From Nitrobacter sp. NHB1 (GTDB lineage Bacteria > Pseudomonadota > Alphaproteobacteria > Rhizobiales > Xanthobacteraceae): DNA of 64,000 nucleotides. Within the stretch, counting starts at the first letter, position 1. Each line of letters opens with the position of its first letter. Location of the stretch: assembly GCF_036964665.1 (NCBI RefSeq), contig NZ_JBAMDA010000001.1, positions 1,960,001-2,024,000 of the forward strand. The letters are read 5' to 3'. Under the pieces are notes generated by a model. The model was not told the DNA's origin and ran no database searches. It was given only the letters and a program-made list of their open reading frames with translations. This document shows positions 1 through 64,000 of the stretch, in pieces. The position numbers were made by a program, and so were the translations under genes.

Positions 1-528
<528 letters not shown>

Positions 529-848
529 GACTTGAAACTTTGAGCCGGCTGATCACAACGTTTGACGAGGTCCCACCATTCTTGCCGACCCAAATTCTTT
601 CGAACCGAAGCCGACAGCCATCCGCGATTCACATCGCTGATGACGATGGTGTAACCTTTGAAACGTGTACCGCCGAAGTCTTTCGTCCGGTCTCAATCCC
701 CGAAAGCCGAAGCCTCCGCTGATCGAGACCCGCAAGGACTCCGCCGTCCACGTTTCTCTTTCTTCATCTTCACTTGTCAAACAGCCCGGATCCAGAAGAT
801 CCGCTTCCATCTCTGGAAGTTTCGCAAAGCGCTCACCGGACGACAAAT

Positions 849-872
849 AACAACCGATGGTTATCGGTTGTT
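849..872 (-). repeat. Perfect hairpin in the rrn leader
   Basis: AACAACCGAT and its exact reverse complement flank a 4-nt loop, giving a 10-bp perfect stem. It lies about 80 nt downstream of the predicted rrn start. It could be an RNA-processing or antitermination element of the precursor rRNA, but the sequence alone does not say which. Apart from the promoter and this stem, the stretch 529-1233 shows no gene. Confidence 0.55.
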
Positions 873-955
873 GATTCGCTCAACCTAGTGAGGAACTTAC
901 CGGCGCGGCAAAGCGTCTTGGCAAGAGCCGAAGCAGCGCCGCGCTCAGTGGCCGG

Positions 956-985
956 TTTATAGCCTCACCCTCGGACGCTTGTCAA
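956..985 (-). promoter_or_regulatory. rrn operon promoter
   Basis: On the minus strand a perfect TTGACA (-35, 980-985) is followed after an 18-bp spacer by TATAAA (-10, 956-961), pointing at the 16S gene. Transcription would start near 949. Consensus hexamers are unusual in such a GC-rich genome and fit an rRNA promoter. The leader at about 768-790 reads GCTGTTTGACA on the minus strand, which resembles the boxA-like antitermination region of related rrn leaders; that part is an inference. Confidence 0.8.
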
Positions 986-1233
986 CGCCCATCGTCAACA
1001 AAATGTTGCACTGGGCAAAAACAAAATTGCAGCGTGAAAAGCCCCGAGCCATCGGGCATTTGCGCCGTACTTGAGCCACATTCCTGCGACGTTCTCATCG
1101 GGAAATTAAGTGTTGAATCGCCGATTGCTAGGGGTATCGGCCATTCGGTGGCTTCAGAAGACGGCGATCGTCCATGACCGCATCGCCTCATCCGGGGAAC
1201 CGCAACACATCGAGGGGTTCAGGCGCCATTGAT

Positions 1234-1300
1234 GTTCGTGATTCCCGGTTCGTGATCCTCGGATGTTCGTGACTCCCGCGCCACCTGCGCGTGATTCCCG
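1234..1300. repeat. Four copies of a 14-bp degenerate direct repeat
   Basis: The motif GTTCGTGAYYCYCG occurs at 1234-1247, 1248-1261 and 1265-1278, with a weaker copy (GCGCGTGATTCCCG) at 1287-1300. It lies in the intergenic region about 100 bp upstream of the M23 peptidase gene. It could be a cluster of regulator-binding sites or a decayed short repeat. Confidence 0.5.
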
Positions 1301-1396
1301 GGCCGGCATGAAATACGCGAGACTTCCCCACGTCTCTCTTCCGGAGGGGTTTGGAGTCCGCAAAGCGCAGGAATTTCGGCGGTCGCAGATGGAACT

Positions 1397-3466
1397 TTGG
1401 GGGACGGCGGGTTGAATACATCACGTGGTGGACATCGCGGGCGCGAGACCGGGATTATTGATCTCGGCCACGAGCCGCCGCTTTCCGCCGACGGATCCGA
1501 AGCCGCCGTGATCGACCGCCGCCGCGTCTCCGTGCAGTGGTTCAGCGGCACCATTCTCACAGGTCTGTGCGGCGCGGCTCTCATCGGCGGCGCCGTTTTT
1601 GCGTCGCTCGACGGCGAGACCACCTTTGCGAGGATGCCCGAGCACGTGGAGGGCGCGCTGCGCGGCTCGTTTGGAGCCGGCGACCATCAGACCAGCCTTC
1701 ACAAGAGCGATCGCCTGCCACCGCCGAGCGAGGCCGCCGCCGCAAAGCACGTTATCCGTGTCTCGACTGTGACCCGCGCCGGCAACCGCGACGTGATGCG
1801 GGTTCGGCCCTTCGTTCGCGTATCCGGCAACCTGTCGATGGCGACCAGCGATCTCAGCGCGAAGATCCCGCCATTCAACGCCCAACGCCTGATGGCCGAC
1901 GCCGGAAGCCACGCTCCGACCGCCGAAGATGCCAGCGACGCCGCCGCGGCGGCGGCAGCGGAGCCCGACGCCGAAGTCTCCTTTGTGACCCGCGATCTTG
2001 CGCCGATCCTGCCGAAGGCGAAGATCGCAGCAACCGTTCCGATCGATGAAGTCCTGATGCAGGTGCGCGATGCCTCGAACTGGCGCGGCAATGGCGGCGT
2101 GCGCTACACCATGGCCGACGCCACGGCCGACGCCGCCGGCGCAACGTCGAGCATCAAGATGGCCTACGCCGCGGAAGGTGGCGTCGATCCCTATGCCGGA
2201 TTCGAGGCCCGCATCGTCCCTGAAAACGTGACGTTGCTCCCGAAGACCAAGGAGCAACTCACCGGCGGCAATCCGGTCGGCGAGCGCGTGCATCTGGTCA
2301 AGAAAGGCGACACCGTCGTCTCGGTGCTGCGGGACCAGGGCGCGACAACGGAAGAAGCGCAGGCGATCGCGGCGACGCTCGGGCCGCGCGGCCGCAACGG
2401 CGGTCTTAAGGAAGGGCAGAAACTGCGCATCCTGATGGCGCCTGCCGCTCCCGGCCAGCGACTTCAGCCCTATCGCGTGATCGTGGCGAACGATTCGACG
2501 ATCGAGGCCGTCGCCGCGCTGTCGGATCTCGGCAAATACGTCGCCGTCGACGTCGCGAGCATGAATTCAGCAGGAGAGATCGCCGACAACAGTGACAACG
2601 ACGACGATGGCAGCGGTGTCCGGCTTTATCAAAGCGTCTACGAGACCGCGCTACGCGACAAGGTGCCGCCTGCCGTCATCGAAGACATGGTCCGGATCTA
2701 CTCCTACGACATCGATTTCCAGCGCAAGGTGCAGCCTGGCGATTCATTCGACGTCTTCTACGCCGGAGACGACGAAGGAACGCCGGCGACCGAGAAGAAT
2801 GAAGTGCTTTATACCTCGCTCACCGTGGGCGGCGAAACCAAGAAATACTATCGCTTCCAGACCCCTGACGACGCCATCGTCGATTACTATGACGAGACCG
2901 GCAAGAGCGCGAAGAAATTCCTGGTCCGCAAACCGGTCGCCAGCGCCATCATGCGGTCCGGCTTCGGCATTCGTCGTCACCCCATCCTCGGCTATGTGAA
3001 AATGCATACCGGCGTCGACTGGGCTACACCGTACGGCACGCCGATCTTCGCAGCCGGCAATGGCATCGTCGAAAAGGCCGAATGGGAAGGCGGCTATGGC
3101 AAGTACGTCCGCATCAAGCACAACAACGGCTATGAAACCGCCTATGGTCACATGTCGGCCTTCGCGAAAGGCATGGCGCCCGGCAAGCGCGTGCGGCAGG
3201 GCCAGGTGATCGGTTTCGTCGGCTCGACCGGCCGCTCCACCGGCCCCCATGTGCACTACGAAATTCTGGTCAACGGCCGTTTCGTCGATCCGATGCGCGT
3301 CAGGCTCCCGCGCGGGCGATCACTGGAGGGTCCGGTCCTTGCCAGTTTCGAGAAGGAACGCAACCGGCTCGATGCGATGATGAACAGCCACAATGCCAGC
3401 GCCCTGGTGTCGGATGCCGCTGGCTCCCCTGCCCTGCCGCAGGCCCGGCAGGTCACCAACCGCTGA
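1397..3466 (+). CDS. LysM / M23 family zinc metallopeptidase (cell-wall endopeptidase)
   Basis: This 689-residue protein probably cleaves peptidoglycan cross-bridges in the periplasm. An N-terminal membrane anchor (about residues 52-70) is followed by a long low-complexity linker, a LysM-like peptidoglycan-binding module (about 296-345) and a C-terminal M23/LytM domain (about 522-620). The LytM zinc site is intact: HTGVD (H537, D541) and HVH (618-620). Starts are uncertain: TTG at 1397 opens the frame, but a second TTG at 1412 has a better-placed GGGGGAC upstream. Close homologues are monocistronic division/morphogenesis peptidases in Rhizobiales; the exact substrate cannot be told from sequence. 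Confidence 0.9.
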   Translation: MGDGGLNTSRGGHRGRETGIIDLGHEPPLSADGSEAAVIDRRRVSVQWFSGTILTGLCGAALIGGAVFASLDGETTFARMPEHVEGALRGSFGAGDHQTSLHKSDRLPPPSEAAAAKHVIRVSTVTRAGNRDVMRVRPFVRVSGNLSMATSDLSAKIPPFNAQRLMADAGSHAPTAEDASDAAAAAAAEPDAEVSFVTRDLAPILPKAKIAATVPIDEVLMQVRDASNWRGNGGVRYTMADATADAAGATSSIKMAYAAEGGVDPYAGFEARIVPENVTLLPKTKEQLTGGNPVGERVHLVKKGDTVVSVLRDQGATTEEAQAIAATLGPRGRNGGLKEGQKLRILMAPAAPGQRLQPYRVIVANDSTIEAVAALSDLGKYVAVDVASMNSAGEIADNSDNDDDGSGVRLYQSVYETALRDKVPPAVIEDMVRIYSYDIDFQRKVQPGDSFDVFYAGDDEGTPATEKNEVLYTSLTVGGETKKYYRFQTPDDAIVDYYDETGKSAKKFLVRKPVASAIMRSGFGIRRHPILGYVKMHTGVDWATPYGTPIFAAGNGIVEKAEWEGGYGKYVRIKHNNGYETAYGHMSAFAKGMAPGKRVRQGQVIGFVGSTGRSTGPHVHYEILVNGRFVDPMRVRLPRGRSLEGPVLASFEKERNRLDAMMNSHNASALVSDAAGSPALPQARQVTNR

Positions 3467-3556
3467 GCACACAGGCGCATCGGCGTGCTGTGAACTAACG
3501 GCGACCTGTTCGACTTTTCACCTCTCTATCTTTTGCAGAATTGCAACATCCGAGCC

Positions 3557-4843
3557 ATGACCGACCACCGCAAGCTGCTGCGTTCGATCTTCGATGCGGC
3601 TGTGGCAGCCGCGCATCCGGACGACATTCTCGATGCCTATTTGCCGCGACCGCCGAAAGGCCGCGTGATCTGCCTTGCCGCGGGAAAAAGCGCCGCCGCC
3701 ATGGCGGCCGCCGCTGAACGGCACTACCTCGGCGCCGCCGGTCTCGATCCCGCGCGCTTGACCGGCGTCGCCACGACACGTCATGGCCACGGCGTGCCGA
3801 CACGCCGCATTGAAGTGATCGAGGCAGGCCACCCCGTGCCCGACGAGGCAAGCTTGCGCGGCGCCGACCTCAGCCTGAAGCTCGCGAGCACCGCGAACGC
3901 CGACGACCTCCTGCTGGTGCTGCTGTCCGGGGGCGGCTCGGCGAACTGGATTGCGCCTGTGGACGGGGTGTCGTTGGCGCAGAAGCAGCAGGTCAACCGT
4001 GCCCTGCTCCGCTCCGGCGCCCCGGTCGGCGACGTCAACACGGTGCGCAGGCATCTGTCGCGGATCAAGGGCGGGCGACTGGCGCGGGCCGGCCGGCGCG
4101 CCGGGATCGTGACGCTGGCGATATCGGATGTGCCGCGCGACGAGCCGGCCGCCATTGCCTCCGGCCCGACCGTGCCCGATCCGACGACCTTGGCCCACGC
4201 CCGCGCGCTGGTGGAAAAATACAACCTCGCACTCGACGATGCCGTCATCCGTGCCCTGAACGATCCGGTCAATGAGAGCTGCAAGCCCGGCGATCCCGCC
4301 TTCGCGCGTGCCCGTTTCGAGATCATCGCGCGCCCCAAAACCTCGCTCGACGCCGCCATCAGGATCGCGCGCGATACCGGCTACGAGGTACTCGATCTCG
4401 GCGCCGATCTCGAAGGCGAGGCCCGCGATGTCGCCGCGGATCATGCGAAACTGGCGCTCCGGGCGCGCGCCGACGGCCGAAAGCTCGCCATCCTGTCGGG
4501 CGGCGAACTCACGGTCACGGTGCGCGGCAACGGACGCGGCGGGCCTAATCAGGAATATGCGCTGTCGCTCGTGTCACAGCTCAGAGACACGCCTGATATT
4601 TCCGCGCTGGCGGCCGACACCGACGGCGCCGACGGCGGCGCGGGCAACGCCTCCGATCCGGCCGGCGCCGTGATCGACGCCCGCACCTTCGCGGCGATGC
4701 GCGCGCAAAAGCTCGACCCTGCCGCCTATCTCGCCAACAACGATGCCACCGCCTTTTTCGCCGCCACCGGCGATCTGCTGCTGACCGGCCCGACGCTCAC
4801 CAACGTCAATGACATCCGGGTCATCCTGGTGGATGCCGTCTGA
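3557..4843 (+). CDS. gckA: Glycerate 2-kinase (MOFRL family)
   Basis: The 428-residue protein has the two-domain GckA/TtuD architecture: an N-terminal DUF4147 domain (LAAGKSAAAM near residue 40, LLVLLSGGGSAN near 120) and a C-terminal MOFRL domain (LSGGELTVTVRGNGRGGPNQ near 310, then DTDGADGG). It phosphorylates D-glycerate to 2-phosphoglycerate in the serine/glyoxylate route. Older annotations call the family hydroxypyruvate reductase. The ATG at 3557 was chosen over an in-frame TTG at 3533 because family proteins begin at this point. It lies 90 bp after the M23 gene and may be co-transcribed with it. Confidence 0.92.
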   Translation: MTDHRKLLRSIFDAAVAAAHPDDILDAYLPRPPKGRVICLAAGKSAAAMAAAAERHYLGAAGLDPARLTGVATTRHGHGVPTRRIEVIEAGHPVPDEASLRGADLSLKLASTANADDLLLVLLSGGGSANWIAPVDGVSLAQKQQVNRALLRSGAPVGDVNTVRRHLSRIKGGRLARAGRRAGIVTLAISDVPRDEPAAIASGPTVPDPTTLAHARALVEKYNLALDDAVIRALNDPVNESCKPGDPAFARARFEIIARPKTSLDAAIRIARDTGYEVLDLGADLEGEARDVAADHAKLALRARADGRKLAILSGGELTVTVRGNGRGGPNQEYALSLVSQLRDTPDISALAADTDGADGGAGNASDPAGAVIDARTFAAMRAQKLDPAAYLANNDATAFFAATGDLLLTGPTLTNVNDIRVILVDAV

Positions 4844-4888
4844 TCCGGTGATGCTGTCGCTGCATGTGTCGTCGTCACGCAACCCGCG

Positions 4889-5158
4889 TCAGAAGTCGCG
4901 CGCGATCCTCGCCAGCATGACGAGCAGCGCCTCGCGATTTTCCGCCCCCAGCAATTCGTTGAGGCGCGTTTCGTGCCTGGTCGAGATCAGTTTCCTGGCG
5001 CGCGACAGAACGGCGCGGCCCTTGTCGGTCAGCATCAGCACATGCGACCGGCGATCGACCGTTGAGCGCGTCCGCGCGCACAGAAGCCGGTGCGGAAACG
5101 GGATCGTGCGACCTTCCAACTGCATGACGTTCTCCCGATCGGACAGAAGCGCCCGGAA
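4889..5158 (-). pseudogene. Remnant of a MarR-family regulator (C-terminal half)
   Basis: The frame gives the wing and C-terminal helix of a MarR protein (STVDRRSHVLMLTDKGRAVL, then a dimerisation helix ending at 4889). The first helices of the winged helix are missing, and the recognition-helix region (LEGRTIPFPHRLLCARTR) is corrupted, as after a small deletion or frameshift. The upstream end runs straight into a dispersed palindromic repeat (5159-5215). A MarR protein is usually about 140-170 residues; only about 85 are recognisable. It lies convergent with gckA. A short functional peptide cannot be excluded but is unlikely. Confidence 0.7.
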
Positions 5159-5215
5159 ACGTCGTTGCCGGGCATCGCCAAAAAGATCGGTGCCCGGATC
5201 AAGTCCGGGCATGAC
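5159..5215. repeat. Dispersed palindromic repeat (CCCGGACTTGATCCGGG type)
   Basis: The segment carries TGCCGGGCAT and a palindrome around GCCCGGATCAAGTCCGGGC, ending in ATGACG. The same element occurs in fuller form at 37750-37822 and as a relative at 48590-48708. Here it abuts the 5' break of the marR remnant. Confidence 0.7.
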
Positions 5216-5286
5216 GATGCCGTTAAAAACAGAGAGACTCGAACCGCGAACGCTTTTCCGGCCAATGCCTGTTGCAGCGCGGCGCG

Positions 5287-5685
5287 TTACGCCGAGATCA
5301 GCGCGACCTCATCGTCGTCGACCTGATCGTCGAGCGGAGCGAACGTGGTGAGCGGTCTGGTCGATAGCGTGATCGGCTTGCGTTGACCGTGCACAGCCGG
5401 CACCCCATGGGGCTGCCGTGCTTCGCGCGACAGCGCGAACAGCGTGGAGCCGACGCGGCCGCCAAGCTGAACCAGATCGCGCTCCGAGCAGCTCGATGCG
5501 ACCGACAGCGCCAGCGCGTGCAGATGGCTCCGGCGGTAGCAGAACATCGCCAGCATCGCTCGTACATCCGGAGCAATGCTGGCGATGAGCTGCGGCAATC
5601 CATGCTCGTTGGCACGATACATGGTCCCCAACAGATCGTCGTTGACCGGACAGAGATCGTTCTCGAATGCGTCGCGGCTCGACAT
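5287..5685 (-). CDS. Conserved hypothetical protein
   Basis: A 132-residue soluble protein with no recognised catalytic motif. It has several Cys/His residues in the middle (MFCYRRSHLHALAL, SSCSERDLVQLGGRVG) and an acidic C-terminus (DDQVDDDEVALISA). The ATG at 5685 is preceded by a strong GAGGAG Shine-Dalgarno sequence 8 nt upstream, which supports a real gene. Proteins like this are common in Nitrobacteraceae, but their function is unknown to me. Confidence 0.7.
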   Translation of the reverse strand: MSSRDAFENDLCPVNDDLLGTMYRANEHGLPQLIASIAPDVRAMLAMFCYRRSHLHALALSVASSCSERDLVQLGGRVGSTLFALSREARQPHGVPAVHGQRKPITLSTRPLTTFAPLDDQVDDDEVALISA

Positions 5686-5826
5686 GCGGGATTCTCCTCG
5701 ACCATGAGGATGCCGCGCAATTTCCTAACGAGGAGTTAACCACGCGTGCGAAGGATGCGCGGACGGCCTTGCAATCCGGTTCCGAATCGGAACCACGGTC
5801 ATGGGCCGATTCGCGAACGCCGCCGG

Positions 5827-6237
5827 TCAGGCGTTGAACGCCATGACAACGGACAAGCCGAAGCCGGTGAGATGGTGCAGCGCCTGATCGACGCCGATCA
5901 GCGTCCAGAACCACGGATGCTGCCCCTCCTGCGTCACGTTGAAGGTGGAGGCGCAGAACCCCTTGACGCGATCCACGACGATATGGATCGCAAAATCGAT
6001 AAATGCGATGAACCAGAATCGCGGCGCGATGACGAGGATCAGGACCAGCGCCAGCGCCAAATGCACGAGACAGTGCGCGAGCAGCGGCAGCGCCCAGCCG
6101 GTCTTCTGATCCTTGCCGATCGCCATCCAGGAATTCTGCAACACGAAATCGGCAATCACGTGCTTGACGGTCAGCACGGCCATCCAGCCAGCCAGCGGAC
6201 CCACCGCGATCGACGACGACAATGAGGGAAGCAGCAC
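5827..6237 (-). CDS. DUF3307 family membrane protein
   Basis: A 136-residue integral membrane protein with about three to four hydrophobic segments and the family pattern HVIADFVLQ near the N-terminus, an internal LLAHCLVHLALAL and IVVDRVKG. DUF3307 proteins are small membrane proteins of unknown role. The start is a GTG at 6237; the next in-frame ATG (MAVLTVKH) would remove part of the first helix. It stands alone between the hypothetical gene at 5.3 kb and the DUF6537 gene. Confidence 0.8.
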   Translation of the reverse strand: MLLPSLSSSIAVGPLAGWMAVLTVKHVIADFVLQNSWMAIGKDQKTGWALPLLAHCLVHLALALVLILVIAPRFWFIAFIDFAIHIVVDRVKGFCASTFNVTQEGQHPWFWTLIGVDQALHHLTGFGLSVVMAFNA

Positions 6238-6298
6238 GCGGACGCCCTTTAATTATATTTAATAAAAATAGACTCGCACACACCGAAGATACGGGTCC

Positions 6299-6339
6299 GG
6301 AATCCAGTATCCACAGACTATCTCATGTTACTGGATTCC
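6299..6339. repeat. Inverted repeat
   Basis: Perfect 11-bp arms GGAATCCAGTA (6299-6309) and TACTGGATTCC (6329-6339) are separated by 19 bp, in the gap between the DUF6537 gene's 3' end and the DUF3307 gene's start. It looks like one of the short dispersed palindromes of this genome. It has no T-tract and so is not a typical intrinsic terminator. Confidence 0.6.
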
Positions 6340-6423
6340 CGATAGCCGCTGACACGGCTTGGGGAATGACGGCCCGAGTTTCTCACCGGCCACTCCCTCG
6401 TGCGAAAGCTACCCGCATATTTT

Positions 6424-7296
6424 TTAAGGACCGGCGCCGGCCCGCTCCCTGATCCCGGCGATGACGCGTTTCAAGGATTCCTGCCGCGGATCGGAATTCA
6501 CGGCTGCGCGGGCCTCGGTTATGGCGCCGGCCACATCCGGACAGGCCAGCGTGCCGTCGAACGTCGGCTTGACGATTTGGTCGACGATCAAATTCCAGTC
6601 CCTCAAACTCTGCGTGTAACCCTCGCCATGGCCCTGCATCATCTCGGCCGTCGCGACCACGGCGGCGACTGCCGCAGGCTGCTTTGTCAGGCTGCGATCG
6701 ACCATGTGCAGCCAGCGCTCGACCCAGACGCGCTCCCTGGCATAGCGGAGTGAGGACAACCGCCATCGCTTGAGCGAGGCTTTGATTCTGAGACGGCGAC
6801 GCCCGAAGCCGCTTGCCGCGCTGAACCGCATAGTGACGGGCAGGTGCAGCCATCCCGGATACTCCAATGCCCGCAGCACGGGACCGGCCACTCTTTCCGG
6901 CAGCGACGATACCAGTTCGTCGAGACGCAGCTTGCGGACATCGTCCGGCGGAACGCCCGGACCCGCCGCGGCTCCGGCAAGCTTGAGCTGCGCCATCCGG
7001 ACGACGTCGTCGTAAGCCATGCGCACGGCCATCAGCCGCGCGATGTCGGCGAATACCGCGTCATCGACATTGCGCCGGCCGATGAAGCGCCTCAGCCGGG
7101 CGACATAGAGCTGCGCGTAGCTCGGTCCCTGATAATCGATCAGGCGGTTCACGGCTTCGGCCGCGACCGGCCTCACCCCGTCGGGCAGACCAGCGGGCAG
7201 CGCCGGCACTGGATTGTCGTCGTCGCCGAGGACAGCAGCGAAGATCGAGCGGATCGCGGGAAGAGCACCGGCGGCTTTGGGAGCGCCGGGATTCAT
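6424..7296 (-). CDS. Stand-alone DUF6537 domain protein (C-terminal domain of indolepyruvate oxidoreductase-type proteins)
   Basis: The 290-residue protein resembles the C-terminal domain found on alphaproteobacterial indolepyruvate:ferredoxin oxidoreductase beta-type proteins: LIDYQGPSYAQLYVARL near residue 50, then LAVRMAYDDVVRMAQLKLAG and a helical tail. No thiamine-diphosphate, Fe-S or gamma-subunit domain is present, so it is unlikely to be an oxidoreductase itself. Its ATG overlaps the stop of the upstream cyclic-nucleotide-binding gene (ATGA), so the two are translationally coupled. The stand-alone form suggests a regulatory or scaffold role; this is inference. Confidence 0.7.
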   Translation of the reverse strand: MNPGAPKAAGALPAIRSIFAAVLGDDDNPVPALPAGLPDGVRPVAAEAVNRLIDYQGPSYAQLYVARLRRFIGRRNVDDAVFADIARLMAVRMAYDDVVRMAQLKLAGAAAGPGVPPDDVRKLRLDELVSSLPERVAGPVLRALEYPGWLHLPVTMRFSAASGFGRRRLRIKASLKRWRLSSLRYARERVWVERWLHMVDRSLTKQPAAVAAVVATAEMMQGHGEGYTQSLRDWNLIVDQIVKPTFDGTLACPDVAGAITEARAAVNSDPRQESLKRVIAGIRERAGAGP

Positions 7297-7961
7297 GCCA
7301 ACTCGGGTGTCGCGGCCGCCGGCGCCGTACGGTCGGCGAGCCGCTCCTCGAGCTTGCCGATGTTCTGAAACAGCCGCGCGCTGGCCAGCCGTAGGAAGTA
7401 GAAGCCGAATTCGGGATTCTGGACGTAAAGCTCCTCCACTTGGCGATAGCTGACGCTGAGCACCGTGCCACTTTCGATGCATTCGAGCGACTGGGTGCGC
7501 TCGTTGGAAGGCGATAGCATCCCGAGTTCACCCACAATGGAGCCGACCGGAAGCTCGATGCCAGACTCCACCAGACGATAGCGGCCGCTGACGATGTAGA
7601 GCATCGTTTCGGCTTTCTCATCCTTGTAGAACAGCATGTCGCCGGCCTCGCATTTGCGTTTGGTCATGAAGGGCTTCAGCCAGTTCATCGACAGGTCGCC
7701 GTTCACGGACTTCTTCACTTCGCGCACGAGCAGCAGCATCTGGTGCAGGCGATAGCCGTTAAGGCAAAACAGCCCGGCGTGAAGCCCGAACTGCAGAACG
7801 TTGTGAAGCGAGATCGCGGTGATCATCAGCACGAGATTGGCCAGCATGCCGAAGACACGGAGCGGAATCATGGTCCGCATGGTGTAGGTGGCGACCACGA
7901 AGAACGAGGCGGCCAGACTGCCGATGGTTCCAAGATGTTCGGCTAAATGTGATGTGTCCAT
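7293..7961 (-). CDS. Membrane protein with cyclic nucleotide-binding domain
   Basis: A 222-residue protein with three hydrophobic segments in the first 75 residues (YgjV-like), then a cyclic nucleotide-binding beta-roll (about 90-205) with GDMLFYKDEKAETMLYIVSG and PVGSIVGELGML. The phosphate-binding-cassette position reads GELGMLSPSNERTQS, which keeps the GE and the R expected for cNMP contact. There is no DNA-binding domain, so it is a membrane sensor rather than a Crp regulator. The ATG at 7961 was chosen because upstream codons show no protein-like sequence. It is coupled to the DUF6537 gene by a 4-nt overlap. Confidence 0.8.
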   Translation of the reverse strand: MDTSHLAEHLGTIGSLAASFFVVATYTMRTMIPLRVFGMLANLVLMITAISLHNVLQFGLHAGLFCLNGYRLHQMLLLVREVKKSVNGDLSMNWLKPFMTKRKCEAGDMLFYKDEKAETMLYIVSGRYRLVESGIELPVGSIVGELGMLSPSNERTQSLECIESGTVLSVSYRQVEELYVQNPEFGFYFLRLASARLFQNIGKLEERLADRTAPAAATPELA

Positions 7962-8116
7962 GGCGATCCAGCCAAACTCCTGACGATGATGAGGTTCGCG
8001 GCGATTTATACGGGAAGACAGCGGGTATACCCAATTATACCCCATTTCCCGGCAAAAATGCCGCCCTGCCGGCACCCTGTGGGCGCCAGCCCTCACGTCG
8101 CGCGGGCGGGGGGCAT

Positions 8117-8235
8117 TTCGCTTCTGATGGAATCAGAAGCGAGGCTCTATGATTTTGAATTGACGCGTTTTCTTCACGCGAACCGATGCCCATCCCCGGG
8201 TCAAGCCCGAGGACATGCTGCGCTCGAAAACGCTC
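8117..8235. repeat. Dispersed repeat, family R1 copy A
   Basis: The element starts with a hairpin CTTCTGATGGAATCAGAAG, continues through GGCTCTATGATTTTGA and GACGCGTTTTCTTCACGCGA, and ends with CGCTCGAAAACGCT. Near-identical copies lie at 14986-15090 (same orientation), 17611-17714 (inverted) and, partially, at 35840-35900 (inverted). It sits in an intergenic gap and has no coding capacity. Confidence 0.85.
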
Positions 8236-8274
8236 TCATCCACCGCGCCGCGTGCGTTGACGTCTGAACGCGAT

Positions 8275-9201
8275 CTAAAGTTCTCCGCCGGGCGCGGGCG
8301 GGTTCGAGCCGGCCCGCTCGTTGCGCTCCTGGCCCACCGTCTGCAGATACGCGACGATATCGTGGCGGGAGGGCGCGTCGAGCACGCGCACCGGCATGCG
8401 GGAGCCGGGCACGAGTTTCTTCGGATCGGCCAGCCAATGCTCCAGATTGTCTGGGGACCAAACCAGACCGGCGCTGTTGAGCGCCGGCGAATAGTGATAG
8501 CCGGAGACAGTGCCTGCCTTGCGGCCGACCACGCCGCCCAGCCGAGGGCCTGCCTTGTCGGCGTCCAGCGCGTGACATGCGGCACATCGTTCGCTGAAAA
8601 GCTGCTTGCCATGGAGGGGATCAGGCGGCGCATTGGGCAGGAAGCGCGACAGGTTCTTGCTCTCCGACGGATTCACCGAACGAAGAAGCGTGTAGCTCAG
8701 GGTGATCGTGTCGACCGACTTGTTGTCCGAATCCTTGGCAAAGGCCGGATCGACGAAAAAGACAACCGGCATTTCGATCTTCTCATGCGGGTCGAGGCGC
8801 TCCTCGTTGAAGCAGAAGCACTGTATTTTCTTGAAGTAGGGACCGCTGGTGTCCGGCGAGACGTTGTACGTCGCATGGCTGACGATCGGCTCATTGCCGA
8901 GATTCTCGGCCGTGAAGAAAACCATCTTCTGCTCCCCGAGATGAACCGTCACGGAACGCTGTTCCGGCTCGAACCGCCACGGCAGACCCGGTGCGACATT
9001 AGTATCGAACCTAACGGTGACGGTCTTGCCGGAGACAGCGGTCGGATCCGAATACACCCGCTGCGTCGTTCCTCCGTATCCGGTCGCACTGCAGAACACA
9101 CGATACAGCTCCGGCGAGTAGGCCACGAGCCCGATCATGATGCCAAGCACGACGACGACAGGCATGAGAACGTTCAGGTGCTTACGATAGCGCCGCGCCA
9201 T
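8275..9201 (-). CDS. ctaG: Cytochrome c oxidase assembly protein CtaG/Cox11 fused to a cytochrome c domain
   Basis: The first 180 residues are a canonical CtaG: an N-terminal membrane anchor (about 9-29), FCSATGYGGTTQ (36-47) and the copper-binding CFCF motif (C128, C130), then PVVFFVDP and VDTITLSY. CtaG delivers copper to the CuB site of subunit I of haem-copper oxidases from the periplasmic side. Unlike ordinary CtaG (about 190-200 residues), the protein continues for about 110 residues with a class I cytochrome c: haem site CAACH (206-210) and a likely Met269 ligand in GSRMPV. Topology agrees, since both domains would be periplasmic. No cox genes lie nearby. The family calls are firm; the role of the haem is unknown. 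Confidence 0.9.
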   Translation of the reverse strand: MARRYRKHLNVLMPVVVVLGIMIGLVAYSPELYRVFCSATGYGGTTQRVYSDPTAVSGKTVTVRFDTNVAPGLPWRFEPEQRSVTVHLGEQKMVFFTAENLGNEPIVSHATYNVSPDTSGPYFKKIQCFCFNEERLDPHEKIEMPVVFFVDPAFAKDSDNKSVDTITLSYTLLRSVNPSESKNLSRFLPNAPPDPLHGKQLFSERCAACHALDADKAGPRLGGVVGRKAGTVSGYHYSPALNSAGLVWSPDNLEHWLADPKKLVPGSRMPVRVLDAPSRHDIVAYLQTVGQERNERAGSNPPAPGGEL

Positions 9202-9614
9202 TTCGATTCTCCCCCACCTTCCCCGGCATCGGGGATGTAGATCGATACAGCGTGGTCGTCTACCGCGGAAATGCAGACGTGGTCATGCAAAACGAGAAAG
9301 CGCATGCTTTCGGCGCGGATTGACGAATTTGTGATGTCGTTCGGATGGGATGATGGCGGCTCCTGAATGCGAGCCAGCCTCCGCACGTTCGATGGAAAAG
9401 CGGAGATCGCGTTCCTCGGCACCGGGCTGCAAAGCATCATGCAATGCCGGATCGAGTGCCGATGCTTTTGTCTTCCACTCGCCAACATACGGCCAAGAAA
9501 ACAGTCGCGCAAACTCGCCAATAAAACACGGGAACTCAATGGAAGGCTGCCGGTTTTATCGCTGTTGCGTTCGCGCGACGGCGCAACGGATCGAACCTCG
9601 ATGAGGAGTACCCT
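9202..9614. other. Intergenic region without a recognised gene
   Basis: This is the divergent gap between ctaG-cytochrome c and the PepSY-like gene. Reading frames here have no recognisable domain, and no repeat or RNA gene was seen. It probably holds both promoters; no near-consensus -35/-10 pair was found. Confidence 0.5.
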
Positions 9615-9869
9615 ATGCGAACCTATATTCTGTCCCTGGCTGCCGCTGTCTCGCTCGGCGCGGCCGCCCCCGCGATGGCCTATGATACCGGTAGCCTTCT
9701 CTCGATGGATGAGGCGCTCGGCGTCGCGATGGATATCGGGCTTGCAACCGTGTCAGACACCGAGTTCGCCGGCAACGAATGGCAGATCGAGGGGCGTGAC
9801 ATATCCGGCCAGTATATGGAAGTCGACGTCGACGCCAACACCGGCGAGGTGCTGAACGTCGACCGGTAA
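9615..9869 (+). CDS. Small exported PepSY-like protein
   Basis: An 84-residue protein with a clear Sec signal peptide (about 1-22, ending AAPAMA). The mature part resembles one PepSY unit: a helix (DEALGVAMDIGLATVSDTEF) and the strand pair WQIEGRD...YMEVDVDANTGEVLNVDR, whose ending is the PepSY hallmark. Such domains are thought to bind or inhibit peptidases or to act as small periplasmic modulators. The ATG follows a GAGGAG site. It is divergent from ctaG-cytochrome c and convergent with nnrS. Confidence 0.8.
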   Translation: MRTYILSLAAAVSLGAAAPAMAYDTGSLLSMDEALGVAMDIGLATVSDTEFAGNEWQIEGRDISGQYMEVDVDANTGEVLNVDR

Positions 9870-9876
9870 CGTCACC

Positions 9877-9980
9877 AGAGCATTTTCCGGCTAATTGGAA
9901 TTCGGTGATCCGCAAGAAAATGCTCTTATAATTTGCACGTATTCTGATCGCAAAACCGGCACCTGCTTTTCCGGAATACG
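9877..9980. repeat. Two adjacent palindromic repeat units
   Basis: Unit one has perfect 10-bp arms AGAGCATTTT (9877-9886) and AAAATGCTCT (9917-9926), followed by TTATAATTT, so it could also terminate the PepSY gene. Unit two runs 9938-9980 with CGTATTC and GAATACG ends around an AAAACCGGCACC core typical of Rhizobiales intergenic palindromes. The stretch up to nnrS holds no gene. Confidence 0.6.
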
Positions 9981-10083
9981 CGCCAGGCCAAGGTGATGAA
10001 GTCGTCCGACCTTGCGCGCCGCGTGATGACGCCGCGGGCCGCGGCCAAATGTTTGCTGCGTTCAGCGATGGCCCTTCCACCGG

Positions 10084-11265
10084 CTACACGCGGGACGCCA
10101 GTAATATCGGTCCATATCGCAGGGCGAACAGGCCGAAGCTGCCGATCCAAAGCATCGCCGAAATCTCGATCAACACGGGAAGCGATCCACTGGCCGCCGC
10201 AGCGACGCGCGCCACAGCGGCCAGGAACACAAGCAGATAGATCACGGCGGTGGTCCGATCCGCCGTGAGCGTGCGGCCGGTGTGGCCGAGCGAAACGCGG
10301 GTCATCACTCCAAGAACCATGGTGCCGATGGCGCCGGCGGTCAGCGCGTGGATCGCGGCAGCCTCCGCCACATGACCGGTCAACATCGATGCGCCCAACA
10401 AAGCCGCGCCGATGACGACCCAGAGATAGCCGACATGAAGAACGATCAACAGCGGTTCGGCCCCGGTGGCAATGCCGCGCCAGCGCACGAGCCGCCAGAG
10501 ATTAAGCGCAGCGGCGAGAAGCAGCAGCCCGCCGACAGGCGCGAACGCCGGAAAAAGCGCCCAACCGATCATCCCGGCGTGGAGCGCACCGAGTGCGACG
10601 TTATCGACCCGGCCGTGCGCGGCTGGAAGGTTAGCCGCGCCTTGTTTGACGAGCCAGTTGCGCGTGAACACCGGAATGATCCGTCCGCCGACGACCGAAA
10701 TCAGGATGATGATCGCCGTCAAGGCGAGGCGCCATCCCAGCCCCGCGGGCACGGAGAAACCGGCAAGCTCCAGATACATCAGAAGGTCGGCAAAACCGAG
10801 AACGGCAATAGGAAGCGGCATGGGCATGTTGCGCCAATTGCGGCCGGCGACGATCTCGCGGGCGCAGACGGCGCAAAGCACGAACGGAAAGGCGAGATCC
10901 GTTGCCGCGGCCAGCCAGAGCGGGATCGACGCCGACATGAGACACGCGAGGCGGCCCGCGAGCCATAACGCCGCCAGCGCGGCAAGCGGCCGGCCGTTGA
11001 TCGGCGCCCGGCCGGTCCAGTTCGGGATTGCGGTCAGCAAAAAGCCGGCGATTGCCGCCAGGACGAACCCGAACAGCATTTCATGGATGTGCCATGCCAG
11101 CGGATCGAAGCGACTGGGGAGCGTGAGCCCCGTCGTGAGCATGGCAATCCATCCGGCGAGCGCCGCCGCCGACCAGATGCCGGCCATCAGAAAAAACGGT
11201 CTGAAGCCGATCGTCCAGATCGCCAGCGGCCTGTTTCTCGCCTTCTCCACGTCTGACATGGCCAT
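10084..11265 (-). CDS. nnrS: NnrS family haem/copper membrane protein
   Basis: A polytopic protein of about 393 residues with some 12 hydrophobic segments. It shows NnrS features: FRPFFLMAGIWSA near the N-terminus, DPLAWHIHEMLFGF, GFLLTAIPNWTG, GRIIPVFTRNWL and HALTAGAIGTMVLGVMTRVSLGHTGR. NnrS proteins are linked to resistance against nitric oxide-derived stress and are often under NO-responsive Crp/Fnr (NnrR) control. The start at 11265 was chosen over the upstream ATG (11280) because AGAGGA precedes it by 6 nt. A Crp/Fnr gene lies about 0.8 kb away, divergent from the adjacent response regulator. Confidence 0.9.
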   Translation of the reverse strand: MAMSDVEKARNRPLAIWTIGFRPFFLMAGIWSAAALAGWIAMLTTGLTLPSRFDPLAWHIHEMLFGFVLAAIAGFLLTAIPNWTGRAPINGRPLAALAALWLAGRLACLMSASIPLWLAAATDLAFPFVLCAVCAREIVAGRNWRNMPMPLPIAVLGFADLLMYLELAGFSVPAGLGWRLALTAIIILISVVGGRIIPVFTRNWLVKQGAANLPAAHGRVDNVALGALHAGMIGWALFPAFAPVGGLLLLAAALNLWRLVRWRGIATGAEPLLIVLHVGYLWVVIGAALLGASMLTGHVAEAAAIHALTAGAIGTMVLGVMTRVSLGHTGRTLTADRTTAVIYLLVFLAAVARVAAAASGSLPVLIEISAMLWIGSFGLFALRYGPILLASRV

Positions 11266-11459
11266 GCGACATCCTCTCATCGTTCCGTCCGATCATAGCA
11301 GCCAACGCACTGTCGGTGCACGGGTCGCCGGCCGCGGAGGACGGTATCCTCGATGCGCGAGCATGAGGTTGCGCTGACGCAAACCGGGAGGTTCGGCTCA
11401 GCCTGGGTGAGGGAGCCGGGGTCGCATAGACCGTATCGAACAGGCCGACTAAATCCGAA

Positions 11460-11867
11460 TCATCCGGCGTCGCCGCTTCGCCAATCCGACAGAATCGCAA
11501 ACAGTTCATCGCGCGAAAACGGTTTTGAGAGTCTGGGCCGGTCCGAATATTCCAGCGGAAAGGCCCTGTCGCCACTGTAGCCGGTCACAAAGGCAAACGG
11601 GATTTTCAGAACGGCCAGCCGCCTAGCGACAGCAAAGCTTTTTTCCTCGGAGAGCCCGATGTCGAGAAGCGCAAAGTCCGGAGCACGTTCGGCGATCATC
11701 GCCAGCGCTTGCGCGACATTTGAGGCGATCCGGACCGATGTCACGCCGAACTCCGCGACGGTCTGCTCGAAGTCGAGTGCGATGATGGCATCGTCCTCGA
11801 CGATCAAAACGTCGCCGGGGGTGGCGCCTGGCACCGCCGCCGAAGCAACGGGAACGATAGGCTTCAT
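11460..11867 (-). CDS. Single-domain response regulator (receiver only)
   Basis: A 135-residue CheY-like receiver: VLIVEDDAIIALDFE at the N-terminus, the phospho-acceptor Asp in FALLDIGLSEEKSFAVA, the conserved Thr in FVTGYSG and Lys in LSKPFS. There is no output domain, so it would act by protein-protein contact or in a phosphorelay. Receivers with the LLDIxL signature often pair with HWE/HisKA_2 kinases; none is in this window. It is divergent from the Crp/Fnr gene across a 166-bp gap. The ATG at 11867 fits the family length. Confidence 0.85.
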   Translation of the reverse strand: MKPIVPVASAAVPGATPGDVLIVEDDAIIALDFEQTVAEFGVTSVRIASNVAQALAMIAERAPDFALLDIGLSEEKSFAVARRLAVLKIPFAFVTGYSGDRAFPLEYSDRPRLSKPFSRDELFAILSDWRSGDAG

Positions 11868-12033
11868 AAGTCTGACCCAATGATGGCTGGAATTTTTCCT
11901 GGACACCGGATGAGGACGCCCCCTTTCCGGTTCCCGTCCGGAACCGACCATACCGCCAAGGTGTTGTCTGTTCACTTTTGAACATAACTCAACAGACGCT
12001 TTTGTTAGAATCCTGGGAACAGGATGGCGCCGC

Positions 12034-12816
12034 ATGGCCGCACAGCAATATCTACCGACGAACCATAATCGCCCGTTCAACAACCTCCTGCGCAGGCTCA
12101 GCGACGCCGATTTCAAGCTGATCGAACCATTTCTCGTCACCGTGACCGGAGCAAGCGACGACCTCCTCTACAATCCCGGGGACAATGTCGAGATCGTCCA
12201 CTTCCCATGCGGACCGAGTCTTGCATCCTATCTCGTCCCCAACGAGGACGGCCGCGATGTCGAAACCATTCTGGTTGGGCGTGAGGGCGCTGTTGGCGGC
12301 ATCGTCAGCCATGGATTTTTGCCGGCCTATACGCGGATCACGATCAAGGTCGGCGGCCCGTTTGTGCGATTGCGCATCGCCAAGCTGGAAGCCGCAAAAG
12401 CCAAATCGCCCACGCTGCGCAACCTGTTCGCACGCTATGCCGACTGCATGCTGGCCCAGGTTTTTCAGTCCACCGCCTGCAACGCCATCCATTCGATCGA
12501 GCAGCGCACGGCCAAGTGGATCCTCTCGGCGATGGAGCGGACCGACAGCGATCTCGTACCGCTCACCCACGAGCAGTTGTCGACCATGCTGGGGGTCGGC
12601 CGCAGCTACGCCAGCCGGGTAATCCAGACCTTCAAGGCCGAAGGTGTTCTGGAGACCCGGCGCGGCGCCCTCCTGGTGCGTAACCGCGATGCTTTGGCCC
12701 TCCGCGCCTGCCTCTGCAACAACGCGGTCAAAAGCCATTTCGAGGAGGTTTTACGGGGGGTTTACCCGATCGAAGAAGCACAACCTGCGCAGCAGCCCCT
12801 ATCATCTGCAAAATGA
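12034..12816 (+). CDS. Crp/Fnr family transcriptional regulator
   Basis: A 260-residue protein with an N-terminal cNMP-binding-like beta-roll (about 20-130) and a C-terminal Crp-type winged helix (about 150-235, LTHEQLSTMLGVGRSYASRV, then KAEGVLETRRGALLV). The Cys cluster of Fnr is absent and the nucleotide pocket is not canonical (GREGAVGGIVSHG), so the effector is unclear. This subgroup is common in Nitrobacteraceae, where it often sits next to response regulators. It may control the divergent response-regulator gene or nnrS; that is inference from proximity. Confidence 0.85.
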   Translation: MAAQQYLPTNHNRPFNNLLRRLSDADFKLIEPFLVTVTGASDDLLYNPGDNVEIVHFPCGPSLASYLVPNEDGRDVETILVGREGAVGGIVSHGFLPAYTRITIKVGGPFVRLRIAKLEAAKAKSPTLRNLFARYADCMLAQVFQSTACNAIHSIEQRTAKWILSAMERTDSDLVPLTHEQLSTMLGVGRSYASRVIQTFKAEGVLETRRGALLVRNRDALALRACLCNNAVKSHFEEVLRGVYPIEEAQPAQQPLSSAK

Positions 12817-13099
12817 GTTCGACAAACGGCAAACGACGCATTGTTTTTTTGACCATTTCTGACTATATCGCGTTGCAGCGAAGGTGCCCGGAGCTGTAAC
12901 TCGGGTTATTCGTGTCTAACCGCGTTTGAGAAAAGAAGTGGCGCCAATGACTTGGCCGGAAGCGACGACCCTTTAACCGCTTTCGCCGCGTGATTTGATC
13001 ACGCCGCGCCCCATTCGATTGACCTTCACCCGCAAGACGAGAACGCCGCCTAATATTTGGGCGATGCGTGGTCTTCCCGATCAAAAAGAAACCAGTTCC

Positions 13100-14923
13100 A
13101 TGAACCTCCGTAACATCGCCATCATCGCCCACGTCGACCATGGCAAGACCACTCTCGTCGACAAGTTGCTGCAGCAGTCCGGCACCTATCGCGACAACCA
13201 GCGCCAAGTCGAACGCGCGATGGATTCCAACGATCTGGAACGAGAGCGTGGCATCACCATTCTCGCCAAGTGCACCTCGGTGCATTGGGAAGATACCCAG
13301 ATCAACATCGTCGACACCCCTGGCCATGCCGACTTTGGCGGCGAGGTCGAGCGCATTTTGTCGATGGTCGATGGCGTGATCGTGCTGGTCGATGCTGCCG
13401 AAGGTCCGATGCCACAGACCAAATTCGTGGTCAGCAAGGCGCTGAAGCTTGGCCTCAAGCCGATCGTCGCGATCAACAAGGTCGATCGCCCGGACGCGCG
13501 CGTCACGGAAGTCGTCAACGAGGTGTTCGATCTGTTCGCCGCGCTCGATGCCACGGACGAACAGCTCGATTTTCCGATCCTCTACGGTTCCGGTAAGAAC
13601 GGCTGGATGGGCAACTCTCCCGACGCCTCGCACGACGATCGCATGAAGCCGCTGTTCGAACTGGTGATCAAGCACGTTGCGCCGCCGGCGGTCGAGGAAG
13701 GCCCATTCCGCCTGCTCGGCACCATCCTCGAAGCCAACCCCTATCTCGGCCGTATCATCACCGGCCGCATCGCCTCCGGCTCGGTCAAGCCAAACCAGTC
13801 GGTGAAGGTGCTGTCGCGCGACGGCAAGGTGGTCGAGACCGGGCGTATCACGAAAATTCTCGCTTTCCGCGGCCTCGAGCGGCAGCCGGTGGAATTCGCC
13901 GAAGCCGGCGACATCGTCGCCATCGCAGGCCTGCCGAAAGGCACCGTCGCCGATACCTTCTGCGATCCCTCGGTGGAAACACCGATCCAGGCGCAGGCTA
14001 TCGACCCCCCGACCGTCTCGATGTCGTTCATTGTCAACAACTCGCCGCTCGCCGGCACCGAAGGCGACAAGGTCACCAGTCGCATGATTCGCGACCGCCT
14101 GCTGCGCGAGGCCGAAGGTAACGTCGCGCTGAAGGTGGTCGAGGCCTCCGACAAGGATGCGATGGAGGTTTCCGGCCGCGGCGAATTGCAGCTCGCGATC
14201 CTGATCGAGACCATGCGCCGCGAAGGCTTTGAACTCTCGGTGTCACGTCCGCGCGTGGTGCTGACAAAGGATGAGAACGGCCAGCTGCTGGAGCCAGTCG
14301 AGGAAGTCGTCATCGACGTCGACGAGGAGTTCTCCGGCGTCGTCGTGCAGAAGATGAGCGAACGCAAGGCCGAGATGATCGAGATGCGTCCGTCCGGCGG
14401 CAACCGTCTGCGGCTGGTGTTCTACGCGCCGACCCGCGGCCTGATCGGCTATCAGGGCGAACTGATGACTGACACCAAGGGCACGGCTATCATGAACCGC
14501 CTGTTCCATAACTACCTGCCCTACAAGGGTGATATCCAGGGCCGCCGCAACGGCGTGCTGATCTCCAACGACCAGGGCGAAGCCGTTGCGTACGCCATGT
14601 TCAAGCTGGAAGATCGCGGCCCGATGATGATCGAGCCGGGCTGGAAGGTCTACAAGGGCATGATCGTCGGCGAGCACACCCGCGACAACGACCTCGAGAT
14701 CAACGTGCTGAAGGGCAAGCAGCTCAACAATATCCGAACCACGTCGAAGGACGAGGCGGTGCGGCTGACGCCGCCGATCAGGATGACGCTGGAAAAAGCG
14801 CTGGCCTATATCGAGGGCGACGAGTTGGTCGAGGTGACGCCGAAGTCGATCCGCCTGCGCAAGAAGCACCTCGATGCCAACGAGCGCAAGCGCGCCGAGA
14901 AGACCAAGGAGATGGTGGCGTAA
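13100..14923 (+). CDS. typA: Ribosome-associated GTPase TypA/BipA
   Basis: A 607-residue translational GTPase of full family length. G motifs are intact: [10 protein letters not shown] at the N-terminus, [14 protein letters not shown] (G3) and NKVDRPDAR (G4). Domains II, III and V (EF-G-like) and the TypA-specific C-terminal domain (to [17 protein letters not shown]) follow. It acts on the 50S subunit in ribosome assembly and stress or low-temperature growth. The ATG at 13100 was chosen because [16 protein letters not shown] is the standard N-terminus; a longer in-frame extension is not conserved-looking. The 283-bp gap upstream holds no gene. Confidence 0.97.
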
Positions 14924-14985
14924 GGATCATCCTGCGATGATCGTCGTCCACGAGCGGCCTACGGCACTTTTCCAGAGCCGCACTT

Positions 14986-15090
14986 AGAGCCTTTTCGCTT
15001 CTGATGGAATCAGAAGCGGGGCTCTATGATTTTGATTTGACGCGTTTTCTTGACGCGAACCGATATCCACTTCGCTCGAAAACGCTATAA
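14986..15090. repeat. Dispersed repeat, family R1 copy B
   Basis: It matches copy A (8117-8235): AGAGCCTTTTCGCTTCTG, hairpin CTTCTGATGGAATCAGAAG, then CTCTATGATTTTGATTTGA, GACGCGTTTTCTTGACGCG and CGCTCGAAAACGCTATA at the end. It is intergenic, downstream of typA. Confidence 0.85.
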
Positions 15091-15095
15091 GTCGC

Positions 15096-15212
15096 GTCAT
15101 TGCGAGGCGCCTCGCGCCGAAGCAATCCAGAAAGCCTCGAAAGAAAAACTGGATTGCTTCGCGGAGTTTATCATCGGCGGCGCTTTGCGCCGGCCCGTTG
15201 GCTCGCAATGAC
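15096..15212. repeat. Long hairpin repeat, family R2 copy A
   Basis: GTCATTGCGAGG at one end and CTCGCAATGAC at the other form the outer arms; GAAGCAATCCAG and CTGGATTGCTTC form inner arms. A second, shorter copy lies at 49297-49380. It separates typA (with R1 copy B) from the 3' end of argF and could terminate both convergent transcripts by structure; that is inference. Confidence 0.85.
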
Positions 15213-15248
15213 ATCTGAACGAAAACGCCAGGCGAAGCGGCACCGCAC

Positions 15249-16175
15249 TTATCCCGCCGCGTTAAGGCACCAGGCCAGAATGCCCTTCTGGGCGTGCAGC
15301 CGGTTTTCGGCCTCGTCGAACACCACCGACTGCGGTCCGTCGATCACCTCGTCGGTGACCTCGTCGCCGCGGTGCGCCGGCAGGCAGTGCATGAACAGCG
15401 CGTCCGGATTGGCAAGCGACATCAGCTTGGCGTTGACCTGGTAGGGCTTGAGCAAATTGTGACGATGCTCGCCGTCCTTGTCGCCCATCGATACCCATGT
15501 ATCGGTGACGATGCAGTCGGCGCCGCGCACCGCCGCTTCCGGATCGGTGCCGAGCCTGATCGGCGCCCCGCTCGACCTGATCCAGTCCTTCAGCAACTTG
15601 TTCGGCGCGAGTTCCGGCGGGGTCGCGATGTTGAGATTGAAGCTGAAGCGCTCGGCCGCATGAGCCCACGACGCCAGCACGTTGTTGTCGTCGCCGGTCC
15701 ACGCCACGGTGCGGCCCTCGATCGGCCCGCGATGCTCCTCGAAAGTCATCACATCGGCCATCACCTGGCAGGGGTGCGAGCGCCGCGTCAGCCCGTTGAC
15801 GACGGGCACGGTTGCGTGCGTGGCCAACTCCGTCAGCGCGTCGTGGCTGAGGATGCGGATCATGATGATATCGACAAAGCGCGACAGCACCCGCGCGGTA
15901 TCCGCGATGGTCTCGCCGCGTCCGAGCTGCATTTCGGCCCCGGTCAGCATGATCGCCTCGCCGCCGAGTTGGCGCATGCCGACATCGAACGACACGCGGG
16001 TGCGCGTCGAGGGCTTGTCGAAGATCATCGCCAGCGTCTTGCCGTCGAGCGGCTTGTCGGCGATCCGGCCCTCCTTGCGTCGCTTCTTCATCGCCACGCT
16101 GGCATCGAGGATCGCGCGCAGTTCCGTCGTCGGCACGTCGAACAGGTCGAGAAAATGCCGTGGCGCCTTGCTCAT
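15249..16175 (-). CDS. argF: Ornithine carbamoyltransferase
   Basis: A 308-residue enzyme that condenses ornithine with carbamoyl phosphate to citrulline. The carbamoyl-phosphate motif STRTR lies in [31 protein letters not shown] and DTWVSMGD follow, and the catalytic [10 protein letters not shown] is near the C-terminus. Its ATG overlaps the argD stop by 4 nt (ATGA), so argD-argF form one translationally coupled arginine operon. Confidence 0.97.
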
Positions 16176-17383
16176 TGCGCCGCTTCCTTCTTCGCGGATG
16201 CGCCGGAGAGTTTGGCGCAGGCCCGCTCCAGCCGCCGCACCGACTCCTCGATCTCCGCCTCGCTGACGATCAGCGGCGGCAACAAACGCACGACGTTGTC
16301 GCCGGCGCCGACCGTTAACAGCTTTTCCTCGCGCAGCGCGCCGACCAGATCGCCCGACGGCACCACGGCCTTGAGGCCGATCAGAAGGCCCTCGCCGCGC
16401 ACCTCGCTCAGCACATCCGGATGGCGATCGACGACCGATGCCAGCTTCTGCTTCAGCAGCAGCGACATCTTCTGCGTCCGCTCGAAGAAGCCGGGCTCCA
16501 GCATCACGTCGAGCACGGCATTGGCCGCGGCGACCGCCAGCGGATTGCCGCCGAAGGTCGAGCCGTGCGAGCCCGGCGTCATGCCGGACGCGGCTTCCGC
16601 TCTCGCAAGACAGGCGCCGATCGGAAAACCGCCGCCGAGCGCCTTCGCCAGCGACATCACGTCCGGCGCGACGCCGATGCGCCTGTAGGCAAAGAGATCG
16701 CCGGTGCGGCCCATGCCGGTCTGCACCTCGTCGAATGCCAGCAGCAGGCCGTGCTCGTCGCAGAGCTGACGCAGCGCACGGAAGAACGCATGGGACGGCT
16801 CGCGCACGCCGCCTTCGCCCTGTAGCGGCTCGATCAGGATGCCGGCGGTCGCGGGGCCGATCGCCTTCTTCACAGCCTCGATATCGTCGAGCGGCACCTG
16901 GTCGAAGCCGTCCGCCGGCGGCCCATATCCGTCGAGATATTTTTTCGAGCCGGTGGCCGCCAGCGCCGCCAGCGTGCGGCCATGGAAGGCGCCCTCGAAG
17001 GTGACGATGCGATAGCGTTCCGGATGACCCTTGGAGGCATGATAGCGGCGCATCACCTTGATGGCGCACTCCACCGCCTCGGCGCCGGAATTGGCGAAGA
17101 AGACGAAGTCGGCGAAGCTCTGCTCGCACAGCCGTGCCGCCAGCCGCTCGCCGTCCGGCGACTTGAACAGGTTCGAGACGTGCCAAAGCTTTGCCGCCTG
17201 CGCCTGAAGCGCGGCGACGAGATGCGGATGGCAGTGGCCCAACGCATTGACGGCAACGCCGCTGGTGAAGTCGAGATAGCGTCCACCGTCGGATCCGACC
17301 AACCAGGCGCCTTCGCCGCTGTCGAATGAGAGATCGGCCCTTGCGAAAACGGGCAACAGATGGGACGCCGCGGCTCTGGTCAT
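16172..17383 (-). CDS. argD: Acetylornithine aminotransferase
   Basis: A 403-residue class III PLP aminotransferase converting N-acetylglutamate semialdehyde to N-acetylornithine. Visible motifs are the [13 protein letters not shown] region, [15 protein letters not shown], the Asp of [16 protein letters not shown], the PLP lysine in [14 protein letters not shown] and [13 protein letters not shown]. It may also act as succinyldiaminopimelate aminotransferase, as family members do. It is the first gene of argD-argF, preceded by a strong hairpin at 17467-17491. Confidence 0.96.
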
Positions 17384-17466
17384 GACGGTTTTGCCGGTTG
17401 ATGGGGGGGCGGATCGATCCGACTGCGCTGCGGCGCGATCGATGAACTGTCAGCCCCGGAAACGAA

Positions 17467-17491
17467 ACGTGCCGCCTTTCCGGCGGCACGT
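17467..17491 (-). promoter_or_regulatory. Strong hairpin upstream of argD
   Basis: Perfect 10-bp arms ACGTGCCGCC and GGCGGCACGT surround a 5-nt loop. On the minus strand the stem is followed by TTTCGTTTCC about 85 nt before the argD start. It could be an attenuator-like or mRNA-stabilising structure of the arg leader, or an ordinary terminator; no minus-strand gene lies just upstream, which argues against the last. Confidence 0.5.
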
Positions 17492-17610
17492 GAGGGTTAT
17501 TCTAGGTGCGCGGCGATCACTGTCAATATTCCAGTGGTCCGATTTCAGCATTCGCATCCCGGTCCAGCGAGCGCCTTTGTGAATGCAGGAACGGGACCAG
17601 CGGCAATACC

Positions 17611-17714
17611 AGAGCGTTTTCGAGCGAAGTGGGCACCGGTTCGTGTGAAGAAAACGCGTCAATTCAAAATCATAGAGCCTCGCTTCCGATTCGATCAGAA
17701 GCGAAAAGGCTCTG
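17611..17714. repeat. Dispersed repeat, family R1 copy C (inverted)
   Basis: It is the reverse complement of copies A and B: AGAGCGTTTTCGAGCGAAG at the left, GAAAACGCGTCAATTCAAAA in the middle, and CAGAAGCGAAAAGGCTCT at the right. The hairpin is imperfect here (CTTCCGATTCGATCAGAAG). The rest of the argD-gcrA gap (17384-18024) shows no gene. Confidence 0.85.
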
Positions 17715-18024
17715 GGTTCCAGAACACGCCGGTGATGCGCGAAAGTCGCAGAGAGAGCCGATCTTTCCGATTTTCTTGCAGAACATGTGGACGCCGCCAG
17801 GCCGGACTCTTGCGCGCGAGTCACGGCATATTGTAGCGTTAGGACCGTCGGATACGACATCTCGTGCGGCGGCTTTGATCCTCGATGGTCCTGTTCTCGG
17901 CGTAAGCGCCCGGGCGGTTTTCCCGCCCGGCGAGGGTTAAGGGATTCTGTCCACACGGGTTTTCAGGGGGACGCTTCAGGTGCGGCCTTAGCGGAGGCAC
18001 GCGTGACACAAGGGAAAACGTGCG

Positions 18025-18531
18025 ATGACGGTGATAACCTGGACCGACGACCGCGTCGAACAACTGAAGAAGCTCTGGGAAGCGGGCCTCTCCGCAAGTC
18101 AGATCGCCGCTGAGATCGGCAACGTGACGCGCAATGCGGTGATCGGCAAGGTACACCGGCTCGGTCTGTCGGGCCGCGCCAAGAGTCCTTCGTCAGCGGT
18201 GTCGCGGCCGCGCAAGGCCCGTCCGGCCCAGCACGTCATGCGGGTATCGCGCCCGGTCTCCCGCGGCAACACCGCGCTCGCGCACGACTTCGAGGTCGAA
18301 CTCGAGCCGGATCCGATCGCCTTCGACAATGTGGTGCCGATGAGCCAGCGGCTGTCTCTGCTCCAACTCAGCGAAGCCACCTGCCACTGGCCGGTCGGCG
18401 ATCCCTCGAGTCCGGAATTCTTCTTCTGCGGCGGCAAGGCACTCAACGGCCTACCCTATTGCGCGCACCACTCGCGCATTGCCTATCAGCCCGCCGCCGA
18501 CCGCCGCCGCCAGCCGCCGAAGGTGCGGTAA
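18025..18531 (+). CDS. gcrA: GcrA cell-cycle regulator
   Basis: A 168-residue GcrA protein. The N-terminal helix-turn-helix (WTDDRVEQLKKLWEAGLSAS, then NAVIGKVHRLGLSGR) binds DNA, with preference for CcrM-methylated GANTC sites in Caulobacter. A basic linker leads to the C-terminal sigma-70-contact domain with CHWPVGDP, FFFCGG and YCAHHSRIAY. GcrA works with sigma-70 RNA polymerase in the alphaproteobacterial cell cycle. A GANTC site (GATTC) lies about 80 bp upstream, suggesting, but not showing, methylation-linked control of its own promoter. Confidence 0.96.
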   Translation: MTVITWTDDRVEQLKKLWEAGLSASQIAAEIGNVTRNAVIGKVHRLGLSGRAKSPSSAVSRPRKARPAQHVMRVSRPVSRGNTALAHDFEVELEPDPIAFDNVVPMSQRLSLLQLSEATCHWPVGDPSSPEFFFCGGKALNGLPYCAHHSRIAYQPAADRRRQPPKVR

Positions 18532-18553
18532 GACTTCAGCAACTTTCATGAGC

Positions 18554-18675
18554 GTCGTCCCTGCGAACGCAGGAGCCCATAGCCACCGCCACGCGTTGTA
18601 ACAACGGCGCTGGCCCCAGTCGCCTGCCAAAACGGAAATGTCCTGGCGTATGGGTCCCTGCGTTCGCAGGGGCGA
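18554..18675. repeat. Long inverted repeat between convergent genes
   Basis: The outer arms GTCCCTGCGAACGCAGG and CCCTGCGTTCGCAGGG, with inner CCCATA and TATGGG, make a long stem-loop element. It fills the gap between the 3' ends of gcrA and phoB and belongs to the widespread class of intergenic palindromes in these genomes. Confidence 0.75.
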
Positions 18676-18686
18676 TAGCGGTTTGC

Positions 18687-19391
18687 TTACTCGACCGCTT
18701 TCTGAAACCGCTCGTCCAACGCGTAGCCTGCGCCGCGCACTGTGCGGATCGGATCCTGCTCGCCGCCGGGATTGAGCAGCTTGCGCAGCCGCCCGATATG
18801 AACGTCCACGGTGCGCTCGTCGATGTAGATGTCGCGGCCCCAGACGCTGTCGAGCAGTTGCTCGCGACTGAACACCCGGCCGGGATGCTCGAGGAAGAAT
18901 TCCAGCAGGCGATACTCGGTCGGACCGAGATCGATCGGGCGGCCGGAACGCGCGACGCGGTGTTTGTCACGATCGAGCTCGATGTCGCCGAAGCTCAGGA
19001 TCGTGGCGAGCCGCTCCGGGCTCGCGCGCCGCAGCAGCCCCTTCACCCGCGCCAGAAGCTCCGGCACCGAGAATGGCTTGACGATGTAGTCATCGGCGCC
19101 GGTCGCAAGCCCCCGCACCCGCTCGCTCTCCTCGCCGCGGGCGGTGAGCATGATGATCGGAAGTTGCCTGGTCTCGGGGCGCGCCCGCAGACGGCGGCAC
19201 AGTTCGATGCCGGACAGGCCAGGCAGCATCCAGTCCAGCACCACAAGATCGGGGGTGCGCTCCTTCAGCCACGTATCGGCCTCGTCGCCGCGCGCCACCG
19301 TTTCAACCTCGTAACCTTCGGCGTCGAGATTGTAGCGCAGCAGCGTCGTCAGCGCCTCCTCGTCCTCGACCACCAGAATGCGTGCACTCAT
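18687..19391 (-). CDS. phoB: Phosphate regulon response regulator PhoB
   Basis: A 234-residue OmpR-family regulator. The receiver has the acidic pair ED in ILVVEDEEAL, phospho-acceptor D53 (LVVLDWMLPG), MLTAR and the Lys in DDYIVKPFS. The C-terminal winged helix ends with VDVHIGRLRKLL and TVRGAGYALDE. It activates Pho-box promoters when phosphorylated by PhoR. It is the last gene of the pst-pho cluster, 22 bp after phoU. Confidence 0.97.
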   Translation of the reverse strand: MSARILVVEDEEALTTLLRYNLDAEGYEVETVARGDEADTWLKERTPDLVVLDWMLPGLSGIELCRRLRARPETRQLPIIMLTARGEESERVRGLATGADDYIVKPFSVPELLARVKGLLRRASPERLATILSFGDIELDRDKHRVARSGRPIDLGPTEYRLLEFFLEHPGRVFSREQLLDSVWGRDIYIDERTVDVHIGRLRKLLNPGGEQDPIRTVRGAGYALDERFQKAVE

Positions 19392-19413
19392 CGTGTTCTC
19401 GCCTGCTCTGGTT

Positions 19414-20130
19414 TCAGTTTCCCGGCGCCGCCGATGCGAAACCCGTCGTGTCCCCCTTGGGACGCTTGTCGAGCATCTGCTGGCCCTCGATCATGTAGAA
19501 CACCGTCTCCGCGATATTGGTTGCGTGGTCGCCGATCCGCTCGATGTTCTTGGCGCAGAACATCAGGTGGATACAGAACCCGATATTGCGCGGATCCTCC
19601 ATCATGTAGGTCAGGAGTTCGCGGAACAAAGAGGTGCAGATGGCGTCCACCTCCTCGTCCCCCTTCCAGACCGCCATCGCCGACGGCAGGTCGCGCGCCG
19701 CATAGGCGTCGAGCACCGACTTGACCTGGGACTGCACGAGGTCGGTCATGTGCTCGAGGCCGCGGATCAGTTTCATCGGATGGAAATCGCTATCGAGCGC
19801 AACCACGCGCTTGCCCATGTTCTTGGCGAGATCGCCAATCCGCTCCAGATCGGCGGCGACCCGCATGGCGCCGACGATCGCGCGCAGGTCGACCGCCATC
19901 GGTTGCCGCCGCGCGATGGTGAGCACGGCGCGTTCCTCGATCGTGCGCTGCAGCCGGTCGATTTCGGCATCGGCGGCGACGACGCGGGCGCCCAATGCGG
20001 TGTCGCGGCGGATCAGCGCATCCAGGGATTCGACGATCTGCCGTTCGGCGAGACCGCCCATCTCGGCAACCAGCCGCGTCAGCTCCTGGAGATCGTCGTC
20101 GAAAGCCTTGGCGGTGTGTTCGAAAGCCAT
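19414..20130 (-). CDS. phoU: Phosphate transport/signalling protein PhoU
   Basis: A 238-residue PhoU with two three-helix repeats and the metal-binding E/D motifs (GDLAKNMGKRV in the first repeat, NIERIGDHATNIAE in the second). It links the PstSCAB transporter to PhoR and keeps PhoR silent when phosphate is plentiful. It lies 27 bp after pstB, in the same operon. Confidence 0.96.
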   Translation of the reverse strand: MAFEHTAKAFDDDLQELTRLVAEMGGLAERQIVESLDALIRRDTALGARVVAADAEIDRLQRTIEERAVLTIARRQPMAVDLRAIVGAMRVAADLERIGDLAKNMGKRVVALDSDFHPMKLIRGLEHMTDLVQSQVKSVLDAYAARDLPSAMAVWKGDEEVDAICTSLFRELLTYMMEDPRNIGFCIHLMFCAKNIERIGDHATNIAETVFYMIEGQQMLDKRPKGDTTGFASAAPGN

Positions 20131-20157
20131 TTCAATTCTCCCCGCGCATACGCGCGT

Positions 20158-20976
20158 TCAGCCGAAGCGGCCTGTAATGTAATCCTGGGTGCGGCGGTCG
20201 ACCGGCGAGGTGAAGAGCTTGTTGGTCGGCCCAAACTCGACCATCTCACCGAGATACATGAATGCGGTGGTATCCGAGACACGCGCCGCCTGCTGCATGT
20301 TATGGGTGACGATCGCGATGGTGTAGTGCTCCTTGAGCTCGTCGATCAGTTCTTCGACCTTGGCCGTGGAGATCGGATCGAGCGCCGAGCACGGCTCGTC
20401 GAACAGGATCACCTCCGGCCGCAGCGCGACGGTTCGCGCGATGCACAGGCGCTGCTGCTGACCGCCGGAAAGACTGAGCCCGCTGGCATTGAGCTTGTCC
20501 TTGACCTCGCTCCACAAGGCGCCGCCCCGCAGCGCTTTCTCCACCCGACCGTCCATCTCCGACCGCGACAGCTTCTCGTACAAGCGGATGCCGAACGCGA
20601 TGTTCTCATAGATCGTCATCGGGAACGGCGTCGGCTTCTGGAACACCATGCCGACCCGCGCGCGCAGAAGATTGAGATCGAGCCTGGGGTCGAGGATGTC
20701 GGTATTGTCCAGCAACACCTGCCCTTCGACGCGCTGGCCGGGATAGAGGTCGTACATGCGGTTGAAGATGCGAAGCAGGGTCGATTTGCCGCAACCCGAG
20801 GGACCGATGAAGGCCGTCACCCGATTGGCGGCGATCGAGAGGTCGATATTCTTCAGCGCGTGGTTCTGGCCGTAATAGAAATTGAGGTTACGGGCGGCGA
20901 TCTTGGCCGGAGCATCGGGATCGATCGCCGATGGCGGAACGGCCGGGCGCGAGACAGCGGCGGAAACGTCGGTCAT
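20158..20976 (-). CDS. pstB: Phosphate ABC transporter ATP-binding protein PstB
   Basis: A 272-residue ABC ATPase with Walker [11 protein letters not shown]-loop [16 protein letters not shown], signature [13 protein letters not shown], Walker [15 protein letters not shown] and the switch His in [13 protein letters not shown]. It energises high-affinity phosphate uptake. The start overlaps the pstA stop by 4 nt, so the two are coupled. Confidence 0.98.
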
Positions 20977-21818
20977 TTTGCGGTCCTCTCAGAGCCGATC
21001 AACCTTGCACCGATGTTCAGCGCCAGTACGGCCAGCGTGATCAGCAGCGCGCCGCTCCACGCCAAATCTTTCCAATAGGCGTAGGGGCTCTGCACGAAGT
21101 TGTTGATGGTGACGGGAAGGTTCGCGATCGTGTGGGTCAGGTCCATACTGAAGAACTGATTGCTCAGCGCGGTGAACAGCAGCGGTGCGGTCTCGCCGGC
21201 AACGCGCGCGGTGGCAAGCAGCACGCCGGTGATCAGTCCCGCCCGCGCGGCGCGATAAGCGACGCGCTTGATGACCAGCGAGCGCGGCAGACCAAGCGCG
21301 GAGGCCGCCTCGCACAACGAGTTCGGCACCAGGTTCAGCATGTCCTCCGTCGTGCGCACCACGACCGGAATGACGATCACGGCGAGCGCGAGCGAACCCG
21401 CGAGCGCCGAGAAACCTCCCATCGGCACCACGACCGCGCCATAGATGAACAGGCCGATGATGATCGAGGGCGCGCTGAGAAGGATGTCGTTGATGAAACG
21501 GATGACCGGCGAGAGGCGGTCGTGCTTGCCGTATTCGGCAAGATAGGTACCCGCAAACATGCCGATCGGCGCGCCGATGCCCACCCCGATCACGGTCATC
21601 ATGATGGAGCCGACGATGGCGTTCAACAGGCCCCCTTCGGAAGCGCCGGGCGGCGGCGTGTTCTGGGTGAAAATCTGCCAGCTCATCCCGGCGAGACCGT
21701 TATAGAAGAGCGTAAACAGGATCAGCCCGAGCCAGGAGACGCCGAAAGCGGCGGCGGCAAAACACAGGACGCGAACGATGAGGTCTCGACGGCGGCGGGA
21801 CGCATAGATCGGATTCAT
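20973..21818 (-). CDS. pstA: Phosphate ABC transporter permease PstA
   Basis: A 281-residue inner-membrane permease with six hydrophobic segments and the EAA-type loop ([20 protein letters not shown]). It forms the channel with PstC. It is separated from pstC by an 82-bp gap almost filled by the palindromic element 21835-21900, and is coupled to pstB. Confidence 0.97.
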
Positions 21819-21834
21819 GGCTTCACCTGAACAG

Positions 21835-21900
21835 GCATGATCTCCGGACCAACGATTTCGTTGGTTCGGAAAAACCGGCTTCCGCTTTTACGGATCATGC
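21835..21900 (-). repeat. Palindromic element inside the pst operon (pstC-pstA gap)
   Basis: Ends GCATGATC and GATCATGC enclose a second stem (CCGGACCAACGA paired with TCGTTGGTTCGG, one mismatch) and a CCGGCTTCCGCTTTTA core. It belongs to the GCATGATC...GATCATGC class of Rhizobiales palindromes and abuts the pstC stop codon. Being transcribed, it may stabilise or process the pst mRNA. Confidence 0.7.
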
Positions 21901-22899
21901 CTATTTCCCCGCCTTCTTCTCCAGCCGCATCAGCATCAGCCGCGCCGCGGCGAGTACGAAGAATGTCAGCACGAACAACAGCAGACCGAGCAGCATCAGA
22001 CCAGACTGATGCAGGCCGTCGCTCTCGGCGAACTCGCTGGCGATCGCCGCGGAAATCGTGGTGCCGGGCGCAAAGATCGACGGCGAGATACGGAACGAGT
22101 TGCCGATAATGAAGGTCACCGCCATCGTCTCGCCGAGCGCGCGGCCGAGCGCCAGCATGACGCCGCCGATGACGCCGACGCGCGTATAGGGCAGCACGAC
22201 GTGGCGGACGACTTCCCAGGTGGTGCAGCCGACGCCATAGGCCGCCTCTTTCAGAACTGGCGGTACGGTCGCGAACACGTCGCGCGAAATCGCGGTGATA
22301 AAAGGCAACACCATGATCGCGAGGATCAGCGAGGCGTTGAACAGGCTCAAATAAGACGGCGGCCCGCCGAAGATCGAGCCGAGGATCGGCACCCCTGCAA
22401 ACAGGTCGATGAAGAAGGGCTGCACCGAATTGGCAAGAAACGGGCCGAGGATGAAGAAGCCCCACATGCCGTAGATGATCGAAGGAATGCCCGCGAGCAG
22501 CTCGACCGCCATGCCGATCGGCCGGCGCGCCCACAGCGGGCACAATTCGGTGAGGAATACCGCGATGCCGATGCCGACCGGGATCGCGATTGTCATAGCG
22601 ATGACCGAGGTCAGGATCGTGCCATACAGCGGGCTCAGCGCGCCCAGCACCGGCGGATCGGCGGACGGCGCCCAGCGCTGCGTCGTCAGGAACGCGCTTC
22701 CGAACTCCACAATCGCGGGCCAGGCCCCCACGATCAGCGAGACGATGATTCCTCCGAGCAGCATCAGAACCAGGAGCGCGCTGATGCGCGTGGTCCAGTA
22801 GAACGCCGTGTCGCCGAACTTGAAGGCGTTCAGCGCACGGGTGCGGTCATAGCGGCCTGCTGCCTCCATCGCGCTACCATGAACGGCCATTTCCGCCAC
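21901..22899 (-). CDS. pstC: Phosphate ABC transporter permease PstC
   Basis: A 332-residue permease with six main hydrophobic segments and the permease loop (KEAAYGVGCTTWEVVRHVVL). It pairs with PstA. It starts about 107 bp downstream of the pstS stop; the gap contains the strong hairpin at 22972-22995. Confidence 0.97.
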   Translation of the reverse strand: MAEMAVHGSAMEAAGRYDRTRALNAFKFGDTAFYWTTRISALLVLMLLGGIIVSLIVGAWPAIVEFGSAFLTTQRWAPSADPPVLGALSPLYGTILTSVIAMTIAIPVGIGIAVFLTELCPLWARRPIGMAVELLAGIPSIIYGMWGFFILGPFLANSVQPFFIDLFAGVPILGSIFGGPPSYLSLFNASLILAIMVLPFITAISRDVFATVPPVLKEAAYGVGCTTWEVVRHVVLPYTRVGVIGGVMLALGRALGETMAVTFIIGNSFRISPSIFAPGTTISAAIASEFAESDGLHQSGLMLLGLLLFVLTFFVLAAARLMLMRLEKKAGK

Positions 22900-22971
22900 G
22901 CCAATCCCCTATTTCCTGCAACGCATGATGTCCGGGCAACCTGCGGAAAACGCCTTCTCGCAAGGGAGAAT

Positions 22972-22995
22972 GGAGGAGCGCCCTGGCGCTCCTCC
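22972..22995 (-). promoter_or_regulatory. GC-rich hairpin in the pstS-pstC gap
   Basis: GGAGGAGCGCC and its exact reverse complement are separated by only 2 nt, giving a stem of at least 9 bp right after the pstS stop. There is no T-tract, so it probably is not a full terminator. Such structures after binding-protein genes often protect the upstream mRNA and lower expression of the downstream permease genes; that role is inferred. Confidence 0.65.
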
Positions 22996-23006
22996 ACGGC
23001 CCGGGA

Positions 23007-24032
23007 TCAGCTCTTGATCTCGGAGGTCCAGGTTTTCTCGATCTGCTTCACGACCGGGTCCGGCATCGGAATGTAGTCAAGATCCTCGGCCATCTTGCCG
23101 CCCTTCTCGAATGACCACTTGAAGAACTTGATGGCTTCGGCGGAGGCCGCCTTGTCGATCGGCTCCTTGTGCATCAGGATGAACGTCGCCGCGGCGATCG
23201 GCCAGGAAGCATCGCCTGGCTGATCGGTCAGGATCACGTAGTAGCCCGGCGCGTGCGCCCAGTCGGCGTTGCCCGCCGCAGCCTGGAAGGAGGCGACGGT
23301 CGGCTGCACGGCCTTGCCGGCCTTGTTGATGAGCGCGGCGTAGGTCAGCTTGTTCTGCTTGGCATAGGCATACTCGACATAGCCGATCGAGTTCCTGGTC
23401 TGGCCGACATTGCCGGACACGCCTTCGTTGCCTTTGGCGCCGACGCCCGCCGGCCACTCCACCGCAGTGCCCTCACCGACCTTGGACTTCCACTCGGCAT
23501 TCACCTTGGACAGATAGTTGGTGAAGTTGAATGAGGTGCCCGATCCGTCCGAACGATGCACAACCGCGATCGAAGCCGAAGGCAGCTTGAGCTTCGGGTT
23601 GAGCTTTGCGATCGCAGGGTCGTCCCACTTGGTAACCTTGCCGAGAAAGATGTCGCCGAGCAGTTCACCCGAAAGGACCAGTTCGCCAGGCGTCACGCCT
23701 TCGACGTTCACGACGGGGACGATCGCGCCCATCACCATCGGCCACTGCAGCAGGCCGTCCTTGTCGAGCTTGTCGGCCTTCAGCGGCGCGTCGGTCGCGC
23801 CGAAGGTCACGGTCTTGGCGAGGATCTGCTTGATGCCGGCGCCCGACCCGATCGACTGATAGTTCACGCTATTGCCGGTCTCTTTCTTGTAGGCATCGGC
23901 CCATTTGGAATAGACCGGGAACGGGAAGGTCGCCCCCGCGCCGGTGATGTCAGCCGCCCTCGCCGGAAGCGAAAACGCGGACGCCGAGGCGGCAACGAGG
24001 CCGGCGGCGGCGATGGCCTTGAAGAAATTCAT
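23007..24032 (-). CDS. pstS: Phosphate-binding protein PstS
   Basis: A 341-residue periplasmic binding protein with signal peptide (about 1-24, ending PARAA). Phosphate-pocket motifs are present: GAGATFPFPVYSKW, SIGSGAGIKQI, FGATDAPL and HRSDGSGTSFNFT. It delivers phosphate to PstCAB. The ATG at 24032 was chosen because it starts the signal peptide (MNFFKAIAAAG). It is the first gene of the pst operon, with a Pho box about 90 bp upstream. Confidence 0.98.
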   Translation of the reverse strand: MNFFKAIAAAGLVAASASAFSLPARAADITGAGATFPFPVYSKWADAYKKETGNSVNYQSIGSGAGIKQILAKTVTFGATDAPLKADKLDKDGLLQWPMVMGAIVPVVNVEGVTPGELVLSGELLGDIFLGKVTKWDDPAIAKLNPKLKLPSASIAVVHRSDGSGTSFNFTNYLSKVNAEWKSKVGEGTAVEWPAGVGAKGNEGVSGNVGQTRNSIGYVEYAYAKQNKLTYAALINKAGKAVQPTVASFQAAAGNADWAHAPGYYVILTDQPGDASWPIAAATFILMHKEPIDKAASAEAIKFFKWSFEKGGKMAEDLDYIPMPDPVVKQIEKTWTSEIKS

Positions 24033-24119
24033 GTGTGGTCTCCCTCGAGATTGAGCAGAGCGCAGATGCGCCCATGGCGTCCGTCTAAGTGCGGTCGATG
24101 CTGCTTTTACGAAGGTTTG

Positions 24120-24137
24120 ACGACAGTCGGATGACAG
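24120..24137 (-). promoter_or_regulatory. Pho box (PhoB operator) of the pst operon
   Basis: On the minus strand the sequence reads CTGTCAT-CCGA-CTGTCGT, 13 of 14 bases matching the two 7-bp direct repeats of the Pho box with the correct 4-bp spacer. It lies between the phoR stop and pstS and points at pstS, so PhoB should activate pstSCAB-phoU-phoB from here. Confidence 0.88.
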
Positions 24138-24163
24138 AGATAAACCATTGCAATCATTTAACT

Positions 24164-25516
24164 TCACGTTGCGGTCACGGCCTGCGCCGGTGGGAAACCC
24201 GCCGTAAAGGTCGCGCCATGGCCGGCCACGCTTTCGATCAGCAGGCGGCCGCCATGACGGTTCAGGATATGTCTCACCAGCGACAGGCCGAGGCCGGTGC
24301 CGCCCTGAGCCCGGCTGTCGCCGGCGTCGACGCGATAGAAGCGTTCGGTGAGGCGCGGCAAATGCTCCGGCGCGATTCCGGGACCGAAATCCCGCACCGC
24401 CACCCGGAATTCCGGCGCGCCGTCCAGCGAGACGTCCATCATCGACGACACCACGACCCTGCCGCCGGACGCGCCGTATTTCAGCGCATTCTCGATCAGG
24501 TTCTCGAACAGCCGCAGCAGTTCCTCGCGATCGCCGCAGATCATCACCGGCGTTTGCGGCAGTTCGACTTCGATCCTGACCTGGCGCTCCGCCGCCAGCG
24601 GCTCGAGCCCGTCGACGACCTGACGCACGATCGGGATAAGGTCGACCGGCGTATCCGGCCGCACATGCGCCGACAGTTCGACCCGCGACAGCGACAGCAG
24701 ATCGTCGATCAGCCGCGCCATGCGCGTGGCCTGCGCATGCATGATGCCGAGAAAGCGCTCACGCGCCTTGGCATCCTCGCGCGCCGGGCCTTGCAGCGTG
24801 TCGATGAAGCCCGACAGCGCCGCCAGTGGCGTGCGCAATTCGTGGCTCGCATTGGCGACGAAGTCGGCGCGCATTTCCTCGACCCGTCGCAACGGCGTCT
24901 GATCGTGGAACGTCAACAGCATGCAATGGTCGACGCCGCCGAACGCGGTCGGCACCGGAATCGGCGTGATGATCAGTTCCATCCAGCGATCGACCGGGAC
25001 ATGATTGAGATAGGTCGTCCGCCGCGTTTCCCTCGTCGCGACCGCCTCGCGCAACGCCGTGACAATCTCAGGCGATCGCAGCGCGAATTGCGCGAGCCCG
25101 TGCTGGCGCAGCGCCGGCACAAGCTGCGCCGCCGCGGCATTGAGATGGATCACGCGGCCGGCCCGATCGAGCAGCACGTTGGGATCCGGCATACCGGCAA
25201 CGATGGCATGAACCGCCGCAGTGTCCACCGGATTAGCGCCGAGGTCGGCTTCGCGCGACGCGGCCGGATCGTGAACCTGCCAGGGCACCAGCCCCGCGCC
25301 GACGATGCAGACAAAGGCGGCGATGGCGCGGGACGGCTGCAAGCCGCCGAACACGGCGAGCGCAGCCAGCACGAGCCCGGCAACCAGCAGAATGAGCGCC
25401 GAACGGCGCAACCGGTCCGTCCAGGATGCAAACCTCGAAGCGGAAGCGGGCACAGGAGTCGGCTGGGCGGCTCCTTCCGCGGTCGGTCGAATGCTGTCAG
25501 GCGCCGGAGTCGCCAT
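24164..25516 (-). CDS. phoR: Phosphate regulon sensor kinase PhoR
   Basis: A 450-residue histidine kinase: two hydrophobic segments (about 38-58 and 63-79), a PAS domain (about 105-205), the H-box NASHELRTPLAAL (H225), N-box ENLIENALKYG, and G-boxes DFGPGIAPEHL and GGTGLGLSLVRH. It phosphorylates PhoB under phosphate limitation and is restrained by PhoU/Pst. It is transcribed in the same direction as pst, but the pst operon has its own Pho box. Its start overlaps the end of the UPF0104 gene by 20 nt. Confidence 0.95.
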   Translation of the reverse strand: MATPAPDSIRPTAEGAAQPTPVPASASRFASWTDRLRRSALILLVAGLVLAALAVFGGLQPSRAIAAFVCIVGAGLVPWQVHDPAASREADLGANPVDTAAVHAIVAGMPDPNVLLDRAGRVIHLNAAAAQLVPALRQHGLAQFALRSPEIVTALREAVATRETRRTTYLNHVPVDRWMELIITPIPVPTAFGGVDHCMLLTFHDQTPLRRVEEMRADFVANASHELRTPLAALSGFIDTLQGPAREDAKARERFLGIMHAQATRMARLIDDLLSLSRVELSAHVRPDTPVDLIPIVRQVVDGLEPLAAERQVRIEVELPQTPVMICGDREELLRLFENLIENALKYGASGGRVVVSSMMDVSLDGAPEFRVAVRDFGPGIAPEHLPRLTERFYRVDAGDSRAQGGTGLGLSLVRHILNRHGGRLLIESVAGHGATFTAGFPPAQAVTAT

Positions 25517-26570
25517 GCTCCCTCAGACAGGACAATTTGCCCGTTGGCCCGATTTTACCCGTTGGCCCGGCGCTCGATCCGAGCCGCGCGTTCCCCACGC
25601 GTTTCATTCGTGCGCTGATGATAATTTCCCGAAGCGTCAGCAAGATGATAGAAATCACGAAGGGCACGACATAGTAAAGCAGCCGGAACAGCAGCATCCC
25701 GGCCAGCAGGTCTTTTGTGTCCATCTGCCAGAGGCCGACCAGCATGGCGGCGTCGAACACGCCGAGCCCGCCCGGCGAATGGCTCGCGAAGCCGAGCAGC
25801 GTTGCGGACACGAAAATCACTGCGACAACGACAAAGCCGACATTGGGCTGGTCGGGAACCAGCACATACATCGCGAGCGCGCAAAACCCCAGATCGACGA
25901 TTCCGATAAGGATTTGCAGCAGCGTCAGCGGACCGCCCGGCAGAACCACGGTCCATGGCCCGCTGCCGACGCGACGCGGCCGGATTCCGACCCAGACCAC
26001 ATACCCGATCAGACCGAGGATGATCGCGATCGCTATCAGCCTATTGCACCAGGCCGGAAGCTGATCGATGCTCGTCGCGGCCTCCGGGTGATAGGCGATG
26101 CCGAGCCCGAGTACAGCCGCGTTGCCGAGCCAGAAGGTGAGACCGGCCAGAAAGCAGACCTTTGCGACGTCGACCGCACTCAGTCCCCAGGCGGAATAGA
26201 CGCGATAGCGCACCGCTCCGCCGGTGAAGACGCTGGCGCCGACATTGTGGCCAACCGAATAGCTGGTAAAGGCCGCGAATGCCGTGGCGCGGTAGGGAAT
26301 ATGCGTGACGCCGATCGCCCGTACCGCGAACAGGTCATAGAATGTCAACGTGAAATAGCCGGCGGCAACGAACAGGCCCGACAGCGCGATCAAGCGCGGC
26401 TCGGTCTGTCGGACAGCCTCTATCACCTCGTCGATATCGGTATCCCTGAGGATATGGAAGAGCACGTAGAACGCGACCACGATGACCGTGACGCTGATCG
26501 CAACACCCAATTTGTGCAGGATTTGCTTCCGGCGCAGAACCGAGATCGCTCTGCGTATTGATCCTAGCAT
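25497..26570 (-). CDS. UPF0104 / lysylphosphatidylglycerol synthase-like membrane protein
   Basis: A polytopic protein of about 357 residues with some eight hydrophobic segments; it matches the LPG-synthase transmembrane (flippase-like) family: TSYSVGHNVGASVFTGGAVR near residue 110 and GFASHSPGGLGVFDAAML near 275. The MprF synthase domain is absent, so it is not a lysyl-PG synthase by itself; a lipid-flippase-like role is possible. The ATG at 26570 has GAGG 6 nt upstream. The C-terminal tail carries a short tandem (GPTGKIGPTGK) and overlaps phoR. Confidence 0.85.
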   Translation of the reverse strand: MLGSIRRAISVLRRKQILHKLGVAISVTVIVVAFYVLFHILRDTDIDEVIEAVRQTEPRLIALSGLFVAAGYFTLTFYDLFAVRAIGVTHIPYRATAFAAFTSYSVGHNVGASVFTGGAVRYRVYSAWGLSAVDVAKVCFLAGLTFWLGNAAVLGLGIAYHPEAATSIDQLPAWCNRLIAIAIILGLIGYVVWVGIRPRRVGSGPWTVVLPGGPLTLLQILIGIVDLGFCALAMYVLVPDQPNVGFVVVAVIFVSATLLGFASHSPGGLGVFDAAMLVGLWQMDTKDLLAGMLLFRLLYYVVPFVISIILLTLREIIISARMKRVGNARLGSSAGPTGKIGPTGKLSCLREHGDSGA

Positions 26571-26688
26571 CGAGAACCTCGAATTGCGGTCCACGGCAAA
26601 GCCGTCGCCGTTCCGCATTCATTCACGTGGACAGTGTCGTAGCGTGTTTCGGTTCCTAGTGGAATTCCGTCGGCCTTAACAAAACCCT

Positions 26689-27015
26689 TCATTCCAACAC
26701 ATTAGAGTGTCCCGTCGATCCGCCGGACGCCGCCTGGCGGGAGACCACCCGATCGCGCAGCCACGAGCCGACCGCGCAACCTGCAAGATAAACCCCGAGC
26801 ATCGCCAGTCCAAGGTCGAGCCAGTAACCGAATCGGCCGGGAACCACATGCGTGAGCGCTGCGACAATCAGCGCTGCGGCCAATACCGACAGCAACTGCG
26901 CAACCCGCTTCGTGACCCCCCGGCCGCGATGGACCACCGCGATCCAGCCCATGGCGAAACCCAGCAGCAGCGATCCAGCGAGCCAACCCCAGTGAAACAC
27001 CGCCAGATAAACCAT
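26689..27015 (-). CDS. Small membrane protein, partner gene of the OmpA/BON protein
   Basis: A 108-residue protein with three hydrophobic segments (about 8-28, 38-58 and 65-85) and a polar C-terminal tail (RDRVVSRQAASGG). I do not recognise a named family. It begins 4 nt after the stop of the OmpA-family gene, so the two should be co-expressed and may act together in the envelope. Confidence 0.7.
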   Translation of the reverse strand: MVYLAVFHWGWLAGSLLLGFAMGWIAVVHRGRGVTKRVAQLLSVLAAALIVAALTHVVPGRFGYWLDLGLAMLGVYLAGCAVGSWLRDRVVSRQAASGGSTGHSNVLE

Positions 27016-27019
27016 ATCT

Positions 27020-28411
27020 TTACTGCCTCACAATGAAATCAATGCGGCGATTCTTCGCCTTGCCCTCGTCGGTGTCGTTGGTGGCGATCGGCTGCACACT
27101 GCCGTAGCCCATCGGCTTGAATCGATCCGCAGGCATCCCGGCTTTCACCAGATAGTCCACGACCGCCTGCGCGCGCCGCTCGGACAGCGCCTGGTTAAAG
27201 GAAGCGTCGCCATCGCTATCGGTATGGCCAACGATCTCGATCGTGGCCGTCGGACAGCGTAGCGCGGTTTCCGTCAGCCGGTCCAACAGGCCGATGGAAT
27301 CCGGATCCAGCGTGGCCTGGCCGGTTTCGAACTGGATCGTGCGCTTGCCCAGCAGATCGGCGAACAAATGCTGACAGACTCCCGGATCGACCGGTGCCGC
27401 CGCCGGCTTGACCGACACTTCCATTTTCGTTTGCCAGCCCCGCGGCAGGTCCTTGGGCAGATCAGCGCGGATCTGCCTTCCCGCTGCATCATACAGCGCG
27501 TCGCCGGAGAGATCGACGTCCCGGTCGGAGACGACAAGTCTTCCCGTCGACAGTCGCGATAACGATCCGAGCGCCCGCGTGACGACGGCATCGAACCCTG
27601 TCGGCGCACCGAGACTCGCCTTGAGCTTGTCGACGACCTTTTCCCCGAACTTGCGGCCGGCGGATGCGACGATCGCCGCATGAACGGCATTGTCCGGCAC
27701 ATATCCGGTCAATGTCAGCGTTGCGGCCACCGGATCCTTATTGGCCTCGAAGATATATGGCGGACCATGAATGTCGTTGGCGACCGAATATCCGTCGGGC
27801 AGGTTTTTCAGCGCCGCCGCAATCGCCTCGCGACCGCCCAGTTCGCGCGCCATGCCCGACAGGTTCACCGTTCCATCGGAAATCGTGGCCTTGCCGGTCT
27901 TGAGCTTGCCGATCTCGCCGATCAGCAATGCCGCTGCGGTCTCGAACCGCGGCGGCGCGCCGCGCGATAAATTCATGCGATCGGCGATGTCGATACCGGC
28001 AAACGTCGCACGCGCGACGTCCAGCAGCTTGTTCCTGACCACCGGCAACGGCGCGCTGCCGCTGAGCGTCACCTTTCCGACCTCGCGTTCGACGGTCCAG
28101 ACAAACGGTTTGGCCTCGGCGACGAGCGCGGTGTGATCGTTGACCAGCCGCACACCCGGCACAGCTTCGACCGAGGCCACCGCGTTGCTGCGTTCCTGCT
28201 CCGAAAATGCCTCGGCGGAGAACGTGACGTCGCGGCCGGCGACGCTGATCGTGGTCTTGTCGAGAACGCTGTCCTTGAGCGCGGCGGCGGCGTGCGCACT
28301 CAGATCGGCTTCCAGCGGAGCTGTTGTCGTCCAGGCGGCCACCGCCCAAAGGATGGCAAGCGGGATCAGGCCCGGCCACCACTTGCTGCTCCACCTGAAA
28401 AATCCGCGCAT
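27020..28411 (-). CDS. OmpA-family protein with BON-like repeats
   Basis: A 463-residue protein: one N-terminal membrane anchor (about 12-32), then several BON-type modules (VEAVPGVRLVND, KNLPDGYSVAND and related repeats over about 35-330) and a C-terminal OmpA peptidoglycan-binding domain (IEIVGHTDSDGDASFNQALS, then RAQAVVDYL and KNRRIDFIV). The layout is like ArfA-type proteins, which span the periplasm and bind the wall. It is followed at 4 nt by a small membrane protein. Confidence 0.85.
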   Translation of the reverse strand: MRGFFRWSSKWWPGLIPLAILWAVAAWTTTAPLEADLSAHAAAALKDSVLDKTTISVAGRDVTFSAEAFSEQERSNAVASVEAVPGVRLVNDHTALVAEAKPFVWTVEREVGKVTLSGSAPLPVVRNKLLDVARATFAGIDIADRMNLSRGAPPRFETAAALLIGEIGKLKTGKATISDGTVNLSGMARELGGREAIAAALKNLPDGYSVANDIHGPPYIFEANKDPVAATLTLTGYVPDNAVHAAIVASAGRKFGEKVVDKLKASLGAPTGFDAVVTRALGSLSRLSTGRLVVSDRDVDLSGDALYDAAGRQIRADLPKDLPRGWQTKMEVSVKPAAAPVDPGVCQHLFADLLGKRTIQFETGQATLDPDSIGLLDRLTETALRCPTATIEIVGHTDSDGDASFNQALSERRAQAVVDYLVKAGMPADRFKPMGYGSVQPIATNDTDEGKAKNRRIDFIVRQ

Positions 28412-28688
28412 TTGTTATCCTGTCAAGACCTGCCGGCTCGCCGGCGGACCGGCGACGAGATCGTGCAACCCGATTCAACGTCCAAAGCGCGCTCCGGGCA
28501 AAGCCGGATGCCGGTTCAGCCGACTGCCGCTGTGTCTGGAAATGAAGAGAAAACAAACCCTTGTGGGGCTGTCAAACCGGAAACAGAGCAGAAGCTCCAT
28601 CGCCGCTTCATGGGCGCCAAATAACCATTTCTTCAGCCGTTCCTACTATAGACGTCGTTCAACAGAAAGGGGTCGGCCGGTCAATTCG

Positions 28689-29747
28689 ATGAAGCAACTC
28701 CGCAACACCGTCATCCGCGTTGGACTGGAGGCCCTGTATTTCAGCGGCGCTCATCATCTGCTGCGGCCGATCTTCGCAGGCATCGGAACGGTCTTCATGC
28801 TGCACCATGTGCGGCCGCGCCGAAACAACCCGTTCCACCCCAATCATCACCTGGAAGTGACTCCGGAATTTCTGCGCATGACCCTGGCCCATGTCCGATC
28901 GCGCGGGATCGACATCGTGACCGCCGACGAGATGCACCGCCGGCTGATCGAACGCGACGTCTCGCGACGGTTTGCATGCTTCACCTTCGACGACGGCTAC
29001 CGCGACAACCGCGACTTCGCGCTGCCGGCGATGCGCGAATATGACGCGCCGCTCACCGTCTATGTCGCGAACGACTTCGCGGACGGAGCCGGCCGCCTCT
29101 GGTGGGTCGCGCTCGAACGCATCGTCGCCGCCGCCGACCGGATCGACAGCACGATCGGCGACACCGCCGTCCATCTCGACACCCGCACGGTCGAAGACAA
29201 GCAGGCAGCGTTCGCTCAAATCCACGATCTGCTGCGCGAACTGCCGGACGATCGCGACATCGCGCGCGAGATGAGCGGATTGTGCGCACGCTATGGCGTC
29301 GATGAGGCGGGCATCAGCCGGGAGCTGTGTCTATCCTGGGACGAGTTGAAACCGTTCGCCGCCGATCCGCTGGTCACCATCGGCGCTCATACCATCAGCC
29401 ACTGCAACCTCGCGAAGCGAAGCGAGCAGCAGGCGCTTCAGGAGATCGCCGTCAGCCGGACGCGGATCGAAGCCGTCTTGCAGCGTCGGGTCGTCCACCT
29501 CGCCTACCCTTACGGCGACCGCGGCGCTGCGGGACCGCGCGAGTTCGCTTATGCCAGGACGGTGGGTTTTAATACCGCCGTCACCACGCGACCCGGCATG
29601 ATTTTTCCTGAAAATGCTGAGCATCCGACGGCACTGCCGCGAATTTCCCTTAACGGAAACTATCAGACCGCGCGCGTCCTGCCGGTGCTGACATCGGGCG
29701 CCGCCACCGCCATGTGGAACGGATTCCGCCGTGTCAACGCCACGTAA
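28689..29747 (+). CDS. Polysaccharide deacetylase family protein (carbohydrate esterase 4-like)
   Basis: A 352-residue protein with a NodB-like fold. FTFDDGYRDN gives the catalytic Asp and a metal Asp, and GAHTISHCNL gives the two metal His residues. LAYPYGDRG is the expected third motif. Such enzymes remove N-acetyl groups from cell-surface polysaccharides. There is no obvious signal peptide. The ATG at 28689 was chosen because the longer in-frame extension upstream has no domain character. It is divergent from the OmpA/BON gene. Confidence 0.9.
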   Translation: MKQLRNTVIRVGLEALYFSGAHHLLRPIFAGIGTVFMLHHVRPRRNNPFHPNHHLEVTPEFLRMTLAHVRSRGIDIVTADEMHRRLIERDVSRRFACFTFDDGYRDNRDFALPAMREYDAPLTVYVANDFADGAGRLWWVALERIVAAADRIDSTIGDTAVHLDTRTVEDKQAAFAQIHDLLRELPDDRDIAREMSGLCARYGVDEAGISRELCLSWDELKPFAADPLVTIGAHTISHCNLAKRSEQQALQEIAVSRTRIEAVLQRRVVHLAYPYGDRGAAGPREFAYARTVGFNTAVTTRPGMIFPENAEHPTALPRISLNGNYQTARVLPVLTSGAATAMWNGFRRVNAT

Positions 29748-29807
29748 CGGCCCCGGCGGGAGCGGTGCAGAGCCGTTGGCCGCCCTTCAATGCCAAACCG
29801 AAACGCT

Positions 29808-31670
29808 TCATCTCTCGGCGGGAACGGCTTCCGGGCCGTTCCACGGCCGTTCCGGCGAGGCAAGACCGATCAGCCGTCCCTGGATGTAGTCGCAACCCCA
29901 GTCACGCAGCATGAGGGCGGATTGCTCGTCCTGAACCCACTCGGCCACCGTCCTGATATCGAGCCGCCGCGCCAGATCGATCAGCGTCTGCACGAACGCC
30001 CGGTCGTCGGGGGAGCGCGCGATGTTTTGCACGAACGCGCCGTCGATCTTGACGATGTCCACGCCGAGCTTGCGCAGATTCCGGAACGAGGTGTAGCCGG
30101 CGCCGAAATCGTCGATCGCGATCCGGCTGCCGAAGTTCTTCAGCCGCGTAACGAATTCCCTGACGTCGTCGATATCCTGAATCGCCACCGTTTCGGTGAT
30201 CTCGACGATCAGGCGTTCGGCGACGCCGGGATGCGCGCCCATCAACGATTCGATCGCCGCCCACCAGTCGGCGTCCATGGTGGTCTCCGGCGAGATATTG
30301 AGGCTGAGCCGGACGCCGGGCGCTTCTGCCAACTCGGCGATGACAAGCTCAAGCACGCGATGATCGACGAGGCGGATCAGGCCGAGCTTCTCCGCCACCG
30401 GCACGACATCGGGCGCGAGCAGGACCTGACCGTCCCGCTGATGCATCCGCACCAGGCACTCGTAGAACGCCGGATCGCGGGTGCGTGCATCGACCACCGG
30501 CTCGAAGGCGGTGACGATGCGACGCTCGTTCAGCGCGGTGACGATTTCGTCGGTGACCCGGATGTTGATCCGGCGCTGCGCGTCGCGTTCGACGCTCGGC
30601 CGCCACACCGCGAACGAGCCGCTGCGGCGACTTTTCGCGGCCTCGAGAGTTTCCTGGGCACGGTTGATCGCTTCATCGGCGGTGCGAGCGTAGCGCGGGG
30701 CGAGGACCGCGCCGATCGAGGCGGTGACCGAGACCGGGCCGGATCTGGTCGGCACGATCTCGTCGCGAATGCCTGCCAGAAGCCGCTCGGCGGCGACACT
30801 CATGTCATCGACCGTGCAATTCTTCAGGACCGCTCCGAACTTGTTGCCAGAGAAACGGCCAAGCACGTCGCCGCCGCGCAAGCGCGCGCGGATACGCCTG
30901 GCGACATCGCCGATCACCTCGTCGGCGACATCGAAGCCGAAAGCGTCGTTGATGCGCGCGAGGTGATCGATCCCGACCATCATGAAGGCAAAAGACGACC
31001 GGTAGCGCGCGGCTTCCTCGATCGCCTCGGCGAGCGCCGCCGTCAGATGCGTGCGATTGAGCTCGCCGGTCAGGGCATCGTTGCGCGACAGCCTGATAAG
31101 CTGCTCGTCGCGCGCGCGCCGCTCATTCTCGAGCCGCACGATACCCTCGGCGCGCACCGCCTTGCCGTCGGCGCCGGCGAACCAGCAGCCGGATTCCTCG
31201 ATCCAGAGCATCGGCGCCGAGGCGCTGGCGCGCACGCCGTATTCGATGCGATAGGGCACCCCCTCACCGCGCCGCCGGGCGGGCGGCGCGGCAAGCAAGA
31301 CGTCGGCGCGGATCGATCCCGACGGCTCGATCAGGGAGGCAAACCCGGCACCGGTTGCGAGCAAGGCCGGGTCGATATCCTGAAAGATCGCCGCAGCCTG
31401 CTCGGTCCAGGTGATGGCATCGCTTGCGATATCCCAGGCGAACGCAGCCCGACCGAGCGCGGCAAGAATCTCCGATACTTGGGGCGCTTGTACTTGGGGC
31501 ACTTGTACTTGGGGAGCTTGGGGCCGGTCCGCCGGCGCGTTGACGGCTTGTGACGCATCTGCGCCGGACGAGGGATTGGCTGCCGGTGAAATGGATGTCA
31601 CGGTCGCCTCGTTTTGGGACGCGGTCAGGTGATTCCTGCCGAAGAATAAGACCTCCCCGCCGCCAGGCAT
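29808..31670 (-). CDS. Degenerate GGDEF / EAL protein (probable c-di-GMP phosphodiesterase)
   Basis: A protein of up to 620 residues: a PAS-like N-terminal part, a GGDEF domain (about 190-340) and an EAL domain (about 360-610). The GGDEF signature reads SGNKF, so cyclase activity is probably lost. The EAL motif reads ECL but keeps the Glu; NISPE, VEITE, the DD of IDDFGAGY, VKIDG, VAEWVQ and the Gln of IQGRL are all present, so phosphodiesterase activity is plausible. The start is uncertain: GTG at 31601 has GAGGCG upstream and would give 597 residues. A 15-bp tandem lies near the N-terminus (31476-31520). Confidence 0.88.
   Translation of the reverse strand: MPGGGEVLFFGRNHLTASQNEATVTSISPAANPSSGADASQAVNAPADRPQAPQVQVPQVQAPQVSEILAALGRAAFAWDIASDAITWTEQAAAIFQDIDPALLATGAGFASLIEPSGSIRADVLLAAPPARRRGEGVPYRIEYGVRASASAPMLWIEESGCWFAGADGKAVRAEGIVRLENERRARDEQLIRLSRNDALTGELNRTHLTAALAEAIEEAARYRSSFAFMMVGIDHLARINDAFGFDVADEVIGDVARRIRARLRGGDVLGRFSGNKFGAVLKNCTVDDMSVAAERLLAGIRDEIVPTRSGPVSVTASIGAVLAPRYARTADEAINRAQETLEAAKSRRSGSFAVWRPSVERDAQRRINIRVTDEIVTALNERRIVTAFEPVVDARTRDPAFYECLVRMHQRDGQVLLAPDVVPVAEKLGLIRLVDHRVLELVIAELAEAPGVRLSLNISPETTMDADWWAAIESLMGAHPGVAERLIVEITETVAIQDIDDVREFVTRLKNFGSRIAIDDFGAGYTSFRNLRKLGVDIVKIDGAFVQNIARSPDDRAFVQTLIDLARRLDIRTVAEWVQDEQSALMLRDWGCDYIQGRLIGLASPERPWNGPEAVPAER
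31476..31520. repeat. 15-bp tandem repeat, three copies, inside the EAL gene
   Basis: Units TACTTGGGGCGCTTG, TACTTGGGGCACTTG and TACTTGGGGAGCTTG are contiguous. On the coding strand they give a proline/glutamine/valine linker of 5-residue repeats (QAPQV, QVPQV, QAPQV) before the PAS-like region. The copy number may vary between strains. Confidence 0.85.
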
Positions 31671-31818
31671 AGCTCATAATGCTTCGGAAAGCCGGTCATT
31701 CGCCGCCGAAACCGGGTCGCGCTGGCCTCAATGGCGCCCGGCACGACCCTTGCGAGGCCAATCGCGAGCGCGGACACGATGTCCCGGAACAACACATTCG
31801 GACAGGGCCGGATTAACG

Positions 31819-32133
31819 ATGACGATCGCGGGAGCGGGCCGGATAGCTGCAATCGCCGCAAATGCCGCGCGGGACAATGGCGTTGCGAGACGATCCGACG
31901 ATACCGCGCCGGTATCCGTCATAGCGCCTGTCGAGCGCCCGCCTGTTTGGCGTTCCGCGCCGCGCCACGACGCGCTCTTTGTCACGCAACTGATCGCGAT
32001 GGCGCAGCACAGTCCGCAGACGCGAGTGTTGCGCCGCGCCGCGCCGCAGGTTGCTCACGCCGCCTATCATTCAGCGAGCGAACGAAATCCAGGCAGCGCA
32101 CAAACGAGCCCGCGGCTGCTCCGCGTGATCTGA
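31819..32133 (+). CDS. Conserved hypothetical protein
   Basis: A 104-residue protein with no membrane segment or known catalytic motif. The conserved-looking part is DALFVTQLIAMAQHSPQTRV, then RRAAPQVAHAAYHSA, a pattern I have seen in small Nitrobacteraceae proteins of unknown function. It is divergent from the EAL gene and convergent, 2 nt apart, with the membrane protein gene at 32136. The ATG at 31819 was chosen because upstream codons look non-coding. Confidence 0.6.
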   Translation: MTIAGAGRIAAIAANAARDNGVARRSDDTAPVSVIAPVERPPVWRSAPRHDALFVTQLIAMAQHSPQTRVLRRAAPQVAHAAYHSASERNPGSAQTSPRLLRVI

Positions 32134-32135
32134 AT

Positions 32136-32807
32136 TTAGCGCCTGGGCTGATCGGGAGACACCGGCGTCCCGCTGCCGGGCTGGATGTCGGGCGCTGGAA
32201 TGTCCGGTTGCTGCTCGTCCGCGGTGGTCTCCGGGTGAACGATCACCGGCTCCGGCACGCTCTTCGGAATCGATTCGGCCATGGGCGCCGCCGTTGCAAC
32301 GGCGGGGGCAGGCGCCGGCGACGAAATAGACGAAACGGATGCCGGCGCAGATACCGGCGCCGGATCGGAACGCGATTCAGGTGCTGCGGCTTCAGGCGGC
32401 CCTTGCGACGGTGGCGGTACGGCAACCGCGCGGGCCGGCCGCCGCGCGCGCAAGGCAACACCGGACAGGAAGTCGACCAGCGACAGCAGCGTCAGCATGA
32501 AATAGGTGGATGAGCCGAATTGCGGCAGCATCACGAATTCCGCCGCAGCGCCTCCGAACACCGCCAGCGACAGCAAATGGTCGGTGAGGTATTTGCCACC
32601 GGCACGGAAGCCCTTGATGACCTCGAACAGCAGGAGGAGGATGCCGAGCGCAAGCAGCACGTCGCCGAGCGTCACCGGCCATGCCACACCCGACACCAGC
32701 GTCAACGTGACAACAGGCTCCGTCAACAGGACGCCCGGCATCAGGAAGACGATGATGTTGCAGATCGCGAGAGGAACCAGGAGCAGCGGGAAACCGATCA
32801 CGGACAT
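32136..32807 (-). CDS. Membrane protein with long Pro/Ala-rich tail
   Basis: A protein of about 223 residues: four hydrophobic segments in the first 115 residues (starting MSVIGFPLLLVPLAICNIIV), then about 100 residues rich in Pro, Ala, Ser and Glu that are probably disordered. The ATG at 32807 follows AAGGAGG. No family is recognised, though the membrane part is typical of conserved Nitrobacteraceae proteins. Confidence 0.75.
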   Translation of the reverse strand: MSVIGFPLLLVPLAICNIIVFLMPGVLLTEPVVTLTLVSGVAWPVTLGDVLLALGILLLLFEVIKGFRAGGKYLTDHLLSLAVFGGAAAEFVMLPQFGSSTYFMLTLLSLVDFLSGVALRARRPARAVAVPPPSQGPPEAAAPESRSDPAPVSAPASVSSISSPAPAPAVATAAPMAESIPKSVPEPVIVHPETTADEQQPDIPAPDIQPGSGTPVSPDQPRR

Positions 32808-32927
32808 CGGCAAGGCCTCCTTCATTCAAGCGGGAGGGGTGAGCTTGTGCCTAATCCCTCCGCCGCTCGCGCCCCTTCCTTCCGAGCCCGCATTGATCCG
32901 GGCCAGAAGCCTGAAATGAGGCTGCCG

Positions 32928-33113
32928 TCAGGAGTCGCTCTTGGCCTTCAAAACCTGGCGGCCCTTGTACATGCCGGTCTTCAGGTCGAGATGATGGGGA
33001 CGGCGCAGTTCGCCGGAATCCTTGTCCTCGGCATAGGTCGGCTTGCTAAGCGCATCCGCCGAACGGCGCATGCCACGCCGCGACGGCGATGTTTTTCTTC
33101 TTGGAACGGCCAT
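32928..33113 (-). CDS. rpmF: 50S ribosomal protein L32
   Basis: A 61-residue protein starting [18 protein letters not shown], the standard L32 N-terminus, followed by [16 protein letters not shown]. The alphaproteobacterial form lacks the zinc Cys residues of some other L32 proteins, as here. It lies downstream of mtgA on the same strand. Confidence 0.97.
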
Positions 33114-33279
33114 ATCCGGTGTCCTTGCAGGGGGTTGTCGGAGTTCCCGGATCTGGGAACGCCCATGGGCAGGCGCGCCCGGTCCCGAACGGGAGCTGAA
33201 ATGCTGATAAGGCCGGGCTTATAATGCAAGGAATGCCCCAAAGCTAGGGCTGGGGTCGGTCAAAATCGCCGCAAATGCT

Positions 33280-33960
33280 CTAGGAACCGCGATTGTCGCG
33301 CCAGCAACTGCCCAGTTCGGCAGCCCGCGCCCGGACCATATAGGTCCCCGCCAGCCGGCGAACCCCGGGACCGGGTTTTCGGGCGCTGCGCCTGACGGGA
33401 TTGGGAAGGATCGCGGCCATCAGCGCGGCTTCCCGCGCCGTCAGGTTGGCCGCGGAGCGCCCGAAGGCATAACGGGAGCCGGCCTCGACCCCGAACTGGC
33501 CGCCCGGGCCCCATTCCGCGATATTCAGATAGATTTCAAGAATCCGCTGCTTGGGCATGACGGCGTCGATCCACATCGCCAACGGAAATTCCAGCGCCTT
33601 GCGGATCACGCTGCGTCCCGGCCACAGGAACAGATTTTTCGCCACCTGCTGCGTGATCGTCGAGGCGCCGCGCTTCACCCCGCCGTCATCGGCATCGTCG
33701 AGCACACCTCGCAGCGAGCCCCAGTCGATGCCGTGATGGCTGCAAAACCTGGCATCCTCCGACGCAATCACGGAGCGCGGCAGCACCGGCGACATCGCCG
33801 CGAAATCGATCCACTGCCGCGACATCGGCGCACCGGAGAGCTTGCGCCACATCATCAGCGTCGAGACCGGATGGCCGGTCCGGTAAAATGGCGTCAGCAA
33901 ATAGGGCACCAGCAGCAGGCCGAACACGACCAGCACCATGATACGGATCGCCCGCCGCAT
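33280..33960 (-). CDS. mtgA: Monofunctional peptidoglycan glycosyltransferase
   Basis: A 226-residue GT51 enzyme that polymerises lipid II. One N-terminal membrane segment (about 6-24) is followed by the catalytic [17 protein letters not shown] (Glu), [20 protein letters not shown], and [19 protein letters not shown]. There is no transpeptidase domain. The ATG at 33960 was chosen because it begins the membrane anchor; the longer frame upstream is not protein-like. It is divergent from the polyprenyl synthase gene. Confidence 0.95.
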
Positions 33961-34215
33961 CAGGCTGCAGCGCCTTCGACAACGGAACCGCAGACAGATT
34001 CCCCCGGTCCGCGACGCAGACCGTGCGTCAAATCGCGATTGACGGCACCGAAGCGGACGAAAGAGGGCATCGAGATCTCCCTTATTTGGCGGATCGGTCG
34101 GAATTGACGAAGCCGGCACCATGAACGATTGTCCTGCCGAAATCGACCTGGTCGACTGTTGATGGACCCTTGCCGCCATTTCCGGGCCGTCTCTGTGTTC
34201 TTGGAGCCTTTTTTG

Positions 34216-35142
34216 ATGACGTCAGGACTTTCATCCGCCGATTTCGCAAAACGCCTCGACAGGACGGCGGACGAGACCGAGGCCCTGCTGGGGACATTGC
34301 TGTCCGATACGCCCCTGTCTGATGAGATCGCGCGCCCGAAGCGGCTGATGGACGCCATGCGCTATTCCTCGCTCGGCGGCGGCAAGCGGCTGCGGCCGTT
34401 TCTGGTGGTCGAAAGCTCTGCCGTGTTCGGAGTTCCCCGCGAGGCCGCGCTGCTGGCCGGAGCGGCGCTCGAATGCATCCATTGCTATTCGCTGATCCAT
34501 GACGACCTGCCGGCGATGGACAACAGCGACCTGCGCCGCGGGCGCCCGACCCTACATAAGACCACCGACGACGCCACCGCGATCCTCGCCGGCGACGGCC
34601 TGCTGACGCTCGCCTTCGACATCGTCACCCGCGACGAGGTCCACAAGGATGCGGCCGTCCGCCTGTTGCTGACGCGCGCGCTAGCGCGCGCCGCCGGCAT
34701 CGGTGGCATGGTCGGCGGACAGATGCTCGATCTCGCTGGCGAAGGACGCTTCGGCGACCGCGAGCCGGTGGATGTGGCGCGTTTGCAGCAGATGAAGACC
34801 GGCGCGCTGCTCCGCTTCGGCTGCATCAGTGGCGCGCTGCTCGGCCAGGCCTCGCAGAAGGACCATCAGGCGCTCGATACGTACGGCCGCGCGCTCGGCG
34901 AAGCCTTTCAGATCGCCGACGACCTGCTCGATGTCGAAGGCGATGCGGCTGCGCTCGGCAAGCCCGCCGGAGCCGACGCGGCGCTGGGCAAGACCACTTT
35001 CGTCACCCAGCTCGGCATCGACGGCGCCAAGAAGCGTGTTTGCGATCTTCTGGCGAAAGCGGACGAGGCGCTGTCGGCCTTCGGCGCGCGCGGCGACGTG
35101 CTGCGCGCCGCCGCGCATTTCGTCGCCGACCGCAAGAACTGA
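34216..35142 (+). CDS. ispA: Farnesyl (geranyl) diphosphate synthase
   Basis: A 308-residue polyprenyl synthetase. The first Asp-rich motif is in [20 protein letters not shown] and the second in [25 protein letters not shown] and GGQMLDL are typical. It condenses IPP with DMAPP/GPP to make farnesyl diphosphate for quinones, hopanoids and undecaprenyl carriers. The short type of chain-length region supports IspA rather than a long-chain synthase. The ATG at 34216 fits family length. Confidence 0.92.
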
Positions 35143-35150
35143 AGGTAGCG

Positions 35151-35837
35151 ATGGCGGGCAAGGATACCGACGAGGAATTCTTGCTTCGCTTCAGGAAGAT
35201 GCCGGCGCCGGTGCGCGTGATCTATGCCCGGCCGCGCACCTTCATCGCCTTCGCCGCCGGCGTCGTCGCGTGCCTGCTGCTGCCGCATTCGCTGCGGCTG
35301 GTGACGCGGCTCCTGATCGGCTGGGACGTCTTCGCCGCGCTCTATCTCATTCTGGTCTTTACCGTGGTATTCGGCAGCGGCCTCACCCACATCCGCCGCA
35401 ACGCCCGGCTTCAGGACGACGGCCGCTTCGTGATCCTGCTGGTGACCGCAATGGGCGCGTTCGCCAGCATCGCCGCGATCGTGTTCGAGCTTGGCGCGCA
35501 ACACCATAGCGGACCGGAACTGGCGCTGGCGACGCTGACCATCGCGCTGTCCTGGGCCGCCGTACACGCCACCTTCGCGTTGCATTACGCGCACGAATAT
35601 TATCGCGGGGCCAAACCCGGCGGTCTGCAATTTCCGAGCGGCGATCGGCACGAGGACGCCGACTACTGGGATTTCGTCTATTTCTCGTTCGTGATCGGGA
35701 TGACCGCGCAGGTGTCCGATGTCGGCATCACCGACAAGATCATTCGCCGCACCGCGACGGCGCATGGCGTGATCTCGTTCGTCTACAACACCGCGCTGCT
35801 GGCGCTGATGGTCAATATCGCGGCGAGCGCGATCTGA
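35151..35837 (+). CDS. DUF1345 membrane protein
   Basis: A 228-residue protein with about five hydrophobic segments and the DUF1345 signature: ALHYAHEYYRG, GGLQFPSGDRHEDADYWDFV and YFSFVIGMTAQVSDVGIT. Function unknown. It starts 8 nt after the ispA stop and is probably co-transcribed with it. Confidence 0.9.
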   Translation: MAGKDTDEEFLLRFRKMPAPVRVIYARPRTFIAFAAGVVACLLLPHSLRLVTRLLIGWDVFAALYLILVFTVVFGSGLTHIRRNARLQDDGRFVILLVTAMGAFASIAAIVFELGAQHHSGPELALATLTIALSWAAVHATFALHYAHEYYRGAKPGGLQFPSGDRHEDADYWDFVYFSFVIGMTAQVSDVGITDKIIRRTATAHGVISFVYNTALLALMVNIAASAI

Positions 35838-35839
35838 CT

Positions 35840-35900
35840 CTATAGCGTTTTCGAGCGAAGCATATCCTCGGGCCCGGCCTGGGGATGGGTACGGGTTCGC
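35840..35900. repeat. Dispersed repeat, family R1 copy D (partial, inverted)
   Basis: TATAGCGTTTTCGAGCGAAG at the left and GGGTACGGGTTCGCG at the right match one end of family R1; the hairpin half is missing. It follows directly after the DUF1345 stop codon. Confidence 0.75.
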
Positions 35901-36118
35901 GCTATGCTCTCAAAGCTCTCAAGCATCCGCCGGGTCCGAACGATCCGTCGGCGCGTGCAAATAGGACGACGGCAGCCCACGAAACGTTCAACCGTGTCCA
36001 GATCTGTCGCTACAATCTGCGAAGTTGCGCCGCCCTACTCGCGCGTCCCATCGAAATCAGGCATTGTTGACCCCGCCGCTGTGCCACGCCATCTGAGGAA
36101 CAGGGGCCTCCGTTCGAC

Positions 36119-37726
36119 ATGACCGAAACCTTTCTGAACTCCCTGCTCGTTCTCGCCGTGCTGGCCGCATCGGCCGCGCTGGCCCGGCGGCTGGTGACGG
36201 CGCCCGCCATCGTGTTTCTGGTGGTCGGCATCGTTCTCGCCTTCGTGCCAGGTCTTCCGCCGATCGAAATGCAGCCGGAAAGCGTGCTGCTGATGGTGCT
36301 GCCGCCGCTGATCTATTCGGCCGGCGTCTCCATGAGCTGGCGCGAATTCAAATCCAACCTGCGGCCGATTGCCCTGCTCGCCATCGGCTGCGTGATCTTC
36401 ACCACCTGCGCGGTCGCCGCCGCGACGCACTGGCTGCTCGGCCTGCCCTGGGGCGTCGGCTTCGTGCTCGGCGCCATCGTCTCGCCGCCCGACGTTGTGG
36501 CGCCGCTCGCTATCGCCAAACGCCTGCATCTGCCGCACCGAATCCTCGTCATCCTCGAGGGCGAAGGCCTCGCCAACGACGCCACCGCGCTCATCCTTTA
36601 TCGCTTCGCCGTGCTGGCGGTCTCGACCGGTACGTTTTCGCTGCCATCCGCCGCCGGATCGTTCAGCCTCATCCTGCTCGGCGAAATCGCGTTCGGCGCA
36701 CTGGTCGGCTGGCTCAGCCTGCGGCTGCGGCAATGGGCCCATGACGAGCGGGTGGAAATCCTGCTGTCGCTGTTGACCCCGTATCTCGCCTACTGGGTTC
36801 CCGAGCATCTCGGCGGCTCCGGCGTGATCGCCACCGTCGTCGCCGGACTCTATGTGAGCTGGAACGGACCGCTGCTGATCTCGGCGGCGACGCGGCTGCA
36901 GGGCATCTTCTTCTGGGATCTGGCGATCTGGCTGATCGAGGGCGTGCTGTTCCTGCTGATGGGCTTCGAGGTCCGGGTGCTGATGGAAAAGGCCAAGGCG
37001 GTCCCGCTCGACCAGGTGCTGGTGGCGATCGCGCTGACCTCGGCCATCGTGATCGCGGCGCGGTTCATCTGGGTGTTTCCGGGCACCTACCTGACCCGCA
37101 TCCTGAGCGCGCGGGTCCGGCGGCGCGATCCGACGCCGTCATGGCGCTATGTCGTCGTCATCGGCTTCACCGGCATTCGCGGCGTGGTGTCGCTCGCGGT
37201 CGCCCTCGCTTTGCCGCTGACACTGCCGGACGGGCAGAATTTCCCCTACCGCGACCTTATTCAGTTGACGAGTTTCGGCGTCATCTTCGTGACGCTGTTC
37301 GGCATCGGCCTGACGCTGCCCTTCGTCGTCAACCTGCTCGGCGTCTCGCAGCACGGCCGCCGCGAGGCACTGAACGAACGCGACGCCGAGATCGCGGCGC
37401 GGCGCACCATCATCGAGGCCGCGCGCGGCACCCTCACCACGATCATCGCCGAGCGCAAGCTGCCCGAAGGCCTCGCCAAGTTTCTCGAGGCACGGCACGA
37501 AACCCGGATGCGGGCGTTGCCCGAGCCGCCGGGCGAGGGCGACGAACATTCGCCGGCGACCAAGGGATCATCCATGGTGCGGGAAATCATCGGCATCGAG
37601 CGCACGCATCTGCACAGACTGCTGCGCGAGGGCAAGATCACCGACGAGACCCGCCGCCGGATCGAGCGGGATCTCGATCTGGAAGAAGCGGTCGTGAACA
37701 ATCGGGAAAAGCATACGCCGCTGTAG
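36119..37726 (+). CDS. CPA1 family Na+/H+ antiporter
   Basis: A 535-residue transporter with 12 or so hydrophobic segments and the antiporter core motifs: SPPDVVAPLAIAKRL, EGEGLANDATALILYRFAV (the ND pair), and GFTGIRGVVSLAVALALPL. A C-terminal cytoplasmic domain of about 120 residues (to NNREKHTPL) may regulate activity. It exports Na+ or K+ in exchange for protons. It stands alone, 280 bp after the DUF1345 gene. Confidence 0.93.
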   Translation: MTETFLNSLLVLAVLAASAALARRLVTAPAIVFLVVGIVLAFVPGLPPIEMQPESVLLMVLPPLIYSAGVSMSWREFKSNLRPIALLAIGCVIFTTCAVAAATHWLLGLPWGVGFVLGAIVSPPDVVAPLAIAKRLHLPHRILVILEGEGLANDATALILYRFAVLAVSTGTFSLPSAAGSFSLILLGEIAFGALVGWLSLRLRQWAHDERVEILLSLLTPYLAYWVPEHLGGSGVIATVVAGLYVSWNGPLLISAATRLQGIFFWDLAIWLIEGVLFLLMGFEVRVLMEKAKAVPLDQVLVAIALTSAIVIAARFIWVFPGTYLTRILSARVRRRDPTPSWRYVVVIGFTGIRGVVSLAVALALPLTLPDGQNFPYRDLIQLTSFGVIFVTLFGIGLTLPFVVNLLGVSQHGRREALNERDAEIAARRTIIEAARGTLTTIIAERKLPEGLAKFLEARHETRMRALPEPPGEGDEHSPATKGSSMVREIIGIERTHLHRLLREGKITDETRRRIERDLDLEEAVVNNREKHTPL

Positions 37727-37749
37727 AGACTTTTGATGGATTGCCATTC

Positions 37750-37822
37750 CGTCATGCCCGGACTTGATCCGGGCATCCACCCTCAAAAGAGATGGATTGC
37801 CGGGTCAAGTCCGGCAATGACG
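37750..37822. repeat. Dispersed palindromic repeat (CCCGGACTTGATCCGGG type), full copy
   Basis: Left half CGTCATGCCCGGACTTGATC and right half GTCAAGTCCGGCAATGACG are inverted versions of each other, each with its own small palindrome. The partial copy at 5159-5215 abuts a broken marR. Confidence 0.8.
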
Positions 37823-37890
37823 ACTGGAAGTGTTTCCGCCAACGTCAAACGCCCTGGCTAATCAGTGAGCCTGGGGGACACGCACCAAAT

Positions 37891-37916
37891 AAAAAAACGC
37901 CGGCTCAATGGCCGGC
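37891..37916 (-). terminator. Rho-independent terminator of ispG
   Basis: On the minus strand GCCGGC, a 6-nt loop and GCCGGC are followed by one G and seven T residues, starting about 24 nt after the ispG stop codon. This is a textbook intrinsic terminator. Confidence 0.88.
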
Positions 37917-37939
37917 ATTTTGATTCTCGAGACGCGCGA

Positions 37940-39232
<1,293 letters not shown>

Positions 39233-39245
39233 AGGGTTTCAAATA

Positions 39246-39584
39246 TCAGGTTTTTGTGAGTTTCAGCAACGGATCAATGGCCGGCGGGGACGGCCGGTTA
39301 ACGAGATAAAGCCCAGCAATCACCAAAAGCGCCGCGGCGCCGAAGGCCGGCGTCAACCGATCATGCACGATGAGATAGCCAGCCGCGACGCCAAACAAAG
39401 GGGTGATGACGGTAAAAGCCGACAATTTGCTGGCGGAATAGGTCTTAACCATTGAAAACCATATCAAAAATGTCAGTACGGGCACCCAGACCGCCTGACA
39501 GGCCATCAGCGCCAGCGCCCCGGGAATCCGGATCAGGGTCCCGCCGGCGGCCAGGCCGCGGTCGCACCGAACGACTGGCGTCGA
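39246..39584 (-). pseudogene. Truncated EamA/DMT-family transporter (C-terminal fragment)
   Basis: About 110 codons remain, reading GLAAGGTLIRIPGALALMA, then CQAVWVPVLTFLIWFSMVKTY, four hydrophobic stretches and the tail LYLVNRP. This is the C-terminal third of a DMT permease of about 290-300 residues. The frame is open upstream of the first ATG (39506) and keeps family-like sequence until it meets the fur/zur stop at 39585, where similarity ends. The 5' part has been lost, so the gene is probably dead. Confidence 0.8.
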
Positions 39585-40076
39585 TTAAGCCGCTGTCTGG
39601 CAATGTGCGCAGGTGCCGGTGATCTCGACCACGGACAGTTTTGGGGTGAAGCCGGTGGCGCGAGCGGCGTCGGTCAGACTCTGCGCCACGCGGCTTGCCG
39701 GAATTTCGCCGACCGATCCGCATTGCTCGCAAATCAGAAACGCCACCATCGCGCTCGCATCATGGTCGTGCCCGCAGGCCAAAAACGCATTGCGGCTTTC
39801 GATGCGGTGAACGAGGCCGTTCTCCATCAAGAAATCGAGCGCACGATAGACCGTGATCGGAGCCGGGCGCGGCATCGATTTCGCCAGTTCCTCGATCACC
39901 TCGTAAGCGCCAAGCGGCCGATGGCTCGACAGCAGCGCCTGCAACACCTGGCGGCGGATCGGCGTGAATTTCTGCGCGCGCCGCGCACAAACCCGCTCCG
40001 CATGGCTGATCGCCTCTGCGGCGCAGCGGTCGTGATCGTGCCCCGGCACGGGGAATGTCGGTCTGGTCGCGGTCAT
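39585..40076 (-). CDS. Fur family metal-responsive regulator (Zur-like)
   Basis: A 163-residue protein with a winged helix (KFTPIRRQVLQALLSSHRPLG, then PITVYRALDFLMENGLVHRI) and Fur/Zur metal sites: ESRNAFLACGHDH, ICEQCG and the C-terminal CAHC. The His-rich N-terminus and HRIESRNAFLACGHDH resemble Zur (zinc) more than Fur (iron). No znuABC genes lie nearby, so the metal is inferred. Its stop sits at the break of the DMT remnant. Confidence 0.85.
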   Translation of the reverse strand: MTATRPTFPVPGHDHDRCAAEAISHAERVCARRAQKFTPIRRQVLQALLSSHRPLGAYEVIEELAKSMPRPAPITVYRALDFLMENGLVHRIESRNAFLACGHDHDASAMVAFLICEQCGSVGEIPASRVAQSLTDAARATGFTPKLSVVEITGTCAHCQTAA

Positions 40077-40272
40077 CTGACACCCGTCTAACCGATTTAA
40101 GCCGGCTTCGCCCCTATTTCAGCAGCGTCGCCCATGACAATTTCGCGGCTCGCCTCTCTTATTGCGGCGCAACATACCGACCCGGTCGGGGAATCAACGG
40201 GAACGGCCCTCTCGGCCGAAGCCATGAGACTCCTGCAAGTCAGCTTCCCATAGCCGGGGGTGACACTCATTC

Positions 40273-40300
40273 ATAAGCTAGCTTATTATAACGAACGTTA
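40273..40300 (+). promoter_or_regulatory. Two palindromes upstream of marR (probable autoregulatory operator)
   Basis: ATAAGCTAGCTTAT (40273-40286) is a perfect 14-bp palindrome; TAACGAACGTTA (40289-40300) has perfect 5-bp arms around AA. Both are AT-rich islands just before the marR Shine-Dalgarno sequence (TAGGAG), where MarR repressors usually bind their own promoter. Confidence 0.7.
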
Positions 40301-40311
40301 GGAGTGTCGAT

Positions 40312-40800
40312 GTGACCGACCGTTCGACCCACAGTGACTTTCTGTTTGCCCTGTTCGAGGTGCAACGCCTGCTACGGCTTTTCGCCGACAAGCAGGCTTC
40401 GCGCTACGGCCTGAACCGGGCGCAGTGGGCAGTGCTCGCCAAACTGGAGCGCACCGAAGGGCTGAAGCAGGCGGATGTCGCCGAATTGATGGAAATGCGA
40501 CCGATCACACTGACGCGATTGATCGACAAGCTCTGCAAGGCCGGTCTGATCGAGCGCCGCGGCGATGAAACCGATCGCCGCGTCAATCGTCTTTACCTGA
40601 CCAGGACCGCGCGGCCTTTGCTGGCGAACCTCGCCGCGCTACGCAGCGAAATCACCCGAGCCGCGCTCGCCGATATCAGCGCCTCCGACGCGCACCGTCT
40701 GATCGGGCAACTCGAAACCGTCAAGGACAATGTCCGCAACGCGCTGCAAGGCGGCGGGCACGTCAACGATGATAAAACGAAAGAGCGGCGCTATGGCTGA
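40312..40800 (+). CDS. MarR family transcriptional regulator
   Basis: A 162-residue winged-helix repressor: LNRAQWAVLAKLERTEGLKQ, recognition helix MRPITLTRLIDKLCKAGLIE, wing RRGDETDRRVNRLYLT. It uses a GTG start; the overlapping ATG two bases before it is out of frame. It is the first gene of a marR-emrA-emrB operon and should repress it until a toxic ligand binds. The stop overlaps the emrA start by 8 nt. Confidence 0.93.
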   Translation: MTDRSTHSDFLFALFEVQRLLRLFADKQASRYGLNRAQWAVLAKLERTEGLKQADVAELMEMRPITLTRLIDKLCKAGLIERRGDETDRRVNRLYLTRTARPLLANLAALRSEITRAALADISASDAHRLIGQLETVKDNVRNALQGGGHVNDDKTKERRYG

Positions 40801-41959
40801 GCCGGCCCTGAAATTTCCGTCCGACCGGAAGGACGCCCCCACGGAGGCGGAGGCGCCGCCGCCGCCGACAACGGACGCCAAGCCACGCCGGCGGCTGCTG
40901 GCTTCGATGCGCCGCTACCGCCGGCCGCTGCTTCTGGTCGTGCTGCCGCTGATCGCGCTGATCGCCGGGCTGGCGTTCTATCTGTCGGGCGGCCGCTACG
41001 TGACCACCGACGACGCTTATGTCGGCGCGCAGAAGGTTCTGATCACACCTGAGGTCTCCGGCAAGATCGACAGCGTGACGGTGACGGAGGGCCAGCATGT
41101 CAAGACCGGCGACCCGCTGTTCGAAATCGATCCCGCGCCGTTCCGCTTCGCCGTCCAGCAGGCGCAAGCGAAACTGAACGACGCGACCATCGAATACAAC
41201 ACGCTGAAATCAAACCTCGCCAATTATGCCCAGTCCACGGCGCTTGCCGAGCAGAGCATCACCGTCAAGCGACGCGACGTCGATCGCAAGAGCGCGCTCG
41301 CGAAAAACAATGTCGGATCGCAGCTCGACCTCGACAATTCCCTGAGCGCGCTGGTGCAGGCGGAGGGCGTGAACCAGATTCTGCAGCAGCAGATCGACAA
41401 TACGCGCAACAAACTGCTCGGCGATCCGGATTTGCCGCTGGCGAAATTCCCGGACTATGCCCAGGCCCGGGCCGCGCTGGCCGACGCGCAGCGCAACCTT
41501 GCGAATACGGAGCTGCGCGCGCCGATCGACGGCATCGCGACGCAGGTCGACAACATCCAGCTCGGCCGCTTCGTTGCCGCCGGAACCCCGGTGTTCAGCA
41601 TCATCGCTCTCGGCCACCCATGGGTCGATGCGAACCCCAAGGAATCCGACTTCACCTACGTGGCCGTCGGGCAGCCCGTCACCCTCTCCATCGATTCCTT
41701 CCCGGATCATGTCTTTAAGGGCACGGTGGGGTCGCTCAGTCCTGGCACCGGCGCGACATTCGCGATCCTGCCGCCGCAGAACGCCACCGGAAACTTCGTG
41801 AAGGTCGTGCAGCGCATTCCTGTCCGGATCTATTTCGACAAGGACGATCCGATGGTCGCCAGGCTGAAATCCGGCATGAGCGTCTACGCGTCGATCGATA
41901 CCCACCATCGCCGCACGCTTGCGGGCCTGCTCGGCCTGTCGCGCGCGAAGCAGGACTAG
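40793..41959 (+). CDS. emrA: EmrA-type membrane fusion protein (HlyD family)
   Basis: A 388-residue periplasmic adaptor: cytoplasmic N-terminus with a Pro-rich stretch, one membrane helix (about 45-64), then lipoyl halves (TPEVSGKIDSVTVTEGQHVK and RAPIDGIATQVDNIQLGRFV) around a coiled-coil hairpin (about 120-220) and a beta-barrel. It links the EmrB pump to an outer-membrane channel. No outer-membrane factor is encoded here, so a TolC from elsewhere is likely used. Confidence 0.94.
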   Translation: MAEPALKFPSDRKDAPTEAEAPPPPTTDAKPRRRLLASMRRYRRPLLLVVLPLIALIAGLAFYLSGGRYVTTDDAYVGAQKVLITPEVSGKIDSVTVTEGQHVKTGDPLFEIDPAPFRFAVQQAQAKLNDATIEYNTLKSNLANYAQSTALAEQSITVKRRDVDRKSALAKNNVGSQLDLDNSLSALVQAEGVNQILQQQIDNTRNKLLGDPDLPLAKFPDYAQARAALADAQRNLANTELRAPIDGIATQVDNIQLGRFVAAGTPVFSIIALGHPWVDANPKESDFTYVAVGQPVTLSIDSFPDHVFKGTVGSLSPGTGATFAILPPQNATGNFVKVVQRIPVRIYFDKDDPMVARLKSGMSVYASIDTHHRRTLAGLLGLSRAKQD

Positions 41960-41963
41960 AACA

Positions 41964-43520
41964 ATGTCGGCGGCCGCCGCACATTCGGTTGCGGTCCCCG
42001 GCCTGCGCCGGAACATGGTGACGATCTGCGCCATGACCGCGACCATCATGCAGGCGCTCGACACCACGATCGCCAACGTCGCGCTGCCCTACATGCAGGG
42101 ATCGCTGTCGGCGTCGCAGGACCAGATCAACTGGGTGCTGACGTCCTATATCGTGGCGGCGGCGATCATGACCGCACCGGTCGGCTGGATCGCCAACCGC
42201 TTCGGTCGCAAGCGCATCTTCATCCTCTGCTCCGCCGGGTTCACCCTCGCATCGGTGATGTGCGGACTGTCGCAAGACATCACCCAGATGGTGCTGTTCC
42301 GTTTGCTGCAAGGCATGTTCGGCGCCGCATTGGTGCCGCTATCGCAGGCGGTGCTGCTCGACAGCTACGCGCTACACGAGCGCGCCAAGGCGATGGCGAT
42401 CTGGGGCATGGGCGTAATGATGGGTCCGATCATGGGTCCGACGCTCGGCGCGTGGCTGACCGAGACCTATAGCTGGCACTGGGTGTTTTTCGTCAATCTT
42501 CCGTTCGGCATCGTCACGGTGGCGGGCCTGCTGATCTTCATGGAAGAGACCAGACTCGACACCAAGCTGCAATTCGACTGGTTAGGCTTCGGCGCGCTCG
42601 CCATCGGCATCGGTGCGCTGCAACTCGCGCTCGATCGCGGCGAGCAACTCGACTGGCTGGAATCCTGGGAGATCACGATCGAGTTCATCGTCTCGGCCGT
42701 CGGCTTCTATTATTTCCTCGCGCACTCGTTCACCACGAAGAGGCCCTTCGTCCAGTTCGCAATCTTCAAGGACCGCAATTTCGCGACTGCCCTCATCTTC
42801 ATGGCGGTGATCGGCGTGGTGCTGTTCTCGACCTTGGCGTTAACCTCGCCGCTGTTCCAGAGCGCTTACGGCTACCCCATCCTGACCGCCGGTTTTCTGC
42901 TCGCAACGCGCGGCATCGGAACGTTTGTGGCCATGATGATGGTCAGCCGACTCATGACCTACTTCGAGGCGCGGACCCTGATCGCAGTCGGCCTCTCGCT
43001 GATCGCGATCACGCTTTACGACATGACCGGCTGGACCGCCGATATTTCCGTGCGAGCCATTGCCATCAACAGCATCGTCCAGGGTTACGGCATCGGCCTC
43101 GTCTTCGTGCCGATGACCACCGCCGCCTTCATGACGCTGCCCGACCATCTGCGCACCGACGGCACCTCGATGCTGACGCTGGTGCGCAACGTCGCGAGCT
43201 CGATCGGCATTTCCATCGTCATCGCACAACTGACGAGCGGAACCATTCGCGTCCATGCCGTGCTGGCCGAGCACATCACTCCGTTCAACGACGCACTGCA
43301 GATGCCGAACGTCACAGGCACCATCAACCTGAACACCGACATGGGCCGTGCGATGATGGATCTGATCCTCAGTACGCAGGCGCAGATCATCGCCTTCTCG
43401 CAGGACTTCGAGCTGGTCGCGCTGGTGGCGATTTGCGCGATTCCGCTGGTGTTGTTGCTGAAATCGACCAAGGCGGCGATGCGCGCGCCGTCCGCGGATC
43501 ATGCCGCGGTGATGGAATAA
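41964..43520 (+). CDS. emrB: EmrB-type drug efflux MFS transporter (DHA2)
   Basis: A 518-residue 14-helix major facilitator. DHA2 motifs are visible: LDTTIANVALPYMQG (motif D1), NRFGRKRIFILC (motif A) and GMMGPIMGPTLGAWLTE-like motif C near residue 155. It exports hydrophobic toxins together with EmrA. It begins 4 nt after emrA. Confidence 0.95.
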   Translation: MSAAAAHSVAVPGLRRNMVTICAMTATIMQALDTTIANVALPYMQGSLSASQDQINWVLTSYIVAAAIMTAPVGWIANRFGRKRIFILCSAGFTLASVMCGLSQDITQMVLFRLLQGMFGAALVPLSQAVLLDSYALHERAKAMAIWGMGVMMGPIMGPTLGAWLTETYSWHWVFFVNLPFGIVTVAGLLIFMEETRLDTKLQFDWLGFGALAIGIGALQLALDRGEQLDWLESWEITIEFIVSAVGFYYFLAHSFTTKRPFVQFAIFKDRNFATALIFMAVIGVVLFSTLALTSPLFQSAYGYPILTAGFLLATRGIGTFVAMMMVSRLMTYFEARTLIAVGLSLIAITLYDMTGWTADISVRAIAINSIVQGYGIGLVFVPMTTAAFMTLPDHLRTDGTSMLTLVRNVASSIGISIVIAQLTSGTIRVHAVLAEHITPFNDALQMPNVTGTINLNTDMGRAMMDLILSTQAQIIAFSQDFELVALVAICAIPLVLLLKSTKAAMRAPSADHAAVME

Positions 43521-43636
43521 GGCGAAAAAACAGGCTGCCCTTGCTGTCAGCGCAATCGCGAACCGATGCGTGGAAAACGCGCACCATCGCCGCAATGCCA
43601 TAGGAACCGGCACCGAAACTTTGTAGCTTCGCCGCC

Positions 43637-46360
43637 ATGACGATCCAGCCCGCCGTCCCGACATCGCCGAACAACGCTGCCCCCGAGGCGGCGCGGGTTA
43701 CGCCGATGATGGAACAATACCTTGAAATCAAGGCGGTCAATCCCGGTTTGCTGCTGTTCTACCGGATGGGCGATTTTTACGAGCTGTTCTTCGAGGATGC
43801 CGAAATCGCCTCCCGCACGCTCGGCATTACCCTGACCAGGCGCGGCAAGCATCAGGGCGCGGACATCCCGATGTGCGGCGTTCCGGTGGAACGCTCGGAC
43901 GATTACCTGCATCGGCTGATCGCAGCCGGCCACCGCGTCGCGGTGTGCGAGCAGATGGAGGATCCGGCCGCGGCGCGCAAGCGCGGCAACAAGAGCGTGG
44001 TTCGCCGCGATGTGGTTCGCCTCATCACACCGGGAACGCTGACCGAAGACACGCTGCTCGATGCCAGGGCCAACAACTATCTGCTGGCGCTGGCGCGTGC
44101 CCGCGCCTCGTCCGGCGGCGACCGCGTCGCGCTCGCCTGGATCGATATCTCGACAGCGGAGTTCATGGTCACCGAATGCGGTACCGGCGAGCTCGCGGCC
44201 ACGCTGGCGCGCATCAATCCGAATGAGGTGATCGTTTCCGACGCGCTCTATGGCGATGCCGACCTGGGCGCGCTGCTGCGCGAACTGCCGTCGGTGACGC
44301 CGCTGACCCGCGACGTGTTCGACAGCGCCACCGCCGAACGGCGGCTGTGCGATTATTTCGCAGTCGCCACCATGGACGGCCTCAGCGCCATGTCGCGGCC
44401 GGAAGCGACCGCCGCCGCCGCCGCCGTCACCTACATCGACCGCACCCAGATCGGCAAACGGCCGCCGCTGTCGCCGCCCTCGCGCGAAGCATCCGGCAGT
44501 ACCATGGCGATCGATCCCGCCACCCGCGCCAACCTCGAACTGACGCGCACGCTCGCCGGCGAACGGCGCGGCTCGCTGCTCGACGCCATCGACCGCACAA
44601 CGACGGCGGCGGGGTCGAGGCTGCTGGCGCAGCGGCTGGCGGCGCCGCTGACCGATACCGCCGCCGTCGCACACAGGCTCGATGCCGTCGCCGCGTTCGC
44701 ATCCGACAGCGCGGCGCGCGACGATATCCGCACCATCCTGCGGACCGCTCCGGACATGTCGCGGGCACTGGCGCGGCTCTCGGTCGGGCGCGGCGGCCCG
44801 CGCGACCTCGCAGGCCTCCGCGACGGCATCATGGCTGCGGACCAGACGCTCGCGCGGCTCGGCGCGATGCCTGATGCGCCGCAGGATATCGCCGCGGTCA
44901 TGGAGGCGCTGCGGCGGCCGTCCCGCGAGCTTGCGCGCGAACTCGGCGAGGCGCTGGCCGAAAACCTGCCGCTGATGAAGCGCGACGGCGGCTTCGTCCG
45001 CGAGGGCTACGAGCCGGCGCTCGATGAGGCACGAAAACTGCGCGACGACTCGCGCCTCGTCGTGGCTGCGATGCAGGCACGCTACACTGAGGAGACCGGC
45101 GTCAAGACGCTCAAGATCCGCCACAACAACGTGCTCGGCTATTTCGTCGAGGTGACGGCGCAGCACGGCGATAAACTGATGAGCGCGCCGCTGAACGCCA
45201 CCTTCATCCATCGCCAGACTCTGGCCGGTCAGGTGCGCTTCACCACGTCGGAACTCGGCGAGATCGAGGCCAGGATCGCCAATGCCGGCGACCGCGCGCT
45301 CGGCCTTGAACTTGAGATTTTCGACCGCCTTGCCGCGATGGTGGTGGAGGCCAGCGACCACCTACGCAGCGCCGCGCACGCCTTCGCGCAACTGGATGTC
45401 GCGGCGTCGCTTGCGAAACTCGCGACCGACGAGAACTACACCCGCCCGGAGGTCGATGCTTCTCTCGGCTTCGCCATCGAAGGCGGCCGGCACCCTGTTG
45501 TGGAACAGGCGCTGAAGCGCGCCGGCCAGCCGTTCATCGCCAACGCCTGCGACCTGTCGGCGGGCACAGGCCAGACCTGGGGCCAGATCTGGCTGCTCAC
45601 CGGCCCCAACATGGCCGGCAAATCGACGTTTCTGCGCCAGAACGCGCTGATCGCGCTGATGGCCCAGATCGGCAGCTTCGTGCCGGCGACGCGCGCCCGC
45701 ATCGGCATCATCGACCGGCTGTTCTCGCGGGTCGGCGCAGCCGACGATCTGGCGCGCGGGCGCTCGACCTTCATGGTCGAGATGGTGGAAACCGCAGTCA
45801 TCCTCAATCAGGCATCGGAACGCGCGCTGGTTATCCTCGACGAAATCGGACGCGGCACCGCGACCTTCGACGGCCTGTCGATCGCGTGGGCGGCAATCGA
45901 GCATCTGCACGAGGCCAACAAGTGCCGCGCACTGTTCGCGACGCACTATCACGAGCTGACAGCGCTATCGGCAAAGCTGCCGCGGCTGTTCAACGCCACC
46001 GTGCGGGTCAAGGAATGGCACGGCGAGGTGGTGTTCCTGCACGAGGTGCTGCCCGGCGCCGCCGACCGTTCCTACGGCATCCAGGTGGCGAAGCTCGCCG
46101 GCCTGCCGCTGTCGGTCGTCGCGCGCGCAAAATCGGTGCTGGCCAAACTGGAGGCGCAGGATCGCGGATCGACCGTGCGCGCGCTGGTGGACGATCTGCC
46201 GCTGTTCGCGGTGCCGTCACGCGCCGCCGGCGAATCCGCGGCGCCGGGCGAGGCCACGCCACTGATCGAGGCACTGCAAGCCTTGCATCCCGACGAGATG
46301 TCGCCGCGCGAGGCGCTGGAGGCGCTTTATGCGCTGAAGGCGAAACTGCCGAAGCCATAG
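43637..46360 (+). CDS. mutS: DNA mismatch repair protein MutS
   Basis: A 907-residue MutS with the mismatch-binding FYE in [17 protein letters not shown] (about residue 50), the clamp/lever core, and the ATPase: Walker [15 protein letters not shown], the [14 protein letters not shown] loop and Walker [17 protein letters not shown]. The HTH dimer part follows to about residue 850. It recognises mismatches and recruits MutL. It lies alone downstream of the emr operon. Confidence 0.97.
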
Positions 46361-46505
46361 CCGCATTCATTGAAAAATATCGGCGCGCGCCTTAACGTCG
46401 AGCAGGAGGGCGCGGCGTATCGCTCCCGGCCAGAGCCTGTCACCGGACGGTGCGCTTTGCGCCGATCCGCTGGCGGGGACGACATCATCCTTTGTTGTTT
46501 GCGCC

Positions 46506-47765
46506 ATGCCTCAAAATCGCCCATCCACCATCGATGTCGCCATTGTCGGCGCCGGCGCTGCCGGGCTCGGCGCGGCCAATGCGCTGAAAGACTTCGGCCT
46601 CTCGATCATCGTGCTGGAAGCCCGCGACCGCGTCGGCGGGCGCGCTCACACCATTGTCCCCGCCCCCGGCATCATCTTCGATCTCGGCTGCGGCTGGCTG
46701 CATTCGGCCGACAGGAATTCATTCGTCGGAATCGCGGAGCAACTCGGCTTCGCCGTCGACAAGACGCGCCCCCCGTGGCGCGAGCAGAGCTTTGACGCCG
46801 GATTCCCGACGACGGAGCGCGAGGACTTCATGGCCGCGCTCGATGCATTCGACGAGCGAGCGGAAGAAGCCGCGGAGAGCGACACCGACAGCGCCGCCAG
46901 CCTGTATCTCGCGCCGGGCAACCGCTGGAATCCGATGATCGACGCCATCTCGACCTACGTGAACGGCTGCGAACTCGATGCCGTTTCCGTTCGTGACAGC
47001 AACGCCTACGAGGATACCGGGATCAACTGGCGCGTCCGCCGCGGCTACGGCGCGCTGATAGCAGCCTACGGCCGGCCTTGCCCGCTCGCGCTGAACACGC
47101 GGGTGTGGCGCATCGATCATTCCGGCCGGCGCATTCGCATCGAAACTTCGAAAGGCGCGCTTTCGGCTGCGCAGGTGATCGTCACGGTGCCGACCAATCT
47201 GATCGCGAACCAATCGATCCGCTTTCATCCCGAGTTACCCGCGAAAGTGGACGCGGCCGCGGGCCTGCCGCTCGGCATCGACGACAAGGTGATGCTGGCG
47301 CTCGACGATTCCGAGAGCGCGCTCCCCAACGACGGCAATCTCCGCGGCACGACCATGCGGACGAAAATGGGCACCTACCATTTGCGCCCGTTCGGCCAGT
47401 CCTGCATCGAGGGATTTTTCGGCGGCAGCTTCGCGCGCGAACTCGAAGATGCCGGCGACGGCGCGTTCGCGGCGCAGGCAATCGACGAGATCGTGGCGCT
47501 GCTCGGCTCGACTTATCGCAGCAAACTCAAAGCGCTGGCGGAATCACGCTGGGCCCGCGATCCCTTCGCGCTCGGCGCCTATTCCCACGCGCTGCCGGGC
47601 CATGCGGGAGCGCGCGCCACGCTCGCTGCGCCGGTCGACGGCCGGCTGTTTTTCGCGGGAGAGGCCACTTCACCGCATTTCTTCTCAACCGCGCACGGCG
47701 CGCGCGACAGCGGCGAGCGGGCGGCGCGAGAAGTGATGGATGCGGTGCGATTGCCGAAACGCTGA
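46506..47765 (+). CDS. Flavin-containing amine oxidoreductase
   Basis: A 419-residue FAD protein: Rossmann motif IVGAGAAGLGAANAL and LEARDRVGGRAHT at the N-terminus and FFAGEATSPHFFSTAHGA for FAD binding at the C-terminus. It belongs to the monoamine/polyamine oxidase family; the substrate cannot be told. There is no signal peptide. The ATG at 46506 fits the start of the Rossmann fold. Confidence 0.88.
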   Translation: MPQNRPSTIDVAIVGAGAAGLGAANALKDFGLSIIVLEARDRVGGRAHTIVPAPGIIFDLGCGWLHSADRNSFVGIAEQLGFAVDKTRPPWREQSFDAGFPTTEREDFMAALDAFDERAEEAAESDTDSAASLYLAPGNRWNPMIDAISTYVNGCELDAVSVRDSNAYEDTGINWRVRRGYGALIAAYGRPCPLALNTRVWRIDHSGRRIRIETSKGALSAAQVIVTVPTNLIANQSIRFHPELPAKVDAAAGLPLGIDDKVMLALDDSESALPNDGNLRGTTMRTKMGTYHLRPFGQSCIEGFFGGSFARELEDAGDGAFAAQAIDEIVALLGSTYRSKLKALAESRWARDPFALGAYSHALPGHAGARATLAAPVDGRLFFAGEATSPHFFSTAHGARDSGERAAREVMDAVRLPKR

Positions 47766-48039
47766 CGCGAAGCGTTGTCGTGGTGTGACTCGTCGCATCA
47801 TTCGCGCCGGTGACTTCCTCCGATACCATCGTGCCGTGCTGGGCCAATCGAGCCGAGCCGGTCTGCCGTTGCGGATGTCCCTGCTTCGGCCCGGTTCTGC
47901 ACCGGTCCGCGGCGCAGCGCCCCGCGGACTGTCCCTTTTCGATACAAAACGTCGCACCGGTGATGCCGACAATCAACATTTTAACCGATAATTAATGATG
48001 GACCTTGAAGACCGCGCGCCGACTTGCTTTGATTGCGGC

Positions 48040-48549
48040 ATGAGCACGACCCTGATCGAACTCCGGCCGGCCAAAGTCGCGGATGCATCCGCGGTCGCAG
48101 CGACCCATGACGAGGCCTGGCGTTCGGCCTATCAGGGCATCATTCCCGGCGCGGAACTGGAAAAGCTGATCAACCGGCGCGGCCCGCACTGGTGGGACAG
48201 CGCGATCCGCAAAGGCAGCCGCGTCAGCGTGCTGGTGTTCGGCGACAAGGTCGCCGGCTATGCCAATTATGGCCGCAACCGCGCCCGAAGCCTGCAGTAC
48301 GATGGCGAAATTTACGAGCTTTACCTGCGCCCCGAGTTCCAGGGCCTCGGCTTCGGCCGGCGGCTGTTCACCGCCGCCCGGCGCGATCTGACGCAGAGCG
48401 GACTGGAAAGCATGGTGACCTGGGCGCTGTCCGACAACGAGCCGGCGACGGAGTTCTACCGCGCGCTCGGCGGCCGCATGGTCGCCCGCTCCTCCGAGAA
48501 GTTCGGGCCGAAGTCGCTCGACAAGGTGGCGTTCGCCTGGACGAGTTAG
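48040..48549 (+). CDS. GNAT family N-acetyltransferase
   Basis: A 169-residue acetyltransferase: LRPAKVADASAVAATHDEAW at the start, acetyl-CoA-binding LYLRPEFQGLGFGRRLFTAA (Q/R-x-x-G-x-G/A type) near residue 105, and ALSDNEPATEFYRALGG after it. The substrate is unknown; relatives are found next to ppa in this family. The ATG at 48040 was chosen over 47995 because the domain begins right after it. Confidence 0.88.
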   Translation: MSTTLIELRPAKVADASAVAATHDEAWRSAYQGIIPGAELEKLINRRGPHWWDSAIRKGSRVSVLVFGDKVAGYANYGRNRARSLQYDGEIYELYLRPEFQGLGFGRRLFTAARRDLTQSGLESMVTWALSDNEPATEFYRALGGRMVARSSEKFGPKSLDKVAFAWTS

Positions 48550-48589
48550 AAGTCCGGTCCCCGGTCAATGTTTGGCCCCTCCGTCATCG

Positions 48590-48708
48590 CCGGGCATAGC
48601 CGTTCGAAGAACGGCGGCGCTTGCGCCCGCCTATGCCCGGCAATCTATCCTTTTCCGGAGACTCTTCTCGAAGATGGATAGATACGCGGGTCAAGCCCGC
48701 GTATGACA
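48590..48708. repeat. Composite palindromic repeat
   Basis: TCATCGCCGGGCATAG and CTATGCCCGGCAAT form one large stem; a second half contains ATACGCGGGTCAAGCCCGCG. It is related to the elements at 37750 and 5159. It lies between the GNAT gene and ppa. Confidence 0.7.
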
Positions 48709-48749
48709 TGTGTTGACTGACACGACGCTCTTCAATCACGGGGCCACCC

Positions 48750-49286
48750 ATGCGTATCGACGCGATATCGATCGGACCCAATCCGCCGTTTGAGGTGAAT
48801 GTCATCATCGAGGTGCCCGTCGGCGGCGAGCCGATCAAGTACGAGATGGACAAGGACGCCGGCACGCTGGTGGTCGACCGGTTTCTCTACACGGCGATGC
48901 GCTATCCCGGTAACTACGGCTTCATCCCGCACACGCTGTCGCAAGACGGCGACCCCTGCGACGTCCTGGTCGCCAACACCCGCGCCATCGTGCCCGGCGC
49001 CGTGATGAGCGTGCGGCCGGTCGGCGTGCTGCTAATGGAGGACGAGGCCGGCGGCGACGAGAAGATCATCGCGGTCCCGACCTCGAAACTGACCCAGCGC
49101 TATGACAAGATAAAAAATCACAACGACCTGCCGGACATCACACTGCAGCAGATTCAGCACTTCTTCGAACACTACAAGGATCTCGAACCCGGCAAATGGG
49201 TCAAGGTGCTGCGCTGGGGCGGCGCGGAGGACGCCCACAGGCTGATTCTGGAGGGCATCGCGCGGGCCGGGGCGACAACAAAATAA
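48750..49286 (+). CDS. ppa: Inorganic pyrophosphatase
   Basis: A 178-residue family I pyrophosphatase: [19 protein letters not shown] at the start (Lys and Glu ligands), [10 protein letters not shown], the Asp cluster DGDPCDVLV, and [17 protein letters not shown]. It hydrolyses PPi and drives biosynthesis. The length is normal. Confidence 0.98.
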
Positions 49287-49296
49287 GATTCCACCT

Positions 49297-49380
49297 CGTC
49301 ATTGCGAGCAAAGCGAAGCAATCCAGTTTTAGGTTGCGATGAACTGGATTGCTTCGTCGCAAGTGGTTCTCGCAATGACG
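49297..49380. repeat. Long hairpin repeat, family R2 copy B
   Basis: CGTCATTGCGAGC and TCTCGCAATGACG are the outer arms; GCGAAGCAATCCAGTTTT and AACTGGATTGCTTCG are the inner ones. It occupies the gap between the convergent ppa and folD, where it may end both transcripts. Confidence 0.85.
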
Positions 49381-49418
49381 CAACTGAAAACGCGCCGCTC
49401 GCTATTTGCTGGTTTCTC

Positions 49419-50303
49419 CTACACCTCCGGCGCCGGCAACCCCTTGATCGCGCAGGCGGCGCGCAGCGTGTTGACCAACAGGCACGCCACCGTCATCTGA
49501 CCGACGCCGCCGGGCACCGGCGTCACCGCGCCCGCGATCTCCATGGCCTCGTCGAACGCAACATCGCCGATCAGCCGCGTCTTGCCGTCGGCGGCCGGCG
49601 CCCGCGTGATGCCGACATCGATCACGGTCGCGCCCGGCTTGATCCAGTCGCCGCGCACCATCTCCGCTTTGCCGACCGCCGCATAGACCAGATCGGCACG
49701 CCGACAAAGTTCGGGCAGGTTGCGCGACCGCGAATGGGCGATGGTCACCGTGGCATTTTCATTGAGCAGCAACTGCACCAGCGGCCTTCCCACCAGATTG
49801 GAGCGGCCGATCACGATGGCGTCCATGCCTTCGAGCGAGGAATGCACGGTCTTGGTCAGGATGATGCAGCCGAGCGGCGTGCATGGCGACAATGCGGGCA
49901 GGCCGCCGGCGAGGCGGCCGGCGTTCTGCGGATGCAGCCCATCGACATCCTTCGCCGGATCGATGGCAGCAATGATCGTCTCGGTATCGAGCCCCTTGGG
50001 CAGCGGCAGTTGAACCAGAATGCCGTGCACGGCGGGATCGGCGTTCAGTCTGGCGACCAGCGCCAGCAAATCCGGCTGCGCTACATCGGCCGGCAGGACG
50101 TGTTCGAACGAGGCCATGCCGGCAGCCTGGGTCTGCTTGTGCTTGCTTCGGACATAGACTTCGCTGGCGGGATCGCTGCCGACCAGCACCACGGCGAGGC
50201 CCGGCGTGAGCCCGTGATCGCGCTTCACCCGCGCCACCTCAAAGGCCACCCGCGCGCGCAAATCAGCGGCGATGACTTTTCCATCGATGATGCTGGCCGT
50301 CAT
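49419..50303 (-). CDS. folD: Bifunctional methylenetetrahydrofolate dehydrogenase/cyclohydrolase
   Basis: A 294-residue Fol[21 protein letters not shown] near residue 55 (catalytic Lys region), [22 protein letters not shown], the NADP-binding [21 protein letters not shown] and [15 protein letters not shown] at the end. It interconverts one-carbon folates. Confidence 0.97.
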
Positions 50304-50321
50304 GCTGATCCTCAGTTCGGA

Positions 50322-50642
50322 TTATCCCGGTTGAGCCGCGGTCAACGCGCGCAGGGCATTGCCGAGCTTGACGGGATCGCCGCCGACCGCGACCTGCTTG
50401 AGCCGCGACGTCGCTCCCGTAACTATCCGGACATCGATTTTCCGCACGCCGAGCGCCTTCGCCAGCACCGCCATGACAGCGCGATTGGCTTCGCCGCCTT
50501 CGGCGATGGCGCGGACCCGAACCTTCACCACCGGGCGTCCGTCGGCCAGCATTTCAATGCCGTCGATCCCGTCGCGGCCGCCGCGCGGCGTCACCCGCAG
50601 GGCGATGCTGAGGCCCTGCGGAGAATACCTCCACGGCTCCAT
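50322..50642 (-). CDS. DUF167 (YggU) family protein
   Basis: A 106-residue protein with the family pattern LRVTPRGGRDGIDGIE, VKVRVRAIAEGGEANRAVMA and the KxxV/I-T-GxxSRxK motif (VRIVTGATSRLKQV). Function unknown. It begins 11 bp after the yggT-like gene, and the two often occur together. Confidence 0.92.
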   Translation of the reverse strand: MEPWRYSPQGLSIALRVTPRGGRDGIDGIEMLADGRPVVKVRVRAIAEGGEANRAVMAVLAKALGVRKIDVRIVTGATSRLKQVAVGGDPVKLGNALRALTAAQPG

Positions 50643-50653
50643 CGGGCCGCCGA

Positions 50654-50944
50654 TCAGAACACGGCGGGATAGATGTAATAGGTGATGACCCGCTGCATGA
50701 ACAGGATGATCAGAATCAGAATGATCGGGGAAATGTCGAGCCCACCGAGATTCGGCAGTAACCGACGGATCGGTGCCAGCAGGGGTTCGGTGATCCGTTC
50801 CAGAAACTCAGCCACCGCAGCCACGAACTGATTGCGGGTATTCACCACATTGAAGGCAATCAGCCATGACAGGATCGCCGAGGCAATCAGCAGCCAGACA
50901 TAGAGGTCGAGGATGATGAGGACGATATCCAGTATGGCTCGCAT
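50654..50944 (-). CDS. YggT family membrane protein
   Basis: A 96-residue protein with two hydrophobic segments (about 4-30 and 70-90) and the YggT signature ITEPLLAPIRRLLPNLGGLD followed by SPIILILIILFMQ. It is an inner-membrane protein linked to cell shape or osmotic stress in other bacteria. First gene of yggT-yggU-(folD). Confidence 0.93.
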   Translation of the reverse strand: MRAILDIVLIILDLYVWLLIASAILSWLIAFNVVNTRNQFVAAVAEFLERITEPLLAPIRRLLPNLGGLDISPIILILIILFMQRVITYYIYPAVF

Positions 50945-51042
50945 GGGGGATTGGCTCGCGGGTTTGGTCGTGGATTCGACGAGTGGAGCAAGAAGGCTCG
51001 CTGAGACGGAAAGTGAACGTTAGAATCGAACCGCTAGCGTGG

Positions 51043-51177
51043 CGGTTCAGAAGTTCTCTTCACCTTTGCCAAGTCCGTCAAGAGAGCTTCTGAACCGAAA
51101 ACGAGGCGTATTGGGCTCTCGTCCCCTGGAATTCGAAGTTCGCCCTTGGGTGGGCAGCGATGGCTGCGAACTTCGAA
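51043..51177. other. Structured intergenic region with two strong inverted repeats
   Basis: IR1: arms at 51043-51060 and 51080-51097 (18 bp, one mismatch; CGGTTCAGAAG / CTTCTGAACCG). IR2: perfect 12-bp arms TTCGAAGTTCGC (51132-51143) and GCGAACTTCGAA (51166-51177). AACCGAAAACGA (from 51093) is also partly complementary to TCGTTTCGGTT near 51203-51213. There is no coding signal on either strand. It may be an RNA or a repeat; the rest of the yggT-tRNA-Ala gap shows nothing else. Confidence 0.55.
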
Positions 51178-51344
51178 CTCAGGAATACGAGCCTGCAAAC
51201 TATCGTTTCGGTTCCCGCCAAACAAGGGAAGTCCGGGAAATAAGGCTCAAAATGCCGATTCCGGCCGTTCTTGACTTGCCGTCGGCGAGGACTGTAAATG
51301 GCGGCGTTTCCGGTCCGCCGCATCTTTCGCCGCCGACCGTGGAC

Positions 51345-51420
<76 letters not shown>

Positions 51421-51850
51421 GCGGTATCCTTCGAGGCAACCGTCATCCTGGTGTCGGCTGCCGTCGATTGCGACGCGCTCGCTTTTGAGCCCTTGAACTG
51501 CTCGATCTTCGAAGTGAAGCTCGACAACAATCCTGCCACGTCCCGTGTAGATCGAATTCGTCGTGGGGCATTCTATGGCCGCGTTTCCTCGGCGATCCGC
51601 GTTACCGCAAACCCGACGTTTGCAAGGCGTCGCGGCATAGTGGAATGCTGCATCGCAGGGTACCGTTAACCATGTCACCCAAGTGCAACACCGCGACTGA
51701 ATCGGAACGCGCCGGCTGGTCGAGAGCGGCGCGGGATGTCAGATCCGACGGCAGGTAACACAATATTAGCCATAGGTAAAATAATATCAGTTGCGCGATT
51801 CGGTCACGGCTTTGCTGGCGGCCTCCAGCATGCCGCCGGAGGAACGGGGC
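51421..51850. other. Intergenic region before the autotransporter gene
   Basis: No gene-like frame. The last 90 bases are AT-rich (ATATTAGCCATAGGTAAAAT near 51762-51781), unlike the surroundings, and probably hold the autotransporter promoter. Confidence 0.45.
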
Positions 51851-54424
51851 ATGGGCAGGCTGTCAATGGACAAGTCGGGCTTGGTGGCATGGCTCGCTTT
51901 GGCGTTGACGTGGGCAGCGCCAGTGGAAGCGCAGGATGCGAGTTGGCTCGCCGCTCCGCCCAGCAGCAATTTTAACGACGCTGCGAACTGGACCCCGATC
52001 ACCGTGCCGACCGGCACCGCATCGTTCGGCACGTCGACCGGCACGAACATTACGTTCGCAAATGACACCACCCTGGGAGGGTGGACCTTCGACGCCGGCG
52101 CTTCGAATTATACCTTTACCAACAACCATGCTCTGATTTTCACGGGAGCCGGTATCGTCGTCAACGACGGCAGCGCCAGCATCACTAACATCGGTTTCCT
52201 GCAATTCTTCCACAGCAGCACGGCCGGCAGCGCCAACATCACGAATAACAGCGTCATGGAGTTCTTCGACACCAGCACGGCCGGCAACGCCAGCATCATC
52301 AATAAGGGCAGCGCGTACTTCTACAACGGCAGCACGGCCGGCAGCGCCAGCATTACCAGCAACGTTTTCTTGCGATTCTCTCACTACAGCACAGCCGACG
52401 GAGCCAGCATCACGAATAACAATCTCCTGCAGTTCACTGACTCCAGCACAGCCGGCGACGCCAGCATCACCAACAACAAGTTCCTGCAGTTCGCCGCCAG
52501 CAGCACGGCCGGCAACGCCAGCATCACCAATGGGGCTGCCGGCGCGCTGACCGACTTCTCGGAGTCGAGCGGACCGGTCAACAACGGGCAGCTCTCCGCC
52601 GGCTCGATCGCCGGCAGCGGGCAATTCTATCTCGGCGCCAATCAACTCACGGTCGGCGGCAACAATCTGAGCACCATCGTCAGCGGCGTCATCAGCGACT
52701 GCGGGCCGACCGGCCATGATTGTGGTAAGCCTGCCACCGGCAGCTCGCTGGTCAAGACCGGAACGGGGACGCTGACGCTCGCCGGCGCCAACCTCTATAC
52801 CGGAGCCACCACGGTCGATGCCGGCACGCTCGACGTCACCGGCTCGCTGGCGGCGTCAAGTCCGATCAGCGTCAACACGGGGGCGGTGCTTGCAGGCACC
52901 GGCAGCGTCGGCAGCGTCGGCATCAACAGCGGCGGCACGCTGGCGCCGGGCGACGGCACGCCGGGCTCCTTGATGAGTCTCGGCAGACTGGCACTGCACG
53001 CGGGCGCAATGTATGTGGTGATGCTCAACCCCGCCACCGCGTCATCCGCCAATGTCACGGGTGCAGCGACGCTCAGTGACGCCACCGTCAACGCGGTCTA
53101 TGCCAACGGCAGTTATATCTCGAAGCAATATACCATCCTCACGGCAGGCAACGTCAGCGGCACGTTCGGCTCGCTGGCCAACACCAACCTGCCCGCGAAC
53201 TTCACGACCAGCCTGAGTTACGACCCGACCCATGCCTATCTCAACCTGACGCTGAACTTTATTCCGCAGCCGGCGAGGGCCTTTACCAGCCCCAACCAGC
53301 GCAATGTCGCCAATGCGCTGACCAATTCCTTCAACACCGCCGGCGGCATTCCGCTGGTGTTCGGTACGCTGACGCCAGCAGGCCTGACGCAGGTCTCTGG
53401 TGAAGTGGCGACCGGCTCGCAGCAGGCAACCTTCAATGCAATGAACCTGTTCCTGGGGATCTTGAGCGATCCCTTCGTCGCCGGCCGCGGCAATGGCGCA
53501 ACCGCAAACGGTGCGGCCCCGGCCTATGCCGCGATCTATCGCAAGGCGCCTGCAATGGCCTATCCCCTCAACCCGCGCTGGAGCGTGTGGGCCGCAGGCT
53601 ACGGCGGCTCGCAGAGCACCGGCGGCAATGCATCGCTCGGCTCCAGTACGACGACCTCAGGTGTCGCCGGCGTCGCGGTCGGCGCCGACTACCTCATCTC
53701 GCTGTCCACGACCGCCGGCTTCGCAATGGCGGGCGGCGGCACCAACTTCAATGTCGCCAACGGGCGGGGCAGCGGACACTCCGACCTGTTCCAGGCCGGC
53801 GCCTTCATTCGCCACAACACCGGCGCCGCCTATCTCTCCGGAGCGCTCGCTTACGGCTGGCAGGACATCACCACCAACCGCATCGTGACGATCGCCGGCT
53901 CCGACCGGTTGCAGGCGCGCTTCAGCGCCAACGCATGGTCGGGCCGTGTCGAAGGCGGCTATCGCGTGGTCAGCCCGGCGATGGGCGGCGTCGGGATCAC
54001 GCCTTATGCGGCTGGCCAGTTCACCACCTTCGATCTGCCGGCTTACGCCGAAAGCATTCTGTCCGGCGCCAACACGTTTGCGCAGGCCTATAACGCCAAG
54101 AGCGTGACGGATCCCCGCAGCGAACTCGGTGTCCGCACCGACAAATCCTACGCGGTGCAGGACGCGATCCTGACCCTGCGCGGACGTCTTGCATGGGCGC
54201 ACGATTTCAATCCGGATCGCACCGTCGCCGCGACATTCCAGACCTTGCCTGGCGCCAGCTTCGTCGTGAACGGCACAGCTATGGCCTCCGACGCAGCGCT
54301 CGTCACCGGCGCGGCCGAGATGAAATGGATCAACAACTGGTCAATGGCCGCCACCTTCGAGGGCGAGCTCTCCAACGTCACACAATCCTACGCCGGCAAG
54401 GGCATCGTCCGCTACGCGTGGTGA
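51851..54424 (+). CDS. Autotransporter with 19-residue passenger repeats
   Basis: An 857-residue type V secreted protein. The signal peptide (about 1-28, ending APVEAQ) is followed by a beta-helical passenger with six 19-residue repeats (about 110-223), an autotransporter-associated beta-strand repeat (LVKTGTGTLTLAGANLYTGA, about 300) and a C-terminal beta-barrel (about 574-857) ending in the outer-membrane signature Tyr-Ala-Trp. GGAGGA lies 7 nt before the chosen ATG. The passenger probably acts as surface adhesin; the target is unknown. Confidence 0.9.
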   Translation: MGRLSMDKSGLVAWLALALTWAAPVEAQDASWLAAPPSSNFNDAANWTPITVPTGTASFGTSTGTNITFANDTTLGGWTFDAGASNYTFTNNHALIFTGAGIVVNDGSASITNIGFLQFFHSSTAGSANITNNSVMEFFDTSTAGNASIINKGSAYFYNGSTAGSASITSNVFLRFSHYSTADGASITNNNLLQFTDSSTAGDASITNNKFLQFAASSTAGNASITNGAAGALTDFSESSGPVNNGQLSAGSIAGSGQFYLGANQLTVGGNNLSTIVSGVISDCGPTGHDCGKPATGSSLVKTGTGTLTLAGANLYTGATTVDAGTLDVTGSLAASSPISVNTGAVLAGTGSVGSVGINSGGTLAPGDGTPGSLMSLGRLALHAGAMYVVMLNPATASSANVTGAATLSDATVNAVYANGSYISKQYTILTAGNVSGTFGSLANTNLPANFTTSLSYDPTHAYLNLTLNFIPQPARAFTSPNQRNVANALTNSFNTAGGIPLVFGTLTPAGLTQVSGEVATGSQQATFNAMNLFLGILSDPFVAGRGNGATANGAAPAYAAIYRKAPAMAYPLNPRWSVWAAGYGGSQSTGGNASLGSSTTTSGVAGVAVGADYLISLSTTAGFAMAGGGTNFNVANGRGSGHSDLFQAGAFIRHNTGAAYLSGALAYGWQDITTNRIVTIAGSDRLQARFSANAWSGRVEGGYRVVSPAMGGVGITPYAAGQFTTFDLPAYAESILSGANTFAQAYNAKSVTDPRSELGVRTDKSYAVQDAILTLRGRLAWAHDFNPDRTVAATFQTLPGASFVVNGTAMASDAALVTGAAEMKWINNWSMAATFEGELSNVTQSYAGKGIVRYAW
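52178..52519 (+). repeat. 57-bp coding tandem repeat, six units
   Basis: Each unit encodes SITNN-x-x-LQF-x-x-(S)STAG-x-A, 19 residues; units 5 and 6 are the closest (SITNNNLLQFTDSSTAGDA and SITNNKFLQFAASSTAGNA). A seventh unit is cut short at SITNGAAG. Such arrays change length by slippage or recombination. Confidence 0.85.
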
Positions 54425-54442
54425 GGAGCCGCAGATCGAACG

Positions 54443-55225
54443 TCACGATCGCCTTCGCATCTGGAAGCCGGTGACCGCTCGCAGGATGACGTCGCGCGGA
54501 AACAGCCGAAGCAGAAACGGCACCAACTTGATCCCGAGGCCGGGAAGCACGGCCCTTCTGTTAGCCATCAGACCGCGGTAGCCGTCCCGAGCAATGTCCT
54601 TCGCGGACACGTTCAGGATCGCGGAGTCGAAACCGGGCTTCACGCCCGCCCGCGCCTGAAATTCCGTCGGTACCGGGCCGGGACAGATCACGGTGACACG
54701 GACGCCGCGGGGGCCGAGTTCGCCGCGCAGCGCCTCGCTGAACGACAGGACATAGGCCTTCGACGCATAATAGACGGCCATGCCGGGACCCGGCAGAAAT
54801 CCCGCGATCGACCCGACGTTGAGAATGCCGCCGCGCAACCGGATCAGGCTTTCGGAAAACCGCAGCGACAAATCCGTCAGCGCCCGGACGTTGAGGTCGA
54901 TCATCGCGAGTTGATCGGCGCGATCCAGTTCAGCGGCACTGCCGAACAGCCCATAGCCGGCATTGTTCACGAGATATTCGACGTCGGCGCTCTCGGCAGC
55001 GAGCGCCGCCGCAATCCTGTCGCCGGCATCGGTGCGGCCGAGGTCACACGGAATCACGATCGGGGGCGCGCCGCCCGCTGCGCCGATTTCGGCCGCCAGC
55101 GCTTCGAGGCGATCGGCCCGCCGGGCGACCAGAGCCACCCGATGCTCATGGGCGGAAAACACCCGCGCCAGTTCGGCGCCGATCCCGGAGGAAGCGCCTG
55201 TTATCAACGTCACCGGATGGGTCAC
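54443..55225 (-). CDS. Short-chain dehydrogenase/reductase
   Basis: A 260-residue SDR: nucleotide-binding TGASSGIGAELA, LVNNAGYGLFG, catalytic Ser in NVGSIAGF and Tyr-x-x-x-Lys in VYYASKAYVLSF. The substrate is unknown; the long C-terminal part with FLLRLFPRD resembles lipid- or steroid-type SDRs. It is convergent with the autotransporter, 18 bp apart. Confidence 0.9.
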   Translation of the reverse strand: MTHPVTLITGASSGIGAELARVFSAHEHRVALVARRADRLEALAAEIGAAGGAPPIVIPCDLGRTDAGDRIAAALAAESADVEYLVNNAGYGLFGSAAELDRADQLAMIDLNVRALTDLSLRFSESLIRLRGGILNVGSIAGFLPGPGMAVYYASKAYVLSFSEALRGELGPRGVRVTVICPGPVPTEFQARAGVKPGFDSAILNVSAKDIARDGYRGLMANRRAVLPGLGIKLVPFLLRLFPRDVILRAVTGFQMRRRS

Positions 55226-55335
55226 GATCCACGCTCTTGAAACGAACTGCCAGATATCAACGTCAATGTCCGAAATAAAGACGGGGTTGGCCCGGCGCAG
55301 CGCGGATCGGCGCTCTGCGTTTTGTGACCGCCCCC

Positions 55336-55815
55336 TCAGGTCGCGGGATCGATCGCCGACCCTTTGCCGGCGACGCGATGCTTGAGCTCGATGCGATCAC
55401 GCGAGGAGATAGCTAGGAGATCGGCGGCGCGCCACACCACGTTCTCCTCGAATTCGGTGACGCGACCGTCCGCATAGACCAGTTCCCACATCATTTCGAC
55501 GATGCGCAAGCGGTCCTCGTCATTCAGCGAGCGCATGAGCACGCTGGTGAAACGATAGAGGTCGACCGCCTCGCCCTCCTCCAGCGCAGCCGACGCGATC
55601 AGCTTGTCAGCGGTACCCGGGGTCAGCCCAAACCGGCTTTCGATCAGTTCGTGCAGTTTGCGGATTTCGACATCGGAAGGTTCGCCGTCGAGCGAAATGA
55701 CATGGATGAACAGCGCCGTTGCCGCAAGTTTGCACCCTGTTTCATCGAATGACCGATGCTCTGGGGCTTCGAGGGTTACAACCTCGGTGATGAAATGACG
55801 CAATCTATCGAGCAT
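55336..55815 (-). CDS. TerB-like (tellurite resistance) family protein
   Basis: A 159-residue helical protein of the TerB/DjlA-N type: LFIHVISLDGEPSDVEIRKL and WELVYADGRVTEFEENVVW are the two Asp-bearing, metal-binding-like helices repeated in this fold. The precise role of single-domain TerB proteins in alphaproteobacteria is unknown; tellurite resistance is not implied. Confidence 0.85.
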   Translation of the reverse strand: MLDRLRHFITEVVTLEAPEHRSFDETGCKLAATALFIHVISLDGEPSDVEIRKLHELIESRFGLTPGTADKLIASAALEEGEAVDLYRFTSVLMRSLNDEDRLRIVEMMWELVYADGRVTEFEENVVWRAADLLAISSRDRIELKHRVAGKGSAIDPAT

Positions 55816-55951
55816 CGATCCGCCTGCCGCAATGTTTGGGTCATATGGCCGCGTTCACAACACGGGCCGAAGTAAAACATGCGCCCTTTGCCAGCGTTCC
55901 CCGCGAGGAGATTACACTTCGGCAAGGCAGCGGCTCGCGGAGGTGGTGTGC

Positions 55952-56182
55952 CTACTGGCCGTGCTCTGCCAAGGTCCTGGCGCACTTCTTGCTAAGTTTG
56001 GCACGGTGTTCCTTCAAGCACGCGAGAACGACCATATCGTCGTCGTTCATCTTGGCCCGGCAATACCGCGCCACGTCACGCGCGCACTCGGAATGGTGTT
56101 TCTCCGCGGCGGTTCGCGCCGACGCCGCTGCGCTCATCGCGAGAAGGGGAAGAAGCGATAAAATGGCGGCAAACCGAATCAT
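55952..56182 (-). CDS. Exported Cys-rich protein (GLG1-like repeat)
   Basis: A 76-residue protein with a signal peptide (about 1-22). The mature part is a single Cys-rich unit: C-A-R-D-V-A-R-Y-C, then VVLACLKEHRAKLSKKCARTL, the C-x3-D...YC...CL...LS..C pattern of the GLG1/Cys-rich FGFR repeat. It is probably periplasmic with two disulphides. Function is unknown. The ATG at 56182 was chosen because it starts the signal peptide. Confidence 0.78.
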   Translation of the reverse strand: MIRFAAILSLLPLLAMSAAASARTAAEKHHSECARDVARYCRAKMNDDDMVVLACLKEHRAKLSKKCARTLAEHGQ

Positions 56183-56288
56183 CGACGCTCCATCAAGTCG
56201 GGTTGAAATCTGGCTGCACCCTGTCAATCGACCGGCGCTTGCCGGCACCAAAATATCGCACGCGTCCTGGGCCGGACGATGAAGGGAC

Positions 56289-56333
56289 TGGCGCCGCATG
56301 CGTGGCTCGAACACGCGGCCCCATTATTACGAA
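56289..56333 (-). repeat. tRNA-Thr 3'-half fragment (candidate attachment-site copy)
   Basis: This 45-nt stretch matches the 3' part of the intact tRNA-Thr(CGT) at 59382-59426 in 36 of 45 positions with no gap, from the CCA end through the T-arm to the anticodon loop (CGT), where similarity stops abruptly. Its T-stem (GCGTG TTCGAGC CACGC) is perfectly paired although it differs from the intact one (AGGTG TTCGAGT CACCT), so it derives from a once-functional tRNA-Thr. Confidence 0.75.
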
Positions 56334-56527
56334 ACACATAGCATAGGCAAACAAAGGCTCACAAGGCGTCACGCAATTGCTCTCCCGGCGCGGGCCTTCG
56401 CTTCATCACCGGACATACGGCGGGCGAAAGTCGCGTAAATCGCGTCGTACGATCCCGCGCTCTGCCCGGTCAACGCGACAGTTCATTTCATGAATTTAAG
56501 CAATCCGAGCATCGCGCGACGCCAGTT

Positions 56528-56632
56528 TTAGTCGCGCCTACTGGTCTGATAGCTCCCCCAAGCCAAGCTCAGGGTTAAAGCCAAAAAGACCGCGATCAGA
56601 CCTCCGAGAATGAGAATGGAATCAACCGACAT
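56528..56632 (-). CDS. 34-residue single-span membrane protein
   Basis: A short gene reading MSVDSILILGGLIAVFLALT, then LSLAWGSYQTSRRD. It has one hydrophobic helix (about 5-26) and a basic C-terminus, and GGGAG about 9 nt before the ATG. Similar tiny membrane proteins occur in related genomes. It may be a small regulatory membrane peptide; no function can be assigned. Confidence 0.6.
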   Translation of the reverse strand: MSVDSILILGGLIAVFLALTLSLAWGSYQTSRRD

Positions 56633-57027
56633 GATTAGGGTCTCCCAGGGCCGCCCCCTGCGAATACGTACTCGGATGTTTTAGCTCACGCCAATCACGG
56701 CTTCGGGACTCGAGCAACCGGACGTTGCCGCGTCCGGCCGCCTGGAGCCGGGCGACGCCAAGGGCGGCCCTTCAGCGCCCACCACCTCGGCAAGCGGCAT
56801 TGATGCTGGCCTCGATCCGAGCATGCTATACTGAGCGCTCTTACCGGTTGCGGCGCCGCTCGCTAATGGGATGAAGACAATGGGATGAAGACCAGTCACT
56901 CGGACTCGATCTTGCCGATCGTCGGCTCGACCTGGGGTCGACGGCGGCTTCGATTTCCTGGAAGTGCAATGCTACGCGACCGGCCGTCAAACCCCTGGCC
57001 AGCGCACAGCGCCAATGGAGCGACACG
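56633..57027. other. Intergenic stretch of the islet
   Basis: No convincing gene on either strand. TGGGATGAAGAC is present twice in tandem (near 56867 and 56881), a small duplication. Codon patterns in the longer frames do not look protein-like. Confidence 0.4.
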
Positions 57028-57216
57028 ATGAACGACTTGGAAGGATTGCTTGGTCGGGCAGTGTTTCGGCTCTGGCCGGACCTACCGCGAGATATGCAGG
57101 AACGAATCTTCGAGGCCGCATCAAGCGACCTCGACACCCGGCGTCGCCTGGCTGTGGTGCTCCATGAGCAACACCCCAGGACAGCGTTCCCGCCGCGGTC
57201 CGGCGCCCTCGCTTAG
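57028..57216 (+). CDS. Small conserved hypothetical protein
   Basis: A 62-residue protein: MNDLEGLLGRAVFRLWPDLP, then DMQERIFEAAS and the tail VLHEQHPRTAFPPR. It is probably all-helical and cytoplasmic. Similar short proteins occur in Nitrobacteraceae, often in accessory regions. Function unknown. Confidence 0.62.
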   Translation: MNDLEGLLGRAVFRLWPDLPRDMQERIFEAASSDLDTRRRLAVVLHEQHPRTAFPPRSGALA

Positions 57217-57292
57217 GCCCGCGCGACACTGCGATTTTGAATCTGCGCGTGGCCATGTGTCCGCGCTAACACCGCCGAGCGGAGGCCCACAG

Positions 57293-57529
57293 ATGCCGGA
57301 CCTAGACCCTCTCGAATCCGTCGCGGCGTCCGGGCTGGTTTCCGCGTCGCTGATTGCAGCGTTAATACCGGCGCTGGTCAATACCGGCGTCCTATCGCCG
57401 CGAGGTGCGCGTGAAATTTATGAAAATGCCCTGCTCATGATCGAAACGCAGCAGGGCGATGATCCCGCCGTGGAACGCATCTACGAAGCTGCACGGGAAT
57501 TGATCGAGGCTCATCTGAGGCCCGAATAG
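57293..57529 (+). CDS. Small conserved hypothetical protein
   Basis: A 78-residue helical protein starting MPDLDPLESVAASGLVSASL and ending EAARELIEAHLRPE, with a hydrophobic first half (LIAALIPALVNTGVL) and an amphipathic second half. It lies 76 bp after the 62-residue gene on the same strand and may be co-transcribed. Function unknown. Confidence 0.62.
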   Translation: MPDLDPLESVAASGLVSASLIAALIPALVNTGVLSPRGAREIYENALLMIETQQGDDPAVERIYEAARELIEAHLRPE

Positions 57530-57584
57530 GAGGGCCAGACCGGAGATTGGCGTCAATCTCTCGCCACCGCGCTCTTCGGCCGCT

Positions 57585-57815
57585 TCATCGTGAATTCGAC
57601 CCTGCCCGTGGCCGCCTGGTCAACTTATAGGACCACCATGCAGTCGCCTGGTTCCAGCTTTTAATGAGCAGGTTGCAGACGTCACACTCTGCATGGCCTG
57701 TGTCCTTGAATGGGCTGGTAAAGACCGTCACTTTGTAGACGGCCCCGCAACCGGGACAGGTATATTCACCGCCATCGCGGGCTCGCACACCAGGTTTGGG
57801 ACGCTTCGGGGCCAT
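57585..57815 (-). CDS. Small zinc-ribbon-like protein
   Basis: A 76-residue protein with two Cys pairs, CPGC (about 20-23) and CDVC (about 44-47), in the order of a zinc ribbon, and a basic start (MAPKRPKPGVRARDGGEYT). It may bind nucleic acid or another protein. Relatives occur in Nitrobacteraceae; no function is known to me. It is convergent with the 78-residue gene. Confidence 0.7.
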   Translation of the reverse strand: MAPKRPKPGVRARDGGEYTCPGCGAVYKVTVFTSPFKDTGHAECDVCNLLIKSWNQATAWWSYKLTRRPRAGSNSR

Positions 57816-58224
57816 AAGAGGCGAGTAGCGCCCTTTGGTCCATCCCGCAAGTCGTTTCGTTCGCTGCCTTATTCAAAACGACCCACTGCTCGTTTTTATA
57901 CTTCGCTTGCTCGCGGTCTACTGGTGCATCGAGGATGGCATTGGGCGCCGCGTCGGCGGTGGTCAATGGATCGTCAGCAAGGTCGCCCTGGCGACGTTTC
58001 TGGATGGCGATGACGTGGCGCTAGCTAGTCGCGTATAAAAAGGAAGACCGATCCGGCGACCGCGTAATCGTCTACTTCAGAAGAGAAGGACTGGAACGCC
58101 TGCTAGAGAAATGGCGGGATCCTTGCCCAATCTGATGATCTCGGCAATGATCGCCCTTGGGCCAAACAGGCTCGGCAACACCCTTTGGCGGGAGGTGTAA
58201 AGCTCCGCCTGCACCTTCTCGCTG

Positions 58225-58258
58225 AATTGGTACACCCCTTTGGGGTGCAACCAATTTT
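58225..58258 (+). terminator. Hairpin with short T-tract (terminator or attenuator)
   Basis: AATTGGT-a-CACCCC, loop TTT, GGGGTG-ca-ACCAATT, followed by TTT. It sits about 20 bp before the start of the 90-residue membrane protein gene. As a + strand signal it could end an upstream transcript or attenuate that gene. Confidence 0.55.
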
Positions 58259-58278
58259 GGATTCACGTCGGAGGATCG

Positions 58279-58551
58279 ATGCTCTTTGTTATCGTCGTGG
58301 CTTTGGTGGCGGCCTACTTGATATCGCGGCTGGTTGGGCTGGCTGCCAAGAGGTGGCCGAACACAATCGGCAAGGCCGTGTTCGTCAATGCCGTGAGCGC
58401 TATAATTGTCGTGGTCGCGGGAGCGTTAGCCTCCGCAGCAGACGGTAGCCCGCCAAAATTCTATTTAGCGTTCTTGATATACGGCGGCGCACAATTGATC
58501 GTGCTGACTTTTGATGCGATCCGGCTAGTCAGGTCAACCGAACCACGTTAG
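58279..58551 (+). CDS. Small membrane protein, islet gene
   Basis: A 90-residue protein with three hydrophobic segments (about 1-20, 33-52 and 60-80). GGAGG lies 4 nt before the ATG. I recognise no family. The tail is short and charged (RLVRSTEPR). Its base composition is less GC-rich than that of the flanking core genes. Confidence 0.6.
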   Translation: MLFVIVVALVAAYLISRLVGLAAKRWPNTIGKAVFVNAVSAIIVVVAGALASAADGSPPKFYLAFLIYGGAQLIVLTFDAIRLVRSTEPR

Positions 58552-58714
58552 CGATATCCGCCCCACCCCACCCCTCTCAGGACATGGAGCCTCCGGCGAA
58601 TCCGGGCGCTCCCGCTGACCATCGCGATGACAAGCGTCTTGTGGGGGCCGCTAGGCAGCGAAGACCCTCGAAAATCTCGAGGAAATCGCGAATCTGCTGG
58701 GGCAGTCCTGAAAC

Positions 58715-58749
58715 AACAAAAGACCCGACCGCCGATTAAAGCGGCCGGG
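58715..58749 (-). terminator. Rho-independent terminator
   Basis: On the minus strand CCCGGCCGC, an 8-nt loop and GCGGTCGGG (one mismatched pair) are followed by TCTTTTGTTG. It lies downstream of the AbiJ-like remnant on the same strand and probably was its terminator. Confidence 0.68.
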
Positions 58750-58913
58750 CTAAGTCAGAGGAGGAAACAGGCCCAGGGCGGGCCTCAACATCGCCGGGCT
58801 GGTCTCCTGGCCGGCGATTCGTGACAGCCCCGTGCAGGGCCGACCAGCATCCGTTTAACATCGCTTTTAGATGCATGATTTGATCTACATCAATAGGCAC
58901 GTCTCTCCGTTGG

Positions 58914-59360
58914 TCAGCTTGCTGCTGCCTTGTTTTCAAGAACTCCCTTAGGGGTTCCTCTTGGACAGGTATGTGCAGATCGCGCAGGATACCTGCACAA
59001 GCAATTCTGCGTCTTCCGGCGCTGGTCTGCTTTGCTCGCTGACATGTCGCCCGTGTTGCGAGGCGAATCCATATAGCTGCTTACCGCTTCATCTAGCGGC
59101 TTCGGCAAGTCATAGACTTTGTATCAGACGCACTGGCGAATGTCGTAGAGCACCTCGTCGCGAATATTCGGGACTTCGCTCCAGTTATTTGGGGCTGGAG
59201 CGGTTAGCAGCACTCGGCAAACGACAGATCGAATCTGGCCATAACTTGGACCGCAATCGTATGCATTCTGAATTACGGCAAAGCGCAATCCGTCGGGCGC
59301 ATCTGTTCTTACTGTGATTGGCGGTGCAGAAGCGAAACTGTTATGCTTGGAAAAGGTCAT
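58914..59360 (-). pseudogene. Remnant of an AbiJ-like abortive-infection gene
   Basis: The first 78 codons read MTFSKHNSFASAPPITVRTD, then APDGLRFAVIQNAYDCG, SVVCRVLLTAPAPNNWSE and NIRDEVLYDIRQCV, resembling the N-terminal domain of AbiJ-type defence proteins. A TGA (59124-59126) then stands where the family has Trp, and the same frame continues with YKVYDLPKPLDEAV before similarity fades. The C-terminal effector domain is absent. So this is a nonsense-interrupted and truncated defence gene, next to the tRNA-Thr. The family call is from memory of the motif and needs a search. Confidence 0.58.
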
Positions 59361-59381
59361 CCCTGCACCGTGGAAGTGAGG

Positions 59382-59457
59382 TGGTGCCGCTTAGGTGACT
59401 CGAACACCTGACCCCATCATTACGAATGATGTGCTCTACCAACTGAGCTAAAGCGGC
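59382..59457 (-). tRNA. tRNA-Thr (anticodon CGT)
   Basis: The minus strand folds as a cloverleaf: acceptor GCCGCTT with AAGCGGC, D-arm GCTC...GAGC, anticodon stem CATCA/TGATG with loop TTCGTAA (CGT reads ACG), T-arm AGGTG TTCGAGT CACCT, and encoded CCA at 59382-59384. Its 3' side faces the islet. Confidence 0.95.
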
Positions 59458-59601
59458 TTAACCCTTCACACACGCCATACTATGGTGCGTTGCGGCGCAC
59501 CCGGCAACGGTCCGGCGCGCCGAGCCTCTGATATCGGGCACCGTCCCCCTTTGCAAGAACCCGCCGCCGCGCCGCCGGCATATATCGCCGCCCGGTCGCC
59601 G

Positions 59602-61257
59602 TCAGCTTCCCCGGCGCGACAGCAACCCGCGCAACCCACCGGCCTGGCGCGCGACCTGGGAGGTTTCTTCAGCAAATCCATCATCTTGGGGGCTGTCATC
59701 CACGCCCGGATCGTCGGGAGCGCGAACGATCGCGATCACGGCAGGGATGTCGGATGCGGCCTCGGCCTTGTTCGGGTCCGATTGCGTGCGAAAGGTCGGC
59801 GATGTCGCGGCCTCGGCCGACGCGGCGACAGTTTCGGACGATGACGATTCGACCGCAACCGTTGCACCGTCCTGAGCGGCGGACTGGGATGCTGCGGGCA
59901 GCGCTTCGAAACGCGGCGCATCGCCCGCGATCTGGTCCGAAAACTCCGCCTCGACCAAGGCGGGCCTGCTCGAAGGCAGCGCCGCCAGCGGGGCCTGCCA
60001 CTGAAACGCGTCAAGCCGGCCGGTCACCGGCGAAACCGGACGCCAGTGGTCCGACACGTAGCCATCCGCGGTCCAGACCGGATCGTGCAGGGCACGCACG
60101 GCACGCAGCGTCCAGGCGCGGGCGCGGCCGCTGTCGCCGTGCTCGTTGTGCTCGATTTCGGCCATCAGCATCGCAACGCGTTGCGTCGGCGCTGCGATCA
60201 GCGGCTCCAGCACCTCGCGCGCCCGGGCGAATTCGCTGGCATCGATCGCCGCGCGCGCAATCGCCATCACGCTTTCCGGATGACCGGACGCATTTTCCGC
60301 CAGCGTCTCGACACGCGCCAGCCGCTCCCGCGCCGAATCGCCGGGCATGACATGAGCGTAGGCGTCGGCGAGATCAGGATGCGGCTGTGCCAGCCACGCG
60401 GTCTCGATGATCCGCATCGCACGCCGCATCTGATTCGCTTCGCTCAGATACTTGCTCGCAAGCACCACGGCCGGAATCAGCGTCGGTGCGTACTTCACCG
60501 CCTCCATCACCGTATTGCGCGACGCATCGCGATCCGACTTTTCAAGCTCCAGCGCCCGCGCGGTCAACAGCACGCCGCGCTGACGGCGGTACAGCGCCTT
60601 GTCGATCAGACCCGACGCGACGTTTTTCTCGAGGATGGCGAGTGCGCCGGTCCAGTCGCCCCTGGCGCAGCGAAAGCCCAGCGCGGCTTGCGAGGCCCAT
60701 ATCGAGGACGGCGATACCTTCAGCGCTTCCTCGGCGATCGCCACCGCAGCCTGCGGATCGTCGGCCCGCTGGGCTTCGATGAAAAGCCCGCGCAAGCCCA
60801 ATAACCGCGTATCCGCTCGCTCTGCCATGGCGCGGAACGCACGCTGCGCGCGGTCCGCATCGCCGTCGAGCTGCGCGGACTGCGCGTGCAATAGCAGCGC
60901 CAACGGCTCGTGCGACACCAGACGCCGGGCAACCTTGGCATGCGTCCGTGCGGCCGCGGCGTCGCCGTGACCGATCGCAAGCAGGCCACGGGTAATCGCG
61001 TCCCGGCCGCGCCTGCTCCGACGCTCCCGGCGCGCACGCCGGATGCGTCTCGGTGCTTGCCACAGACCCCGCACGATGCTCCACACCAGCAGGGTGGCAA
61101 CGACAAGCAGGCCCAACCCAAGTGCGAAAGCCGGTAGCGTGGTCTCGATTCGCCAGACATCCCACGACATCACGATCGTGCCGGTCTGATCGGCAACCCA
61201 GGTGGCGCCCAATGCCGCGAGCGCGATTAGAACGAGGAACAGGATGATGCGAAACAT
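59602..61257 (-). CDS. hemY: HemY-type tetratricopeptide membrane protein
   Basis: A 551-residue protein: two N-terminal membrane helices (about 4-22 and 43-63), a basic stretch, then a TPR-rich domain (about 95-400) and a long low-complexity, acidic tail. In alphaproteobacteria this gene follows hemC-hemD-mic60. Despite the name it is not protoporphyrinogen oxidase; it is thought to organise haem-pathway enzymes or membranes. It starts 8 nt after mic60. Confidence 0.9.
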   Translation of the reverse strand: MFRIILFLVLIALAALGATWVADQTGTIVMSWDVWRIETTLPAFALGLGLLVVATLLVWSIVRGLWQAPRRIRRARRERRSRRGRDAITRGLLAIGHGDAAAARTHAKVARRLVSHEPLALLLHAQSAQLDGDADRAQRAFRAMAERADTRLLGLRGLFIEAQRADDPQAAVAIAEEALKVSPSSIWASQAALGFRCARGDWTGALAILEKNVASGLIDKALYRRQRGVLLTARALELEKSDRDASRNTVMEAVKYAPTLIPAVVLASKYLSEANQMRRAMRIIETAWLAQPHPDLADAYAHVMPGDSARERLARVETLAENASGHPESVMAIARAAIDASEFARAREVLEPLIAAPTQRVAMLMAEIEHNEHGDSGRARAWTLRAVRALHDPVWTADGYVSDHWRPVSPVTGRLDAFQWQAPLAALPSSRPALVEAEFSDQIAGDAPRFEALPAASQSAAQDGATVAVESSSSETVAASAEAATSPTFRTQSDPNKAEAASDIPAVIAIVRAPDDPGVDDSPQDDGFAEETSQVARQAGGLRGLLSRRGS

Positions 61258-61264
61258 CTGAAAC

Positions 61265-62530
61265 CTATGGCGCTGGTTTGGTCAGCGCCGCCATCGCGTC
61301 GGCTGCGAACTGACGCGACGCGGCAAGAGCGGCATCGTATGCGTCGGCCTTGGCGATCCAGGGCTCGGCGGCAGTGCGATCGGCTGGAGGAAGCGCGTTC
61401 AATTCCGCCTTCGCGGCAGCAACATCGTTTTGCTTTGCCGATGCCGTGATGCGCGCAACCACGGCGCCGGTGGAATCCGCGGGTGAAGCATCGATGCGTT
61501 CGATACGCACCAGACGCGCGGCGCCCTCCTGCAACCGGTCCACGAGGCTGCTGCCGGTCGTCGCCAGGACCGGTGCCGGTGCCGGCGCGAGCTTTGGCAC
61601 GATCGCAAGCAGTTCGTGAGACAGCACGGTCGCGCTCGGCACGCCCGAGTCCGCGAACGTCTCCAGCGGCTTCAACGCGTCGGGGTCGGCAACCAGGGCC
61701 TTCGATGCCGCCAGCAGATCGCCATAAGGCTGCCCGTGGCGCACCGACACGTTCAGCAGCGTCGCCGCCACGGCCCGGCGAAGCGGCACGTCGTCGGCCG
61801 GAGCAGCGCCATGCTTGGTTGCCTCGGCGGTCAGGGTTTGCGTCGTCTGCTCGACCTGGTGCTCGACTTGGGCGAGCCGCGCGCTGATGGCCGCAAGGTC
61901 AGACGCCTGCTCGGCGCCATGCGGCACGGATGCTCCGTCCTTCAAGGCCGCAGCCAACTTGTCGGATTGACCGCGAACGGTTGCCAGTTCGCCGCGCAAG
62001 GATGCAACGGATTTTTCCAGAGCACCGATACGCGCCGCGGCGGCCGGATCGGGCGCCGGAGCAGCCGGCTTGCTGGCCCTCGACTCGACACTGGCTACCC
62101 GATTCGAAAGAGCGCCAAATTCCGCCGCACTGACTTGCGCTTGCGGCGCAGCAGAGGGTGCGGAGGATAACGGCGGCCAGCCCGTCAGCCACGTGCCGCC
62201 AACAACGAGCCCGGCGGCGACCGCACCGGCGACCGCGGCGATCACGGCCGACAAAGCGCGGGACGGTGCGCGCGGAGGAGCCGGCTGCTCGCCGATGGGC
62301 TGTCGATCGTCAGCCGCTCCGTCCGCATCCCCTGAACCGGCATCATCCGCCGTCCCGGAAATTCGGTTGGCTTCGAGGTCTGCGGGAGACGAGAGGTCCT
62401 GCCAGCCCGCGTCCCCGGGACCGGCATGATCCGCTGACGCGGAAGCTCCAGTCGTTTCAATGTCCGTGGGAAGCGAATGCTTTTGCGAGCTCCCCTCCTG
62501 CGACACGTCATCGTGCCTGTCGTCTGCCAT
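61265..62530 (-). CDS. Alphaproteobacterial Mic60 (mitofilin) homologue
   Basis: A 421-residue protein: acidic low-complexity N-terminus (about 1-90), one membrane helix (about 95-115), a coiled coil (about 140-230) and a C-terminal mitofilin-type domain (RRAVAATLLNVSVRHGQPYG, then LETFADSGVPSATVL). Mic60 shapes mitochondrial cristae; the bacterial form helps to form intracytoplasmic membranes. Its place between hemD and hemY is the known alphaproteobacterial arrangement. The ATG at 62530 was chosen over 62557. Confidence 0.85.
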   Translation of the reverse strand: MADDRHDDVSQEGSSQKHSLPTDIETTGASASADHAGPGDAGWQDLSSPADLEANRISGTADDAGSGDADGAADDRQPIGEQPAPPRAPSRALSAVIAAVAGAVAAGLVVGGTWLTGWPPLSSAPSAAPQAQVSAAEFGALSNRVASVESRASKPAAPAPDPAAAARIGALEKSVASLRGELATVRGQSDKLAAALKDGASVPHGAEQASDLAAISARLAQVEHQVEQTTQTLTAEATKHGAAPADDVPLRRAVAATLLNVSVRHGQPYGDLLAASKALVADPDALKPLETFADSGVPSATVLSHELLAIVPKLAPAPAPVLATTGSSLVDRLQEGAARLVRIERIDASPADSTGAVVARITASAKQNDVAAAKAELNALPPADRTAAEPWIAKADAYDAALAASRQFAADAMAALTKPAP

Positions 62531-62587
62531 CGTCACGGTTCCCCATTGCGGCGACACATCAGTATCAGATCGAGACCCATCTCCCTA

Positions 62588-62658
62588 TTACCGCGATAAC
62601 GGCCGTAACGCACTAGTTACCGCGATAGCGGCTTACCGCGATAGCGGCCGCAACGCAC
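62588..62658. repeat. Micro-duplication of the hemD 3' end
   Basis: TTACCGCGATARCGGC occurs three times, at 62588-62603, 62617-62632 and 62633-62648; the first and third copies extend to 26 bp with GCAACGCAC-like ends. The third copy contains the hemD stop codon (62633-62635), so the end of the gene has been duplicated in tandem. Confidence 0.85.
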
Positions 62659-63379
62659 AATCCAGCGCCTCCAATACCGCATTTTCGGCCGGCGCGCGCG
62701 CCATTACCACATGGGGAGCGCCGGCGTCTCGCAGAATCGAGGCCACGGTGCCGGAGATGCAACATTGCGGGACCGCCAAAGCCGATATCTCGACGCCCCC
62801 GGTGCGGACGGCGTCCAGGAACGCCCGGGCGCTGCGTCGCGAATAGTGCAGCACCGCCGATATCCGGTGCGCGGCAAACGCATCACAGACCTCGCGCGAC
62901 AGGATCGCCACCGGCGCCATCCGGTAACACGTCGCCGTCACGACAGCCAAACCGCGCGCTCCGAGCTCTCCGGCGAGATCGCATGAGCGATCGGCCGCTG
63001 CGAGATAAAGAATCCTCGCCCCCTTCGCCAGGGGTTTCGCGCGAGCACTCTTTATAATGAGTTCGCGCAATGCCACCGCATCTCCGCCTGCCGCGACCAC
63101 ATCCTGAAATCCGGCCTGGCGCGCGGCCTCCGCGGTGTGCCGGCCCACCGCGAACACCGCCAGCTTCAGCAGCGACTCTCGAGCCGGATGGGCGGCGAGC
63201 GCGCGCAACGCGTTGCCGCTGGTCACGACGACGGCGCCATAGCGCGCATCCGGATCGATTTCGAAAGCGACCGCCTCGAAGCGCAACACCGGCGACAACA
63301 GAACCTCAAGCCCCCTCGCCCGCAGGACGGCGGCGGTGGCTTCATTGTCCGGTTCAGGTCGCGTGACGAGAACCGCCAC
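62633..63379 (-). CDS. hemD: Uroporphyrinogen-III synthase
   Basis: A 248-residue protein of normal HemD length: VLVTRPEPDNEATAAVLRAR at the start, VVVTSGNALRALA, FAVGRHTAEAARQAGF and VLHYSRRSARAFLDAV are family landmarks, and the conserved Tyr is in ATCYRMAP. It closes hydroxymethylbilane to uroporphyrinogen III. It starts 3 nt after the hemC stop. Confidence 0.93.
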   Translation of the reverse strand: MAVLVTRPEPDNEATAAVLRARGLEVLLSPVLRFEAVAFEIDPDARYGAVVVTSGNALRALAAHPARESLLKLAVFAVGRHTAEAARQAGFQDVVAAGGDAVALRELIIKSARAKPLAKGARILYLAAADRSCDLAGELGARGLAVVTATCYRMAPVAILSREVCDAFAAHRISAVLHYSRRSARAFLDAVRTGGVEISALAVPQCCISGTVASILRDAGAPHVVMARAPAENAVLEALDCALRPLSR

Positions 63380-63382
63380 GCC

Positions 63383-64000
63383 TCAGGCTCCGGCGAACAG
63401 CGTGAAGAATTTCTCGCCTGCGCGCTCGCGCAATTCATGCGCCGCGTCCGCACCAAGCGCGGCGGCATCCGCGCGCGCGCCTTCGCGCGTGGTCTCGTAG
63501 GACTGCGTGCCGTCGGGAGAAATAATGAGGCCGCGGAAATGAATGCGGTCGCCGTTGACGCGACAATGGCCGCCGATCGGCGTGCGGCAGGAGCCGTCGA
63601 GCAGCGCCAGAAAGCTTCGCTCGGCGCTCAAAGCCACTTCCGTATCAGAATCGCCGATCGCCTTTACGAACGCGTTGATGCGGTCGTCGTCACGCCGCGA
63701 TTCGATCGCGATGGCGCCCTGCCCGACCGCCGGCAGGAATTCGTCGGTCTCGAGAATGCGCGTCGCCCTGTCCTGCAAGCCGAGGCGGTTCAGGCCGGCC
63801 AGCGCCAGCAGCGTGGCGTCGGCCTCCCCCGCTACGAGCTTGCGCAGGCGCGTCTCGACATTGCCACGGATGACGCTCACTTTCAGATCCGGGCGCAGCC
63901 GCAGCACCATGGCCTGCCGCCGCAGCGACGCGGTCCCGACGATCGAGCCCGCCGGTAGATCGTTCAATGACGCGGCGCGCGGACTGATGAAGACGTCGCG
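63383..64000 (-). CDS. hemC: Porphobilinogen deaminase, C-terminal part (runs off the right edge)
   Basis: About 205 residues of HemC are visible: RDVFISP at the edge, GTASLRRQAMVLRLRPDL, then VSVIRGNVETRLRKL, LAGLNRLGL, LPAVGQGAIAIE and the dipyrromethane cofactor Cys in LLDGSCRTPIGGH. It polymerises four porphobilinogens. It is the first visible gene of the hemCD-mic60-hemY operon; its start lies right of the window. Confidence 0.97.
   Translation of the reverse strand, partial: RDVFISPRAASLNDLPAGSIVGTASLRRQAMVLRLRPDLKVSVIRGNVETRLRKLVAGEADATLLALAGLNRLGLQDRATRILETDEFLPAVGQGAIAIESRRDDDRINAFVKAIGDSDTEVALSAERSFLALLDGSCRTPIGGHCRVNGDRIHFRGLIISPDGTQSYETTREGARADAAALGADAAHELRERAGEKFFTLFAGA

Follow-up and report, generated by a model that had tools for sequence, protein, structure and literature searches.

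A putative decayed integrative element at the tRNA-Thr(CGT) gene of Nitrobacter sp. NHB1, bounded by a displaced tRNA 3' half with a different T-stem

How does a complete housekeeping tRNA gene come to be accompanied, 3 kb away, by a second copy of its own 3' half that carries a different T-stem? The question is raised by a window of 64,000 nucleotides (C1:1960001-2024000) from the genome of the nitrite-oxidising bacterium Nitrobacter sp. NHB1 (3.79 Mb in 4 contigs), in which an insert is bounded by a complete tRNA-Thr(CGT) gene at 59382-59457 (-) and by a 3' fragment in the same orientation at 56289-56333 (-). The DNA between them forms an islet of 3,048 bp (56334-59381), with a GC content of 0.584 against 0.642 at 40001-55000 and 0.674 at 59602-64000. 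We regard this islet, at a probability of roughly 0.92, as a decayed tRNA-targeted integrative element of the tyrosine-integrase type, with the fragment as its far att site; it is filed as a decayed remnant and not as an intact island because no integrase gene lies inside it.

The fragment matches the 3' 45 nt of the resident tRNA (59382-59426) at 36 of 45 positions, ungapped and on the same strand. It spans tRNA positions 32-76, from the first base of the 7-nt anticodon loop, a known crossover subsite, to the CCA end; recomputed, the count, the orientation and both ends came out exactly as the first-pass annotation had given them. Such a match is far beyond chance, the maxima in six mononucleotide shuffles of the window being 24-27 of 45; these shuffles (27/45 at most) rule out a chance match, and the runner-up in the window itself reaches 30/45, within a tRNA-Ala gene (51345-51420). 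A dispersed repeat, the objection that the annotation had itself anticipated, is also ruled out, as a pattern search allowing up to 3 mismatches found the fragment in a single place in the whole genome. The annotation had further remarked that the two T-stems differ and yet both pair, and this holds: the T-stem of the fragment is fully paired and departs from that of the resident tRNA (AGG/CCT) at positions 49, 50, 64 and 65, the remaining five mismatches falling at positions 40, 47, 60, 67 and 73. Compared with the GCG tRNA form (T-stem GCGTG/CACGC) of five relatives (G001 and G003-G006), the fragment scores 40/45, and all four diagnostic T-stem positions agree.

What occupies the site in these relatives? 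We sought terB in nine genomes of the genus, the source (G000) included, and found it in eight; the tRNA region was compared in seven relatives (G001-G006 and G008), with G007, where neither terB nor a full-length copy of the tRNA was matched, omitted. Both kinds of site that the first-pass annotation had proposed to look for, empty ones and islands, are present. The site is empty in three of the seven, namely N. winogradskyi NBRC 14297 (G002), a strain that we take to be N. winogradskyi Nb-255 (G004), and Nitrobacter sp. Nb-311A (G005). Their DNA after the CCA is colinear with the DNA after the fragment in the window, where the stretch continuous with the displaced half (56273-56288, -) aligns with it and marks the original downstream flank of the tRNA gene. 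In N. vulgaris Ab1 (G003), a prophage-like element sits at the same tRNA, with the tRNA (GCG) on contig C11, while contig C17 carries a displaced AGG half free of decay (L039:8149-8196); the ORF of a tyrosine integrase (PF00589, E 1.9e-21; Arm-DNA-bind_3) starts about 115 bp away from this half, which lies beside cys-terB-sdr. The tRNA-side contig bears phage-type genes (tail lysozyme, HNH), and the two ends, lying on separate contigs, are putatively linked by synteny, so that the visible length of the element is partial. In Nitrobacter sp. 62-13 (G001), 907 bp separate the tRNA from a badly decayed fragment (28/45, ungapped). Nitrobacter sp. 62-23 (G006) has 3.1 kb between cys and the tRNA, including an insert 81% identical to that of G001 over 492 nt, in which no tRNA fragment was recognised; judging by this similarity, the two may perhaps be the same insert, with the fragment lost from G006. 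In the Hyphomicrobiales MAG (G008), the site holds different DNA, about 6.3 kb of it. The annotation had also reckoned with close relatives that hold the same small genes without a tRNA fragment: relatives of some islet genes do occur in Nitrobacter, but at other loci, and the G006 insert lacks a recognisable fragment but differs from the islet in content, its kinship being with G001.

These comparisons bear directly on the idea that the fragment is merely a local partial duplication of the tRNA, made with no integration at all. The lack of an integrase in the islet would suit such an origin. A copy of the present tRNA would have AGG, however, and at each of the four diagnostic positions the fragment carries the alternative base; it still adjoins the tRNA gene's original downstream flank, and elements or inserts occupy the same site in relatives. 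We consider a local duplication scarcely credible.

The content of the islet tells of a mobile past, to a certain extent. Three ORFs remain open. The first (57293-57529, +; 78 aa) matches the phage family phrog_37345 (E 1.4e-19, 78/78 positions), has an 81% paralogue elsewhere in its own genome, and is present in 6 of 198 family genomes, the source genome included; a tblastn search against phage records gave no match for it. The second (57585-57815, -; 76 aa) is weakly zinc-ribbon-like, below the Pfam cut-offs, and is the only copy found in the source genome, with copies at other loci in six relatives, while the third (58240-58551, +; 103 aa) is membrane-protein-like by eye and has other-locus homologues in G001, G003, G005 and G006. 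Because the latter two have such homologues within the genus, part of the islet may have been acquired separately.

Two further genes are broken. One is the remnant of an HTH gene (57920-58099, +), frameshifted and missing its N-terminal part, which is kin to L039:623-907 of the N. vulgaris element (75.9% DNA identity over 170 nt), aligns at 88% over 34 aa in one frame and at 68% over 22 aa in another, and points the same way with respect to the tRNA as that homologue; the open relative falls just under the HTH_17 cut-off (E 2e-5, 25.2 bits against 27) and gives a weak excisionase PHROG match (E 0.0044). The other (58957-59360, -) keeps the N- and C-terminal parts of an AbiJ_NTD4 gene, with some 120 middle residues missing: residues 12-102 of the N. 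vulgaris protein align to 59342-59076 and residues 225-262 to 59079-58966. Alone, this remnant matches AbiJ_NTD4 weakly (E 0.0039, below the cut-off), and we read it as AbiJ because its full-length relatives match that Pfam family (E 2e-22 in G001, 1e-16 in G003). PADLOC returned nothing for the AbiJ fragment and only a weak BrxB match (E 0.046) for the 78-aa ORF. In line with the first-pass annotation, which had found no integrase, none of the 25 PF00589 matches of the genome lies in the islet, and the best tblastn hit there with three related integrases has an E value of 0.14. Phage-type content comes down to the single phage-family ORF, whose family has no assigned function, and the HTH remnant, and a blastn search of the islet against plasmid records gave no match. 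By DNA search, 32 of 248 family genomes (the source included) match some part of the islet, and matches longer than 200 nt are confined to the genus, with two candidates scored per genome. At the blastn level, the islet and the available parts of the N. vulgaris element share about 170 nt, and because they share only this much, the original element need not be close kin of that one.

Where the first-pass annotation spoke of a decayed or satellite integrative element, the former part stands and the latter found no support. Because the site is empty in three relatives, holds an integrase-bearing element in N. vulgaris and a decayed-fragment islet in G001, and the window itself retains remnants of mobile genes, we favour a decayed element. 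A small, still mobile satellite, using an integrase from elsewhere in the genome, could draw on the two att repeats that are still recognisable, on the other PF00589 proteins encoded in the genome, and on the three open ORFs of 76-103 aa. Against it, the far repeat has decayed (5 changes relative to the GCG form), the HTH and AbiJ genes are broken, and no satellite regulator, packaging or capsid-remodelling gene is named among the Pfam and PHROGs matches of the submitted islet ORFs, a weak negative given that most PHROGs lack a known function; we hold such a satellite to be very improbable. As a decayed element, the 3,048 bp islet is probably immobile by itself, and its remnants suggest a prophage-like original element that perhaps carried a defence gene.

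In the history that we propose, a tyrosine-integrase element would have recombined at the anticodon loop of tRNA-Thr(CGT), a crossover placed there because the repeat begins there. The attachment site of the element would have carried a tRNA 3' half (now 59382-59426, AGG/CCT) that completed the host gene, and the host's own 3' half would have ended up on the far side of the insert. The integrase and most genes would then have been lost by deletion and frameshift, leaving the present islet, while the displaced half, free of function, would have gathered about five substitutions with the earlier T-stem of the host still visible. The anticodon stem and loop are identical in all three T-stem alleles (GCG, AGG and ACG), and since both strands of the T-stem belong to the 3' half and pair with each other, a tRNA with a foreign T-arm can, as far as its sequence indicates, still work.

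Comparable arrangements were encountered in genomes of other families. In G513, an orphan host 5' half matches the tRNA to just past the anticodon loop (a 48-nt match); about 90 nt after the end of this match stands a complete tRNA-Thr(CGT) with an AGG T-stem and a different acceptor stem (GCCGCAT/ATGCGGC), and a displaced 3' half (ACG, AAGCGGC) lies 14.6 kb further on. On our reading, an element would have interrupted the host tRNA at its anticodon loop while bringing a complete new tRNA with it. The break point is directly visible in this genome, and it backs a break at the anticodon loop. Two other families add the arrangement seen in N. vulgaris: G615 has two identical 45-nt copies 17.8 kb apart, with an integrase adjoining the displaced one, and G468 has the same arrangement of tRNA and displaced half, the pair being on separate contigs.

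Which of the two T-stems, then, is the older one in the window? Five of the six core relatives (G001, G003, G004, G005 and G006) have the GCG T-stem; G002 has AGG, as in the resident tRNA of the window, and G008 has another tRNA form. Because the fragment carries the majority Nitrobacter T-stem, it is the displaced original 3' half, and most simply the AGG half of the working tRNA is probably the incoming one. The first-pass annotation had offered two origins for the fragment, a working tRNA of another lineage or one predating the present gene, and it is the second that fits. N. vulgaris shows the opposite exchange, with GCG resident and AGG displaced. The hemY and terB trees join G002 (AGG) with G004 (GCG) as sister taxa (support 100/100 and 99/98), and their 76-nt tRNAs differ at the four T-stem positions only; with midpoint rooting, the source strain joins the other groups in an open fork. 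Within the genus, AGG must thus have had either more than one origin or several losses.

Furthermore, we searched 397 genomes of the order with the 3' half, leaving six T-stem positions free, and obtained 58 exact pattern matches in 55 genomes (31 of the 58 verified by script, the others by eye). Every T-stem among them is Watson-Crick paired, with no unpaired intermediate, and the forms are GCG, ACG or AGG, plus one GGG. Changes between GCG and ACG are explicable by paired point mutation. Mixed forms occur in 6 of the 14 genera with at least two matched genomes (g34, g44, g81, g107, g108 and g131); in g108 the seven tRNAs all proved to be complete genes (AGG in three, GCG in four), and g131, where G513 had been counted by its displaced half, is mixed even without that genome. 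Viral contigs gave 25 matches, 13 of them without the tRNA 5' half (AGG 5, GCG 4, ACG 4). Each of the three T-stem forms turns up repeatedly but patchily, both within the order and among viral contigs.

It could be supposed that the integration was real but the exchange was not, the element having brought a GCG half and the resident tRNA having passed later from GCG to AGG by paired point mutations. GCG is, after all, the majority form of the genus, and in seven of the ten comparable insert-bounded pairs (G000, G001, G003, G350, G362, G468, G513, G615 and two viral contigs) the ends have the same or a like form, in a sample where the G003 and G468 pairs span separate contigs and the exact-pattern search favours undecayed, like copies; in the other three (G000, G003 and G513) the forms differ. 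Such a passage, however, requires both bases of two pairs to change, four substitutions in all, with one pair going from C-G to G-C, and 0 of the 58 order-search matches is an unpaired intermediate; N. vulgaris shows the reverse pairing with an AGG displaced half that is undecayed, and in G513 the displaced half is ACG and the resident tRNA AGG. We judge a later T-stem change unlikely.

Donation by the element, which we prefer, leads to a wider scenario that we offer tentatively, rating its chances a little below even. Integrating elements would serve as vehicles by which the T-arm of a functioning host tRNA is exchanged, the AGG, GCG and ACG alleles circulating through the order on their att sites, so that the 5' half would be inherited vertically and the 3' half would move horizontally. 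Where the acceptor strands would not fit, a whole replacement tRNA would be supplied, as perhaps in G513, and loss of an element by crossover beyond the T-stem could fix the donor allele in an empty-looking site, as perhaps in G002.

We class the locus as a decayed example of a kind of event that is well known, since its signature is that of Islander and displaced tRNA fragments have been described as widespread, and the T-stem exchange is its sole unusual feature. Islander, as far as its available text describes, relies on a tRNA gene with a cognate 3' fragment, and its Table 1 gives an anticodon-centred site in 2083 of 3919 islands (PMC4383910). Like those islands, the present islet has a cognate 3' fragment in the same orientation and downstream, an extent of over 2 kb and an anticodon-centred site; unlike them, it has no integrase, and its two tRNA 3' halves differ in T-stem (PMC4383910). 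tRNA fragments from element integration are described as widespread in the available part of another study (PMC9897764), whose cases likewise place a partial tRNA copy at one end of the insert and a complete one at the other. In the example worked through there, the repeats are 44 bp long and differ by 1 bp, and the element measures about 21.4 kb, whereas here 9 of 45 positions differ and 3 kb are left. A hot-spot study in Sinorhizobium, in its available portion, lists elements in tRNA-Thr(GGU), another isoacceptor (PMC11476347). A further close likeness is the prophage-like N. vulgaris Ab1 element (L036, L039), which shares the tRNA, the break region and a related HTH gene and which, unlike the islet, keeps its integrase and phage-type genes and shows the opposite T-stem exchange. 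In the literature searched, mostly outside subscription journals, we found no report of this Nitrobacter locus or of T-stem shuffling.

The available text of the Islander paper describes an integrase filter, because of which that method would reject the islet (PMC4383910), and searches that demand an integrase in this way would miss it. Within one small locus, a housekeeping tRNA is seen to bear a tail of probable mobile-element origin, and the half that was displaced serves as a fossil from which the former tRNA gene can still be made out, here unusually clearly. If allele shuffling is general, past integration at tRNA-Thr(CGT) would be traceable from the T-stem forms alone, even where no element is left.

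The resident tRNA-Thr(CGT) (59382-59457) has the acceptor strands GCCGCTT/AAGCGGC, and an acceptor like this was found in 8 of the 47 named loci with a tRNA-Thr, five of these eight being from Nitrobacter, while GCCGCAA/TTGCGGC occurs in 38 of the 47. A tRNA in G051, a genome of another family, is identical to the resident one over 76 of 76 positions. It may be that the resident tRNA as a whole, beyond the 3' half alone, has had an unusual history. In G513, also of another family, an orphan tRNA-Thr 5' half is followed shortly by a complete tRNA-Thr(CGT) with a different acceptor stem (both within G513:C8:113960-114172), and 14.6 kb separates this pair from a displaced 3' half (G513:C8:128748-128792; the loci are L245 and L238); apparently an element here carries a whole replacement tRNA.

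As for the islet genes, the 78-aa phage-family ORF has an 81% paralogue in the same genome, within the region G000:C1:3167000-3186900 (L193), and the ORFs around that paralogue resemble, by eye, transposases and recombinases. In G002-G005, homologues of the 76-aa ORF lie close to an orotidine-phosphate decarboxylase-like gene. Such a gene also occurs in G000 (G000:C1:1185772-1186515, L228); a search of about 1.5 kb around it turned up no 76-aa ORF, the sole copy found in G000 being that of the islet (57585-57815). In the relative G001, the full-length AbiJ-type gene adjoins a gene with an ArdC N-terminal (anti-restriction) domain (L196:7030-8955).

In G350, from another family, roughly 3.9 kb lie between the tRNA-Thr(CGT) and another, second 3' fragment that has also decayed (G350:C45:70770-74783), possibly bounding an islet similar to that of the window. 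Within the genus, G001 (L034:9399-10305) and G006 (L035:3176-6256) have insert DNA in common at the tRNA that bounds the window's islet, and since this DNA gave no blastn match to that islet, the site has probably been hit at least three times in Nitrobacter.
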